From: Tigriopus japonicus
Taxonomy: Eukaryota; Arthropoda; Copepoda; Harpacticoida; Harpacticidae
NCBI GenBank assembly: GCA_010645155.1
Contig: JAAGOF010000300.1
Location: forward strand, 903,051 to 967,050
DNA: 64,000 bases
Direction of reading: 5' to 3'
In this document: one piece after another, positions 1 to 64,000 of the stretch
How the letters are laid out: the number at the start of each line of letters is the position of its first letter
Position numbering within the stretch: the first letter of the stretch is position 1
Position numbers and translations under genes: made by a program
Notes under the pieces: model-generated
Seen by the model: only the letters and a program-made list of their open reading frames with translations
The model's database searches: none
Told to the model about the DNA's origin: nothing

Positions 1-2321
1 GATAGGAAAGTCTTTAGATACTTTAGGTAATGTTTCTAAGAATTCACACAAAGTCTTCGAAATTTTCTGCAGAAGGTAGAATACGAAGACATCCAACATC
101 ATAAATTCTTCCCAAAGGTCTTTATGGGCAGAAGTTTTGGGCCGCCATCAAACATCAGAATGTCATCAAACATCAGAATGTCATCTAATCTATGCTTACA
201 AATATCAATGTTTGGCCAGCCTGACCAATTTTAGCTCTTTTTCTGATATTTTAAAAATTTAGCTTCAAATGTAGACATTTAGCTCTTTTGGCTCTTTTAG
301 CTCCTTTTGAAATATTTTGCCATTTTTTAGCTCTTTTTCTGAGAATTTTAGGGATTTTTGGCTCCTTTTCACACTTTTCCAAGTTGTCAGATTTTCTTCC
401 CAACAAAATATTGCCTGTTCAAAACTGTTTTTTTCTTTTTACAAATTCGAAGGATTTTCAGGAGAATCGACTCCAAACTAGGGCTCCTCATGCTAAAGCA
501 AAAAAAAAATAGCAGCTGTAATAAGTAGGTTAAATAAATTAAAAAATAAGTTTTGTAATAATAATCAAGGATTTTTTTGGCCTTTTAATTGAAAAGTTTG
601 AAATTACTTTTAAAGGAGTCTTTCTATCAAGAGGGTGGAATGATATAGTACCAGGTTCATATGTGAGTCTACTCATGGACCACGGAACTTCTGGACGGCT
701 GACGGCCACGCAACCTTTTCAGTAAGCGTCATGATGCTCAGGAAGCTACGTTACTTAATTCAGACTTATGTTAGATGTTAACAACTTAATTACCTTTTTT
801 CTAGCTTATTTTTTCAGTCTCCACATCTCCCATGTAAAGGAGTTTCACAGGTTTGATATTTTTGTAATACTCATGCATGGATAGACAACCCAAAACATCA
901 AATTTTAACAGAGTTTTAACTTGAGACAATCCAATTTGATTGAATATATGTAAATATCCATATATGTGATTCAGATAGGCGATTTTTTCATGAAATATTT
1001 GGTATACCTTAATGGCTTATGGTTACTGTAGGCAATTGTTGATTATATAGCTTTATTGCACATGAAAAGCCATAATAAAGTTTAATTTTTCACCCTTTGT
1101 GCATTAATATGTATCAAATTTTAAAGCATTGAGACATCATACTATTAATCTGCCAAGAGGCCCAATGGGTGTGGCATGTTTATTGACTGACACATTTTTT
1201 TATCCCTTCATTAAGTTAAATTAAGATACCTTTACTTAATTATTTATATTCTTAACAGAGTGCACATTCCTACTACCTTATCCCCATGTCAAGTTACAAG
1301 ACCTGGGTTTCTCAGTAGATTCATTCCTATTAAAGGATCCAAATAGTATTGAGAAGCTATGATTCAAGTCACACTCCCACAGTTTCTTGATCTGCTTAAC
1401 GATGTCTCATTGAGATCATTAAGTACTTCACACTGCAAGATAAAAAGCACTACAAGAATGACTATCAAAAAAAATTCTTTCTTTGGTGACTTTGTCAATG
1501 GACCAAATACATTTGTGTTTCAATTTTGGACACATACGTATATGTTAAGAAAAATAGTCTGTTTTGAGCTTAAAAGATGCCCAGAATTATGCCTCACACA
1601 ATGCGCACACTTACTTTCTTGGTTCGTACTTGCTTGGTTCACTCACATTAAAAAAAAGTATATGGATGTTTGGTATATGGCTGAATCACCAACAGGACAA
1701 GCCTTGGCATCAAGATGAACTCACACCATGAACACTCTAGCAGTGGTTGAGACTTGATTGATTCCCAAAATAACTTAGGGTGAGAAGGTACTTGTGTCAC
1801 TGAAGCTGTTGCACTATCAAAGGTGGGTGTGCCATCAATCATAGACTGTAGCACTACAGCAGATGAAGGAGTATTGCCATGAGCCAAATGACCTGAACAT
1901 GACTTAAAAATCACACTTAAAAAGCACTGAACAGATGAATTAATCACATTTCAAGATGATTTTTCAAGATGTTTCAAATGTTGTGAGTGAGAAGCGACTG
2001 GCAAAACAAACAAGGGTGACTGCAAATTGTAGGCCTTCTATAATTGTGATTTGGATCTTGCAAAATGATTAAGGCTCAAGTCATTTCTTCAAATAATAGA
2101 AACCTGCCATGAGCTTATGAATAGCAGAAGGAACTTGACACTCAAATTATAAAAAGATGTTGTTCTGTCATGAGATGAAATCATGCTGTCTGCTCGTCAA
2201 TGATCTCGTCACCTTTTGAATGGCAGATGTGGCCAATCCTGCCCAATGAGAATTGGCTTGGGTTGCCTGAATGACGCATAATTTGAGACAGGCACTTTTT
2301 CCGATGTGGTTTCAAATCCTG
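1..2321. other. Gene-free AT-rich stretch
   Basis: No coding region could be supported here; the open frames are short, low-complexity and have no recognisable domains. The part from about 214 to 500 is rich in repeated AGCTCTTTT motifs and starts with GGCCAGCCTGACCAAT. The same sequence occurs in inverted form at the right edge of the similar block at 4675-4802, so this looks like one end of a dispersed repeat. Confidence 0.6.
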
Positions 2322-2508
2322 TAAATTGCAAGATTACATCTCAACCTTCATCCAGACTTTAGATTGGTCTACTTGTAGTTCCTACTTTACATTTCAACCT
2401 GTATTTCATTTTTATAAATTGCAAGATTACATCTCAACCTTCATCCAGACTTTAGATTGGTCTACTTGTAGTTCCTACTTTACATTTCAACCTGTATTAC
2501 ATTTTCAC
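2322..2508. repeat. Two-copy tandem duplication, 93-bp unit
   Basis: A unit of about 93 bp beginning TAAATTGCAAGATTACATC is present twice in direct tandem (about 2322-2414 and 2415-2507) with only a few differences near the unit end. Because 93 is a multiple of three, the duplication keeps a short frame open, but nothing suggests that frame is a gene. Confidence 0.85.
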
Positions 2509-3007
2509 ATGCTTAAAATTTCTTTTTGTTTTCATCCTTACAGTCTTACCAATTGGGCTGCAACAAGTCTTTAAAATGACACAGGATTTGGATTATATTG
2601 ATTGTTTCCTAAACTTGGGAAAGAATTAGGTCCTGTTCCAGGAATAGTCTTTTTTGAGTCTTTGAAAAAAGGATCAAATGTACCAATCTTAAGTATAAAA
2701 ATCATTGACATGAATTGCAAATCTTTTATTTTGATCTCAAAATATAATTGCTACTTTATAATTCTTGATCTATGAGAGTTCTGGCCACTTAGCCATGCTG
2801 CAGCCTTAAATTTCTGGGTGGGTGTGAATTGCCAAGATAGGAGAAAGGAACGAGGCAAAGTTTAAAATATCCAACAAAGTGTCAGAAAAAAACAAATACA
2901 CACTATGCACTATTTTATGAGTTACATCAAGGGAAAACATGCACAGCTTGGATTTTTTAGAGCTATTCAGAGAATACATTATTATACTTGCTTTTCTAGC
3001 TTATTAC

Positions 3008-4165
3008 TAGGGACAGGAACTTAAGACTAGTGATGAACCGAAAGCGCTTTTGGGCGAAATTACGGCCGAAATTTCGGTTTCGGCTTCGGTTTTGGTTATG
3101 CCTACCGAAACCGAAAGCAGACATGCACAATAAAGGACGGAGTTTGACAACAAAATCGAAAAAAAATTGTCCAAAAACCACTGAAATTCAAGTTTCCCGA
3201 TTTTTCAAAATCTACACCCTACATCGAACAAATGAGCAATTTAATTTTTAAGGTGGATTTTGCATTTACACAATTTTGTAGCCAGCTGCTTTCGGTTTCG
3301 GTTTCGGTTAAGCCCTCTTTCGGCTGAAACTTTCGGTTTTGGTTATGAGCCCTTTCAGTCCATCACTACTTAAGACGAATAAGCTTATTCGTCTTTTTTT
3401 TGTCTTTTTGGCCTTTATTTGTCGCAAATTTTTTTTTCGTCTAATGTGGATTTTATTCGTCTTTTTTCGTCTACTTGTCCAAAAAATTGGATTTTCTTAG
3501 ATTTCAAGAGCTTGCAGCGGTTTTTTTTGACAAATTTCCAAGCAAATAAAAACTTCAAAGAAAGTTCAACCCCACCAATCATAGGCCAATGTAATATTTT
3601 GATTGTCAGTTGCAGTATTGCACAAACAAAATACAATCCACGCTAATAAATTAACTTGTACTCAAACAGTTGCTTGACAGACACAGAAAGAAAAGATTAC
3701 TATTGGGTTGAAAAGGCCATCAAAACCGTTATTGGAATTGCAAATCTGATTTTAAGTATAGCTGTACAAAAAACGTTCCTTTAAAAAGGCATTTTTAACT
3801 CTTGGTTTTTATTTGACATATGTACTACCGGCTAATTCTTGCTCATTAGGTACTACCTTTTTTAAAAATTTCTAGATTTCGCCGTTTTTGACAGTCAGAT
3901 CAGTTCAGACACATTGGTCCTTATCAAGAGGGACATACATAACGTCTAATTTGTGGGAGCAGCTTTAACCGTCTTTTTTTGTCTGGACGGGCATTTAATC
4001 TTTCTTCTTTCTTATAAGATAGGTTCATTCACCTTTTTGGGAAATTAATTCGATTTTTCCATGTTGCAAGTATTTTTTTTTCCATCTGTTGGGAACTTTT
4101 ATTCATCTTTTTTTGTTTAATCGGTCAATTTGATTCGTCTCATTCGTCTTAACTTCCTGTCCCTA
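3008..4165. mobile_element. hAT-like non-autonomous DNA transposon (host of a nested MITE)
   Basis: The left end reads TAGGGACAGGAACTTAAGAC and the right end is its near-perfect inverted copy (GTCTTAACTTCCTGTCCCTA). Both sides are flanked by the identical 8-bp sequence CTTATTAC (3000-3007 and 4166-4173), the target-site duplication length expected of hAT transposons. The interior is AT-rich with repeated TTCGTCTTTTTT motifs and has no transposase frame, so the element is non-autonomous. Its left end is split by a second element at 3028-3368. Family assignment rests on duplication length and end structure only. Confidence 0.8.
3028..3368. mobile_element. hAT-like MITE inserted inside the 3008-4165 element
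   Basis: A 341-bp element with ends TAGTGATGAACCGAAAG and CTTTCAGTCCATCACTA (inverted repeats). It is flanked on both sides by a perfect 8-bp duplication CTTAAGAC (3020-3027 and 3369-3376), which is the interrupted piece of the older element's terminal repeat. The interior contains many ACCGAAACCGAAA/TTTCGGTTTCGG tracts. Related copies lie at 20945-21237 and, as a remnant, near 14148-14209. No coding capacity. Confidence 0.85.
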
Positions 4166-4674
4166 CTTATTACACTAATCTTTGTTGTACTGTTCTTATA
4201 CTGTACATTGATCTCAGACAATTTAGGGAATGAAATGGAATGTTGATATTGATCACGCAACCTCTCTCAGCCGATCTTTGGACGTTTAACGTTTACATTA
4301 TTGTGCTGGTACCGACTAAAACCTCCACTTACTTTACTCTTTGCTTCAAACTATTCTACTCAAACTGACAAAAAGTTCATTTGATCAAGTTGAAATTGAG
4401 TATGTGAGCTTTAAATCACGGGACAAATAGTGGGTTGAATTAGATTTTTCTCTGGTCGGCCGAGAAATAAGAAAAAAAACGGCTTTTGCCATTAAGCGAG
4501 GCAAAAAGGATTATACCCGTTCTATATGTAACATGCAAAAAGCCAACATCACTTCACAGAATAACCTTTTTTCCGTGGCTGTTTTTTAAGGAAGTAAAAC
4601 AACTCTAAAAAGCCATGTCTTGAAAGACACTGGCAATTACGTAAGGTCCAAAAGTATGAAAATATTAGTGTTTT

Positions 4675-4802
4675 TGGCCATTTAAAATTAAGCTCTTTTT
4701 TAGCTCTTTTTCATACAAAATTTAGCTCTTTTAGCTCCAAAATTTGCCCTGAAACCAAGAATGTTAGCTCTTTTTGATCTTCAACAATTGGTCACGCTGG
4801 CC
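4675..4802. repeat. Short AGCTCTTTT-rich element related to 214-500
   Basis: About 128 bp beginning GGCCATTTAAAATTAAGCTC and ending ATTGGTCACGCTGGCC, with several AGCTCTTTT copies inside. The right end is the inverted form of the left end of the 214-500 block (15 of 16 bases by eye). It probably belongs to the same inverted-repeat family; no target duplication was identified. Confidence 0.5.
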
Positions 4803-6093
4803 ACAGACCATGTGTAAAAAGTACTGATGGATTTCGAGCAAGTTTTCGAGTTTCGAGTTGACCGAACCGAGTTAAAATCGAACCGAACCACCCCGAACCT
4901 CCGAGTCCAAAACCGAACCGGAAGACAGTCACTGTCCCAAAAGCGTTATAATAATAGAATTTTTGTGACGTCTTTCAATCCCACAATGTCAGCTTGGCTC
5001 TTATAGAAAGAACATGACATCATTTTATTTTAACAAGATATCATTTCATATTATTTTGAAACCCATTTGTATGTTGGGAAAGTGCTATTTTGTCTTCTCG
5101 CTCTATCGGTTCTATTATCCTTCTACTAATAGCTCTATGTCCAAAATAGTCCACATCAGAAGGGTGACTCAAAGTTTTGTTCAGGTCAAGAAATATCTAT
5201 CGTTATCTGTGTCTCACAATTCGTTTGATTTTCTAGTTCTCCTTTTCTTTTGATTAGTTTGGATTTTTCGCAATTGTAAAAAATCATTTTTGGTTGCTTT
5301 TCAAAACAATTAAAACTTGCAATATAATAAAAGCTGAATTGAAGACTAGTTTTTCTTGAAAAATGCTGCATGCAGAATGTTATGTATCTTGTTTACGAAT
5401 AATTGCCGATAAATGAATAAAGTTGCTGCTTACCAATGATGTAAAATTCTGCAAATTACTTAATTGTAATGCTCAGAGCCAAAATTTAAGTGTTTATTGC
5501 CTGTTACTCTGTAGTAAGTGAGATATGGGATTTCTTGAACAAAATGATGATCATGAGGAAACATAAACCTTTACTCCTAAGAACGTTTTTCAAATTCTCA
5601 AACTCAAAACATATTTTGATACATTCTAAAGATATACTTTTTTGAATATAGAGAGTGGTCACTCCCAAACAACGTTACTAAAAACAAACATTAGAATGCC
5701 CCACAAGTTAATAAACGGAACAAACGGCAAACGGTACAGAAACACACAATGTGAATGGTTTCCTGGTTCATTAACAATGATTCACTTACAACCAAATTTT
5801 CATTTTTCAAGATCTATGGACCTTCATAGACACGCAAATTCCTCTCAAAAACGGATTAAGAACCAACTTTCTGGCGGAAATTCTCCCCCGGACCAAAACG
5901 GAGAGCTTCATTGCGCTCATTCTCAACACAACTTGAACAATCTAAGAACATCTTGCCTTGAATTTTCTACAACAAAATGTCGTTTTTCCGATTGTGGGCT
6001 CCTGAACCTACCAACGTGGTGGGCCCCTAACAACAAATTGCCAAATTTTGTTGGCCTTGATCAAGGTTGCGGACCCCTTTTCTAGATTATTTT
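4803..6093. other. Intergenic DNA with a possible hAT-type repeat end
   Basis: No gene is supported. Near 6005-6085, on the minus strand, the sequence contains AAAGGGGTCCGCAACC, similar to the CAGGGGTCGGCAACC-type ends of hAT MITEs and to the element at 61895-62110, and it has the same GGGCCC-rich interior. The element appears to run into the assembly gap. A 147-residue open frame over 5642-6085 has no recognisable domain and is not called. Confidence 0.45.
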
Positions 6094-7065
6094 NNNNNNN
6101 NNNNNNNNNNNNNNNNNNNNNNNNNNNNNNNNNNNNNNNNNNNNNNNNNNNNNNNNNNNNNNNNNNNNNNNNNNNNNNNNNNNNNNNNNNNNNNNNNNNN
6201 NNNNNNNNNNNNNNNNNNNNNNNNNNNNNNNNNNNNNNNNNNNNNNNNNNNNNNNNNNNNNNNNNNNNNNNNNNNNNNNNNNNNNNNNNNNNNNNNNNNN
6301 NNNNNNNNNNNNNNNNNNNNNNNNNNNNNNNNNNNNNNNNNNNNNNNNNNNNNNNNNNNNNNNNNNNNNNNNNNNNNNNNNNNNNNNNNNNNNNNNNNNN
6401 NNNNNNNNNNNNNNNNNNNNNNNNNNNNNNNNNNNNNNNNNNNNNNNNNNNNNNNNNNNNNNNNNNNNNNNNNNNNNNNNNNNNNNNNNNNNNNNNNNNN
6501 NNNNNNNNNNNNNNNNNNNNNNNNNNNNNNNNNNNNNNNNNNNNNNNNNNNNNNNNNNNNNNNNNNNNNNNNNNNNNNNNNNNNNNNNNNNNNNNNNNNN
6601 NNNNNNNNNNNNNNNNNNNNNNNNNNNNNNNNNNNNNNNNNNNNNNNNNNNNNNNNNNNNNNNNNNNNNNNNNNNNNNNNNNNNNNNNNNNNNNNNNNNN
6701 NNNNNNNNNNNNNNNNNNNNNNNNNNNNNNNNNNNNNNNNNNNNNNNNNNNNNNNNNNNNNNNNNNNNNNNNNNNNNNNNNNNNNNNNNNNNNNNNNNNN
6801 NNNNNNNNNNNNNNNNNNNNNNNNNNNNNNNNNNNNNNNNNNNNNNNNNNNNNNNNNNNNNNNNNNNNNNNNNNNNNNNNNNNNNNNNNNNNNNNNNNNN
6901 NNNNNNNNNNNNNNNNNNNNNNNNNNNNNNNNNNNNNNNNNNNNNNNNNNNNNNNNNNNNNNNNNNNNNNNNNNNNNNNNNNNNNNNNNNNNNNNNNNNN
7001 NNNNNNNNNNNNNNNNNNNNNNNNNNNNNNNNNNNNNNNNNNNNNNNNNNNNNNNNNNNNNNNNN
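6094..7065. other. Assembly gap (N run)
   Basis: 972 consecutive N bases. The repeat-like sequence on its left edge suggests that repeats broke the assembly. Any open frame crossing this gap is meaningless. Confidence 0.99.
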
Positions 7066-9028
7066 TCAGAAGTCACAACAGTTAGGGACGCCGTTCCGTT
7101 CTCCTTGATGAAACAGGTTTTTGAAGATTGGTAAACAAAGAGGAATACGATTTCACAAAGTTCAATTGGCGACACCACCTTACGACCTCGCGTAAAAAAT
7201 CTTGCCCAACACACCAAGTCACATCACTAGTTCCTGCTTCAGATGGCTTACCTAGCCTGCCCACTGGCACTTGTTAAGAAGGGAACTGCAAGGATTGCTG
7301 GGCCGGGCAAGCTCTCTCTCTCTCCACATGCACACTGAACCAGTGAACAAGCAAGGACTTGAAGGACTTGGCTCAACATTTTAGAGTTGAAAGGTAAAGA
7401 AAGGAAAACTCAACATGCTCCCCTCTATCAATATTCTATCTGACACATTTTTTAATGGTAGGAGCCCTTATTTCAAAAGTTTTCTCTGAAAAAGCATTGA
7501 TCAGAATGAGGGGTGAGATATTCATTTTTCTCCCAGTCTTTTAGGTTTTAAACCTAATTTTACAGGTAATTCAGCCTTGAATCATTTGAAACACACTAAT
7601 AGTTCATTTTGGACCCTTTCATTAAGGTTCTAGGCTCTTTAGTTTGTCAAAAGTTGCTATGTTGGTCTCATATTTTGGAAAATTTGTTCAGCTTAGAGGG
7701 TACTTGTGCATCCTTTGGGAACGGCAAGCAGTTGCGAGCAGAATGAACAAGATGGCGTTGGATATGATTGTACTCTTTCTAATATAGAGCTCTAGATCTA
7801 CCTAGTCTAGAGTAGAGATCTCTAGTCTAGAGCAGCAATTTAAAACAAGTTACGTGATAAACCGCCACGGGCAACTTCAAGGGCTTTCATATCCCTAACA
7901 TTGAACAATGACAATTAGAACTGGCCCCAGTTTAACCGCAAAGCATTTCAACCCCAAACTACCAAAAGATGCTTAAAATACCAACTACCAGTTATTGGCA
8001 ACCAAAAAGTGGCAAGGACCGGGAATATTCCTTCGAAGAACACCCATAATCACAACAAATAAACAAGCATCAATGGCATGTCTAATCTAGAGCACGGACC
8101 CCTAGGAGTGATCCGTGACTAGAGCAAGGTTTCTTAAATTTTTGGTTCTGGAATCACAACGGAGCTTAATAATTTGAGGAAAATGTAACAAATCTTTAAA
8201 AGTATCATATTGAAAAGCTCCCTTGCCATTATTTTCCTTCTAAAAAAACAACGACATCTTAATAAATAGCTGACACCCAAAAGAAGTAAAAAGGTGTCGT
8301 AATAAAAAATGTGTCATAATTAAAAAAAGACTTTTTCTAGCATAGTTCCCAATTTTGTAACAACTGCAAAGAAATGGTTTCCCTATTAGGCATTTTTGTC
8401 AATACGATAAAATATTTGGTATTTATATAAACCGCATGAAAAAAGTGGGGAGGTCAAAAAAGGATAAAAGAAACCAAAATATTCGTGAAAAAAGTACATT
8501 TCCATAAAATTGTGCAAATAGTTGAAAAAATGAATTTACTCACTCCACGTTGAGTGGCCTCGCGGCTACTCAGCGTGCTGCATAGGGCTATTTGAAGCCT
8601 CAAAAATACTAAAAGGGGCTGTGGAAAAGAAGAATAGAGTAATCCCTTTTGAGAGCAAAGGTTCTTAAATTGGGGACACAAATTGGGGAAAAAAGATTGA
8701 CCAGGAGGACACAAATGTCGGACGGAGAAAAAGTCATATAGTTCGATAGTTCGAAAGATTGGGAAGTTAAAAAATCTGGGTACCAAACATGTTGGTAAAT
8801 GTTGCTATTGTGAAAAACACTTAACATATTTTCCCCCCTAAATATCTTAATTGCAGAAAAATGCATGAGAAACCACTTTATTATACTTTGAGAACCTATG
8901 GCAAGGCCACGGTGAAAAAAGTTTCTTAGTCAAGTCAACACCATCGTGAGGAACAATTAAAGTATAAATTGCATTTTGAAACTGGGATTGTGAGTTCCAA
9001 GACGGACAGGTACTCACGATCCATTCAG
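7066..9028. other. Intergenic DNA, 3' flank of the RING gene
   Basis: No coding region is supported. The part from 7780 to 8130 contains repeated CTAGAG/CTCTAG motifs that resemble transposon footprints. For the minus-strand gene at 9029-9627 there is an AATAAA signal (TTTATT on + at 8877-8882), 147 nt beyond its stop codon. Confidence 0.55.
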
Positions 9029-9627
9029 TCATGAAGCTATTCTCCTACAAATGGGACACGTGGGCGTTTTCTTCACCCACTGGCTCAGGCAATGAGCATG
9101 AAATTCGTGATAACATTCCAACATTGACAAGGTTTTGCTCTCTGTGCATAGTTTCTCAAGACAAATTGAGCAATTCACATCCGAAGCAGGCGTGTCTAAA
9201 AAGTACTCAATTGAATTTAGAGGAAGAACGATTTGAACCATACTCTTCAAATACCTGTGATAGCGGAACTTTGTAAGATCGAAAATGGTCTAGTATTGTT
9301 TAAAGACCGTGTTCTAGTTGACTGTGTGGATCGAGACGAAAAAGTTATATGGAGCTCGTTAAAATCAGACTTTGATCTCCTTAGAAGGTTCTTTCTTCTT
9401 CGAACCTGAAGGAACGGTTGCAAATTCAAAATCTCAAACATTTTGCTGAACACTTCATCCATAGATCCCTTGTCTTGAAGATGTGGATACTCCTCTGTAA
9501 GCTTGAGTAGAGTTTCCAGGACTTCCAAGTTCGTTAAAGAGTCTGATAAATAGAGTCTGCACAGGTCAGCAAAGGTTTCCATCGCTTCGAGTTCCAACCG
9601 ATGTAGTTCCTCTTCGCACTTAGCCAT
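9029..9627 (-). CDS. RING-H2 zinc-finger protein, probable E3 ubiquitin ligase
   Basis: Two exons, 9255-9627 and 9029-9195, separated by a 59-nt GT-AG intron (9196-9254); the joined protein is 179 aa. The split codon gives Asp125. The C-terminus is a complete RING-H2 finger: C133, C136, C152, H154, H157, C160, C171 and C174, with spacing C-x2-C-x15-C-x-H-x2-H-x2-C-x10-C-x2-C. In this family the finger binds two zinc ions and recruits a ubiquitin-charged E2. Residues 1-60 are helical and acidic and residues 80-120 are Ser/Arg-rich. There is no transmembrane segment. The start is the first ATG of the frame. Substrate and exact orthologue are not recognisable. Without the intron, both halves would look like unrelated small frames. 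Confidence 0.85.
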
Positions 9628-12600
9628 TTTCAGTTCTGTTTCACGTCACTTTCTTTGTTGATTCCAAATAAGTGAAGCAGGAATTGCGATGTCTTGATCA
9701 TGGATGAGTAATGTGAGGGCCTTAATTCCTATAAAATGTTGTCCATCTGATAAGCCTAAATACAAGATTAGAAAGCGTAAATGTTTTTTCACTTATATTG
9801 TTACGTTATTAGTAGAGACCGGATTTGCAATTGATTTGTTTTAAATTTGAAAATCTTACGGAGATATGGTCACTTTAAACCATGAAGTTTTCCTTCTCTT
9901 ATCGGGCTCCTTCGTTGTTTAATTTGTTTTCCCACCGTTTTCGTTAGGAATTTGTTGGAGCTGATTCTCTCACAGCATTTAAGGCGGGAATAGACACACT
10001 TAAATATCATTCCGGATTGTCAAAATCTGCCAACAGCAATACGTTAGTAGACCAAATTTATACAAATGAATAATATGTACATTATATTAATGACTCATTT
10101 TTTCACAGAAGATTCCATTATTTGTAGCGTACACTAAAAAAGAAAATCCATAACAAATCCAAAAAGATAAAAAAGGAAAATTTGAAATTGATTTTTGCTA
10201 CAGAATCTTTATAAATTAATACCACATGCCATTGGTGTTGGATTTCTCCAGTCACAACTGTTCCCCACGTCATTGAACATGTGACGATTGTTTGTATTCC
10301 TACCGAAAAGTGGGGAGTGCACCGCCATTATTTTTTATCAAAGACGCATGCATGATTTTCAAAAAAACTTCTTCACGTGGCAAAGTTGATTGTCATTAAA
10401 AGAGACATGTGAGCTGTATACTCTTTTAAAAAATTACCGTTTTGTTTGCTCCAAATATTTTACTAGACCAATTAAAAGGAAATCTTACTTTCGTTGATGT
10501 TAGAAACCACATTGTGGTCAAGTTTTTCCAAGCTTTCCTAAAAAAAGAGAACATTTAGATTTTCGTTGAAAGAGGAGCAGAATTGCATCTAAAATTTGAC
10601 TTTTTTACCCGTTCATCAAAACCTCAAATCAATGAAAACATATTTTGATTTTTTGAGCAAATTTTGAGATTTCACGGCGGTCATTTCAATAGTAACAAAT
10701 GAGACAACACAAAAAGCGCTTCAAATTCTCAAGGCAGTAGGGAAAAAATCTCATTAAAATTGACCATGTTTGATCTTACAAATCTATTCCATTCCATTCT
10801 AAAGGGAACTGAGTCTGACATCAATATCATGGTTTTAGATCCATTCCATGCGCAGGAATGCTCTTGTGACATCTGATGAAGCTAAGAAAGCCTTTTTAAC
10901 TTCAACTCTATTCTCAGTGGCAAAATAATCAAACATAACTGATGTTAGTTGTGAAGGTTGAAGCCCCCGAGATCATTTCTTTATTTCTGTTGACTAGCAT
11001 GAACCAATTTATACGCAATAAAGCAATTTATACGGTTTTGACTAGATTGTATTTAGTTGTGAACGCGCTCCAATTTCAGGTAGAGTGCGATGTATCAGTA
11101 ACCAAATGTAATTTTCTCTTTATAAGATCCCATAATCCTTGGAGCAAGAACACTGATAAAACTGCTTTTTTTATTTCCAGAATTAGATGGCCATAGTCCA
11201 TGGCAGAAGTCCGAAGGAGACGAAAGAAAAAGAAGAAGTAGTCTTCAAACCCAGCAAGATTATTATTTCCTTGTGTAAATGAGAGGAAAGTGTGCCCTTT
11301 TAAGTAATTTGAGTTTGCATTCTTATCTACATAATTTGCATTGCATAAATGTGTCATCTTTGTCTGATCAATTTAGAAAAATTTAGGTCACAAATTTTGA
11401 AATCTGGAGATCTTATTTGAATCTGAAAAATGTGGAAAGTCGCTATTTTAATCATGGAGTTTTGTGATGCTAGTAGCATTTTGTAGACTCTTACGAATCG
11501 TAACATAAACAAGTAAATTATTTTGAACTTTCGCTAAATATGCTTAAACCAAAGATTTCATTTCCTTTGGTTTCTCTTCAGTCATAGCAATAAGTTCTTA
11601 AACTGATGCTCACGTACCTGTAATGATAATTTGCAAAATATCAAGTTTGTTTTCCTTCTCCGGCAACAACTTTGAAGTTTCAGATGTCCTTGGTTACCTT
11701 AGTTTTGTTATTACCTGATCACTCTAACTCAAACAAGAGTTTCGTTGGGTACTTTCTACAATTGATGGCCTCTAGATTGTGCAAATGGGCAGTAGCTCAC
11801 AAAGTCCCTTGTAGCGGCTGTATTCACGCGCTCGCCGATGGGCAGAATTAGAGCACTAGGCAGAATGATTTAACAACGTAGTTGTCTCCACATTTGAAAG
11901 ACACAAACTTAGTTACTTTTCATCATGATAAATCAATCAATCAATAAATAAGAAGTAACAAATATCTGTTTTAATATCAATTGATGAAAAGAAGCGAAAC
12001 GCGTTACTTCAACGTTGAATTTCATGCCATATTTATCAAGTATCACTTATCACCGATTGTAATGTTATTTGTTTTGTGATGTAGCATTGCATAACTTAAA
12101 CGTCAATTAGGTTAAGCGTCCCAAAAAAAGATGGCGTAGTCTCGTAGATGGGAAGTTAAAACTATACTTCTCTTCATCTCTTGGAGTGGAACAAGGCCCA
12201 CCAAAAATTTGAACGACGAGGCTACGTACGTAGTGATGAGAGTGTAACTATTCTCGTGAACACTTTTAGACCTCGAAAACTGTTTACTAAGTAAGAGTTC
12301 GACGTCAGATTTTTACGAGACATCTTTATTCGAAACAAACGGGACAGAGAGTTATGATTAGAGCCGTAAAAATGCAAATAAACCGAGTGAAAAATGAAAG
12401 AAAGTGAAAAAATGACCGATTTTTTTTATCATTTTCTAAGATTTCAAAAATATTAAACACGTTATAAAGAATATCTTAACCTTTCTGTAATATGTACTTT
12501 CAAAATATTTGACCACATATTGTTCTAAATCCACGATCAATAAAAGTACTTTCAGGATTTTCTGGCCGCCTTTCCCTGTTACATTCAAGTCGCACCTTTC

Positions 12601-15600
12601 TGTACGAGTGATATGACGAACAAAAGGGATTTAATTTCAATACTGTATTACAGAGATTATCTAATATTAAATGTACAAAGTGCGAATGATACATGCACAC
12701 AAACATCTTCAACATCCAAGAAAGCTGAAAAGTTCCTCTGAGGCTATATGCAAGAGTCAATAAAGTTACGTTAATGATTTCTTTACTGGAAATTCTATTC
12801 CTTGTAGCAGTGCTATAAAATCCGCAACCAAAAAAACCACTCCAACTTGTACTTTGTAATCCCATTCCTTTTCCAGGCTTTTCAATGTGTGAGGTCAGCT
12901 GGAGAACAAGCTTTATTCAATCCTCAAAACTTTCTACTCGATGGCAAACCAACCTTTACCTCAAAGCACCACTCAACATGACATTTTGATTCTTAAAAAC
13001 AATAAAACACTGCAGCTGAACACAAAAAAGCTCGAAATATGAGGAGAAAAAAAATTGAAGAGCTAAGTCGTTATTTTGGCAGCATGTTCAAGATGCGGAT
13101 AGCTTTGAAATCAAAAGATATAAGTTAAGAGATAATAGAAATGCCGATTAAACCCTCCTCCCTTCCACACTACAAAAGCCTTAAAAAGACTTAAAGAAAA
13201 TTAAATTGGCAAAATAGAGCGGTGTTCTTACTTTCAATATAATTTCGGTATGGATTAGTTTATTCTCAAATAAATGGCGATCCTTGCCAACAAATCTTGA
13301 ACGATGGAAGGGTCAAATGAGTGCACGATAAAATGAACGTTGGCATTGCATCAATGTTCGAGTTATTTCTAACCCAAGCCTTGATACATGCTTGCCAGCA
13401 CTAGCAAGATCGCACGACTCATATCGAACTATGATGCTTGCATGACTCTCAAATCACTTCATGATCCGACGGAAGAACTGTTCAAGCTAAAAGTCATCCC
13501 GTCTACTTCAATCCCGTCTAATCGAAAAGCAAAGAAATCGCCAGCTTTCTTTTTGTCAAGAACCAATTGTCTAATTTATATAATTTATTGTCTTGTGTCA
13601 TAATGTATGTTTGCAGATGAAATGAGAAAGACAAATCTCTATTTTTTGAAACATCAACAGCTCTGAAAATTACACCCTTTAAACAACGACAATGTTGACG
13701 TCATCTAACGACTCGAATAATGATGAAATTGATGTTATGACAAGGATCTCATCCCTTGTAGTGTTATTTAAAAAATCTGCTGGCAATGTTAAAAAAAAGA
13801 AAAAATAGAAGGGAGTAAGAAACTGTTTTTCAAAAGTAGAGCTAAGAGAAAAATGTTGTTTTGCCGTTGAGCAGAAAATCGAGAGGGTTGAAAACATCTT
13901 GTTCAAACGCCTGGACACTTTCCTTGACTCAGAAAAAAGGCTTTTTTTCCCTAGCTCTAATCATAAGGACTTTAAAGTAAGGCTCTTGAAAAAAATTTGT
14001 CCAACGATAAAAATGATTTTTTGATTTCTAGCGCATCTTGTTGTCGTAAATTTTCTTGGATACCACTCTTCTCACTTTTGTTGGGGTCGCATTCCATGTT
14101 TTTTTTCCCCTTGGTCCAAAACCAAAATGGTCGGGCCTAGAACTCTAGGTTTCGGAAGGCATAACCGAAACCGAAAGTGATATTTCGGCCGAATGCGTTT
14201 CCATCACTACAGTCGACGGGGCTCTTGAATCGCATCAATTTCTTTATTCTACCTCTGGAACAGTACATTAGAAGTGTTAATGGGAAGACGAATACATAAT
14301 AATACGAATACAGGAGAATTTTTTTGTATCTGAAGCCACTGCTAAAAATGCGAAGGTTTTTCTCAAAACTATCCATGTTATCAAAATCCACTTAGTTCCC
14401 AAGCTTTTTTTGTTTTGGGAACGTTCATTCTATGATAAAAGAGATGTTAAAAGGATATGAGGAAATCATTAAGGGAAGTTAATTTAGAAGAGCTTTCGTG
14501 GAGCAGCAACACACCAATACGTGTTTAAATACTGTCCTTCTTTAGTTAATTTGATGAAAGAACCAGAAAAGCTTCCCGAAAGCGATTTTATGCAATAAAA
14601 GCTGTTGGAGTGGAACCGTTTGTTGTATTTAAAGTATTAAAAAATTTGCCGTTCATTGGCACTCGGTTATACAAGGATTGGTTAAACACATCAAATCCAT
14701 ATCATTTTATAGCTATCATTTAAAGTCAACCAGCATTGAATTTGGGAAATTAGGCAGCATGAGTCATTGAAAGCTAATGTTAGCCTTGTTGTCAATGTTG
14801 AGTTAGATAACTAGTAATGCTTCTTTTTGCACCTTTTTTAAAGTACAGTTGCGTCATGTCCGTAAAAATAGAGTTGTTTTAACAAACGCAACAGTCAAAC
14901 TCTCCAGGGTTTAGAACACTCCTCCGTTTTGGAGGTCGCCCTCAAAAGTCGTTGAGGGTGTGAGCCATGGAAAAGTCGGGCTGAGACATCGAGTAAAAGT
15001 TCCAGAATGTTGTTCGTCTTGGCAATGATTGATTGGGTAGCTCGGCAAAGATAAAGAAATCATTGCCTAATAATGCGATCGATGGGTGTGCGCCAATCTG
15101 CGTCACAAAACACGTTTGTCGTGAATAAAAACGTGTGTGCTTGTGCTCTCGGAAGAAGAATCTCAAATTGGTGTCAGTTTTGCATTATCCTTTGAAGACA
15201 GCAGATACATTTCAATTCGATATTGCTATTTAAAAAATCCAGGAAGGATCAACCGTTTGTACAAGATACCCATCTCATAATCCTCTCAACTAATGATACC
15301 CTTGACAGTCTGAGGAGCTCGCTCAATCATCCATCTTGACTCGCCTACTCGTTTGTTGGGCTCAACGACAGCAATCCAAATTCCTAGAAGCCTTTGGGAT
15401 TTGAATTTGACCAATCCCCTTAGATAGTGATTTACCCCGATTCGAATATCTCCCAACCCCAACTTCCACGAGAGCTATCTTTTCAGAGCGGTGAGCCCGG
15501 TGAGCCTCAGTCAGGACAAAGAGAATCCGCTCGATCGAGTCGGCGCGCTCTTAGCCTGCTAGTCCATTTTAGTTGCAATCGTAGGACACCCCTGGCTATG

Positions 15601-15710
15601 ATTTGATCCAAATATAGAGTGGTCGAGCCCCTATCACCTAGTCTTATTCTGCAATTGGATTGGTTGGTACTCCGATTACCTCGCAGTCGTTATATTGGTG
15701 CGAGACACAA
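9628..15710. other. 6-kb stretch with no recognisable gene
   Basis: Short open frames only, without domain signatures or convincing splice partners. It includes a remnant (about 14148-14209) of the MITE family seen at 3028-3368, recognisable from ACCGAAACCGAAA and the terminal CCATCACTA. The last few hundred bases (about 15470-15710) are less AT-rich and probably hold the promoter and 5' leader of the lipase gene. Confidence 0.55.
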
Positions 15711-17204
15711 ATGCCACCCCATTTTAATCACCACCCCTCGTTGACCGGGGCAAGCCTCCTAACTGATGAAGACGACTACAGTTATCCACCGTCATTTGTC
15801 GAGAGCTCACCTTCACGAACTCGTAAACCAGAATATTTTGACGGACCTAAGGACAAGACCAATTATTGGAACACCATCCCTTATCCAGTTCCACCCACCG
15901 ACCATTGTTTGATCCATTCAATGGGGAAATCTCATCATCATTATCATCGGCATTCTCGATGCTTAGGCACCGTCACTTGCACTTGTCCGACCATCTTAAG
16001 CAAAGTCAGTGACACTTTCAAGCAAGTCGTTCAAGTTGGTATCAAAAGTGGTTGGGCGGTGGGTCTGCTGGGAACCGAAATTGGACTGACATTCTTTCGA
16101 AACATCTTCATTGACCAAGGACCAGGTCACATTATGAAAGCTACCTCATTCATGTTTAGATTGATGTTAGGCAATAGTCACTTCACACCGCCCGTGTTTA
16201 AAGAGTTGGCCTCGAAAGTGCATCGCGAAGGCTTCGTCATGGAGAACCATGCCGTCACTACTGATGATGGCTATATGTTGAACATCCATCGCATTCATCA
16301 CCGCAGGGGCGAAGAGGATAAGATCAAGAACCGCGTAGTGTTCGTCCAACACGGTTTGAAATGCTCTTCGGCTGACTGGGTCATTGGCAAATTGGCTTAT
16401 GTTTTGTGTGACGCGGGCTGTGACGTGTGGATGGGTAACTTTCGAGGTAATACCTATAGCAAGGGTCACGTCTCCATGTCTACTGACTCCGAAGAGTTTT
16501 GGGACTTTTCGTGGGATGAGCACGGCAAATCAGATCTGCCCGCCATGATCGACTACGTCCTCCAGCACACCAATCGGTCTCAACTCGAATTTGTGTGTCA
16601 TTCCATGGGTTCCACGGCATTCTTTGTCATGATGAACTATTATCCCGCTATGAATGAGAAGATTCAGCGGGCCTCCATTATGGCCCCGGTCACCAACATT
16701 GAGCAAGTCTTTGGTCATCCCCGGCGTTTCCTCCACAGTGCCGAGATGAGCATCAACGTGGCCAACGCTCTGGGTCTTTTCGCCATCAACTTGCCCAAGA
16801 ACGTGCCTTTCTACTCGGCCATCTCCACCCTAGTGACGTATGCCACGGGCTACTACGATTGCGATTCTCGGACCCTAACGGACATCCTGGCTTTCAGTCC
16901 AGCTTCTACCTCAACCAAGAACATCCTCCACTACTTGGCTTGTCGGAAACGCGGCTACTTCAGCAGCTTCGACGGATCTCGGACGTATAGCTTGACTCAC
17001 GTGACTTGTCCCGTGGTGATTTATTGGAGTGCCAGCGATTGGGCGGCCGGAAAACACGATGTGGCAGGCATTCGCTCCGAATTGGCCAATGTCGTGGCCG
17101 AGCATCAAGTGGAGGACAGTTCTTTCGGCCATTTGGATTTCATGTGGGGCCGATCGGCCATGAAGATCTACCGACATATGGCTTTGAATCCCCCGTCTCA
17201 ATAA
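15711..17204 (+). CDS. Acid-lipase-family alpha/beta hydrolase (lysosomal/gastric lipase type)
   Basis: An intronless 497-aa protein. The frame is open upstream only through a TTG, so the first ATG (15711, context ACAAATG) is chosen. About residues 175-195 match the lipase entry segment (NHAVTTDDGYMLNIHRI), followed by the oxyanion-type QHG near 213. The nucleophile motif is CHSMG with Ser298, the acid is Asp443 (SASDW) and the base is His474 (GHLDFMWG), so the Ser-Asp-His triad is present. Family members hydrolyse triacylglycerols or cholesteryl esters in lysosomes or outside the cell. Two oddities: the first Gly of GxSxG is Cys296, and there is an N-terminal extension of roughly 100 residues over the usual 390-420. 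That extension is polar and His-rich, has no classic signal peptide, and is followed by a hydrophobic stretch near 114-135. A poly(A) signal AATAAA lies at 17354. Confidence 0.9.
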   Translation: MPPHFNHHPSLTGASLLTDEDDYSYPPSFVESSPSRTRKPEYFDGPKDKTNYWNTIPYPVPPTDHCLIHSMGKSHHHYHRHSRCLGTVTCTCPTILSKVSDTFKQVVQVGIKSGWAVGLLGTEIGLTFFRNIFIDQGPGHIMKATSFMFRLMLGNSHFTPPVFKELASKVHREGFVMENHAVTTDDGYMLNIHRIHHRRGEEDKIKNRVVFVQHGLKCSSADWVIGKLAYVLCDAGCDVWMGNFRGNTYSKGHVSMSTDSEEFWDFSWDEHGKSDLPAMIDYVLQHTNRSQLEFVCHSMGSTAFFVMMNYYPAMNEKIQRASIMAPVTNIEQVFGHPRRFLHSAEMSINVANALGLFAINLPKNVPFYSAISTLVTYATGYYDCDSRTLTDILAFSPASTSTKNILHYLACRKRGYFSSFDGSRTYSLTHVTCPVVIYWSASDWAAGKHDVAGIRSELANVVAEHQVEDSSFGHLDFMWGRSAMKIYRHMALNPPSQ

Positions 17205-17353
17205 GAAAGAAAAAAAAGGAGCATTTGCGCTGTGATCCATTCATCCATCCCCACTTTTCATCCCAAGATTCTCTCTGTCATTTTGATTGAGTTTATAACC
17301 CAATGTATAAACAAATAAGTTTGAAACGTTGTCATGTGTGTATTTTCATGTAA

Positions 17354-17359
17354 AATAAA
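17354..17359 (+). terminator. AATAAA poly(A) signal of the lipase gene
   Basis: A canonical hexamer 150 nt past the stop codon, in the short convergent spacer between the lipase and the minus-strand small membrane protein gene. Confidence 0.7.
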
Positions 17360-17493
17360 CTAGTAATACAAAACCAAAGTCACTCTCAGTTTCCTCGAGA
17401 TTCAATGCCATAAAACTTTGACCCACTAAAGTTGAAAAGGCCAAACATTTTTTCAAACAAGGCATGGCCCAACCCGTGTGTGGGCTTACTTAG

Positions 17494-17706
17494 TTAGGGT
17501 TTGTTTTTGATGGTAATATATCTTGAGGCCACGAAAGCCACCAAACAAGTGAGTAAGGTGAAACCGGCGGCAAACATGTAGAACGTTTCTTCGTCAAAAA
17601 CGTCGTTGAATCCCGGCGTTTGATCGTAGATCTTGTCCACAAAGTCCATCACCACTTTGGAGGCATGATGAGGATGCTCTTTTCCGTGAACGGACGACGA
17701 ACTCAT
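17494..17706 (-). CDS. Small single-pass membrane protein (70 aa), function unknown
   Basis: A complete single-exon frame from ATG to TAA. Residues 1-40 are polar with His-rich and acidic parts, residues about 41-61 form one hydrophobic helix (FYMFAAGFTLLTCLVAFVAS), and the tail is short and basic (YITIKNKP). The regular composition, clean start and stop, and position in a compact cluster between the convergent lipase gene and the divergent P1 gene support a real gene. I do not recognise the family; it has the shape of the small integral membrane (SMIM) proteins or small subunits of mitochondrial complexes. Confidence 0.7.
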   Translation of the reverse strand: MSSSSVHGKEHPHHASKVVMDFVDKIYDQTPGFNDVFDEETFYMFAAGFTLLTCLVAFVASRYITIKNKP

Positions 17707-18455
17707 GGTGAACTAACGTTATTGTGAATTATAGGAGAAACACGAATGTTCACCAACTATGAAATCAACGACGATGAGCGACTCAACACCTCATAGGCGC
17801 AAACATCCGACTTTGGTGGATCAAATATAGGCTCAAGGTCATTCCAGGGAATTTCTAAGGGACAGTCTAGGGGATCGGCAGTGCTGCCAACGAGTTTTCG
17901 TGCTTATGTCAAAAATGACTTTTGATTCTTAGAAAACTTTCGTTGGTTGAGCGGGTCACGAGCAATGTGGGCTAAATTCTAGTACTAGTCATCTTTAAAA
18001 CTGGAAATTTAGCACGTTGACCTTTGGCTAGTTTCATTTCTGGATTCATTCTGACACATTCGACTTTACAACCAAATATCTGTCATCACTGTTCCGCTCG
18101 TGTTTTTTTTTGGAACTGACCTAAATGCCAAATTCATCATTTGTATAACCTCACTATGTCATTAAGGCTTAAGATTCAGGTGGTCATTAGCCCAGATCAT
18201 TCCTCAACTAAATACCATTTTACCTAAACTCCCAAAAGACGTCAAAATCTGGCCATGAGGGTGCGTGATATATTGCAACTTAAACTTTCCGTGACGATGA
18301 TCAGCTGTTGATTTTGTTTACCCTCGTGTGATCTTCCTTTTCCGTTTTGTGTTTGTTCACAATCGCTTGTTCTCGTTGAGGTAAAGCCCGAAAAATCGGC
18401 GACTTGCGATTCCATCCCCCAACCCATCCATCCATCTCTCAACACAAAAACCGCT
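17707..18455. promoter_or_regulatory. Divergent promoter region (small membrane protein / RPLP1)
   Basis: A 749-bp head-to-head spacer. Near 18330-18345 there is a pyrimidine tract CTTCCTTTTCCG, of the kind found at transcription starts (5'TOP) of ribosomal protein genes; its use as the P1 start is an inference. No canonical TATA box was seen at a suitable distance. Confidence 0.4.
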
Positions 18456-18868
18456 ATGGACACCTCCGAACTGGCTTGCGTCTACGCCGCTCTCATCTTG
18501 GCCGATGACGATGTCGCCATCACCGTAAGTCCGCTAACATACTTGAACACCATCTCTAAGGATGACGTTTCATTTCATGCGCTTTTGTTTGCTTGTTTGT
18601 TGCTTAGGGCGAGAAGATCCAGACCATCCTAAAGGCCGCGAAGGTCGATGTGGAGCCCTTCTGGCCCGGTCTCTTCGCCAAGGCTCTGGAGTCTTGCAAC
18701 GTCAAAGAGCTCATCACCAACGTGGGATCCGGCGTGGGTGCCGCTCCCGCGGCCGGTAGCGCTCAAGCTGCGGCCGCACCCGCCGCCGCTGACGCTCCCA
18801 AGAAAGAGGAGAAGAAGGAAGAGTCTGAGGAGGAAGATGACGACATGGGATTCGGTTTGTTTGACTAG
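18456..18868 (+). CDS. RPLP1: 60S acidic ribosomal protein P1
   Basis: Two exons, 18456-18524 and 18608-18868, with an 83-nt GT-AG intron of phase 0; product 109 aa. The N-terminal half forms the helical dimerisation domain ([20 protein letters not shown], then the [16 protein letters not shown] region). It is followed by an Ala-rich hinge, a Lys/Glu run and the invariant C-terminal tail ending [11 protein letters not shown]1 pairs with P2 on P0 to form the lateral stalk of the large ribosomal subunit, which recruits translation GTPases. Length is typical for the family (about 110-115). A poly(A) signal AATAAA is at 18974-18979. Confidence 0.97.
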
Positions 18869-18973
18869 AGTGGATTGCACCGAGTCGAAGAACATCCGCG
18901 GATTTTGCCCGCAGTTCGGAAACGGATGGGATCAGCCCAACTAAGTGGGCCCATATTGTTTCAGACAATTTGA

Positions 18974-18979
18974 AATAAA
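18974..18979 (+). terminator. AATAAA poly(A) signal of RPLP1
   Basis: A canonical hexamer 105 nt downstream of the P1 stop codon. Confidence 0.75.
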
Positions 18980-19286
18980 ATTGCGAGACCTCAAAGTTGA
19001 GTTATATTTGGAACAAAGTGTGGTCTTCTGCGCTCCTCGTGGGTTACGGCAGTGGTTCGAATGAGTCGACATGCAGTCAGGACAAGTCCTAACCTAGTCA
19101 TGTTCCCGCGGTCTGAGATGACTCCAAAAATTAAGAAGTGTTCTATCACAAAAACATGGTTAGTAGACCAATTTAATGAGTGGTCAAACGGGGGGGGGCT
19201 CATTTAGATAGGGCAGCTGGGTGCCACGATAAAATAATCAACGATTTAAATAATGTTCTAGCGATATACTGTACAGGAAATCGTTG

Positions 19287-20130
19287 AAAAATGCATCTTG
19301 ACAAAGATCTGTAACTCTTAGTGGTTTGGTGCAACTTTACAAATTCCGATTTTTGCACCGGAATTGTAGATTGTCACAAGGTTGCTTCAAGTGAGCGTTT
19401 TAAATCATACCACTAGCGGTAAAACAAGGCCCTGGGTTGTATCGAGTTGCTCTGGCGAATTTGGGGAGTCCAAGTTTTTCCCTTTTAATCGTCCATTCAA
19501 TGAATGTCTTGAAAATGAAGTTGATGACGAAATGAAGTCCTTGAAAAGGATGTATATATTTCACCTCTTAATGTCTCTGCATACACCTGATTGATAATAT
19601 GCTCATGTCATTTGCTAGAAAATGGGACATGTAAAATCATTTATTGCCAGCAAGAAGCATTAAGAACTAGTTCATTTCTTTATATGTGAAACATTTTTAA
19701 ATATTGAAATGATTCTTTTGAATCCACAGAACATAAGAATTTCTAATTATTGTTTGGATCAACGTTAAGTCATAATTTTTGCAAAAGGACAAGGCTTACT
19801 TAGTTGCCTTTTTTATCCTAAAAATGAATTTTGCGCACTATTGACCCAGTTCCAGCCCAGGTATTTTTAGGTGAAATTTCGTTCTTTTCCGGGGACCAAA
19901 AATCATGAAACAAATGGACGCTTTAATGGGAAAAAACTTGGATTCGCCAAATTTGCCAGACCAACTCAGCACAGCCAACGGCCCTGTTTTACCGCTAGCG
20001 GAATGAATTAAAACGCTCACTTGAAGCAACCTTGTGACAATTTACAATTTCGGTGCAAAAATAGGAATATGTAAAGTTGCACCAAACCACTAAAAGTTAC
20101 AATTCTTGGCCAAGTTGCATTTTACAATGT
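19287..20130. repeat. Long inverted-repeat (foldback) element, about 0.84 kb
   Basis: The left arm (about 19287-19500) and right arm (about 19912-20130) are inverted copies. For example GGTTTGGTGCAACTTTACA on the left reappears in reverse complement on the right, as do CACAAGGTTGCTTCAAGTGA and the ACTAGCGG block. The spacer is AT-rich and non-coding. Two mirror-image open frames starting MLQVSVL in the arms are by-products of the palindrome. Confidence 0.75.
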
Positions 20131-20944
20131 TGCCCGAACTTTTTGGGAAATTTTGAAAGACCTCTTTGGCTTCGGGCATTCCAATTAAAAGCCTGTCGGT
20201 GAATGGGTTCACTAAATTCTAGTGATGTGTTTCGAACCAGGAGTAAACTGCCAGTTTTGACTCGGAAGTTTATTGTTGTTAAAAAGGGCAGGTTGGTTTG
20301 AACTTTTTGAAAAGACCTAAACAGGGACCAATTTGGCAACACCTGAACTAGTACGATTTTGAGTTCCATCCATATTCCATCCACCGAAAATGGATTTCGA
20401 GTTGGCAGTGCTGCCATATTTTATGGTAGATAAAGTCTATTGCTTGTTGATAAGTAGAGCGGCCGAAAATATTTAATTTTGAAGCCCAAATATTTAAACA
20501 ATATTAAAGAAAAAAACAACAAACTATTTTAAATCACAACCAAATATTTAAAAAATATTTAAATTTGTGAAGAGTTTTGGTCAATAAATTGGCATTTCTG
20601 AAAATTTTGATTAAAAAATCTAAATATCTGATGAAAAACGTAGGGGTTGGCTTTGCTTTTGCGCCAGAATTTGAACGTTTCATCACTTGATCATTTAAGT
20701 TTTGAATTACTTATTTGTTTATTAGGTTTAGGGACGTAAATTTAACATTTGACGGAGTTCCATGATCTCTCAAAATGATTTTTGAGGCAAAACTTCAAAA
20801 ATAATAAAAAAATGAATAACGACCAAAAAATTGAATGGAAAAAAAATAGAGAAAAGGCATTGAGTTCCCCCAAATCGGAGCCATTTCCGAATCATTTTTT
20901 CAAAAAATCCCAAATTTCTGCCTTGTGGAATTCTTGCCATTACT

Positions 20945-21237
20945 TTGTGATGGGCCAAAAGGGCTCATAACCGAAACCGAAACCGAAAGCAGCTGGTTAC
21001 AAAATTGTATAGAGGCAAAGTCCACCTTAAAAATTAAATTGCTCATGTGTTTGATGTTGGGTAGTGGCAAATTTTGAAAAATCGGGAAACTTAAATTTCA
21101 GACGTTTTTGGACCAAAAAAATTTCGATTTTGTTGTTAAACTCCATCCTTTATAGAGCATCTCTGCTTTCGGTTTCGGAAGGCATAACCGAAACCGAAAC
21201 TGAAGTTTCGGCCGAATGCGCTTTCAGTCCATCACTT
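20945..21237. mobile_element. Second copy of the GTGATGG...CCATCAC hAT-like MITE
   Basis: Starts GTGATGGGCCAAAAGGGC and ends GCGCTTTCAGTCCATCAC, with interior ACCGAAACCGAAA tracts and a central segment closely matching (in inverted orientation) the 3028-3368 element. The flanking 8-mers (CCATTACT and ATCTTACT) are similar but not identical, consistent with an older insertion. Confidence 0.7.
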
Positions 21238-21466
21238 ATCTTACTCGTAGATTTTCACACTCTTGGAAGTTATCCAGGCCCTTCCATTTAGGAGAATTAA
21301 ACCTAAATTACCAAGACGAACAGAAATGCCCAACATGTAAATATTTGTGAGAATGTAAAAACACTAAAGCTTCAAGCAACTAAAAGCGCAACAGGGTCTG
21401 TTTGATTTTGCTGACCATTTTTATATTTGACCGGTTTTTTATGTGGACCAACAACACCCCTAGACA

Positions 21467-21800
21467 CGGTGTTCCGAATGGCTTTTTAGGTTTGAATCAA
21501 AATACCCAAAGACACCATGGCAATTTTTGGACCCACAATTCAATGGGGAACAACTTTACTTTTATTGTATTATACAAGATTAGGTCCAGGGAAAAAGTTA
21601 TATACCTAAAAACCTATTAAATATAAAAAAATTAACAAACTATTTAATCCATATTTAGAGACCATTTAGTTACCCTATGAATTCAAATTGAATAAAAATT
21701 CATTCAGCAACAGCTGAGTTATTTGACTTTGAATGGTCCATTTTCGACCCCAAAAAGCCGAAAAACGCTACAGTTATATAAAAAACAAATTCCCATAGAT
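21467..21800. repeat. Single arm of the 52785-53921 foldback family
   Basis: Begins ACGGTGTTCCGAATGGCT and follows the arm of the 52.8-kb foldback element closely, including GGGGAACAACTTTACTTTTA and GAAAAACGCTACAGTTATAT. No opposing arm is present nearby, so this is a half element or solo arm. Confidence 0.7.
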
Positions 21801-22077
21801 TTCACGTAGTGATAAAATGATATATAAACTCCTCAAGAAAAGGTAAAAGAATCCTCCATGAAAATTACTTTTTAATGTAAAAATCAATCAAATCACCTTC
21901 AAATATTGATTTTTCGTTTGAAACATCTCAAAAGAATTCGAGGAAAATGGGGAAATATATTGTATCTTAGAAAATATAGTTCCGGGTCCTACTCATGAGT
22001 CATGGCAATTTTCATTTTTAATAAACCATAGACCACTGGATCCCTATATTGCGTCCTCTTTAGCATCTTTTTACGTC

Positions 22078-22191
22078 TTCAGCCCCCTGTCACAACCCTC
22101 TTCAGCCCCCTGTCACAGCCCTCTTCAGCCCCTTGTCACAACCCTCTTCAGCCCCCTGTCACAACCCTCTTCAGCCCCCTGTCACAACCCT
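22078..22191. repeat. Tandem array, five 23-bp units
   Basis: Five consecutive near-identical copies of TTCAGCCCCCTGTCACAACC plus CTC (23 bp). Changes are limited to single substitutions in copies 2 and 3. The array is C-rich on the + strand in an otherwise AT-rich stretch. Confidence 0.9.
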
Positions 22192-23487
22192 GGACGACCT
22201 TTGAAAGCAAAAGTTTTGCCTCCTGATCCCAAAATTTTGACACTTTTTCCCAGAAAGTCTCAACTTCAAGCTCTCATGAATGAGAAAAGTGATTGCAAGC
22301 CGCCCAAAATGGATGACTTTCACTTAGTACGACACCTGAAACTGACTGAGGACAACAAAGCCAACAGAGATGGGCTGGCCAAGCCATCAAAATTAGTTTA
22401 CGTCTAAATAATGCTTGGGGAATCTATAAGAAGATCTTGAAAGAAGAGGGAGAAATGTTTTGCTTCAGTCTTGTCATGTAAGAGTGTTTTTTGAAGAAGG
22501 TTGACTCATAATATTGGCATGTTAGTGTGTTCAGATATTACGTTACTTGTTGAATTGTCTCGTGAATTTGGACACAAAGCTGATTCTTTCATTTCACTCG
22601 TAGCAAAAAGAGTTTTCAGTTTTTCTAAAGAGAATCTCACAGGTAGGAGAAATTCAAAAGGAGATGAAAGTTAAAAAAAAGGTAAAGAAAAAGAACTAAA
22701 AATCTGGTTCAGACTCTTAAAGCGTAGCAAAATTGCAATCTTTGTTTTTACATGAACAATGACCATTATTGCACATATTTTATTATGATAATATATATTA
22801 ACATTTGTTTAGAATATGTGAGTAAAATTTTATGTTTATGCAAGGTCATAGTCATCCTTGATAGGAATCACTCCAGAGTTTGGAAAGGTGTTTTTGGAAA
22901 GGTATTTGGAATGGTTTTCATATGATTTTAGGGATTTTATAACATTAGGTGATCTAAAACTTGATAAGAATTTTTACAAAAGTTGTTCTTTTTGACACTA
23001 TGATTTTGGTAAAAATCATGTAAGGTCTTGGCAATAAGCAGTGGGAGCTATGCAATCCGCCGTGTTTGATATAGAATTCCCTTCTAACTTACACTGCAAA
23101 TCGATGTTCCATCTCCAGTTTACAGTTCTCTATGCTATATCCTAACCAAACTTGTAATTTGACCAACAAAACGAAGATAACATTACTGTGACTCTGGTAG
23201 ATTACTATTGCCTTTTACTTTCATATGAATCCGCTAAGAACTTAATTTGTTAGTTTTTCTAATATATTTTTTAACTGACTAAATCAAAATTTCAAAAAAT
23301 ACTGAAGCGCTTCAACTGTATTTGTTATTTATGGACCCTTGGATTAAATCACAATATTTCATGAATTTGTAATGAAAGAGTCTTGTTTCAACTATCATGG
23401 ATGATTCCAGGTAATGATATTCTTTTGATTTTCAATTGGTTTAGAAATGCTGGGCTTAAGAAGCCTTGGCAAAATTGTGTGTGTGTG
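22192..23487. other. Intergenic DNA
   Basis: No gene is supported. A 68-residue frame right after the tandem array (22201-22407) opens with TTG rather than ATG and lacks known motifs. Confidence 0.5.
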
Positions 23488-24153
23488 TCACAAGGTCTCC
23501 TCACTAAGAGAATAGTTCCCCGATTCACCTACGCGGGTGTCGTTGCTTATGCCATCAAAAGTGCTTAGGCTCGTGGTACGATATCGATTATTTAATTCCT
23601 CCATCGTGCCCGTAATCCAGGCATGAATCACTTCACCCATTATGAACATCACTAACCCAAGCATTAACGCTCCAACCACGATCAATGTCCATTTGAATAT
23701 AATCACACACAAAGGCTCCTCTTCGGATTGTTCCACCACTCTGTGAAGGTTTCTTAGAGTAGATTTTCGTCTTGGAACAGCATGAGCCTCTCGTCTCGGA
23801 CTTGAATTAATGACAGGATTGATTTGATTTGAGCTAGCGATGGAAGGATTGGAATGGGCAGCAGGATCCATTTCGTCTTCTGGTTGATCCTCTGCCTCAG
23901 GGATGCCCATTTCTTCTTGTCCAAGATCGGATTGAATCCGTCTCTTGGCGCCCGACGATTCGTGGGACAACAAACCGTGTTGACTACTTGTGCTGGGAGT
24001 CAGAAGGAGATCGGTGGCAATCGTGTGATTGCTTTCACTGTTTTCCATGATATGCGAGTGTCTTTTGTGGTTATTAGGAATGGAGGAATGTTCCAAAACT
24101 GGAGTTCTAGGAAGACTTGACTTGGGATCGCGAAGGGTGTTTGCTTGTGCCAT
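23488..24153 (-). CDS. Unrecognised single-pass membrane protein (221 aa)
   Basis: One open exon. The first in-frame ATG is at 24153; upstream there is only a TTG and then a stop. Residues 1-145 are polar, with Ser/Asn/Pro-rich and acidic segments and a basic patch before the membrane (PRRKSTLRNLHRV). Residues about 149-178 are strongly hydrophobic (IIFKWTLIVVGALMLGLVMF region), followed by a tail of about 40 residues with two N-glycosylation sequons (NDT, NYS). This fits a type II or tail-oriented protein with a cytosolic N-terminus and a lumenal or extracellular C-terminus. Length, one clear membrane helix and coding-like composition support a gene. No family is recognised, and extra upstream or downstream exons are possible. 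Confidence 0.6.
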   Translation of the reverse strand: MAQANTLRDPKSSLPRTPVLEHSSIPNNHKRHSHIMENSESNHTIATDLLLTPSTSSQHGLLSHESSGAKRRIQSDLGQEEMGIPEAEDQPEDEMDPAAHSNPSIASSNQINPVINSSPRREAHAVPRRKSTLRNLHRVVEQSEEEPLCVIIFKWTLIVVGALMLGLVMFIMGEVIHAWITGTMEELNNRYRTTSLSTFDGISNDTRVGESGNYSLSEETL

Positions 24154-27100
24154 CCAAGCAATCCCTGGCAAATCTATTGCCTCATTCGCCTTCCAATTTG
24201 CTTCCAAAATTCACTAAATGGGCGCGAGACATAAATCACATTTGCAACAAGCAGAGTGTGCGGTATTTCAAGCAACAGGTCGAAATAGTGTGACGTCATG
24301 GCAGGTTTTGGATGGTGGTTGTTTTACGGTATTCTACCAGCTTTAAATAGGGATGCCTTCGTCTTCGTCGTCGTCTTCTTAGTCTTCTGGATGTGCTCAT
24401 TCTCCGTAGTGTCACGTCAGAGCTCAAGAGCTTCCATGGGTTTTACTAGTTCACATACTCGCATAAACGCTCTGCTGCAACACGTCGATGGTTGTGGATA
24501 TTATAGACACTTGGATGCTTGTACCCATTTTGCTTGGCAAGCAAGCAAACGAAGCAGGAAAAGAGAAACAGAGAGAGATGTGTGTAAGCAACGAAGCTCC
24601 ATTGGTACCAATGTATGTAGTCTCATCGACGTCTCCTCATTTTTCAACTCATATTGCATTTTGCTTGGCATGAATTGTACTAAGCCAATAGCCTCGGGTT
24701 GGCGCCAAAACTATCAAGGGTTCCATTTCCAATCAATTTCCAGATCTCTGAAACGAAAGTGAAATTGTCACTTCGAGGAATAGATGACTCTTTGAACCGA
24801 GAATGCCAGCTTGAATTTTGTTGCACCAAATTTGATTGTACTAGACAACGCAATTCGTGTAAAGAAAAGTCAAATACCCCTTGGAAGCAGGTACAGTCTT
24901 GGTTGGTTTAATGTCCTTATAATCTGCTCCACAAGAGCCTGGTGAGGCCGGCCAAGTCTGGAAATGGATCTTTCCCTTAAGAGAGTTGCTACAACAAGCA
25001 CTCGTCTTGGAGGTTTGCAACTTTCAGAGAAGAAATTTGCCATCGATTTTCTTCCTCTCTTCTTCGTGAGAGAATGACAGTGACATTCGGACAAACATTG
25101 GAGCTCCTGTCCGTTTTACTATCATTTTGATTGATAGGAAAGGCTCCAGAGTTTGAAAAATAACTCAGTTTGTCTCAGACAGACGTATGTAGTATGATTA
25201 GGTAATTGTTCCACATATTTTTTTGCATGGGGAGTACTCCCATCACAGGAATTTACTTTTCACTGAGTGCATAATTGTCCTGTACTGCAGAAATTCTCAC
25301 GTATCTCGATGAAAAAGTTCTCAAAGCGCAATAAAGTAGTATTTATGCTAGATTTGGAAAACACTTCTTATTAGATCATGACAGTGCATTGAACAATGTG
25401 AAATAACATGTTGAAGACTATTTGACTTGAAAAGAAAGGCTTGAGAGTTTTACGTGTACAATCAACCCTCCATTAAATGACCATTGCGGGTAAATCAATT
25501 TGTTACTTCGGTATTTCTTTGTCTAGCTATCATGTGAATCTCTCAATTAAGTGAATGCTGCAAATCGTGCTCACTTAATGAAAAGTTAACCTTGTCATTG
25601 ACTTTTCTATTACGAAATCTTGTTTTTGGTAAGATATGAGGTAGAGTGTATTTTTTTCTGCACTACGATGACTTTTCGTGCGAAAGTGGGTTCGATCCCT
25701 TTAACTGGTTTATCCCTTAACTGCCGCCCTAGCAATGAATATTTCGAAGTTCAAATTTAATTTTAAACAACCTTTTAATGTGAAAAATACCAAATATAAG
25801 CCATTGGCAACCAGACGTGGCAAGGCACTGGAACATTCTTTCATGGTACGTATGTTTTGTGGATGTGCTGATTCCTTAACTAACAAATTGACGTTCTATG
25901 TACATAGTTATAGGCATACTTTCTTTTTCGCTAATTGTACAGCTCTCTGTCCAGCACACTCCCAACCTGGCATTTCATGTGAACCACCCAAGGCCCTGAT
26001 TGTTATGGATTGATAATAAAATGAAGTTCGTTTGGCGACTTAATTGGAACCCCAGTTGTAGGCAAATCAATTTCATGTTTATGATTCGTGTCCTCTTTAT
26101 TCATTGAGGGCTCTTCAATCGAATGGTTGTTACCTGGACAGCAAACCCTCTCACAAGACCCATGAGCTTGCAGACGTTCTCCTGATTAAATTTGTATGCA
26201 CCTTGGAGGGCTGTGGTCACAAATGAGAATGTACATGGTTTGATAGGTTTAGTCTTCTAGGTAAAGAATTACTGGTTAACCTCAAATAGGTACGCGTGGG
26301 CCAAATCCTGCCCTAGTTTATATCGAAACCTCGTCACATTCTTATTTGGCCTTCGTGTTGCAAATGGTATTTGAAATCAATAATGGCATTTGCTATCTGT
26401 GCAACCTTTTCGAGCTAAAAGTTTGACATTTAAGCATGTCGGTCAAAACTTAGAAACATATAAGATGAAAGTTGACGTATTTGCTCGCTTTGGTAAGATT
26501 AGTTAGTCCAAATAAAATGAGTTTACTAAGCCTAAGATAGATAAATTTCAAAAAGTGTGCCGAAACTGTTGTTGCCAACACACTCTCTCAAAAATATGTT
26601 AAATCAAGGATTTCTAGAATTTATTTTAGATGCCCTTGGTTAAATCAAGACTTAAGTTGAAGATTCTCCTTTAAAACGGCAAAAAAATGTCCTTAAGAAG
26701 CGACTAAGAAAATTACCTAAAGGACACTTCACTCGAGGAGCCTTCCAATGTCAAGGATTTTGGCCAAAAATGAGGCTTGATTCGCATCACTAGTAGAAAC
26801 ATGTCATTTTTGAAGAATGACAATTTTTGTTTCCAAAGAGAGAATTTTATGTTTTATTCCACTCGCAATAGCGACATAAATCTTTACTTTTGAAGAAAGT
26901 AGAACTCACTTGCAGAATCCATCACAAGTCCAGTTACACCCTCAAACACATGGAACAACACAACCACAAGACTGGAACCGCTCTGGAACCACAGAGAAAT
27001 TACGTGAAAGCGAAGCGTCCTCGAGCGCCCCCAATCATGCTTCAAATTTGCGTTTCCAACGTAGGCTTCTCGAGTTTCAAGTGATATCAGACATTCGAGA

Positions 27101-28708
27101 GATACCAAGCGTGTGCATGCACCTCCGATTTCACTGATGAAGACGGAGGCATTGTTCAGCGCACTCATCTCCCGCGTCCATGTGTATGTAGTGGAGCCAC
27201 TACCCTCCACACCGACCAATTCGTGGCATTTGGATCTACTTTTCGCTCTCTGTTCCAAGAATAAGTTATGAGAGGATTGCTCGAAGAAGCGAACCAAGCC
27301 AAGCAGGGCTAGAGGTGAGCCATCGATTGAACGTGAACATATTTGCAGATTACCAAAAAGAGGAACACCACGAGCCATGCAACAGAGAGACCTGATTTCA
27401 GAGTCAGAGGCTCCTTCTGATTGAGATTGTGAAGAGTGATAAAAATAAATAAATTCCCCTCACAACTAAACTGACTATATGATTGAAAATCTCCAAATTT
27501 GAAAGAAATTGCAAGTTCAATCTTCAATTATTCGATTTGGTCCAATTTGGGGTGTCCACCAAGAGATAAATCGTGGGAGGCACATTTAGCTTTCAAAGCC
27601 AACCATTTCCCACGTTGCCCTTGGAACACAAAATACAAAATAAGGGGGAATGACGCATGGAATGCCCATTACCTATAAATGAATGATGCACTGACTCCAC
27701 GAACCAAAAAATTGGAGAAAGTTGTAAAAAAATAATCACTAGACCAAACTGGTTTTCCCAGTCCTTGCCTCAATGAAAAAAAAAACAAAGTAAAGAAGCA
27801 ACCAAAGCAACACGTGCTTAATCATTAAGCACAAAAAGTGTTTTTTCCAGTACAGTCGGACATTTCGAGTTTAAAGTCAAACTCGTTGTGGATTTATCAA
27901 GACCATGTGGATTTTTGACCTCAAGGTCGGATCTAAAAAAGGTTTAGTACTTTGCATCTGTCACTACTCAAAATAATATTTTCAGATGTTTATTTGACAC
28001 TTTCAGGTAATTTCCTCCATAACAATAAAGATGTATTCAATCAGCTAAGCAAATGTTAGCTTGACTTCAAAACTGATTGATTTTGTTGGTTCATGCATTA
28101 ACCACAAGATAACCGAGAAAAAAATATTTGCTGATATTTTCTTGCCTTCTTTGTTTCATAGCTTACAGTAAATGCTGGAATTTTCAAACTGGTTGGCAGC
28201 AGAAAGACGAAAAGCGGTTAAGCAGCTAAGGGCCAAGGATACGAAAATATCGGCTAATAGCTGAGAACAAGTCATACTAGAGTCTCTAGTCCAGGGGTTC
28301 TCGTATCCCAGGAGCTTTTTAAACAATCGAATTCAAGGATATGGAAATCCGTTTTGCTTTTTTTTTGTTCTTGATTCATGTTCCTCGTGATGATCCAAGA
28401 AGGTTCTGAATATGAAAACTGTTTTGAACGAACAAAATTGAAGTAATTGTGGTTGACATAATAAGTTTACTTCCAAAATTCTCACATATTCGCATAACAG
28501 ATAAACTAACAGCTTGAAATCAGGTTAAAAAGCTGAACATTTGCTTTGTGGGGGACCTCTGAGGTACCGATGGAGGATGACATATATTCTGAATTGAATT
28601 TTTTGAGAATCATCTTTTACCCATGTCAGAGGGAGATCGAGGCCACTTGAAACTAATGTAATGTTTCTTTTCGGTGATATGCATAAATCCTTCATTCTTC
28701 ACCTCAGC
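24154..28708. other. 4.5-kb intergenic stretch without a confident gene
   Basis: Mostly AT-rich DNA. A 164-residue minus-strand frame at 26884-27378 has a clean ATG and lies in a locally GC-richer patch, but shows no domain, no overlap with a splice-consistent gene model and a Ser/Leu-rich translation; it is not called. A stretch near 28255-28325 (CTAGAGTCTCTAGTCCAGGGGTTCTCG) resembles a transposon end of hAT type. Nothing else is supported. Confidence 0.5.
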
Positions 28709-31700
28709 TCATTCATCGGCTGTGGGAGTGCCATCTTTCCCTCTGTGTCCGGGAACAGGCTCACCAGGCCCATCAAATCGATCCCGGTCCCGGTGACGAT
28801 TTTGGTCCCGTCCTCGGTGATTGAGACGATCATCCTCGGATTGGCGTCGATTCCAATGATCACGGTCTCGATGATGGCCCCGATCACTTCCACGTCGATT
28901 GTCTCGACGGTCATGGAAACGATCCCGGCGATCCCTCGGATAATTGCGATCTTCTGAAAAGCGACCCCCTCCGCCACCACCTCTTCGTCGATCGTGTGGC
29001 TGATGTTGTTGATCCTGGGGATCGAAATGCTGCTGTTCCATGTGCCTCCATGGAGGTTCGTTTCGAGGCCCTTCCCATGGATCATCTCCTCGAGTCCAAG
29101 GCCGGTTTTGCTGTCCAGGAGGCTCAAAACCTTGCATCCATGGCCCTTGTTGCTGTTGTTGGGGTGGTTGATGAGGATGATGATGGTGGTGATGATGAGG
29201 ATGGGGATGTTGTTGCTGTAAGGAGTGAAGTGAGGGAGCGCCATTGGCGTGCCAAGAAGGTCCCCCACCTCCCATGTTGGTGACAGGATGATGAGTTTGA
29301 ATTCCAGATGCCACAGGATAGGGCGGTACTGGAGGCATGGCTAAGCCGGATAAATGAGCCCCATGAGTAGTTGAGGAGGGTGTCCCTGGATATGGTGGGA
29401 CTTGAGATTTGGGTAAAGATTTTGTTGGATTACTTTCCATCTCTTGCACCTTGGCCAAAAGATCGGCATCCGACATTGAGCTCAAAGTCGAGGACGGTGG
29501 AGCTTCTTTTTTCCTTGGATCACGGGAATTCGACTGGCCCTCATTTGTACTTGCACCAAAAAGGATGCTGGAGATTGTGCTCGGGAGACCTTGAAAACCT
29601 GGAGCAGCTTTGGCTGAGGGATCAAGGCCAAAAGCCGGTCCTGAGCTCTCAATGAGAGGTTTGCGTTTATCGGCCTGAATAACCGTGGGATCTCCTTGAC
29701 CGGTCAGAGAGGCAATCTCGGCTTTTTCTCTGGCAATTTCCGCGGCCAGTTTCTTCAGTTTGGCTGCAAATACATCATTCGGCGAATGCGGGGGGCTAAA
29801 TGCGGCATCCTCACTCGACTCCATCTTGGCCATTTTCTTTTTCGGACCTTCTTCATGTTCGTCTTCGTCTTCAAGAGGAAAAGCCTTTTCAGGGTCATAG
29901 TCTTCCTCCTCCTCTTCTTCGTCTTCTTCTGAATTTGGATCAGAGAAGGCGTCCATATTGCCGGCCTTGGCTGGGTCGTACTCTTCTTCTTCTTCATCGT
30001 CGTCGTTATCTTCATCAATGATTTTGACCTCAATTTTTCGCTTCTTCTTGGTTGAAGCGTAATTGGTCGTTTTTTCGGTTCGCTTAGCGGCCTTATCTGA
30101 CAAACTGGTGGACGTCAAAGTCTTGGGCCGGATTTTAAAAGCGGAACGTTGTTTCAAGCTGGAAGAACCCTCTGGACGATGACGAACCGTGCGAACCATC
30201 AAGGCCACCAATATTTTTCCCTTTACGTTGTGCAAACCCGGTGGATCTAATGGACGTAGACATTCGGGCAAATCCGTTTCCGTCTCAACAGGAATGACGT
30301 AGCAGTCCTTGACCATTTTACTACAATTGCCGATCACACCCAATCGTGCCTTCTTCTTCAAATAGGAGTAGAAATTCTCATATCCCTGTTTCTCTAACTC
30401 GGAAGCGGCTTCGAGCCTAATCAATAATATTTCTTTCGAGGGTACCTCTGCCAGATCGACAATGTATTTCCAAACTGTATCAGGGGGAATGCGACCTACT
30501 ACTTTGAGAACCTCTTTGGGCAAATCTTGTCGGAGGAAATCGGAGACTCCAGAGAGTCCGAAAGCCTTGATATTGAAGTTGGCAACGTCAGGCATATTCA
30601 CCAGGCCATCCCAAACGAGTGAGGGCAAAGATGGCGAAGGGGCCAACCCTTCATCGCCTTCACTGACAACAATTTCAGGAGTTTTAATGTGTACGGTCGA
30701 GGAGACTTCTTCTGGAGGCGATGATAATGGCATGGAACTGTCATCCCCTAAACGAACCGGCTCCGGTTGACTGACAAGGCTATCACTCCCCGAAGCCATG
30801 GTCTGATTGAATTCGAAGATGGCCTTTTCGGCCTTGGCCATTTTCTCTGAAAATTCCTTTTGCCTTTGAGCCTCTTCTTTTTGTTTGGCCGATCGGATGT
30901 TCTGCATAATCTTTTCCACAGATTTCTCATCTTTGTCCTTTGTTTTCGTTTCAGTTTGCACGTTGTCCTTTGTTGGACTCGACGATATTGTGGTATGACT
31001 CCCAGATGAAGAGCGCTCTTTTGAAGTCTCATCAGAATGAGATTTACTACTGCTTTTGTGAGAATGGTGTCGATGACGCTCTTTGTCAGAGCTACTCGAT
31101 GATTTGTGTGACCTGGACGAAGAGCTTGAGGATTTATCTTTGTCTTTGGATGATGATTTACTAGGACGATGATGATGGTGGTGGTGGTGATGGCGATGGC
31201 GACTACTTGAACTTTCCTTGTCCTTTCGGGAGGAGGTTGACTTCTGATCTCGGCTGCGATCTTTTCCTTCGTTTTTACTTGTTGGTGTTTTCATCTGTAA
31301 ATATAATCTCTCGACATGTTAGCTGTGGGCTGAAACAAACAACCAACTCATCCGCTTCTGGTTAGCGAAATACTCACCTCTCTCTCATCATCGAGAGTGT
31401 CAAGGATCCTTTCCTCTTCCGGCATTTTGATATCGTTCACGTTGACCGACTTATCCGTCTCAATAATTTCCTCGCCTTTATGGCTTTTGACTACGAGTTT
31501 ATTGCCCATGGCCATCATCTCGAGCTCGTGGGATTTGATCTTCTCAATGTCATGCTTCAACTCGGCTTCTCTCCATTGTTGAAGCTCCTTGCTGGCCATC
31601 TCCTCTGGACTCATGTCCACCAACTTCTTTGGACTGATCTTCCCTGAAACGATCTTACGGAACAGGCCGTTGTTCTTTGGATCCTTGATATTAAAAACAA

Positions 31701-34495
31701 GCCGTCGATATTGATTTTTGTACTTAAGGCCGACATCCTTGTTAAAAATCTCATATAGTTCTTTTTCAATCGCTTTCACTAGGTCTTTTAGTTTGCTCTC
31801 GTCAATTTTAACATCCTTGTTCTTTTCAAGTCTGCCTTTCAATGCATCCAAGAGGCCTTTGCAGGCATTTTCTCTCAAAGGCTTGACGTCTTTGGGCTTA
31901 GCGGTAATCATGATTTCCCCTTTAGGCACATGAACGGTCGTTTTTCGGGCAGGTGGGTCGTGGTGTCGTTTGGGCACGTTCACATTGTGTTCATTGGATC
32001 TTCGACGAGCGTCCATGGCTCGCTTCGCATCTTGGCTCTCTCTTCTGGATTCAGATTTACGATTGGAGTCCTTCAGGGAGGCTTGAAGAGTCTCTCGAGC
32101 AGCAGAGAGGCTAGACAAAGCCATCGATTTGTACTCGGCTAGTTTTTGGTTGACTTCGTCGGAGTTCTTGGTTACTTTATCATGAGGTGGAATGATCTTG
32201 GGCCCCCGCTTTGATTTTTCCACATGAACAATAGATTGTTTCTTTTGTGACCTAAGATACAGAGACCATTGAATCAGTACGCACAGTTTATCTTTCAGCG
32301 GGCGCTCTTAGCGTCTTAATTCCTATTAACGAGAAATTCTGGCACAAAGCCCATTTTGGTGTGTGACTTACCCGTAGAACTTGGAGGTGGGCATTGATTT
32401 GGGGATGACCACGTGAAACTCGGTGTGCTTTCTCATCCAATCAGACAAAGTTTTGATGGTTGGAGCACTCGGACCACTGAACATCTGATTTGATTTAGGA
32501 TTCATGACAATGATCTGATTTGTGGCCAAAGATTCATTGCTTGTCTGAAATGTATACCACTCAGGTGCTGTCTTTTATTACTAGACACTTGAAAACACCC
32601 AACTTACCTTGGACGCAAATGCTTTTTTAGCTCGATCTACATGGGCTTCGATGCATTTATCCGAACAATAAAGAGAATGCTCCATGGGCACTTGGTCGCA
32701 CTCAAAGCAAATCTTGCCTTTGGGCTTCTAAAACAAAAAAAAATAACTAATATCCTACATTGCCTTAAACAAAACAAAAAAAAAACGGACGTACCTTTTC
32801 ACCCTCAACGATAGTTTTAGATGAGGTATTGGATACAGCTTTAGTTGAATCGGTGCGTTTTGAAGGGGATTTTTTCTCAATATCTCCCTCATTTTTGACG
32901 ACTAGGGCCTTTTTCTTGGACTCTTCTCGTTCCTTTAACTTTTGGGCTAACTCAATTCTTTGCTTTTCTTCCCGGGCTTTTTCCTCGTCGGTTTTGCATT
33001 TTTCGCAACGCCACTCTCGTCCGTTCTCTTCCATAGTTTTGCCCATCTTCTTTGTGATACCCACACATTTACCGTGGAACCAATCGAGGCATTGATCACA
33101 ACAAATCATAAATCGATTATTGTGCGGCTGCTGGCAGACGCACCAAAGACGTTCGGGATCATCTTCCGAGTTCCAGCCATCCCCTTCATCATCATCCTCG
33201 TCCTCCTCATCGTCTTCCTCTTCTTCCTCGTCTTCCACGTTTTTCTCAACCAGATCCTTTGGCTCAGCGGGCTTGGACTCGGACTCGCGAAGAAATTCTT
33301 CCTGAACATCCGCAATGCCTTCAGCGGGCTTTGTGGGTGGCGCGGGTTCAGGCACACTTTTGACTGCCGGGGTTTTGACGGTTGACCGAGATACGTCAAT
33401 CGTGACAAAATCCCCTTGAAGATGGGCCGGTACCTTTCGCTGTCGTTTAGGCCGCCCAGCAGCCACTGAGGTTTGGGCGGGCGGGACGGGACTAGACGTC
33501 ACAACGGCGAATTTGCCGGTTCCAACGGCGTCTGATTTGGCGGCCACCGCCGAGGTGGTTTGAGGCTCTGTTGGGTGTGCAAAGGCTTCTTTTTCTTTCT
33601 TGAGAAGCGCCTGATTTTCCATTCGTATGCGCTCCGCCTCCTCTTTGATTTCTTTGTCCATTCGGCGTTGACTTCGACGTTTAGGACGACCTGGCGTCGA
33701 CTCGACCGCGGGCCGAGATTCACTTACATCAGGGGACTGCAAACAAAATCGATTTAAAATGGCACGAAATCCCGGTCCAATCGACCTCATCCGTGACGCT
33801 CTTACCGTCGTTGGCCGTTGGGGCGAATGCTCAAAGCTCATTGAGTCACCCGTGGCGTTCAAATCCGGAGCCAGTTCCGAAGCTAATATGTGATCCAACG
33901 GACCGTGTTCGTCGCTCAACATGACATGGCCCAACATGTCTTTGGCCTCGGTGGACTGTAACACGCTCTCCAACTGGCTGATTTGTTCCTGATCCAAGAT
34001 GATGGAATTCGAGGCCGGATTTAAGGCGGCCGGATCATGCGATTCGACTAAGGTGGCATGGGCCAAGAGATCCCGCAAGGCTTGGGCATCACCCGCACTC
34101 GTCCCACCGGGACCTTGGGTCAGATCTAGGGTTTCCATATCGGGGGGTACGAACTCGGCCGCATCTTCGCCGCCGACCGAGGGCGTCTCTTCCAAGTCAG
34201 CGGCATTGGGGGCGGGATCACCCTCGCCCGGACCACCCAATCGGACAATCGTGACCTGCGTCGACGTTTGATTGGAATCTAGAAACACAATGAGAAATCG
34301 CATTAGGCGTGGATGGGCCACCGGATGGGATGGCTTCAACATTCTTTTGACCGTACCAATGATGGATTGAAGGACGTTTTGGTCGTAGAACATCTTTTGG
34401 TTCTCGTCAATCATGATGGTGACGGATTTCTCTTGGCCTGAGGGCGGATCACCCGTGCTATCCGCCGCCGTGAGCGTGTCCTCCGTTTCCATCAT
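28709..34495 (-). CDS. DIDO/PHF3-family transcription regulator (PHD, TFIIS-M, SPOC)
   Basis: Six coding exons: 33806-34495, 32795-33736, 32608-32727, 32372-32544, 31378-32251, 28709-31294; introns 69, 67, 63, 120 and 83 nt; product 1794 aa. About residues 428-477 are a PHD finger (WCVCQQPHNNRFMICCDQC, then WFHGKCVGI and WRCEKC). The 120-nt exon (545-584) has a small Cys motif (CFEC, YCSDKC) like that in vertebrate DIDO1/PHF3. About 765-886 form the TFIIS central domain, which docks on RNA polymerase II. About 1158-1304 are the SPOC domain, which in PHF3 binds the phosphorylated polymerase tail. The C-terminus is rich in His, Gln, Pro and Arg/Asp. Long Ser/His runs and acidic tracts link the domains. 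Expected role: nuclear reading of histone H3 and control of elongating polymerase. The start is the first of two adjacent ATGs. Confidence 0.92.
33737..33805 (-). other. 69-nt in-frame intron without stop in the DIDO/PHF3-family gene
   Basis: Begins GTAAGAGCG and ends TTTGCAG on the minus strand, phase 0, length divisible by three and free of stop codons. Retention would insert 23 residues rich in Arg. It is called an intron because of its strong donor and acceptor, but a retained form is compatible with the frame. Confidence 0.7.
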
Positions 34496-36117
34496 CGTGC
34501 TCGGGATGGACGGAGGGACTCCTCCCGTTGTCCAAATCCAACCAAGGCGACGAAAGTCACTTTAGACGTAATAAGTTGACGGCCCCAATCAAGCAAGCAA
34601 GCAATCAATCAATTAATCACGCACGACGAACGGCCAACATGGTTGCTGGACACGGAGCTCCACCTATCACTCACTCCCTTGAGCCCGTAACACGGCTCCG
34701 AAAACCAATGCAAAATGACGCGATGAATTGGTATGAACGCGAACGGCAAGTGCAATGCCACCAACACAACAACAACGCAAACTCCCCTCAAAGAGGACGA
34801 GGAGCTGTAGTCCCTAATCCAACTACAGACGAGGAGCCCACCAACAACGCGAACACGACCAGCACCACAGTGCATGCCTCAACTCAACTTGGACAGGCTG
34901 GCCAAAATTAGGAAAGACATTTAGTCAGACTCGTTTCGTGCCTCTTGATAGTCCACGTGGATCAAAACGCAGACGTACAAGATGATTGATTAGAACTGAT
35001 GGAAAATTGAAGGAAAATTGATGGGATGAGAGTGCAAAGAGCAACATTGGTGTTAAGAGCAGACCCATTATGTTGGGAAACGAATTTGGCGTTTAACGGA
35101 ACTTTTTAGCTACGCTTTCATTCACAACAAAGACTTGAGCAGCGAGCTCTGTGAGCCATGTGGGGTTGACTGAGGCTGGAGAATCCGGTTATTTTCAGGC
35201 TGAGTTGGCTGAAGTGCACGGGGAAGGAGGAAAGTAGAGCACTGTAATAGTGCTAGAGGAAAGAGGCTCACAACTGTTTTGGCATAGAGTGGATACTCCG
35301 TAGCGGATTATCGAAAAAATAACAAGGTCAAGTTTGGGCTTTGGGTAATGCTTCGCAGTAGGCTTACAATCCGGTGAAATGCGTTCAAATTTTATCATTT
35401 CTTGACTTATAGATTTTATATACTCCCATCCGCATTGTTATACATCAAGTCCAACAAATTGGTACAATTCCTTTCACAGACCTCAAAATTTCCTCTTCCC
35501 AAGTTAGGCTTCGACTAAAACGTAGATTTCTCGACTGCTGATTACCGGACGACCGACCATGCTGAAAATAAAAGAGCTCCATGATTCAAAAGACTTTTCA
35601 ACATTTTTTGTTAATATCTTCGTCCGGCCTTGCCTGTTATTTATCGAGGACAATCAACCTCATCTACTCTTTTTTTAGCGTTGCATTCGTGATTCAGCTG
35701 ACGATGGGGCGGCCATTGTTGTTGTGTTTTGGATCGATCAGCTGTGCAGCAAAAGAGGACGACATCGACAGCCCAGTGGGTGAGTGAGCGAGTGAGTGAG
35801 AGGGAGTCCGAGCGACGTGAATGCGTGTTCGCAGATTTTTCAGCTTTCGATCGGCTGCTGGATTTGTCCCCGGCATCTCCGCTCTGCCGAGAGTGAGGAC
35901 GTGTGTGAGTGCGGGATGAGGGCCGTGGCCAGGCTTGCCTCCCCTCGATTGAGCAGCCCGCTGGTTGTTACTAACTCATTGGACCGAGTGTTGGTGGACA
36001 GACATTTTGGTCGTTCGTTCCTTCGTTCTTGCTGCGGGATTGATTGATTCTCCGATTCTCGGTCGGCTCGTGGATCTCTTGGGAAGTTGGTTGCATTGAT
36101 TCGTGCGTTGGTTCAAG
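34496..36117. promoter_or_regulatory. Divergent spacer between the DIDO/PHF3-like and DAPIT-like genes
   Basis: A 1.6-kb head-to-head region. A 127-residue + frame (34528-34911) is Asn/Gln/Thr-rich, starts next to the DIDO-like gene's leader and has no domain; it is read as 5' flank, not a gene. The part from 35780 to 36117 is GC-richer and probably contains the leader of the DAPIT-like gene. Confidence 0.45.
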
Positions 36118-36240
36118 ATGACCGGTGGCAATGAGGCCTTCTTTAACATCAACACCGTCAAAGGTCGTTATCGTACGTCCATTGCCGCGTTCGGGGCTTT
36201 GGCCGGGATCTACATGTACACCAAAGTGAGATCGCCCAAG
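36118..36240 (+). CDS. DAPIT-like ATP synthase membrane subunit, first coding exon
   Basis: ATG at 36118 opens a 41-codon exon that ends at a good donor (CCCAAG/GTGAGT, phase 0). The peptide has the DAPIT pattern: an aromatic-Asn start (AFFNINTVKGRYRTS), one short membrane helix (IAAFGALAGIYMYT) and the basic end KVRSPK, comparable to YFNSYTLTGR and KLRSKK in vertebrates. DAPIT (ATP5MK/USMG5) is a peripheral subunit at the mitochondrial ATP synthase dimer interface. Full-length members are about 50-60 aa, so only a short tail is missing. Candidate acceptors at 36321 (9-residue tail) and 36388 (2-residue tail) are both weak (AAG), and a stronger one near 36474 gives an implausibly long tail; the last exon is left open. 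Confidence 0.75.
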
Positions 36241-38579
36241 GTGAGTTCCCACTCTTGATCCCCCCAAGACGGCGGGGATTTCACGTTGAGGTCGACCTCA
36301 TTTCAATCCGAACTAAATAAGTCAAGCGAGGAAAGAAAGGCGACAAAATGACCAACTTGAATGGCCGGTATCTCATCACTGTCTTAAGATGAAATGATTA
36401 CAAAATAAGGACTATTCCGCCTCATTGCTCCGCCAACTTTTCCGATAGGTTTCTAATCTTATTTCGGTTCAGACTACCCAGTGGCCCTGCGTCTCACCAA
36501 CCATGACATCGAATCAAACCCGACCTTGTGAGCAAAATGGCAAGCTCAAAGCGTTGGGTAGTTCGTTGTTTAACGTATGGCTAGTTGATGAATCGCCTCG
36601 AACCGCTCATCGTATTTGTCGAGCGTAAAACATGATCGGAATCTCAGATCTTAATAGTTTTGAACACTGTTCAAGCGATAGTCGGCTTTCCTTCTCAGAA
36701 ACTGTCAATTGTTGAATTGAAAGCGACGAGAAAACATTGACGTCATTGTCCACCAAATAAGAAATAAGGTGAAGGAAGATGACCCGCACGAAATTAGATT
36801 TGTTCGAGATGTTTTCTTCCTCGAATTATGACGTGAATGGCCGTGCTATTTTGTAACATAGTAATCTTAATCGTCGAGAAAGATGAGTATGGTTCTTCCT
36901 GATAAAATTCTTTTTTATGCGCGGTGCTTGATTACAACGGTCAACACTCACAGAAACTTTCAGTCTTTGTTCCTAAGGAAAATGCGTTATTCGATTAGAA
37001 ATAAGATCAAAGTCGTTTTTGAGGCTTACATAAATAGGGGTGCAGATTTCTGGCAATTAAAGTACGCCATTTAGGCCCAAGAAATGCCAAACAAACACAC
37101 CCAAACTGACAAAATGGCATATAGACACGAAAAGTTGCCAAAAATGAGGCAAAACTGGCCGAAAAATTCGAGAAATGAGCAGAAAATTTCATTGAAAATT
37201 AAATGAAAAGAAGGACGTGGTTTTTTAAATACACTCTTAACTGTGTCAATTGTTCTTGATAGAAATATTGCTCTCTGGTGGCATCATGTGATCTTTCAGA
37301 GAAATAATGTTGTCAAGATTGTTTTTAATGTTAAGACTTATTTTGTTCTAGATCGTCAATTATCGTGTCCAATGATCTGACAAATCCTGATCTGTGGGTA
37401 CATTTCTTTGCAGTTTTGTCCCAAAATTTTCCCAAAACTTTTGATTCCCCTATTTTTCGCATTTATTTGCCCAATAAGGCCTACTTTTTCATCTATGTGC
37501 CCCAAAAAGACAATCTTTGCATTTATTTGGCCAAAATTGACATGTTTCGCATTTATTTGTCCAAAAATGGCATTTTCCAATATGGATAGATAGAAGGCTT
37601 CGTTGTCATAAGTTCAGGTAGGCTTGTGTACTATAGAAATTACTAGCTTAGGTTTTGAGTGGCTGGTTTTGACCAGCTAAAAAATAAAATAGGGGACTGG
37701 AATTGTTGAGTGGGATAACTGAGCCCGGATTCTTAATTCTCCTACTACGGGCTTCCTACTACTTAGTTGTTACTTTGTACTTCAAGTAAGACTTCAAGTG
37801 CCTAGTAAGATTTGAGAATGTGGGCCCTGATCGCTTCACATCATTTTTCTTGAATTGGCGTTTGAGAGCAATCTTAAGGTAAAATGAGTTACTCGGCAAT
37901 CTAGATCGCGGAAAAACTCAGTTTTTCATAATTTACTGTCGAGTAAATAAAAAGCAAACTATTAATTATGTTTGAAGACCTAAGTTAGTAATAACTTTTC
38001 AACTTGCTATTTGCAGCAACTTAATGAGGCTTAATAAAGCGACTCTGACTTTTCCTTCTGCCTCGGGAATGAAAGAAAATAAGATAAAAGAAAGAAGATA
38101 AATATGTAGGCTTTCTTACATCGTCTTGCCGCATGCTTACGGCTTCATCGCCAAAAAAGCTTGGGTGTAGAATCTTTTCACTAGGTGGGTTTCATGGTCA
38201 GTCGGTCACAAGTATTCTATGGCTTGAGCAAACTTTGCATTGATCGGTGAAAGGAATTTCGGTACTTTGTGACTTCACGGGATTCGTTTCCGCGGATTTC
38301 GAAAGTCAATAACCCTGGTTCCTTCGGATTTGGTTAAAATTTTAATCTTCTTTGGCGCCTCATTGGAAATTCAAGAACTCCGCGCTTCTTTGTTTAATGA
38401 AAAATGTGGAGACACGGGACCAAAAAAAATGATGTCCAGCTGGTCCCATTCCAATCCAGTTTTTGTGAGACCCTACCGAGCTTTCGCAGCGTATTTCGTA
38501 TCTTTCGTTTTTACTACAATGAAAATTCAATGGAACATTTACTTGTAATATCCTCTCAATTTAATACAATTAATAATGC
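36241..38579. other. Downstream of the DAPIT-like exon; degenerate repeats
   Basis: Contains the unresolved end of the DAPIT-like gene, then AT-rich DNA. At about 37450-37585 an imperfect repeat of CGCATTTATTTGNCCAAAA (period roughly 33-36 bp) gives spurious repetitive frames. No other gene is supported. Confidence 0.5.
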
Positions 38580-39196
38580 ACGGGAGGTTCGAGTGATCTG
38601 TTCAAAAATCTTATCGCGGCGAATGAAACAAGAAATAACGGCTTGTTTCGTAACGGTAGGTGGTTCGTGAGAATTTGGGTGGTTCCAGGGTTTTTGCATT
38701 TTACAAACCGCTCTTATGACTATCTTGTATTACGTTACGTATCTACTCTGTGTTTTACAAGAATATGCACAATTCATGCGTTTCATTCAAAAATTACAAG
38801 TCCCTTGAAAGGATCATTGCTAATAATGAATAAACATTATAGTTGTAAAACACGGCAGTTTTTTGTAAGTCACTATGGTTTTTAAGCTTGACAATACAAA
38901 TTTGTGTTTAATGACGTGATGCTTTCCACTTGTATTTTTCAATAGCAGTGGTCTTTTGTTGAGAGATTTTTCATGCGACAACGAATTATGCATATTTTTC
39001 CAAAATCCCAACCAAGTCTACAAATTTACAATCCAACCTCTTTCATAGCGTCAATGTCATAAGAGCGGTCTGTAAAATGCAAAATCACTTGAACTCCTCA
39101 AATTCTCGCGTGCCACCTACCGTTGCCAAACAAGCCGTGTTTCTTCTTTCATCCGCCGCGATGAGATTTTTGAAAAGATCACTCGAACCTTCCGTA
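38580..39196. repeat. Foldback element, about 0.62 kb
   Basis: The left arm (about 38580-38725) and right arm (about 39055-39196) are inverted copies. GGTTCGAGTGATC at the left edge matches GATCACTCGAACC at the right edge, ACGGTAGGTGG matches CCACCTACCGT, and AAACCGCTCTTATGAC corresponds to its reverse complement near 39057. The spacer is non-coding. Confidence 0.75.
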
Positions 39197-42100
39197 ATTT
39201 CAAAATTTTGAACCGTAGTTCACGTAAGCTGTTTTTCTGTAATTCGTCCTGAGAGGCTTCATTTAACCTAGAGACTTTTTTTAGTCTCTAATTTAACCCT
39301 GCAGGCTCATAGAGAGCTCTCAAGTATAAGCAATCCTTACAAATTTCAATTTTGGAGAGAAAACTTTTCAGAGAAAATATTTGAAATTATTGGTCGTAGT
39401 AGTTGAAATGCAGTTACAATTTATTCGTATTTTTGGTGTAAAAGCTAATTTACAATTAGAAGAAAATATGATTTTGAAAATTAGATTTGTAATAGCTTAA
39501 CGTTGAAATATTATTGTTATACCCTCTGGAAAGTCTTTCCATGGAGGTTTAAATATGTAAATTATTCATAAAATCAGTGGGCAAACTTGATTAGATTTTG
39601 TCAAACTTTTGTTGCTGACGAATGATTGAGAAGACGTAATCGGATAGCCCCTGTACTTTCTCCTTTATGAACTAATTGTTCCAAATTACTTCTGTTGCGT
39701 ATCGTAACATGACTTGAAATAATTAGGAATCTTAAAATGTAGTTTGTGCCTCAAAGCCACATTTAGCTATGCTGTTCTAAATCATTCCTTATCATGTGAT
39801 TGCTCTAGGGTGCAATCGACATGTTTCCATGCTCAGAAGTGTGAAAATTTGAATCTACGGACTACTTAATCTTTGATTAATAAGCAGTGAGCTTAGTAAC
39901 TAGTAAGATAGCTTGAATTGCTTAGCAGAAGATATGTTAACGGGAATGGATAGTGTTTGAGGTTCATACTCCTACTTAACAAAGAAATTTTGTATTGGTA
40001 AAATACAGATTTAAATTAAAACAATGTGGAGAAATGAAAGTTTTGCCAATGCTCTTTCAAAAAAGATATTTTTGATCACAATTCAAATAGGCGAGTCATT
40101 ATTTTGTAGTATCCAACAAGCTCTATGACAAAGGATGCACGCACACGAATTACATACATTGGAGTAAGTGGATCTGGACAAGACAACTCTCATATTTTTT
40201 GTTAAAGATTACTCCAACTCGTCGAACAAATGACTGATCTGTGTTTGGAATTATTTAATGACAGGGGAGCATGATTTGGTTTTTCCGATTCTTTCAAGTA
40301 TTTTGTGAAAATCAGATTTAGTATATAACAGAAATTTGAATGTGGGAAACTGACAAATCCGTGTTCATGAGTTGACCTCATTAGAACTCACACCTTGAAA
40401 CACAATGGTCGCAATGGTCCCATTCTTTGTGTCGCCCAAGTAGACTCGGCGGGAAAAATGATTCAGCTCTGCATGTTACTTTTTGGTTTGCATGTTTCTT
40501 GCAAGATTGGAACCCAATTTGGAAGGCTTATTGGTTTCTAGTTCTAAACATGAATGACAGTTGAAGATAAAGGTGATTGGTTATTGGCTATTTTCCCGTA
40601 GCCTTAGAAACATACGTGGGGTTAGCAACGAGCCTTTCCCTTCCTTTTCCAACACCGAAGTTCTTTTTCTCCGTTGACGCCCTCGTTCATGCCGGCATAT
40701 GCATGTATGTTGCCCATTTTGCCCCACCAGACCAATCCAATGGCCACTGGAGTTTTAATTTTTGTATGTACTTGGCTTGTTTAAACGTTTTAAACCACAG
40801 CGACTGTGACCAGGAACCTCTCACCACTGGACGCGAACTTCAGCTGACGCGTAGCCCAATGAGGCCCTTAAAACAGTGCGGCTCTGCAGTGAATTTGAAC
40901 GAAATTGCCAAAAAACGATAGAAATAGGTGTTTGATAGCAAACATCGCTTCAGAATATTGTTGCAGCATTAGATAGCGCTCCTTTTCCTACCATTCATTT
41001 TTATAATGCTGCTTTCTGTTCTCGGGAATTAGTCAAAACTGAGCTCCTTCAGACCAATATCTCGCACAAAATGGAGAATGGATCTCGAATAAATGCATAT
41101 GTAACTTAAATATAATAATACCAACTTCAGACAACGAGTTCAGTTATACTTCAATCAAGTTTCATGAAGATTGGGCGTCTTTTTAGAAAACTGTGGCCAT
41201 GTTATTAACAATGAAACTCACAGCCACAGTATCCACACTCTTCCCCATAAAAACATCATTTTTAGTCAGCATTTTATCGTCTGAAATCCTTGAAATCCAT
41301 TAGATGCCAAATATCAACATTTTGATCAGCCAAACCGAGAGGAAGCACGAGATTAAACAATTTTTTTGTCAACTAATAGTTGAGTCGTTGATGATTCCCT
41401 CACACTGATTATTCATGCAGAATGCAGTGAAGAAAAGATCACTCTCATGGAGCACTGTATTCTTCGCTTTGATGGTGTTGTTTGGTACTTATAATCTGAA
41501 ACCATTGGTATTTCAGGATAAGTTGAATAGGGTTGATAATGAGTGGTGAACGTGATTTACCCAAGAGTGGGTTGCATTTAAATATCTCTAAGAGACAGAA
41601 ACACAAACTAGAATCATGTCTAGACAATTTGTTCACTGATTTAGTACAAAATATTGAATATTGAGTCCATAACACTTCCCTATCGTTCACTCCAGAGGGC
41701 CTCATTGAGCTCTCAAAAACAACAACAAACAGCTGTCTTCGCATCCTCTTCTGTAAGTATATCCATGCTGTGACTGATAAGACGACGCCAAGCATGCATT
41801 TTCTCCATTCCGATTGGTGGAGCGGGTTGATAGGGTGAGAGGGGCTTCCAAAGATATCAGTGATCCCTGATGCGGATGCCGTCGCCGACGGGACGTGTGT
41901 GGAAGCCGGGCAACGAACGCATGATGAATGCGATGACTCACACGCACACGGTTCTGGTTTAAGAGCAACGAAGGCAGTTTCGACTCACGAGCATAGTAGA
42001 AGGCTGCATGCAGGCACTCAATTGAGCCCGTTGAGAGCAGATTTTTCCTCTTTTTCCTGTCAGGCCTCTTCTCTCTAGGCTCCCAGCTTTGTTGCTGGCT

Positions 42101-42277
42101 GTAGTGCTGTTAGTTCCTTCTGACTGCTTCATTCCACTTTGGAGAAGATAGCTAGCTAGCTTGCAGGAAGAATCTGTCTCTCAGTAACTCCAAATCCTTG
42201 GTCGAGTCGCGTCCCGCTTCCTCCTCTTTCAACCACCAAAGTCGTGAACGAACCTAAACTTAAAGGAAAAAAGCAAT
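39197..42277. other. Intergenic DNA upstream of the phosphagen kinase
   Basis: AT-rich with no supported gene up to about 41.8 kb. An inverted copy of the 45.5/45.8-kb dispersed repeat lies at about 41499-41592. The part from 41850 to 42277 is GC-richer and contains the likely promoter and 5' untranslated exon of the kinase gene (the untranslated exon runs into the ATG at 42278). Confidence 0.5.
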
Positions 42278-44197
42278 ATGGTAAGTAAGTCAGATTGGGC
42301 TTGACACATGGTTGGCATTTGCTTTCGAAGTGGCTTATTGCCGTGTCTTTATGTCTGACAAAGATTTCCGGGGTTATGAGGTCACCTTGGCCGTTCAATT
42401 CGTGCCGATGGATTTCGCCGGTCCAATGCGCGATGCATTGCGTTACGTTGACGCCATTTTGCCACGTCATGGTAATTCTCGCTAGAGGGCGTTAGGTCAA
42501 TCAATCCGGCTATCTTTCATCAACCTTCTTGTTTTGTGTTCATGCCGTTGTTCAAATTCAAACTAAGCGTGTTGCGTGCTCGAGCAATGTCAGCAATACG
42601 ACTTGCGAAGCTCATGTAATTTGAGCATCTTAGAATGTGGCGGACGATCCGAAGACACTTGTGCCACAATCCATGGCTGGCATTACTCGTGTTCGCCTTG
42701 GGAATGCTCATGTATAACCGTTCTGTGTTTCAGACGAGCTCCAGCTCCTTCCCCGTGATCAAGTCCCAACACTCTTTGGTGGCCAAGCATGTGACTCCCG
42801 AGAAATGGAACAAGCTCTCTGGCATCAAGACCAAAACGTCTGGATTCACTTTGGCCCAAGTAAGTTTTGTTCAATAGGCTGCTAGTCAAGCAAGTCAGTA
42901 TCAGCTTGAAGTATGTATGACGCGATAAGCCAAAAAGCGTTTAATGCCCACAAGATACTGACCTCTTTTAAAAAAGGCTGTTGGGAGATGTGCGATATCG
43001 TTCTACGTGAAGCCTTATCTCTGTTTGGCCTCTTTTTCAAGCCCTTTTCGTGCTTCTCCTCGAAGGCGATTATTTATGAATGCATTTCTGAGCAGGAAAA
43101 TGCGATGCATCGTCTTGAGGCGGGTTAAGCCGGTTAAGACTGGAAGATGAGCTTACCAAGAAGAAGAAAAATCATAAACCCGTTTTTGAAAGATACACAA
43201 TACACTCACTGGGTTGTTGATGCTAACATTAATGTCTCTTTCCTTATTCAAGGCCATTGCTTGCGCTGTGCAATTTGACGACCAACATTGCGGTATCTAT
43301 GCCGGAGACGAAGACTCTTATTCCGACTTCAGCGATGTGTTCCACCCCCTGATCTTGGAGTACCATGGGCTCAGCCCCGAGTTTTCCCATACCTCTGATA
43401 TGGACACTACCAAGCTAAAGGGCAACATCGATCCCAAGGCCCCTGTCAAGTCGACCCGTATCCGTGTGGGTCGTAGCATTGAGGGATTCGGTCTGTCGCC
43501 CGGAATCACGCGTCAACAGCGTCTCGATGTCGAGAACCTGATGAAGCACGCCTTCGGCAAGTTGAAGTACGACTTGGCCGGCAAATACTACCCTTTGCAG
43601 GGTATGGACGAGGGAACCCGTCAAAAATTGGTGGATGATCACTTCTTGTTCATGTCTGGAGACAAGAACCTCCAAGCCGCCGGTATGGAGCGTGATTGGC
43701 CCGAGGGTCGTGGAATTTACCACAACGAAGCCAAAACTTTCTTGGTGTGGGTCAACGAGGAGGACCAACTTCGCATCATCTCGATGCAGAATGGAGGCGA
43801 TGTCCGTGGCGTGTTCGACCGCTTGGCTCGCGGCATCGACGCCGTGGCTGATTCGGTCAAGTCCGAATCGGGCAAGAATTTCATGCTCCACCCCAAATAT
43901 GGCTATTTGCATTCGTGCCCCACCAACTTGGGTACTGGCATGCGCGCTTCGGTGCACATTGACCTGCCGGGCTGGACCAAGGAAGGCTTGCCTGCCTTGA
44001 AGAAGCGTTGCGAGGAGTTGGCTCTCCAACCCCGTGGCACCCGTGGTGAATCCGGCGGCCAAACTGGTATCACCTATGACATCTCCAACAAGCATCGTTT
44101 GGGATACTCCGAGGTCCAATTGGTTCAGACCATGATCGATGGAGTAAACACCTTGTACAAGGAAGATTTGGAATTGCAGAAGAAGCACGGCTTGTAA
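42278..44197 (+). CDS. ATP:guanidino phosphotransferase, arginine-kinase type with creatine-kinase-like features
   Basis: Three exons: 42278-42280 (only the ATG, followed by GTAAGTAAG), 42734-42859 and 43253-44197; product 357 aa, normal for the family. It moves phosphate between ATP and a guanidino compound (arginine in arthropods) to buffer cellular ATP. The active-site cysteine is Cys265 in CPTNLGT, catalytic Glu in NEEDQLR (222-223) and in RGTRGE (Glu309), and DDHFLF, RDWPEGRGI and YDISNKHRLG motifs are intact. CPTNLGT and RGTRGE are arginine-kinase hallmarks, and the substrate loop before GIYAGDEDSY has arginine-kinase length but carries Gln-His-Cys (54-56) in place of the usual Ser-Gly-Val. 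The N-terminus (LSGIKTKTSGFTL) and C-terminus (GYSEVQLVQTMIDGVNTLY) resemble creatine kinases. ATTAAA near 44303 may serve as poly(A) signal. Confidence 0.95.
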
Positions 44198-44602
44198 ATT
44201 CGGCCTTCCACGGTCGTCTTGCATCAAGGCCAAAACTAATAACTACACCATCGTGAACGTTCTCCCTTTTCTGGGGTCAGCAATGATGGATGGACCTTGT
44301 TTATTAAAAGCAACATTTCTCTATTTTAAGTAGGAAACAAATACAACTCTATCCTGAAGTATCCCGCTGAATTTCTTTTATTATATAAGTCTTCTCTTTA
44401 AGCGCATTTACCAACGACTTAAAAAATTTTAGACCTAGGCGGAAAGGTTAAAGAAATGGTTTTTAATATGTTGCGCCCCAAGGATTACACATACAAGACG
44501 ACCAATTTAACACCATTTATTGCTTGAAATCGAGTCATTTGCAACACCAGACTAACATATTTGATCAAGCGTGTCAAGAAACTGAAACGTGTAACCAATG
44601 GA
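44198..44602. other. 3' flank of the kinase gene
   Basis: Short AT-rich stretch with ATTAAA near 44303; no gene seen. Confidence 0.5.
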
Positions 44603-44857
44603 TGAGTGTAGTCGTGTGAATTCAGCTGGGAATTTGGGGGCCAAATTGGCTCGGGATAGATCATAACTAGGCTTGTGCATTTCATAGTTTAAGTTTGCTG
44701 CGTGAGGGAAAAGTTCTTGTTTTGATTGTCAAAACAAAGTAGGCTAATTGGGCTCAAGAATTTTGATTAAGTTTTTTTGGAGGGTCAGATTTGACTCGGA
44801 CGCATCCCTAGCCATTTTTGCCCCAGAATCTCAGCTGAATCTGTTCGATTACACTCA
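44603..44857. mobile_element. MITE with TGAGTGTARTCG inverted ends (copy 1)
   Basis: About 255 bp. The left end TGAGTGTAGTCGTGTGAATT and right end (TTCGATTACACTCA) are inverted repeats that extend inward to the shared GGGGCCAAA / TTTTGCCCC block. A second copy is at 50905-51126. No coding capacity; target duplication not clear. Confidence 0.7.
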
Positions 44858-46063
44858 GAACACTGATTTAGGAGTGTTGCCGAGCATTTTTGAGAAGTCA
44901 CTAAAGCTCTAAAAATGTAAGGCGTTTCTAGAGGCCACCATTTTTATTTTAAAGACATTGATCAGCACAAAGGATATGCAGATTTCTGGATTCATAAGCC
45001 TCATATGTTATTATTTATTTTTACTTAAGCAATTCCTGCAATCCAAAATTACTTTTTTAGTATAAATTTCAATTCATTATTCTTTGAGGCTGACTAATCT
45101 ATGTAGTGGTAAAAGAAAGCTCAAGTTAACTATATAGAGAACTTGCATAGTCATATGGAGAATTAGACTTATTATGATAGGGTTTGAAAATGTAATGTTT
45201 GTCAAATCAATGAATGATCAAGTGGGCAAATTCGCCGATTCGTTTCTTTTCTAAGTTTCATTTTTATTAACGAGGCAGTTCTTTTCTTGTTTTTTCACAC
45301 ACAAGTCCCTTAAACTCCTCAGTTCTATCAACCTATTTGTCCTCAAGTCGACAAAACTGAAGTTGATTTTAATTCCAAGAAGTCCGAAGCAGAGCTCTTA
45401 TTCCTATTCCACGTGCTCTTGAAACTTGACAAACCAAATTTTTAATATTCGTTTAGATTATTCTATTCAATCCAATCTTCTTCAATTCCTCCTCAAAATT
45501 TTCCAGCTTGTTTATCTGTCGCTTAAAGATGGTTAACTGCGCCCTATTCTTGGGTAAATCACGTTCACCTCTCCTCATCAACCTCATTCAAATTATCCTG
45601 AAACACCAATGGTTTCAAGTTAAAAGTATTTAACAACACCATCAAAAAATGTGTGAAGAACACAGTACTGATGTGTGAACAAATTGCCTATTTCTTTGTT
45701 TGTAAATTTGTTTGGGCTTCAAAAATATTTGTTTGGGGTAAATTTATGTCATTTCCAAATTAAAGCCGTGTTAAATTCACGGTGTATCCGTCTCTTAGAG
45801 ATAATTAAATGCACCCCACTCTTGGGTAAATTACGTTCACCTCTCATCATTAACCCTATTCAACTTATCCTGAAATACCAACAATGTTTCAGTTGTATGC
45901 AGTTCGCGTCCTGTGGCAGGAACCATATCCATGCCTGTGGTGAGAGGTTCCTGCCACACTGCGCACAGAAATCAGCTGGAATGAAACATAACAAAAGTCA
46001 TGCCGCGTTGAACGAAAAGAGCACGTGTATTTTTTGGGGGAAAGAGGCTTTGTAAGAGAAGAC
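44858..46063. repeat. Dispersed repeats in the upstream region of the 46-kb gene
   Basis: Two direct copies of a repeat of about 105 bp lie at about 45516-45620 and 45787-45893 (shared: CTTGGGTAAATYACGTTCAC and TTATCCTGAAAYACCAA), with an inverted copy at about 41499-41592. Between them and the gene, GTGGCAGGAACC (45913-45924) and its exact reverse complement GGTTCCTGCCAC (45946-45957) form a potential hairpin with a 21-nt loop. The promoter of the gene starting at 46064 must lie in or next to this repeat cluster. Confidence 0.65.
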
Positions 46064-48554
46064 ATGGCCACCGTGTCCGACCCTCAGTCCGATTCCGCCC
46101 ATCCCATCGCGGAATCCTCATCCTCAGGAGACAAAGATGCCGCTTTGGCTTCCCAGAATGTTAGGGATCCCTCGTCGTCCTCCCCAAATGGACCCTCCGC
46201 ATGTTCAAACTCGAGCCCCAATATCCCGCGTCTCTTGCGTGAATTTGAGCGCCGAGGCTTTCGTCGCGTGTATTCGCCCAACGATATCACCTGGAAGCGC
46301 AAATTCTTTAAGAACCTCGCCAAAGACGAGGTGTGTCAAGAACTGGGAATCCCGAGCACGCCCTCCAATTTCCGGGCCATCACACTCTTTTGGCGCAACT
46401 GCAAAGAGAGCTGGCTCAGCCGCCATTCACCTGAACTTGCGCATTATCCAGAATCCAAGGCAAAACGTCAAATCAAAAACCAACGAAAAGCTCCCCCCGC
46501 GACCAAGACCAAAAAGCCCCTCCAACCCGGTAACCGGAGTCAGCGACATAATCCATCGGGGTTGAAAACGAATAAAGAGACGACTGACCAACGGCAATCG
46601 CGATCCATAGACCGTGAGGATGTCCCTCGGCCAAACTTTGCCTCCGAAAGGGCGCCCCATCCCGAGAGTTTACCCCCTTGGGTCAAGCGGGCCTCTGACT
46701 TGAGGGAGTACCCCATACCGCCCCCGGGATTTTGCTTCTTTGATCCACAGCGATCCACAATGGGGCAACCTCGACCACCCTTGTTGTCGAATCCGCCACT
46801 GCCATTTCCTGAATATGCCGCTTACGCTTACCTTGGACCTCAAACCCACAGGCTCGGACAAAACCCTTTTCACATGGCCAGGTAAGATGGATTGACCAGC
46901 ACCATAAGGACGAGAAAGTGGGCCTAAAATGTGGTCCAAGTTAATGAGAACCTGTCTTTTAGGCGATCTTCCCGGAAAAGGGACCGAGACGAAATGCACG
47001 AGCAATCCGTGGCCTTGTCCAAAGCCCGAGAAAATGTGGAGAAAGAAATCGATATGATGCTGGAAAAACAAAAGACGATGAGTAAGGTTCAAAAGCTCAA
47101 GGATCGATTGCGTGATAAGACGGCCAGTCTCCCCGCCTCATCTGACGATGTCCAAACTGAACCTGAGGGAGAGACCGAACAAATGAACGAAGATGTCTCG
47201 ATCGGTCCACCGGGTTCGAAATGGTCAGATTTTCGCCCTTCGAAGTGATAATCAGCCTAATTATTTCACCCATCAACCCACTATTTTCTAGGCACTTGAA
47301 CGCCGACATTCAATTAAGTACGGAAGATTACCGACTGGTTGGAGCCGGAGTTGTTTCAGCCACCACCTCCGATGATCATGAACCTGTGTTGGCAGATCCA
47401 GCGTCTGTGGCTGTTTACTCCAAGACCACTGAGGAGTCCGACAAAGCTACTGGTAAGTTATGGAAGCCAAGTATTTCAAATGACGCCTCGTTATTTTGTA
47501 AATTGATTTCAGGTGACTCCAATGCTCAACCACGCATTGCCAAAGCTCCACAATGGAAAGATGTGACTTGGTGGCAAGAAAGGGCCAAAAAAGCTCGATT
47601 GATCTCTGAGACCCGTGAAATCGAAGACAGCCATATTCCAATCAGGTAGGTCGTTTTCGTGTACTTTGTTTTTAAAAGGAAAAAATTCGAAAGAGCGACC
47701 CTCGGCAAATGCCTTTAAACATCGTTTGCAGAAAACGATTAAGACCTTCCTCTCCTGGTGAAGATCCAGTGGCTCCGATCGCTCCTGTCATATCGGAAGA
47801 GGACCGCACCAAATACGAGAATATGGTACGGCGGCTTAAAGAAACCATGGTGAAAAGTAAGCATTCTGATCTCACCGAACTCGTGGACTGCCCCTCGTCC
47901 ATGAAACGCGTATTGATGTCCAAACTCTTCAATGAACATCGCGATAGTATTTCTCAAAGACTAGACAAACTCAGGTTCAATGGCAAGACATACCAGTCTG
48001 ATAGTGAATTGCAACTTATCAAAGATCTCGAGCAAACTGCTCTAGAATTGGAGGAAGTGAACTTGGAAGCTCTACCGGATAGCTTCGTCCATCAAATCGA
48101 GCGCTTTATAATGCAAGAGAAATTCGGAGAATCCAATCCGGAAGAGTCAAATGGCCATGAGAACCCCGAAGAGGCCGATGAAGAGATTGTTGAGGTGCCT
48201 GTTCCTCCCAGACCTCCTGTCCTCCTCATTGATCTGGATACAGACACAATTGCTACCTTGCCTGTTGATGAAAATTCTCAAAGAGAATTTGAAAGCTTTG
48301 GGCAAGAAGAATGTCCTGGTGACAATCCCCAAAATGGGAAAGAACCCAGAAAAAATGTGCAAGATAATCGGGTTTCTTCTCAAGTTCCTGTGGAGAACGG
48401 AAGATCCCTGGACGATCTTCTCAAAATTCATCTCGAGGAAGAGTCATTGCTTCTTCAGAATCGGAAACTTTGCGACGAATTGCGCAAGAATAATGATCGT
48501 CTGCAATATCTCCGAGAATTGCGAATAGATCGTTTGGCCATGGAGAAAAACTAA
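46064..48554 (+). CDS. Unrecognised five-exon protein (731 aa), probably nuclear
   Basis: Exons 46064-46881, 46963-47223, 47292-47452, 47513-47645 and 47732-48554, with introns of 81, 68, 60 and 86 nt; phases agree at each junction. The ATG has a good context (GACATGG). Residues 1-50 are Ser-rich and disordered. About 50-140 form a basic, helical, Trp/Phe-containing region (LLREFERRGF, WKRKFFKNL, FWRNCKESW), followed by a Lys/Arg/Pro-rich low-complexity part. Exon 2 has a charged coiled-coil-like segment. The last exon is helical and acidic, and its end (LLQNRKLCDELRKNNDRLQY) is a probable coiled coil. Composition suggests a nuclear scaffold, but I do not recognise the family. The exon 2 donor could also be at 47244 (same phase, 7 extra residues, 47-nt intron). 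ATTAAA at 48591-48596 is the likely poly(A) signal. Confidence 0.8.
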
Positions 48555-48590
48555 AACGGGTTTTTTACTATTTCTGCTCACATTTGTCAA

Positions 48591-48596
48591 ATTAAA
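48591..48596 (+). terminator. ATTAAA poly(A) signal of the 46-kb gene
   Basis: Lies 37 nt after the stop codon. On the opposite strand, AATAAATAAAA at about 48668-48678 could end the convergent SNAP-25 module 3 transcript, which would make the two 3' ends nearly meet. Confidence 0.5.
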
Positions 48597-48678
48597 GTGT
48601 TCAAGTCAGAAGTCATTCCAGTCTCTAAGCGAGATTTTTTCAAGTGTAGAGGGACAATATAGGCTTTTTATTTATTCA

Positions 48679-49821
48679 GAACACAACAAGACTTAATTGG
48701 AAGTATGATGTGGCAATAAGGATGGTATGATTAGCAGTTATGTTAATGCTACCAATATAATGCATGGCTACAGAAGAAATACAAGTCTTTTTTTGAATAC
48801 TACGTCAAGTCTCGCCACACTCAGCATGTTGGAGACCTATACCTCTAAAAACATAACAAGGAGTCCAAGGTTCCATTCGGGCCCATTTCTGGGATTTTCT
48901 GGGATTCCATTTCTGGAATTCTGAGAACTGGGTCAGGATCACGATTTGGTGCCATAATTGCAAAAATGTAATAGTTGTTGTATTAGGTACGGTAGCCAGA
49001 GAAGAAGTTCGGGCATCACTAAGTGACCCGGAGAAGACTATCAAAGAATGCCAATGGACCAGGCTCAAACTTCTACTTTGACAACCAAGAGTTGAAATGA
49101 TAACATTCAGCGAAAAGTTCAGATATGGAATGTCCCTTGAGCGCCGATCCTACTTGCTTATCAGGTGCTTTACTTATTTTGTATGTTCGAATCACTGAGC
49201 CATCGATGGGGCCTTGCTAAAAATCAAGATAATCAAGATGGAATCGGATCTCTTAAGAGCCTACGATGATAAAAAAAAAGAGATTGATGCTGCTATGATA
49301 AGAAGAAAAGAATTGTCAAGACAGAGAGTGGAGCCGATATTTATGGACAACGAGAAGGGTCTTTGAAGGAAGCTGGAGAAAGAGGCAAATAATCCCTTGG
49401 GGAACGAGTGCCTTGGAGGTCAAACGCTCGGAATAAGACCGGAATGATTAGGTGACAGAGAGGCAAAGTGAGCGAGATAGAGATAGAGGGTACCAAATAT
49501 AAATAATCAAGTCGTAATGTTGTCTTAGGAGATAAAACATTCATGCAGTGAAAAAGTCACACGGAAAAAGGAAAGCAGCAAGGACCTAAACGTTCTTTCT
49601 CGTGGGAAGAATGTCGAAGAAATGAACTTAATATCCAAGCCCATCGTTGGCTTTGTTCTTGCTTTTGTCGTTGCTTGGCGGATTGGTCTTCGTTGGATTC
49701 GTCCGCGAGCAAAGGTGAATGAATGTATCAGAGATCCTGGGAACACAAGGGGATCGATTATCGGGCACAGATCTCCCGGTCAAAATATGGTACAAGAGTA
49801 GGAACGCCTACTCTGGAATGC
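48679..49821. other. Convergent 3' flank between the 46-kb gene and SNAP-25 module 3
   Basis: No open gene is supported. It probably holds the 3' untranslated region of SNAP-25 module 3 (minus strand). Confidence 0.45.
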
Positions 49822-52800
49822 TTATTTCAAGAGCCTGCCCGCTCGGTCATTCGCCATTTTCACTCGAGACTCATTCGACTGGGCCTGAAGAGGGTGAAAT
49901 ATCAGATTAGTTCATGCTTTCCTTTACTATTCAGTCATCACCACCCACTTTGAGGTTTATCCTGTCCAGTTGAGAATTTTGATTGGACACCTCTGTTCCC
50001 ATGTCTGCGGCCATATTCCGTAGATTACCGATCATTGTGCTCACTTGTTGCATGTTCTCTTCCATTTCCTCTTCGCGATCGTCGTTCGTGATCCTGAAGG
50101 AGTACAAGACTTAATGAAGAATCTCAATCCACAATCCGTAATCAAGTCAAACGAGCTACTACCCTAGTAGTGAGATCTTAAAAATGAATGAAATGAACAA
50201 CGAGCTGGTTTATGAGCAAAGATTGGATCGGAGATCCAACTCTTATATGGTTCCGTCCGGCGTGAGGAGATGCGAATCGTCAGAATTTAGCAAAGCTCAT
50301 CATTGTTCGTTCTGTCGAATCTATCTTGGCATTCCAATGAATCATGCCTCCTCAATTAAGAGGGAATCAATCAGAATGGACATCAAGGTCGCTTCCTTTA
50401 AATTCAAAACTACTTGGAGCTCCTCAAATAAAGAAGTATTTGCGTACTAATTCTTTTGCCGTTTATTGGCATTAAAGAGAGAAAGAAAGAGAGCGAGGTG
50501 TCGATTTAGCGTGGCAGAAGTTTTTACAAGAACGTCGTAAAGCGATCTCAAACATTAATTTCTATGTGTAGTAAAGTCCTTGCATCGATTCACTTCTACC
50601 TTGGATACCATAAGTCATTGTGATTAATCAAGTATGTACTTACATTGTGCTTAATGTGGAATTCAATATTCTAGGTCATATTCTATTATGGAGCGGACTG
50701 AATTATACAGGGTTGGCCACTTAACCGAGCAGGGGTAATTGTTAGTTACGGACAATTAGGGGCTTCGAATCAAGAAGTCATTGTCACAAATGGTTTTAAT
50801 TTTACGGTTATCTAGAACTTTTGTTTTTAAACAATTTCTCGATTTGACGAATTGACGAGGTCTTGAATTCAAGTTGCATTAACAGCAGTTATATTTTTGT
50901 TGGATGAGTGGACTAATTTAGGTGGGAATTTTGGGGCCAAACTGGTTAGGGATGGATCACAACTGGGTTAGTTAAAGTTTGTAACGCAAAGGAAAAGTTA
51001 TGGTTTCGATTGATTTTCAAAATCAAGAATTGTAATTGAGCTTTTTTGGGGGTTAATCTTCACTCTGAGGCAGCCCTAGCCATTTTGGCCCCAGAATTCC
51101 TAGCTGAATTCGTCCGATTACACTCATCATACCTTCAACATTTATCCCACAATTGGGTTTGATAGATTAATGTAAAGTTTATTTTTCTTCCTCACAAGTC
51201 CATTGGATTGGGCTTTCAGAACAAGAGAGGAACTTAATCTCAAAACTGACTTTCTCTCAGATTTCTATTAATTGGGAGGTGTTGTAGGGTAATAAAAGGC
51301 ACCCACTTGATTTTGGAAGGTTTAGAAATTCAAGTCTTGTTATTGGATAAAAATTTTGACACAAATTACTGATAAAAGTGACCCTTAATGTCAGATGTGG
51401 TTTCTTTGCTTGGTTTTAAGAGCAAGGTCAATTGTAGGCTAGAGTGCCATTTCTTCTCCAAAACTCAATCCCATAAACCTTTTAATTAAACCTTCATTTG
51501 AATCCTTTTATGGGATGAATGTGGAAGGTACTGTTAACAGAATAGTGTTCATTCTGGAATTCGATGACTGGATGAAAAGAACTTCAGTCTTCTTTTATTG
51601 CTAATTGAATTCAAAGCCCCATCAAAAATGGGGCCCACTTAGAGAAATTGTTTGAAAACAAAAGATCTAGATGAATATATAATAAGAACTATTTGTAGCA
51701 ATAATTTTTTGATTCAAAGCCCCTGATTATTCGAAATTTACAATTTTCCTTGTCCGGTTTTAAGTGGCCAACCCGGTAGGCTTCAATCAAATGTGTTGAG
51801 ACGTTCCTCGAGTGGAATTTTATTGGTATGAAGAAGCAATTTCAAAAAGCAAAATCTGAAAATACCCTTCGTACATATAATGTACAAAAAAACGGATCCT
51901 CAACCTGCAATTGGCATGTCTGACAAGCAATTACTGAATACGGGTAAGAACGGACAAATGATCAAAACTGGTTTTTGGAATAGCGTTTTTTTTTCTTTTC
52001 GGTAATAGCTTTTTTCGTTCAAAATTTGAAGTGACAGAATTCACTTCCGATTTGATTCAAAGAGCAAGAAATAAAGCTTCGACAACTTTCGACCTTACAC
52101 AAGGTCAAAAGCTAGAAACGCTACAACTGTACAAGTTCAAGCGAGAAAAATGCACCTCTGTAACATTTTACATAGGCGATTTTAATATTGTATGTCGATA
52201 TGGGACATGTCGTCCCATCCCCTACATGGTCCCCAACATGTTTAGATCAACTAGAATATCACAATGGGTTTCCACATTAGCTCTAGCCTATTTGGATGTT
52301 ACTGCTCGATTCGATCATATATATATCAAATGGAATCAAATGGAACAAGAATCAAACAAAGGGTTTCGTCATGCCCTCGGTTTGAAGAAGCTCAAATACA
52401 AACTAAAATCCTTGTCTTAATTAGGATTTACCGAAATAAAGATGATAAGAAATGAGATAAGATTTTCACGAAGGTCAGCTTGCTCGCTACGTGTATGTAG
52501 TAGTTGCATATGGAAGAAAAAAGTAGTGCTCTAAGGATTGTCAGAGGAACAACGGTATTTGGTATACTGTAGTGGTTTCAAGACCTTTCAAGTTAGCCTT
52601 GGCGACGAACGTTAATCCTAGTAACTTCACATAGCCACGGGAATTCGCAGCTAAAAGAGATGGTATATGCACCACATCATCAGTCTTGAAGTCACAAAGA
52701 CACTTATTTTCACATGAATGGATTGTATCTACTATGTAGGTTGTAAGTTGGTACATGGTAGGTGAGGAGGTTGTTACTTAACATCATGGTGTTCTGAATG

Positions 52801-54352
52801 GCTTTTTAGGTTTGGATCAAATACCCAAAGATATCATGGCACTTTTTGGACCCGTAATTCCATGGGGAACAACTTTACTTTTATTGTTTTTCATAAGTTT
52901 AGGTCAAGGGAAAAATTATATACCTAAAAACCTATTAAATATGACATTTCTAAATAAACTATTTAACCCATATATAGAGACCATTTAGTTACCTTACGAA
53001 TTCAAGTTGAATAAAAATTCATTCATCAACAGCTAAGTTATTTGACTTTGCATGGTCCATTTTTGACACCAGAAAGCCGAAAAACGCTACAGTTAAATGA
53101 AAAACCTAATTCCCAAAGATCCCAAATAGCTTTTCAATAATGCTAAAAATAAATGAATTTTTGAGTTTTGGAGATTTTGTTAAAATAACTCAAAATAATA
53201 TGAAATCTCACTTAAAAAGAATTTAAACAAGATTTTCGGAGAACATATTTCATAACTATTTAGAGTGCACTCACTTTTTTGTGTGTTCAGCCAAAATTAC
53301 AAATAAATATGTCTTACAGATTCATATTCAAATGTACAATTTCTTGAAGGACCATCATGGAATTCAATTCAGTTCAAAATGGACTAAAACAGAAACTTGA
53401 AACATCAACCGAATTTTTCAAAACTGCTAAGTTTTGCCCAACTTTGAGTGCCTTTGACATTGCAAAAATAATTTTTTATCGCAAAATGTATTTTCAGTGC
53501 TTTTTAAGTGAAATTGTATATTATTTTGAGCTATTTTGACAAAAAAAAATCATTTATTTTTGCGATATTGAAAAGCTATTTGGGATCTTTGGGAATTTGT
53601 TTTTTCATATAACTGTAGCGTTTTTCGTCTTTTTGGTGTAAAAAATGGACCATGCCAAGTCAAATAACTCAGCTGCTGATGAATGTATCTTTATTCAATT
53701 TGAATTCAACACATGACTAAATGGTCTCTATATATGGATTAAATAGTTTATTTAGAAATGTCATATTTAATACGTTTTTAGGTATATAACTTTTCTCTTG
53801 ACCTAAACTTATGAAAAACAATAAAAGTAAAGTTGTTCCCCGTTGAATTAAGGGTCCAAAAAGTGCCATGATGTCTTTGGGTATTTTGATCCAAACCTAA
53901 AGAGCCATTCGTAACACCGTGAGCAATCATTGATCCTTGGGGTGGGTCTGGAGTTTGAGCTCCCCCCCTGGCTCACCCTATTCTGTGTGTAGCTTGTGAA
54001 AAAAAGATTTAACTGGTACTTACTTGGCTACATAGCCCCCTTGGGGCCCCATCCCACCCATTTGAGTTGGAGGCGGTCCACCACCTCCCACACCTCCATC
54101 TTCACCTCCTTTCCAGACAGCGTCATCTTCTTTGAACTCATTCGATCTGAAAGTACATCACCATATCATACTCCAGTCTTTGCCTACTACGGCCTTGCCA
54201 GTTTATGAAGAAACCTTCTTCAGTAGTAGCTTACTTTTTCCAGAACTTGGGGAAAATGCCACAACAAAGTTCCATTCCTTTGAGAGCCTTTTCGGCAATC
54301 TGCATGTCGGCGTTGATCGAATCCAAGCCGCCCTCGATTTTTTCCAGTTGTT
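49822..54352 (-). CDS. SNAP25: SNAP-25 3' module 3
   Basis: C3 54235-54352 (118 nt): [17 protein letters not shown] with [11 protein letters not shown] (two adjacent Cys). D3a 54024-54146 (123 nt): [17 protein letters not shown], the linker closest to the insect pattern, then a Gly/Pro stretch. D3b 49949-50093 (145 nt): the Qc SNARE from [14 protein letters not shown] to [14 protein letters not shown]3 49822-49884 (63 nt): [20 protein letters not shown] and stop. Full product 208 aa. The D3a-D3b intron is 3.9 kb, swollen by at least three transposon-like insertions, while other introns in the locus are mostly below 700 nt. Confidence 0.92.
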
Positions 54353-57300
54353 CTGAAGGGAAAACGAGTGGGATCCAGTTCAGTGTCTACGATCAATGAA
54401 CTTTTCGGGAAATGAAGTACAGACAGAGAAGAACAAACGAAGAAGAAGAGAAGCCTTTTGGCATCGTGTGCTTTCAAAAGTCGGGACACGTATATTTTGC
54501 AGGCATTCTCGTACAGATCTAAGTCAAGTGGTTCCATGAGTTTGACGACGGAGACGGATAGGAAGACGAGTCCATTCACGAACAAAGTAATCCTTTTTCT
54601 GCGGTCTGAATTTTGAACATGAAGGACAAATTGTTTCGCAACGCACTCGTCAGTCAGGCTGCTGGCAATGGTTCTGGCGTTTGCATCGCGCACAAATATC
54701 GAGAACACATATCATATTTGGTCAGATTTGAGTCAATGGGAAACACTCCAGAGATACCTAGGGTGTGCAACATTGCCGAACAAACCTTTTAACCTGTGCA
54801 TATCCAAACTCTGTTTTCCCTGCTGTCTCTTTCCTTGACTACTTCGGTTCAAAAATGACTAGTTTCTCTCTGAGGCAAGCTTTTCTGGTAAGTATGGTGC
54901 CTGAAGGCAGGAGGTCACCGCAACTCATGACATACATCAACTAATAAAAGGGCACCAATACGGATTTATTCACCACTTGAGAAGCAAAATGAGTGTCCAT
55001 CTAATGATATTTTCAACAGTACAACATGAACACGAGGTAAGAATTCTCCGCTCGATGCGGATACTGCTCTTCCGTTTCAGGGTATGCGTGAAACGTCATC
55101 CATCATTTCATAAGTTTGCCCGCTCTTTTATTTGCCGTAGCTACCCGATTTTCCTCCGAAGAGGCCTAAACAAACGGAGAGAGAGAGGTTGATTGGTTGG
55201 TTAGTAGGTAGGTAGGTAGGTGGATGGGTAAGGGACTAAGTACACGGATGTAGAGAGAGCAATAAAAATAGGAATTGGAACTAGATTAGACCAATCGTAC
55301 CTTTTCATAAATGGTGCCAATCTGCTTATTTTGAGTTTCGAGCTCGGTTCCCATGTCAATGGCCATATTTCGGAGATTATTAACAATTGCAGCCACGTGG
55401 TGCATGTTGTCTTCCATTTCGTCTTCACGAATATCGTTTGTGACACTTGGGGAAAGACGGTGGTCGGTCATAAACTGAACCATTTGTCATTTCTTTCTAC
55501 CTAGGTTGAACTTGAATCCTCCCTTCTCTAGGTAGACAATTGGGAGGTCTACCTACTTGCAAATGAACCCTGCTGCATTTTGCTTGCCTCCTAGAATGCT
55601 CGGATGGTCCATTGAAATTCGACGTTGAGTAAGGACTGCACCTGCTTGCGAAGCATCCTCATTTGTAGGGAAATTATTGGCTCCATAGGATTCCTCGGCC
55701 TCTAACCTTGACTTCCTCCCTCTGCATGCAGGAATAGATGGCGAACAAAACACATGATAGCGATTTGGCGGACTGGATACATGACTTGGCCAAATAGCAT
55801 CGTGAACCATGGATCAGTGCGTATGGCAAGTCGAATTTGGGAAGGTTACGAGAGGTTACCCTACCTTAAGCAAGGAAGGCATCGCAAAAGGCCTAAGCAG
55901 CAACTTTCCATGCCTCGTAAGGCTCTTTCAGCCTGATGCATTTCAGAGTTTATGTTATCCAAACATTGCTCAATGTGGTCGAGTTGCTCTGTGTAAGGGA
56001 AAAGATGCCAAAACGTTGAGTGAGAATTTGGTTCTAATTGCACGGCATTTATGAAGCTTAAATCATTTGCAATCAGTGCGGATTGACCTCTTTCCAACCT
56101 CCTTTTATCCGACCAAGTTTATCACGGCCCTTGTTGTTCAATATCATAAACTTGTTTTCTTTGTTTTTAGACATCAAACAACATCCATGCGTTTTTTCGA
56201 AGCCTACATTTATCAACTAACAAGAATATTCTTACATTAAATGTGCAAGGTTTAAAAGTCTAAGGGAAATCAATCACAATAACATCAGCCTGAATGTGAA
56301 AAACCAGAAAATTAAAAAAATAACAATGTTATATTTGTTCATCATCAGTGAAATATCAATTCGTGGCGGATAAACAAATGAAAGCTACAAGGGACATCTG
56401 TAATACATTGTCGATAAGTAAGTCCTTGAATCGTGATTAATGAATGAACGTAGAATACGTGTATGGGGTTGGCCGAAACTGGTGTAAGTGCTTTTCAGTC
56501 ACTTCAACAGAAACTCTGTTCTCCGATTGACTTCGACAATCCGACTCTCCACATTGAAACTCTACAAATGGGCAGAATGTGTGAAAATAAGGTAGGTACA
56601 TAGCACATGGGGGCCTGATACAAAATGGGTGCGTTGAGTCTGATACAAAAAATAACCAAGGTTATTTCAAAAGTTTCTCTGTCCGTTTGTTGGCCAATCC
56701 AATCCTGGCATCCACCAGTTGACTCTGTAGAAAGAAATCAAATCAAAGCAAGAAATAAAGAGCAAATCAAATTAAAGATAAGAGTAACAAAACAAAAGTG
56801 CCAACCACATCCATCACCTGCCATTCTTGTTAGACCCTCTCCAAATGTTAGCAAGATCTCAAATACCTTTGTGTTTAATCTATCAATCTGACTATTCTGA
56901 GTCTCAATCTCGTTGCCCATTTCACTGGCCATGGCTTTCAAGTTTCCAAGAATATTTCCAACGGATTGCATGTTCTCCTCCATTTCGTCCTCGCGTGCAT
57001 CGTTATTGATCCTTTGAATGTACGGACCATCAGATTGAACGTTAACGGCCGAGGCACCCGAGGGTTTCGAGCCAGTTTTGGTTGGAGATTTGCCATTACT
57101 TTTACCATTGGCTTTGCTCCAAGACGCGTCGGTGTCCTGAACTTTGGATTGTCTGTTGAAACGATAAACCCCAACACCAAGAGAGCCCGATCATTTCTGT
57201 ACTCGCTTTGGTAATCTCTACTACAAGCTTCGGTTTACCTTCGCCAAGGAAAGATACACAATCCACACCATTTTTCCATTCCGGTCAAATGCTTCTCTGC

Positions 57301-58036
57301 TTGTTTCATTTCGGCATTCATGTTATCCATGCCCTCTTCAATGCGATTCAATTGTTCTATAGTTACCGATGAAAATGGAATTGATTTCAACAAGCTTAGT
57401 CTTTACGAAAATCTGAACTGTCTTAGGTTACCTCCTTGGACATCCAACAATTCCAGCGTTTTGGTTCCAGCTGCTTGGCTCTGAATTAAAAAAAAAACGA
57501 ACAAAAACAAAATAAATTTTAGAAAAGCAAATAAATGTATGATGATGCTACATTTATAGACTGAGAAGATTCTTAATAATAACAACGATCAGAATATAAT
57601 AGGAAATGAACAAGATCCGCCACCAATTGATCATTTGATCACCAATGAATCGTAAAATTTAAGTGATTCCAATTCAAACTTCATGCTCACACCCTTCATC
57701 ACCCCCCTTTAAACGGAACTTACCTCCTTGATCGTCCAAAGCCACCAAAGTTTTGATACCAGCCTCCTTGGACTAGGAAAGCATTGATTGTAAACAACAA
57801 ATCAAAGGTGAGAAAACACAAGTTTGAGCCCTTTTCCCAATAAAAAACATTTCTACAAAATGACCGTCACCGTCTACCGTGTTCTCTGTTGCCATAACTC
57901 TACTTACATCTTCGCACATGGCGATCATTCTTCGCGTACTCTCCAAAGATTCATCCGTTATTTGGTTGGACTTGAGTTGGAGAGATTCCAACTCAGTAAG
58001 TGGAGGACCTTCATCATGTTGTACTTCGGCGGCCAT
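49822..58036 (-). CDS. SNAP25: SNAP-25 locus with one 5' exon and three tandem alternative 3' modules
   Basis: SNAP-25 is the Qbc-SNARE that pairs with syntaxin and synaptobrevin to drive vesicle fusion at the plasma membrane. Order of transcription: shared exon A (57908-58036); alternative 49-nt exons B1 (57724-57772) and B2 (57432-57480); module 1 (57239-57356, 56867-57152, 56662-56724); module 2 (55865-55988, 55557-55721, 55301-55445, 55103-55165); module 3 (54235-54352, 54024-54146, 49949-50093, 49822-49884). All junctions are GT-AG and phase-matched (A/B 0, B/C 1, C/D 2, D/E 0). Products with one B exon are 214, 224 or 208 aa; vertebrate SNAP-25 is 206. No second copy of exon A was found, so a single gene with alternative 3' parts is inferred rather than three genes. 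Confidence 0.92.
50708..51776. mobile_element. TA-flanked DNA transposon (about 1.07 kb, non-autonomous) in the SNAP-25 intron
   Basis: The left end CAGGGTTGGCCACTTAA and right end TTAAGTGGCCAACCCGG are inverted repeats, with further inverted similarity inward (AGGGGCTTCGAATCAA). Each side is flanked by TA, the target duplication of Tc1/mariner-type elements. No transposase frame remains. A second MITE (50905-51126) sits inside it. Confidence 0.75.
50905..51126. mobile_element. MITE with TGAGTG...CACTCA ends (copy 2), nested
   Basis: About 222 bp, with a right end CCGATTACACTCA and an interior matching the 44603-44857 copy over most of its length (for example CATTTTGGCCCCAGAAT). It lies within the 50708-51776 element, so it arrived later or travelled with it. 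Confidence 0.65.
52785..53921. repeat. Large foldback element (about 1.14 kb) in the SNAP-25 intron
   Basis: Arms of about 375 bp (52785-53160 and 53540-53921) are inverted copies that agree at most positions by eye, from CATGGTGTTCTGAATGGCT at the left edge to AGCCATTCGTAACACCGTG at the right edge and inward to the TCCCAAATAGCTTTTCAATA block. The spacer of about 380 bp is AT-rich. A lone arm is at 21467-21800. In the SNAP-25 pre-mRNA the arms could pair into a long double-stranded RNA. Confidence 0.85.
54965..54970 (-). terminator. AATAAA poly(A) signal after SNAP-25 module 2
   Basis: A canonical hexamer on the minus strand, 133 nt beyond the module 2 stop and upstream of module 3. It suggests that module 2 can end a transcript. 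Confidence 0.65.
55103..55988 (-). CDS. SNAP25: SNAP-25 3' module 2
   Basis: C2 55865-55988 (124 nt): [17 protein letters not shown] and a cysteine region [13 protein letters not shown] with four Cys, two residues longer than C1. D2a 55557-55721 (165 nt): a longer linker ending AAGFIC. D2b 55301-55445 (145 nt): the Qc SNARE from [14 protein letters not shown] to [14 protein letters not shown]2 55103-55165 (63 nt): [20 protein letters not shown] and stop. Full product 224 aa. An AATAAA signal (TTTATT on + at 54965-54970) lies 133 nt after the stop. Here the D region is split by an intron that module 1 lacks. Confidence 0.9.
56662..57356 (-). CDS. SNAP25: SNAP-25 3' module 1
   Basis: C1 57239-57356 (118 nt): rest of the Qb helix ([17 protein letters not shown]) and the cysteine region [10 protein letters not shown] with two Cys. 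D1 56867-57152 (286 nt, one exon): a Lys/Ser/Gly linker, then the Qc SNARE from [13 protein letters not shown] to [13 protein letters not shown] with the central Gln. E1 56662-56724 (63 nt): [20 protein letters not shown] and stop. Full product 214 aa. No canonical AATAAA was found between its stop and module 2. Confidence 0.92.
57432..57480 (-). CDS. SNAP25: SNAP-25 exon B2 (49 nt), alternative to B1
   Basis: Same length and phases as B1, encoding [16 protein letters not shown]. It keeps the central Gln but changes 7 of 16 residues around it. Acceptor TTTTTAATTCAG, donor GGAG/GTAACC. Including both B1 and B2 would shift the frame (49 is not a multiple of three), so the two are expected to be mutually exclusive. 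Confidence 0.9.
57724..57772 (-). CDS. SNAP25: SNAP-25 exon B1 (49 nt)
   Basis: Encodes [16 protein letters not shown] plus one base of the next Glu codon. It carries the central-layer Gln of the Qb helix. Acceptor TTTCCTAG, donor GGAG/GTAAGT. Close to the canonical SNAP-25 sequence. Confidence 0.93.
57908..58036 (-). CDS. SNAP25: SNAP-25 exon A: start and first part of the Qb SNARE helix
   Basis: 43 codons from ATG (GAACGATGG) to the donor GAT/GTAAGTAG, phase 0. Contains the family hallmark [13 protein letters not shown]. The short acidic N-terminus replaces the vertebrate MAEDADMRNELEEM. Upstream untranslated exons were not resolved; the region just 5' is GC-richer. Confidence 0.93.
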
Positions 58037-60924
58037 CGTTCTTCAGGTAAGTCCTCTTTAACGAACAATCCAAGGGCACGAACGGCCAAGCTATCTGCAA
58101 GGAAGAGATGGCAAGTTCAATCGCGAAAGTTCTTACTTGAGACAGATTAGTTGCTCCCGATTAGATACATTCAAGTGTTGACTTCATAATCAAGTCAAAG
58201 ATTATCGGAAAAGTTTTATTGAGACTGTACCAACGACTTCCAAGTTGGCAAGAACAATGGGCATCTTCAGATACGGTCCAAGGCAGAAAATGGTCCAATC
58301 TCTCCAGAGGAGGAAACAGAAAGGAAGGGAAGCAGCTGTCCGTGTCGGCCCCCTACTTGTTACTTCATTCTCGGGTTGAGAATCTCTAAAATCTTCAAAC
58401 CAAAGAAGTCCGTTCACAAAGATCTTCAACTACTAGTACAATCACTAAAATTTCGTAACGAATAAACTCCGATCAAATCTACTTTTGAAATACAATATTT
58501 GTATTGAATATAAAAGGCGTGAGCAAGAAAAAACCAAAGCCAAATGGCTTTGAAAAGCTCAACTTAGATAAACTGAACTGGAAGTGGAGGTTCACTAACC
58601 TGCGATCAGACAATATCAATCCCGAAACGATTCACTGCACATACACACCCCAATTAACGGGTAGGTTTTTTTAAACTTTTTGCCCAGCAATTAGCACCAA
58701 TTCTCCTAGATATCGACGGTCCTACACCCAACAGTCACAGATCCATCTCAGTCTCGGGTGATCCTTGAAGACGGCCTTCAAGATCCTCAGCCGACCTGCC
58801 AGTAAACCACCACCACTATCACCGCAACCTTTTTGTGCCCAGTGGCTCCTCGTGAGTAAGTTGAAAGCTTTATGTTCTGCCTCGATGGCCTTCACAACTC
58901 AAGACTCCCGAGATCTGGCGGCCTTTCGCTCGAAATCACACTCCCTCACATTCGATAACCATACTTATTCCACTGACAGCGCCCAACAAGAAGGACACCA
59001 TGGCCCGAGGTTGACGAGTGCTCGGAGCAAAGCAAAAAGAGGAGGAGGAGGAGGAGGAACGCGACAGACGCTGACGACAATGATAACGACGACCTTGAAA
59101 CTCGTCCTTCTCTTTCGCCTTCCCTCGTCATGTCTCGCCCCTCCTCCTCTCTGGTCTTCAGTTCAACCGAATCAGATTTCCAGAGACTCGAAGGCCTCCT
59201 TCTTCCCCTTTTGAAATCTACTGGTGATGGTCGATCGCGCACAAAAGCAAAGCTAAACAAGGACAAGTTCCTCTGTCGTCCGTGATTCGCCCGCACCAGC
59301 GGGTGGCGGGCGGAAACCGACTGTCTCGAGGATGAGCAACAGTCGATCGGTCCCAACGAGAGGCTGGCAGGCTTTAGCTTTTCCCTGCAGTCGGCTTGGC
59401 TCTTTTCCTCTGTCTTTCCAAAGATGTCACGCCCGCCTTCTGAAACCAATATCTATCCATCCACCTATCCAATACACTGGGTTAGACTTAGGGACGTACG
59501 GGGGATGGAACCCCACAGCCTCCCCTCCCCTCCCCTTCCTTCTGTCTTGCTTCCTTGGGCTTGGCACTGACTGTGTGTCTGTCACGTGAGCCAACCAGGA
59601 ACAAAGACCACAAAGAAAGTATGGGCGGGATTACAATCTTGTAACCCCATAGAAGGAAGGAATGGATGGATGGAACGCCTTGAGCGCCCAGAGATAAGGG
59701 GTTTATTTCACGATTCGGCTACGGGGGCAGGCTTCTCCTGGACCCTGGATTTTTCTGTCACCTTTATTTTTCCTTTCATGTCCTTGGTCCCGAAAATGTC
59801 ATTCATTCGATTTCAGACTAGGCCGTTACTCCGATCTATTAATGTAATGACAAAACAGAACTATGAAGGTCGTTTTCCTTGGGATTCGTCCATACCTGAA
59901 ATGGTCCAAAGTGAGGCCGTTTACTCTTCGTGTGCAAATCGGGGACAGTTCCAGCGAAACTTTCGATACAAGAACCAAGGGGGGCGACAAACTCAGGTTT
60001 ACCATTACATTTCGCCAGAGAGCGCATTGTTCTGAAATTGTCGCGTGAGTGAGTGCGAGACAGGCAACCAAGCACCAAAAAATCAGCTGAACGGCTGTTA
60101 AGAATTCTGCCGAAATACAAGCAGACAGCCGGCTGGCTGCCCAAGCAAGCCTTAAATCAATGTGCTCCCCCTGACAAGAACAGACACATCGGCGTCGTTA
60201 ACGTGTGGCTCTTTTTAGTGTCAGATTCGTCCGACTCGACTCGCCTGACTTGAGGGCTGTACTCTGTGAGTTGGGCCTCAGCTCGTCTCGATACGGCCCT
60301 GGTCTGGATCTGTGACTCACCTAGCCTCCTTTTCTTCTGCTACCGGGTCCAAGGCCGCCAGGCAACTTTCCTGAATAGTGATGAATGTGAGACTTCCTTC
60401 GAGCCCAGAAGTAAACAAAGTCGAAGCTCAACTGTTGAAGAATAAAGTTGATTCTGTGGAATTCGTTGACTCAAATATATAACAAAGGCAACAAAAAATC
60501 CAATTTGTTGTGTTGGAGTTATTCCCACTTGAGTCCAAGCGGGCCAGGCACAATATTTTAAATGAAGTTAGACTTTGCATGTGAGGGTAGACCTGATTTT
60601 TGATGAAGCCATTTTGATCAAAAACCAGAAATCAATAGCCGACCTCAGTCATCCAGATGATTCAGCAGACCCCACACTTGATGCCTAAATGTCTACAACG
60701 CTAAATTTTTAGTTTTACAGCTTTGAGATAGCTCGGAATATTCTCCACCTCTTTGATGCCAAACAACTTGAGAATGAACGGTTTGAGGCAAAAACAAGTT
60801 GGATTATCGGACTCGAGCTCCATTGAAAATATCTCGGACCAGTCCCGACTTTAGTTGGCAGCTGCAACCGATCACTACTAGCGTTTGACATTAAAGGTGC
60901 CACGGTAGATGGCGTTGTTAATCT
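58037..60924. promoter_or_regulatory. Upstream region of the SNAP-25 locus
   Basis: No protein-coding gene is supported. The interval 58750-59560 is markedly GC-richer, with purine/pyrimidine runs (GAGGAGGAGGAGG near 59040, CTCCCCTCCCCTCCCC near 59521), and is the best candidate for the SNAP-25 promoter and untranslated first exon. Long open frames here on both strands have low-complexity, Ser/Leu/Pro-rich translations and are not called. Confidence 0.4.
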
Positions 60925-61636
60925 GAGAGAGACTAAAGGCTTTATATACAAAGAATCGCAAAGGTCTGGAATCGAAGGTCTTCTCTGATTAGAGGGTTCC
61001 TCGGGACCCAAGTTCTGATTGGTCAAGCAACCCCTTTCGCCAACGTGACTAGATGCAGCTTGTCTTGGAAGCTTTCAGGCCCAAAAAAATCACAAATTCG
61101 TGGCTTCTAAATCAAGATTAACATATTGAATGTTTTACGCGACTAAAAAAGAGAGGCCCCAACAAATTTATGAAGTTTTAGACATGAGATTGTATGAAAA
61201 AGTGGAAAGAGTCAACCGCTTTCTTTTTTTGGACACCCTGATGATCTCTACTCCACATGAGATTGGGAGGGCAAGGAGAAGACAGGAGATCTCAGTTGCT
61301 GAACAAAGGGTGGCACTTTACATGCCATTTCCAAATTTGTGTTTCTGGACTTTGTGTGAGGCAAAGAAAAAAAATGCTACAGAATGTTTAAATTTCTTTA
61401 TGTAGTAACATTCCAATTTGTAACTGCAACATGTATCTATTGGATTGAAAGCCATTAAATCGGAATTTTCCTGGGACAAAAGCTTTCAAGACATGCCGCA
61501 TCCAGTCACGCTGCCGCAAGGTGTTGCTTGACCAATCAGAACTTGGGTCCTGAGGAACCCTCTAATCAGAGAAGACCTTCGATTCCAGACCTTTGCGATT
61601 CTTTGTATATAAAGCCTTTAAGAGAGACAGACTCGA
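60925..61636. repeat. Inverted repeat with promoter-like arms
   Basis: Arms at about 60925-61078 and 61478-61636 are inverted copies. Each arm holds, in outward orientation, a CCAAT motif (ATTGG on + at 61018-61022; CCAAT at 61532-61536) followed about 70-80 bp later by TATATAAA (60941-60948 on the minus strand; 61616-61623 on the plus strand). The matching open frames starting MTNQNLGPEEPSNQ in both arms are a consequence of the duplication. Confidence 0.7.
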
Positions 61637-61730
61637 GGCGAGGCGGAGTCTATCGGATTTCAATTTTCAAAGTCTGGCTGGATCCTTTTGAGAGACAGAC
61701 TAGAGCAAGGATGGCTCAAGCCAGGATTAC

Positions 61731-61845
61731 TTTCAAAATACACACTAGGTCCGATTAATACAATGGAAATTCAACAGAACAATATATTTGTTGCAAAAAC
61801 CTCACATTTTAGTACAGTTATCGGACCTAGTGTGTATTTTTGAAA
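61731..61845. repeat. Short foldback, 115 bp
   Basis: TTTCAAAATACACACTAGGT at the left and ACCTAGTGTGTATTTTTGAAA-type sequence at the right are inverted copies of about 25 bp, including CGAT/ATCG at their inner edges. It looks like a very small MITE or hairpin repeat. Confidence 0.7.
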
Positions 61846-61894
61846 TCCGTCCTGAAGTACAGTGGTTCCTGACTGGAGCCAGTATGCTCTAGAG

Positions 61895-62110
61895 CAGGGG
61901 TAGGCGACCGATGGGCCAGAGCCCACATGTGGGCCTAATGGTGGTTTTTGGTGGGCCCAGGAGCTATGGAGAAAGTCCAAAATAGTGGGCCCGCGAGACA
62001 CACATAGTCCTGTACTTGTGGGCCCAAAGCTCTTTGATCGTTAATTTTTGGGCCCCTGACATGTAATCAAATTTGGTGGGCCTTGACCCAAAAGTGGTTG
62101 CCTATCCCTG
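61895..62110. mobile_element. hAT MITE, 216 bp, with 8-bp target duplication
   Basis: Terminal repeats CAGGGGTAGGCGACC and GGTTGCCTATCCCTG, typical of the hAT superfamily, are flanked on both sides by CTCTAGAG (61887-61894 and 62111-62118). The interior is rich in GTGGGCC/GGCCCA motifs. No coding capacity. The sequence left of the assembly gap (about 6005-6085) may be a relative. Confidence 0.9.
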
Positions 62111-62118
62111 CTCTAGAG

Positions 62119-64000
62119 TATGTTCTTGGTATGTTCCAATCCAAGTTTCAGACACAGAAATTTTGAAGTAGTTATCTGAAGGCATATCGTGATGGTTAAA
62201 AATGTTATTTCGAGAATACGATTCAACCGTTTCAGTTTGTGGCCTCGTCTTTTTGTGGAAAAAATTCCATGGAATTCAGATAGTAAAATTTCATTCACGT
62301 TCCCACGTAATCCTCCGTTAATAATAGTTTGGCCCCAGGTTGATTTTTGCTGATCCTGATAAAAACTTGATTTTTCTGTTTTATTCACAAATTCTCTTTC
62401 GGGTTAACCTCCTACGACCTTGTGGCATTAATCTTTGCTGTTATGATCCTTTCTAGAGTAACCAGTTGAACACTCGAGAAATACAGGAAGGAACGTTTAA
62501 AATACCAACCACTGGCCAAGACTAGTGGGTCCTTCAACGAGCAGCTGACTGGGAGGTCACACTACATAAGACTGGGAGGTCACCTTAGTAATCCAGCTCC
62601 AAATATTGCACCCTGACACAAACGTTTGACATATTTTCAAACTTCTAAATGTATATTGGACACGTAAGAACAAAAATTTTGCGTATTAAAGCTCAAAGGT
62701 TGCACGTGTTTTCCATTTCATTGGTTGCGCTTAAAGGACTCTTCTAGAGTCCTTTAAGCCACTGCGATTGGTAAAGTAAGTGAGTGCGTGAGAGTGACTG
62801 ATCCCACTTAGATCCAAGTGTCTTCACATAGTTGAACATAAATGAGTCTCTTGCATTTTCTCTGTCGGAATTAGGCTTCTCGAGAACCACTTGACTTGCT
62901 TCATGTTAATTTCCAAAACAAGATTGATCCACAATTTACATTAATGTCTTCTTCAAATATAATAAATGTTATTACGTCGAGGGAGGATTCAAAAAGTTGG
63001 GGTCGACACATTGCCAAAAGTGAACAAGCTAAGACATAATTACTTGTTCCTAACTAAATTCCTGGGTTCATATCAAACTACCATAAAAAGGATAGATTCA
63101 CTAAGAAATAGGGATTCATTGCTTTAGGTTTTGGACAAAAGTCCGTCACTACAGATCTAGTTACATGACATCACTTATTCAGTATTTGAATAATTTGATC
63201 CGTGAACGGAACAACTAGGCCCTGTGTACGTAACAGAAACAACAAACTTGTGAATTCGAGGGAATCAAATTCGAGGCGAATGATAATGCCCCCATCCAAT
63301 TACAAATGTGACTGAACTGAAAAAACCACTATCTAGTTTGAAGTCCTTGTGCTGTTGTCGGGTCAGACCGTAGCCATTATTAAGTATCCATTTTCCATTT
63401 ACGTGGCAACAATAAAGAATATCTATCTCGACCTAGAACATTTATTATCGGTGAACTTACAACTACTTCTGGCGTTTACCTAAATGGCTCCTTCTGACCT
63501 TCTGAGTTTACCAATTCTAAGGCAAGACAAATGTAGGCTAGAAATGGTCTGAGAGGCTTTTGGCAAATTCCATTGCCATCAATTGACAAGTCAGGGGTCC
63601 TTGGACTAGTAAAGACAAATCACTGGTCAAGAGCTATTCGAAAGTTAGCTTTTAATTTTGTTCATCTAGAGAACACAAACTGGTTTGGTCCTCCTTCAGC
63701 GTGCGTATGTCGTACCAATTTAAAATTTCCCACTAAAAAATGTACGTACATATCACGCCCAATATCTAGACGACGACAAGGATCTTACAACGCAAACAGA
63801 TCCCGACGATAATGAGTTCACCAAATAATAACACAGATAATCCCCAAAGTTCATTAGTCACGCAACTTTTTAGAGATTTTCAAGGAAAGCTACATTTCTG
63901 AGCCATACAATGTCACAGGCCTTTTGCGCGTTCCTTGACTAGGATGTCCGAGAGCGGCCAAATCCTGACAAGGAGAGGAAAGAGGATCGTCTTTTGGTTT
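62119..64000. other. Intergenic DNA at the right end
   Basis: No gene is supported. A perfect 13-bp palindrome GCTTAAAGGACTC / GAGTCCTTTAAGC with a 5-nt loop lies at 62729-62759. The short direct repeat GACTGGGAGGTCAC occurs twice near 62548 and 62570. The frame at 63573-63812 has no recognisable features. Confidence 0.5.

What the first reader, a model, noticed from the sequence alone, without database searches (positions are those of the whole stretch)
49822..58036. SNAP-25 gene with three complete, phase-matched alternative 3' modules
Seen: one start exon, then three tandem sets of exons each encoding the rest of the Qb helix, a cysteine region, a linker, a Qc SNARE and a 63-nt terminal exon with stop. 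All joins keep frame (B/C phase 1, C/D phase 2, D/E phase 0) and give 214, 224 or 208 aa. No second exon A was found between the modules. Known: vertebrate SNAP-25 has only one duplicated exon (5a/5b), which corresponds to exon C here. Inferred: a single promoter chooses among three almost complete SNARE bodies, so one locus could make several functionally distinct Qbc-SNAREs. I know of no described animal SNAP-25 gene with this organisation, though I could not search.
Basis: partly seen in the sequence, partly recalled or inferred. Interest (0 to 1): 0.93.

Follow-up and report, generated by a model that had tools for sequence, protein, structure and literature searches.

The report
Copepod SNAP-25 gene with swappable bodies
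A small crustacean's gene for SNAP-25, a protein that fuses vesicles with membranes, appears to have one start followed by three complete alternative bodies; relatives' sequences indicate that the same start is joined to at least two of them, so one gene could make several distinct fusion proteins.

Summary
All six A-B-module combinations are open: 214, 224 or 208 aa; both B exons, or neither, break the frame. The species is a close relative of the copepod Tigriopus californicus. Among 304 listed database proteins two combinations occur: A-B2-M1 and A-B1-M3. In two lineages (6 clusters, 4 pairs) exon A is identical on both kinds while the rest is 44-49% identical; a separate paralogue's exon A is never that close (33 of 38 testable). 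So exon A is almost certainly shared by M1 and M3, and B choice is coupled to module choice. M2 is intact and conserved in T. californicus (129/148), but I found no full-length M2 product. M1 is one strongly supported group with harpacticoid, salmon-louse and calanoid members. Alternative tandem 3' modules are known in other genes (GNAO, Drosophila pip); none was found described for SNAP-25. New variant of a known kind.

The parts
57908..58036 (-). Exon A: start codon and first part of the Qb SNARE helix (43 aa), shared start exon
   Evidence: only copy in the window
58037..58094 (-). Probable 5' untranslated part of exon A, preceded by an AG acceptor (ttccttgcag)
   Evidence: read; inferred, no RNA
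57724..57772 (-). Exon B1 ([16 protein letters not shown]), holds the Qb zero-layer Gln; the version found with M3
57432..57480 (-). Exon B2 ([16 protein letters not shown]), same length and phase as B1; the version found with M1
57239..57356 (-). Exon C1 (module 1): end of Qb helix and 2-Cys region [10 protein letters not shown]; 75-nt intron after B2
56867..57152 (-). Exon D1 (module 1): linker and most of Qc helix, one exon
56662..56724 (-). Exon E1 (module 1): end of Qc helix and stop, 63 nt
55865..55988 (-). Exon C2 (module 2): end of Qb helix and 4-Cys region [12 protein letters not shown]
55557..55721 (-). Exon D2a (module 2): linker
55301..55445 (-). Exon D2b (module 2): most of Qc helix
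55103..55165 (-). Exon E2 (module 2): end of Qc helix and stop, 63 nt; AATAAA at 54970
54235..54352 (-). Exon C3 (module 3): end of Qb helix and 2-Cys region [10 protein letters not shown]
54024..54146 (-). Exon D3a (module 3): Gly/Pro-rich linker
49949..50093 (-). Exon D3b (module 3): most of Qc helix, after a 3930-nt intron
49822..49884 (-). Exon E3 (module 3): end of Qc helix and stop, 63 nt

Best explanation
This is one copepod SNAP-25 gene. Its pre-mRNA starts with the shared exon A, which splices either to B2 and on through the adjacent C1-D1-E1 (module 1), or to B1, which skips B2 and module 1 and joins module 3 (and, I infer, sometimes module 2); each module ends in its own stop and presumably its own poly(A) site. 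The products are complete Qbc-SNAREs with the same first 43 residues but a different rest of the Qb helix, membrane-anchoring cysteine region, linker and Qc helix. Shown: exon anatomy and frames; the A-B2-M1 and A-B1-M3 combinations in database proteins; identity of exon A across the two in relatives. Inferred: that splicing rather than separate promoters makes the choice in this species, that M2 is used through exon A, and that the products do different membrane-fusion jobs. A possible route for the coupling: the short introns B2-C1 (75 nt) and C1-D1 (86 nt) favour splicing this block as a unit, while the C1 acceptor has a shorter pyrimidine run (5) than C2 (11) or C3 (9), so B1 would pass it by; competing RNA structures, as reported for PGRP-LC 3' regions (PMC9013439, passage), are an untested alternative. 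Possible history: an alternative B pair, perhaps older than copepods, was followed by tandem copying of C-D-E, and each B became tied to one copy.
For: Anatomy and frame. Single exon A in the window; in the assembly only the C6 paralogue and a distant C1 match. T. californicus: RefSeq isoform X1 (P0074) is A-B2-M1, and gene model TCALIF_08585 gives both M1 (-PB) and M2 (-PD) products. Of 109 listed M1-type clusters none carries the B1 sequence alone (P0005, a model, carries both); 104 have a B nearer the B2 consensus, 5 do not (P0121 a tie). Of 7 copepod-like M3 clusters 6 carry complete B1 and P0242 its end. Identical exon A with different bodies: P0142/P0238 (40/40 residues; rest 72/165) and P0155, P0156, P0171 versus P0239 (45/45; rest 75/158, 77/158, 78/161); one mismatch in P0135, P0141 versus P0007 and P0164, P0170 versus P0239. 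Control: 33 of 38 C6-type proteins had a long enough exon A and none is closer than 7 mismatches to any of the 71 testable M1 proteins. Eurytemora model P0143 runs from an M1 start into a second C-D-E body.
Against: No RNA from this organism was available. No full-length M2 protein was found (best 120 of 434 hits listed). All protein counts come from the best 120 hits of each of three searches (434, 1113 and 942 hits), and the M1 query carried B2, the M3 query B1. Relatives' genomic DNA could not be searched, so their shared exon A is inferred from protein identity; of 5 testable M3 proteins, P0003 and P0240 have no M1 partner closer than 4 and 12 mismatches. Many proteins are unnamed metagenome products; 'copepod' and 'transcript' are inferences. 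Rows are 90%-identity representatives and B1/B2 changes only about 3% of the protein, so B1-M1 products could be hidden in the 51 of 109 M1 clusters with more than one member. No AATAAA lies between E1 and C2 or within 1 kb after E3.
Confidence: 0.85

Rival explanations
1. A tandem gene cluster: modules 2 and 3 are separate genes with their own promoters and undetected first exons.
For: Stop codons and gaps of 673 and 750 nt separate the modules; a Lepeophtheirus model (P0241, isoform X3) starts with other residues just before B1.
Against: No exon A or further B found in the gaps, nor an exon A elsewhere except the C6 gene and a distant C1 match; M3 proteins of relatives carry exon A identical to M1 proteins. 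The extra residues of P0241 look like translated intron before B1 (my reading).
Confidence: 0.07
2. Only M1 and M3 are used; M2 is a decaying or unused copy.
For: No M2 protein in the listed hits except a T. californicus gene-model fragment; longest branch of the three window modules (1.57); no match to Pfam's SNAP-25 model.
Against: Complete frame, all splice borders present, both zero-layer Gln kept, 129/148 identical to T. californicus.
Confidence: 0.25
3. Exon A is joined to downstream modules by trans-splicing between separate RNAs.
For: Trans-spliced 3' alternatives are known for Drosophila mod(mdg4) and lola (recalled).
Against: All exons are on one strand in order over 8.2 kb, so ordinary cis-splicing suffices; nothing here requires separate RNAs.
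Confidence: 0.04
4. B1 and B2 combine freely with all modules, giving six isoforms; the apparent pairing is a clustering artefact.
For: All six combinations are in frame; B1/B2 differ by about 3% of the protein, so one representative could hide the other in 51 of 109 M1 clusters.
Against: 58 of 109 M1 clusters have a single member; none of the 109 carries B1 alone, and 6 of 7 copepod-like M3 clusters carry complete B1, the seventh its end.
Confidence: 0.15

Closest known systems
Vertebrate Snap25 exon 5a/5b (PMC2581893; passages read)
   Same: Same gene family; homologous duplicated exon used alternatively; exon C here corresponds to exon 5 (39 aa, end of Qb helix and cysteine region)
   Different: Vertebrates swap one 39-aa exon differing at 9 residues; here everything after B is replaced, down to 44-47% identity, including linker and Qc helix
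Vertebrate GNAO final exon pair 7-8 (PMC5896119; passages read)
   Same: Tandemly duplicated multi-exon 3' end, one shared set of 5' exons, mutually exclusive endings
   Different: Two endings of two exons in a G protein; here three endings of three or four exons covering most of a SNARE, plus a coupled upstream exon
Drosophila pip (PMC9013439; passages read)
   Different: Different gene, eight clusters; no coupled upstream exon choice is mentioned in the passage I saw
Insect SNAP-25 records with alternative exon B (Bacillus P0012/P0052; Copidosoma P0038/P0100; Thrips P0236/P0279; Cloeon P0013, P0284, P0287)
   Same: Alternative versions of the same short exon, same position and length
   Different: The rest of the protein is the same, or nearly so in Cloeon, in the pairs compared by eye; no extra 3' modules seen
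Tick SNAP-25 isoforms (Amblyomma P0017 versus P0056)
   Same: Alternative 3' end of SNAP-25
   Different: Only the last stretch differs

Membership tests
SNAP-25 family (Qbc-SNARE) | Two SNARE motifs, each with a zero-layer glutamine | tested here: met
   Gln at layer 0 of Qb and Qc in all six products (layer positions and human sequence recalled)
SNAP-25 family (Qbc-SNARE) | Cysteines between the motifs for membrane attachment | tested here: met
   2, 4 and 2 Cys in M1, M2, M3; palmitoylation itself not testable
SNAP-25 family (Qbc-SNARE) | Pfam PF00835 above its curated cut-off | tested here: inconclusive
   M3 41.7 bits (cut-off 25): met; M1 22.7: below; M2: no match. Homology of M2 to solved SNAP-25 over residues 13-223, 3e-46
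SNAP-25 family (Qbc-SNARE) | Forms a four-helix complex with syntaxin and VAMP | not testable with these tools
   needs biochemistry
Mutually exclusive exons (B1/B2) | Adjacent homologous exons of equal length and phase; both or neither breaks frame | tested here: met
   49 nt each, 10/16 identical residues; frame test
Mutually exclusive exons (B1/B2) | Never both in a mature RNA | tested here: inconclusive
   No RNA; among M1-type rows one gene model (P0005) was seen to hold both, with extra residues between them
Alternative 3' modules of one gene | One 5' exon joined to different terminal modules | tested here: met
   For M1 and M3, indirectly, by identical exon A in relatives; not shown for M2

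The most novel reading that the evidence does not exclude
Copepods have long used one locus as a three-way Qbc-SNARE selector: a B1/B2 exon choice was wired to whole duplicated SNARE bodies, so coordinated splicing at two separate places makes three (up to six) functionally distinct SNAP-25s, including a Tigriopus four-cysteine M2 form with an altered Qc +4 layer.
Probability: 0.5. Interest if true: 0.75.

Novelty: new variant of a known kind. Interest (0 to 1): 0.62.

Why it matters
SNAREs are usually diversified by gene duplication or, in vertebrate SNAP-25, by swapping one small exon. Here one start exon is linked to complete alternative SNARE bodies; M1 bodies occur in harpacticoid, salmon-louse and calanoid records, M3 bodies in Tigriopus-like and salmon-louse ones. 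That gives a natural set of Qbc-SNAREs with a constant N-terminus for asking what cysteine region, linker and Qc helix contribute to fusion, and a compact case of two coupled splice choices. Gene models of such loci are easily wrong (P0005 and P0143 look fused), so isoforms may be missed in annotation.

Tried and rejected
Pfam PF00835 against the own assembly found nothing, nor in the 14 control genomes; uninformative, replaced by protein searches. Rfam on the window: no match. Assembly duplication rejected: modules are under 48% identical. A second exon A rejected. Placing the second body of Eurytemora P0143 failed: long branch 1.69 and better scores to canonical and M3 bodies than to M1 or M2, without a clear winner. 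Orthology of copepod B2 with the third insect B type is hinted at by consensus, but mean identity is 0.53, equal to that of B2 with B1 of the M3 class; left open. Poly(A) signals: one AATAAA only, after E2; no conclusion.

Papers: ten accepted searches. Searches returned none. Searches (20 of 45 listed; 19 of 20; 15 of 329; 9 of 9; 1 of 1; 12 of 26) list nothing that by title or abstract start describes a copepod or multi-module SNAP-25. Opened, passages only: PMC2581893, PMC3912159, PMC5740500, PMC5896119, PMC9013439.

Rows dropped: of 14 M3-class proteins 7 with C-E identity 0.59-0.66 (P0016, P0051, P0071, P0105, P0106, P0115, P0293; two named as nematodes) were left out of the copepod count; they carry B1-like exons too. 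Five of 38 C6-class and 38 of 109 M1-class proteins had too short an exon A for the control. The tree used 50 rows; P0214 was dropped for lack of the cut motif.
Full report
What is there. On the - strand, 58036-49822, lies a SNAP-25 gene with a single start exon A, two homologous 49-nt exons B1 and B2, and three sets of downstream exons, each ending in a 63-nt exon with a stop. All fourteen coding exons have GT/AG borders where a splice is needed. A joined to either B and any module gives an open product: 214 aa (M1), 224 aa (M2), 208 aa (M3). Skipping both B exons or using both shifts the frame in all three modules.

Products. M2 matches solved SNAP-25 over residues 13-223 at 3e-46. The zero-layer glutamine is kept in both helices of all six products; the cysteine regions differ ([32 protein letters not shown]), and in the Qc helix M1 and M2 depart from the usual core (V and E at layer +4, where M3 has N, layer positions and human sequence recalled). 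Pfam's SNAP-25 model passes its cut-off only for M3.

Organism. The closest named proteins are Tigriopus californicus: P0074 matches A-B2-M1 (exon A 38/43, rest 162/170 residues), and P0001, from gene model TCALIF_08585-PD, matches M2 (129/148). The window's species is therefore a near relative, not named by any tool. That TCALIF denotes T. californicus is recalled. The same gene model number yields an M1 product (-PB, P0005) and an M2 product (-PD), so both modules lie in one annotated gene there.

Is exon A shared? The three protein searches listed the best 120 of 434, 1113 and 942 hits, 304 different proteins. I classified them by their C-to-E region: M1-type 109, M2 1, M3-type 14 (7 of them copepod-like, at 84-92% identity), C6-paralogue type 38, nearest to an insect or decapod reference 142. 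Comparing exon A of 105 M1 proteins with 191 others (those with at least 30 residues) gave 10 pairs with at most 3 mismatches, all to M3. In four pairs exon A is identical: P0142/P0238 (40/40) and P0155, P0156, P0171 with P0239 (45/45). In four more it differs by one residue (P0135, P0141 with P0007; P0164, P0170 with P0239). The rest of the identical-A pairs is only 44-49% identical (72/165 to 77/158). Two separate genes would hardly keep exon A identical while all else diverges to under half. The control is the paralogue on contig C6, a separate gene: none of 33 testable relatives has an exon A closer than 7 mismatches to any of 71 testable M1 proteins, and in this genome it matches exon A at 31/43. 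Against: P0003 and P0240 have no M1 partner closer than 4 and 12 mismatches, and P0241 and P0242 lack exon A. P0155, P0156 and P0171 differ from each other in the body, so identity shows shared lineage rather than one individual. The longest contigs of clusters P0142, P0155, P0156, P0171, P0135, P0141, P0238, P0239 and P0007 are 908-1094 bases and hold whole reading frames, which I take as spliced RNA; the tools do not say so.

B is coupled to the module. None of 109 M1-type clusters carries B1 alone; P0005, a model, carries both. 104 are nearer the B2 consensus, which was itself made from these rows; P0121 is a tie and P0188, P0191, P0208, P0216 are slightly nearer B1 without having its sequence. 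Of 7 copepod-like M3 clusters 6 carry complete B1 and P0242 its end. Rows are 90%-identity representatives, but 58 of the 109 M1 clusters have a single member. This is the main refinement of the finding: the choice of B and the choice of body, the latter across a 3371-nt intron for M3, are linked. The sequence offers a hint at how. B2-C1 and C1-D1 introns are 75 and 86 nt, B1-C1 367 nt. The C1 acceptor has a longest pyrimidine run of 5, C2 11, C3 9. This is suggestive only.

History. In a tree of 50 C-to-E regions (46 of the 304 proteins, P0143 cut into two, plus the three window modules), M1 is one side of a branch with support 100/100 and includes Tigriopus, Lepeophtheirus, Caligus and Eurytemora rows. 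M2 stands alone on a branch of 1.57 with its T. californicus counterpart. M3 groups with the C6 paralogue (100/98). The C6 gene (L022 6595-2949) reads A, B, C and part of the linker as one exon, and the rest as a second; it keeps none of the intron positions of the window gene and has one of its own. That fits an old retrocopy of an A-B1-M3 message, which would make that splice form old (inference). Insect records show alternative B exons with the same or nearly the same body (P0012/P0052, P0038/P0100, P0236/P0279, Cloeon P0013, P0284, P0287), and tick records an alternative end (P0017, P0056). So smaller alternatives occur in other arthropod SNAP-25 records, while whole-body modules were seen here only in copepods.

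Module 2. It is intact, conserved between two species and has an AATAAA 133 nt after its stop (54970), but no full-length product with exon A was found in the listed hits. I give 0.25 to its being unused.

Precedents and literature. [quoted passage not shown] 3' variable regions of PGRP-LC are chosen through competing RNA structures (PMC9013439, passages). The vertebrate Snap25 exon 5 duplication changes 9 of 39 residues and is reported absent in Drosophila (PMC2581893, passages). Copepod muscle myosin is reported to have lost mutually exclusive exons in favour of many genes (PMC3912159, passages), the opposite route. Ten paper searches listed no description of a SNAP-25 gene like this one; several lists were capped and most subscription papers are not held.

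Verdict. The feature is real; shared use of exon A by M1 and M3 is well supported; use of M2 and the regulatory mechanism remain open.

Noticed in passing
window 52819-53886: Foldback element in the D3a-D3b intron: 330-nt arms, 91% complementary, 408 nt apart; 40 matches scored out of 1687 candidates genome-wide, several in similar opposed pairs.
   Followed up: partly
L022 6595-2949 (-), G000:C6: SNAP-25-like paralogue with none of the window gene's introns and one intron of its own in the linker; nearest to module 3, with relatives in T. californicus (TCAL_03071) and Lepeophtheirus (P0260); looks like an old retrocopy of an A-B1-M3 message.
   Followed up: partly
G000:C1:13489183-13489830 (+): Distant, apparently intronless SNAP-like reading frame (27-30% identity), possibly SNAP-29 (name recalled).
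   Followed up: no
P0143 (Eurytemora carolleeae, 322 aa): Gene model that runs from an M1-type start into a second C-D-E body, as if modules lie in tandem in a calanoid too.
   Followed up: partly
P0013, P0284, P0287; P0017, P0056: Mayfly (Cloeon) SNAP-25 records with three alternative B exons and tick records with alternative ends.
   Followed up: partly
window 28712-34561 (-): Large reading frames with PHD, TFIIS central and SPOC domains in gene order, resembling DIDO/PHF3 proteins (name recalled).
   Followed up: no
window 43190-44194 (+): Guanido phosphotransferase (arginine-kinase-like) reading frame.
   Followed up: no
window 15642-17201 (+): Alpha/beta-hydrolase lipase reading frame.
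   Followed up: no
window 6086-7065: Run of N of about 980 bases.
   Followed up: no
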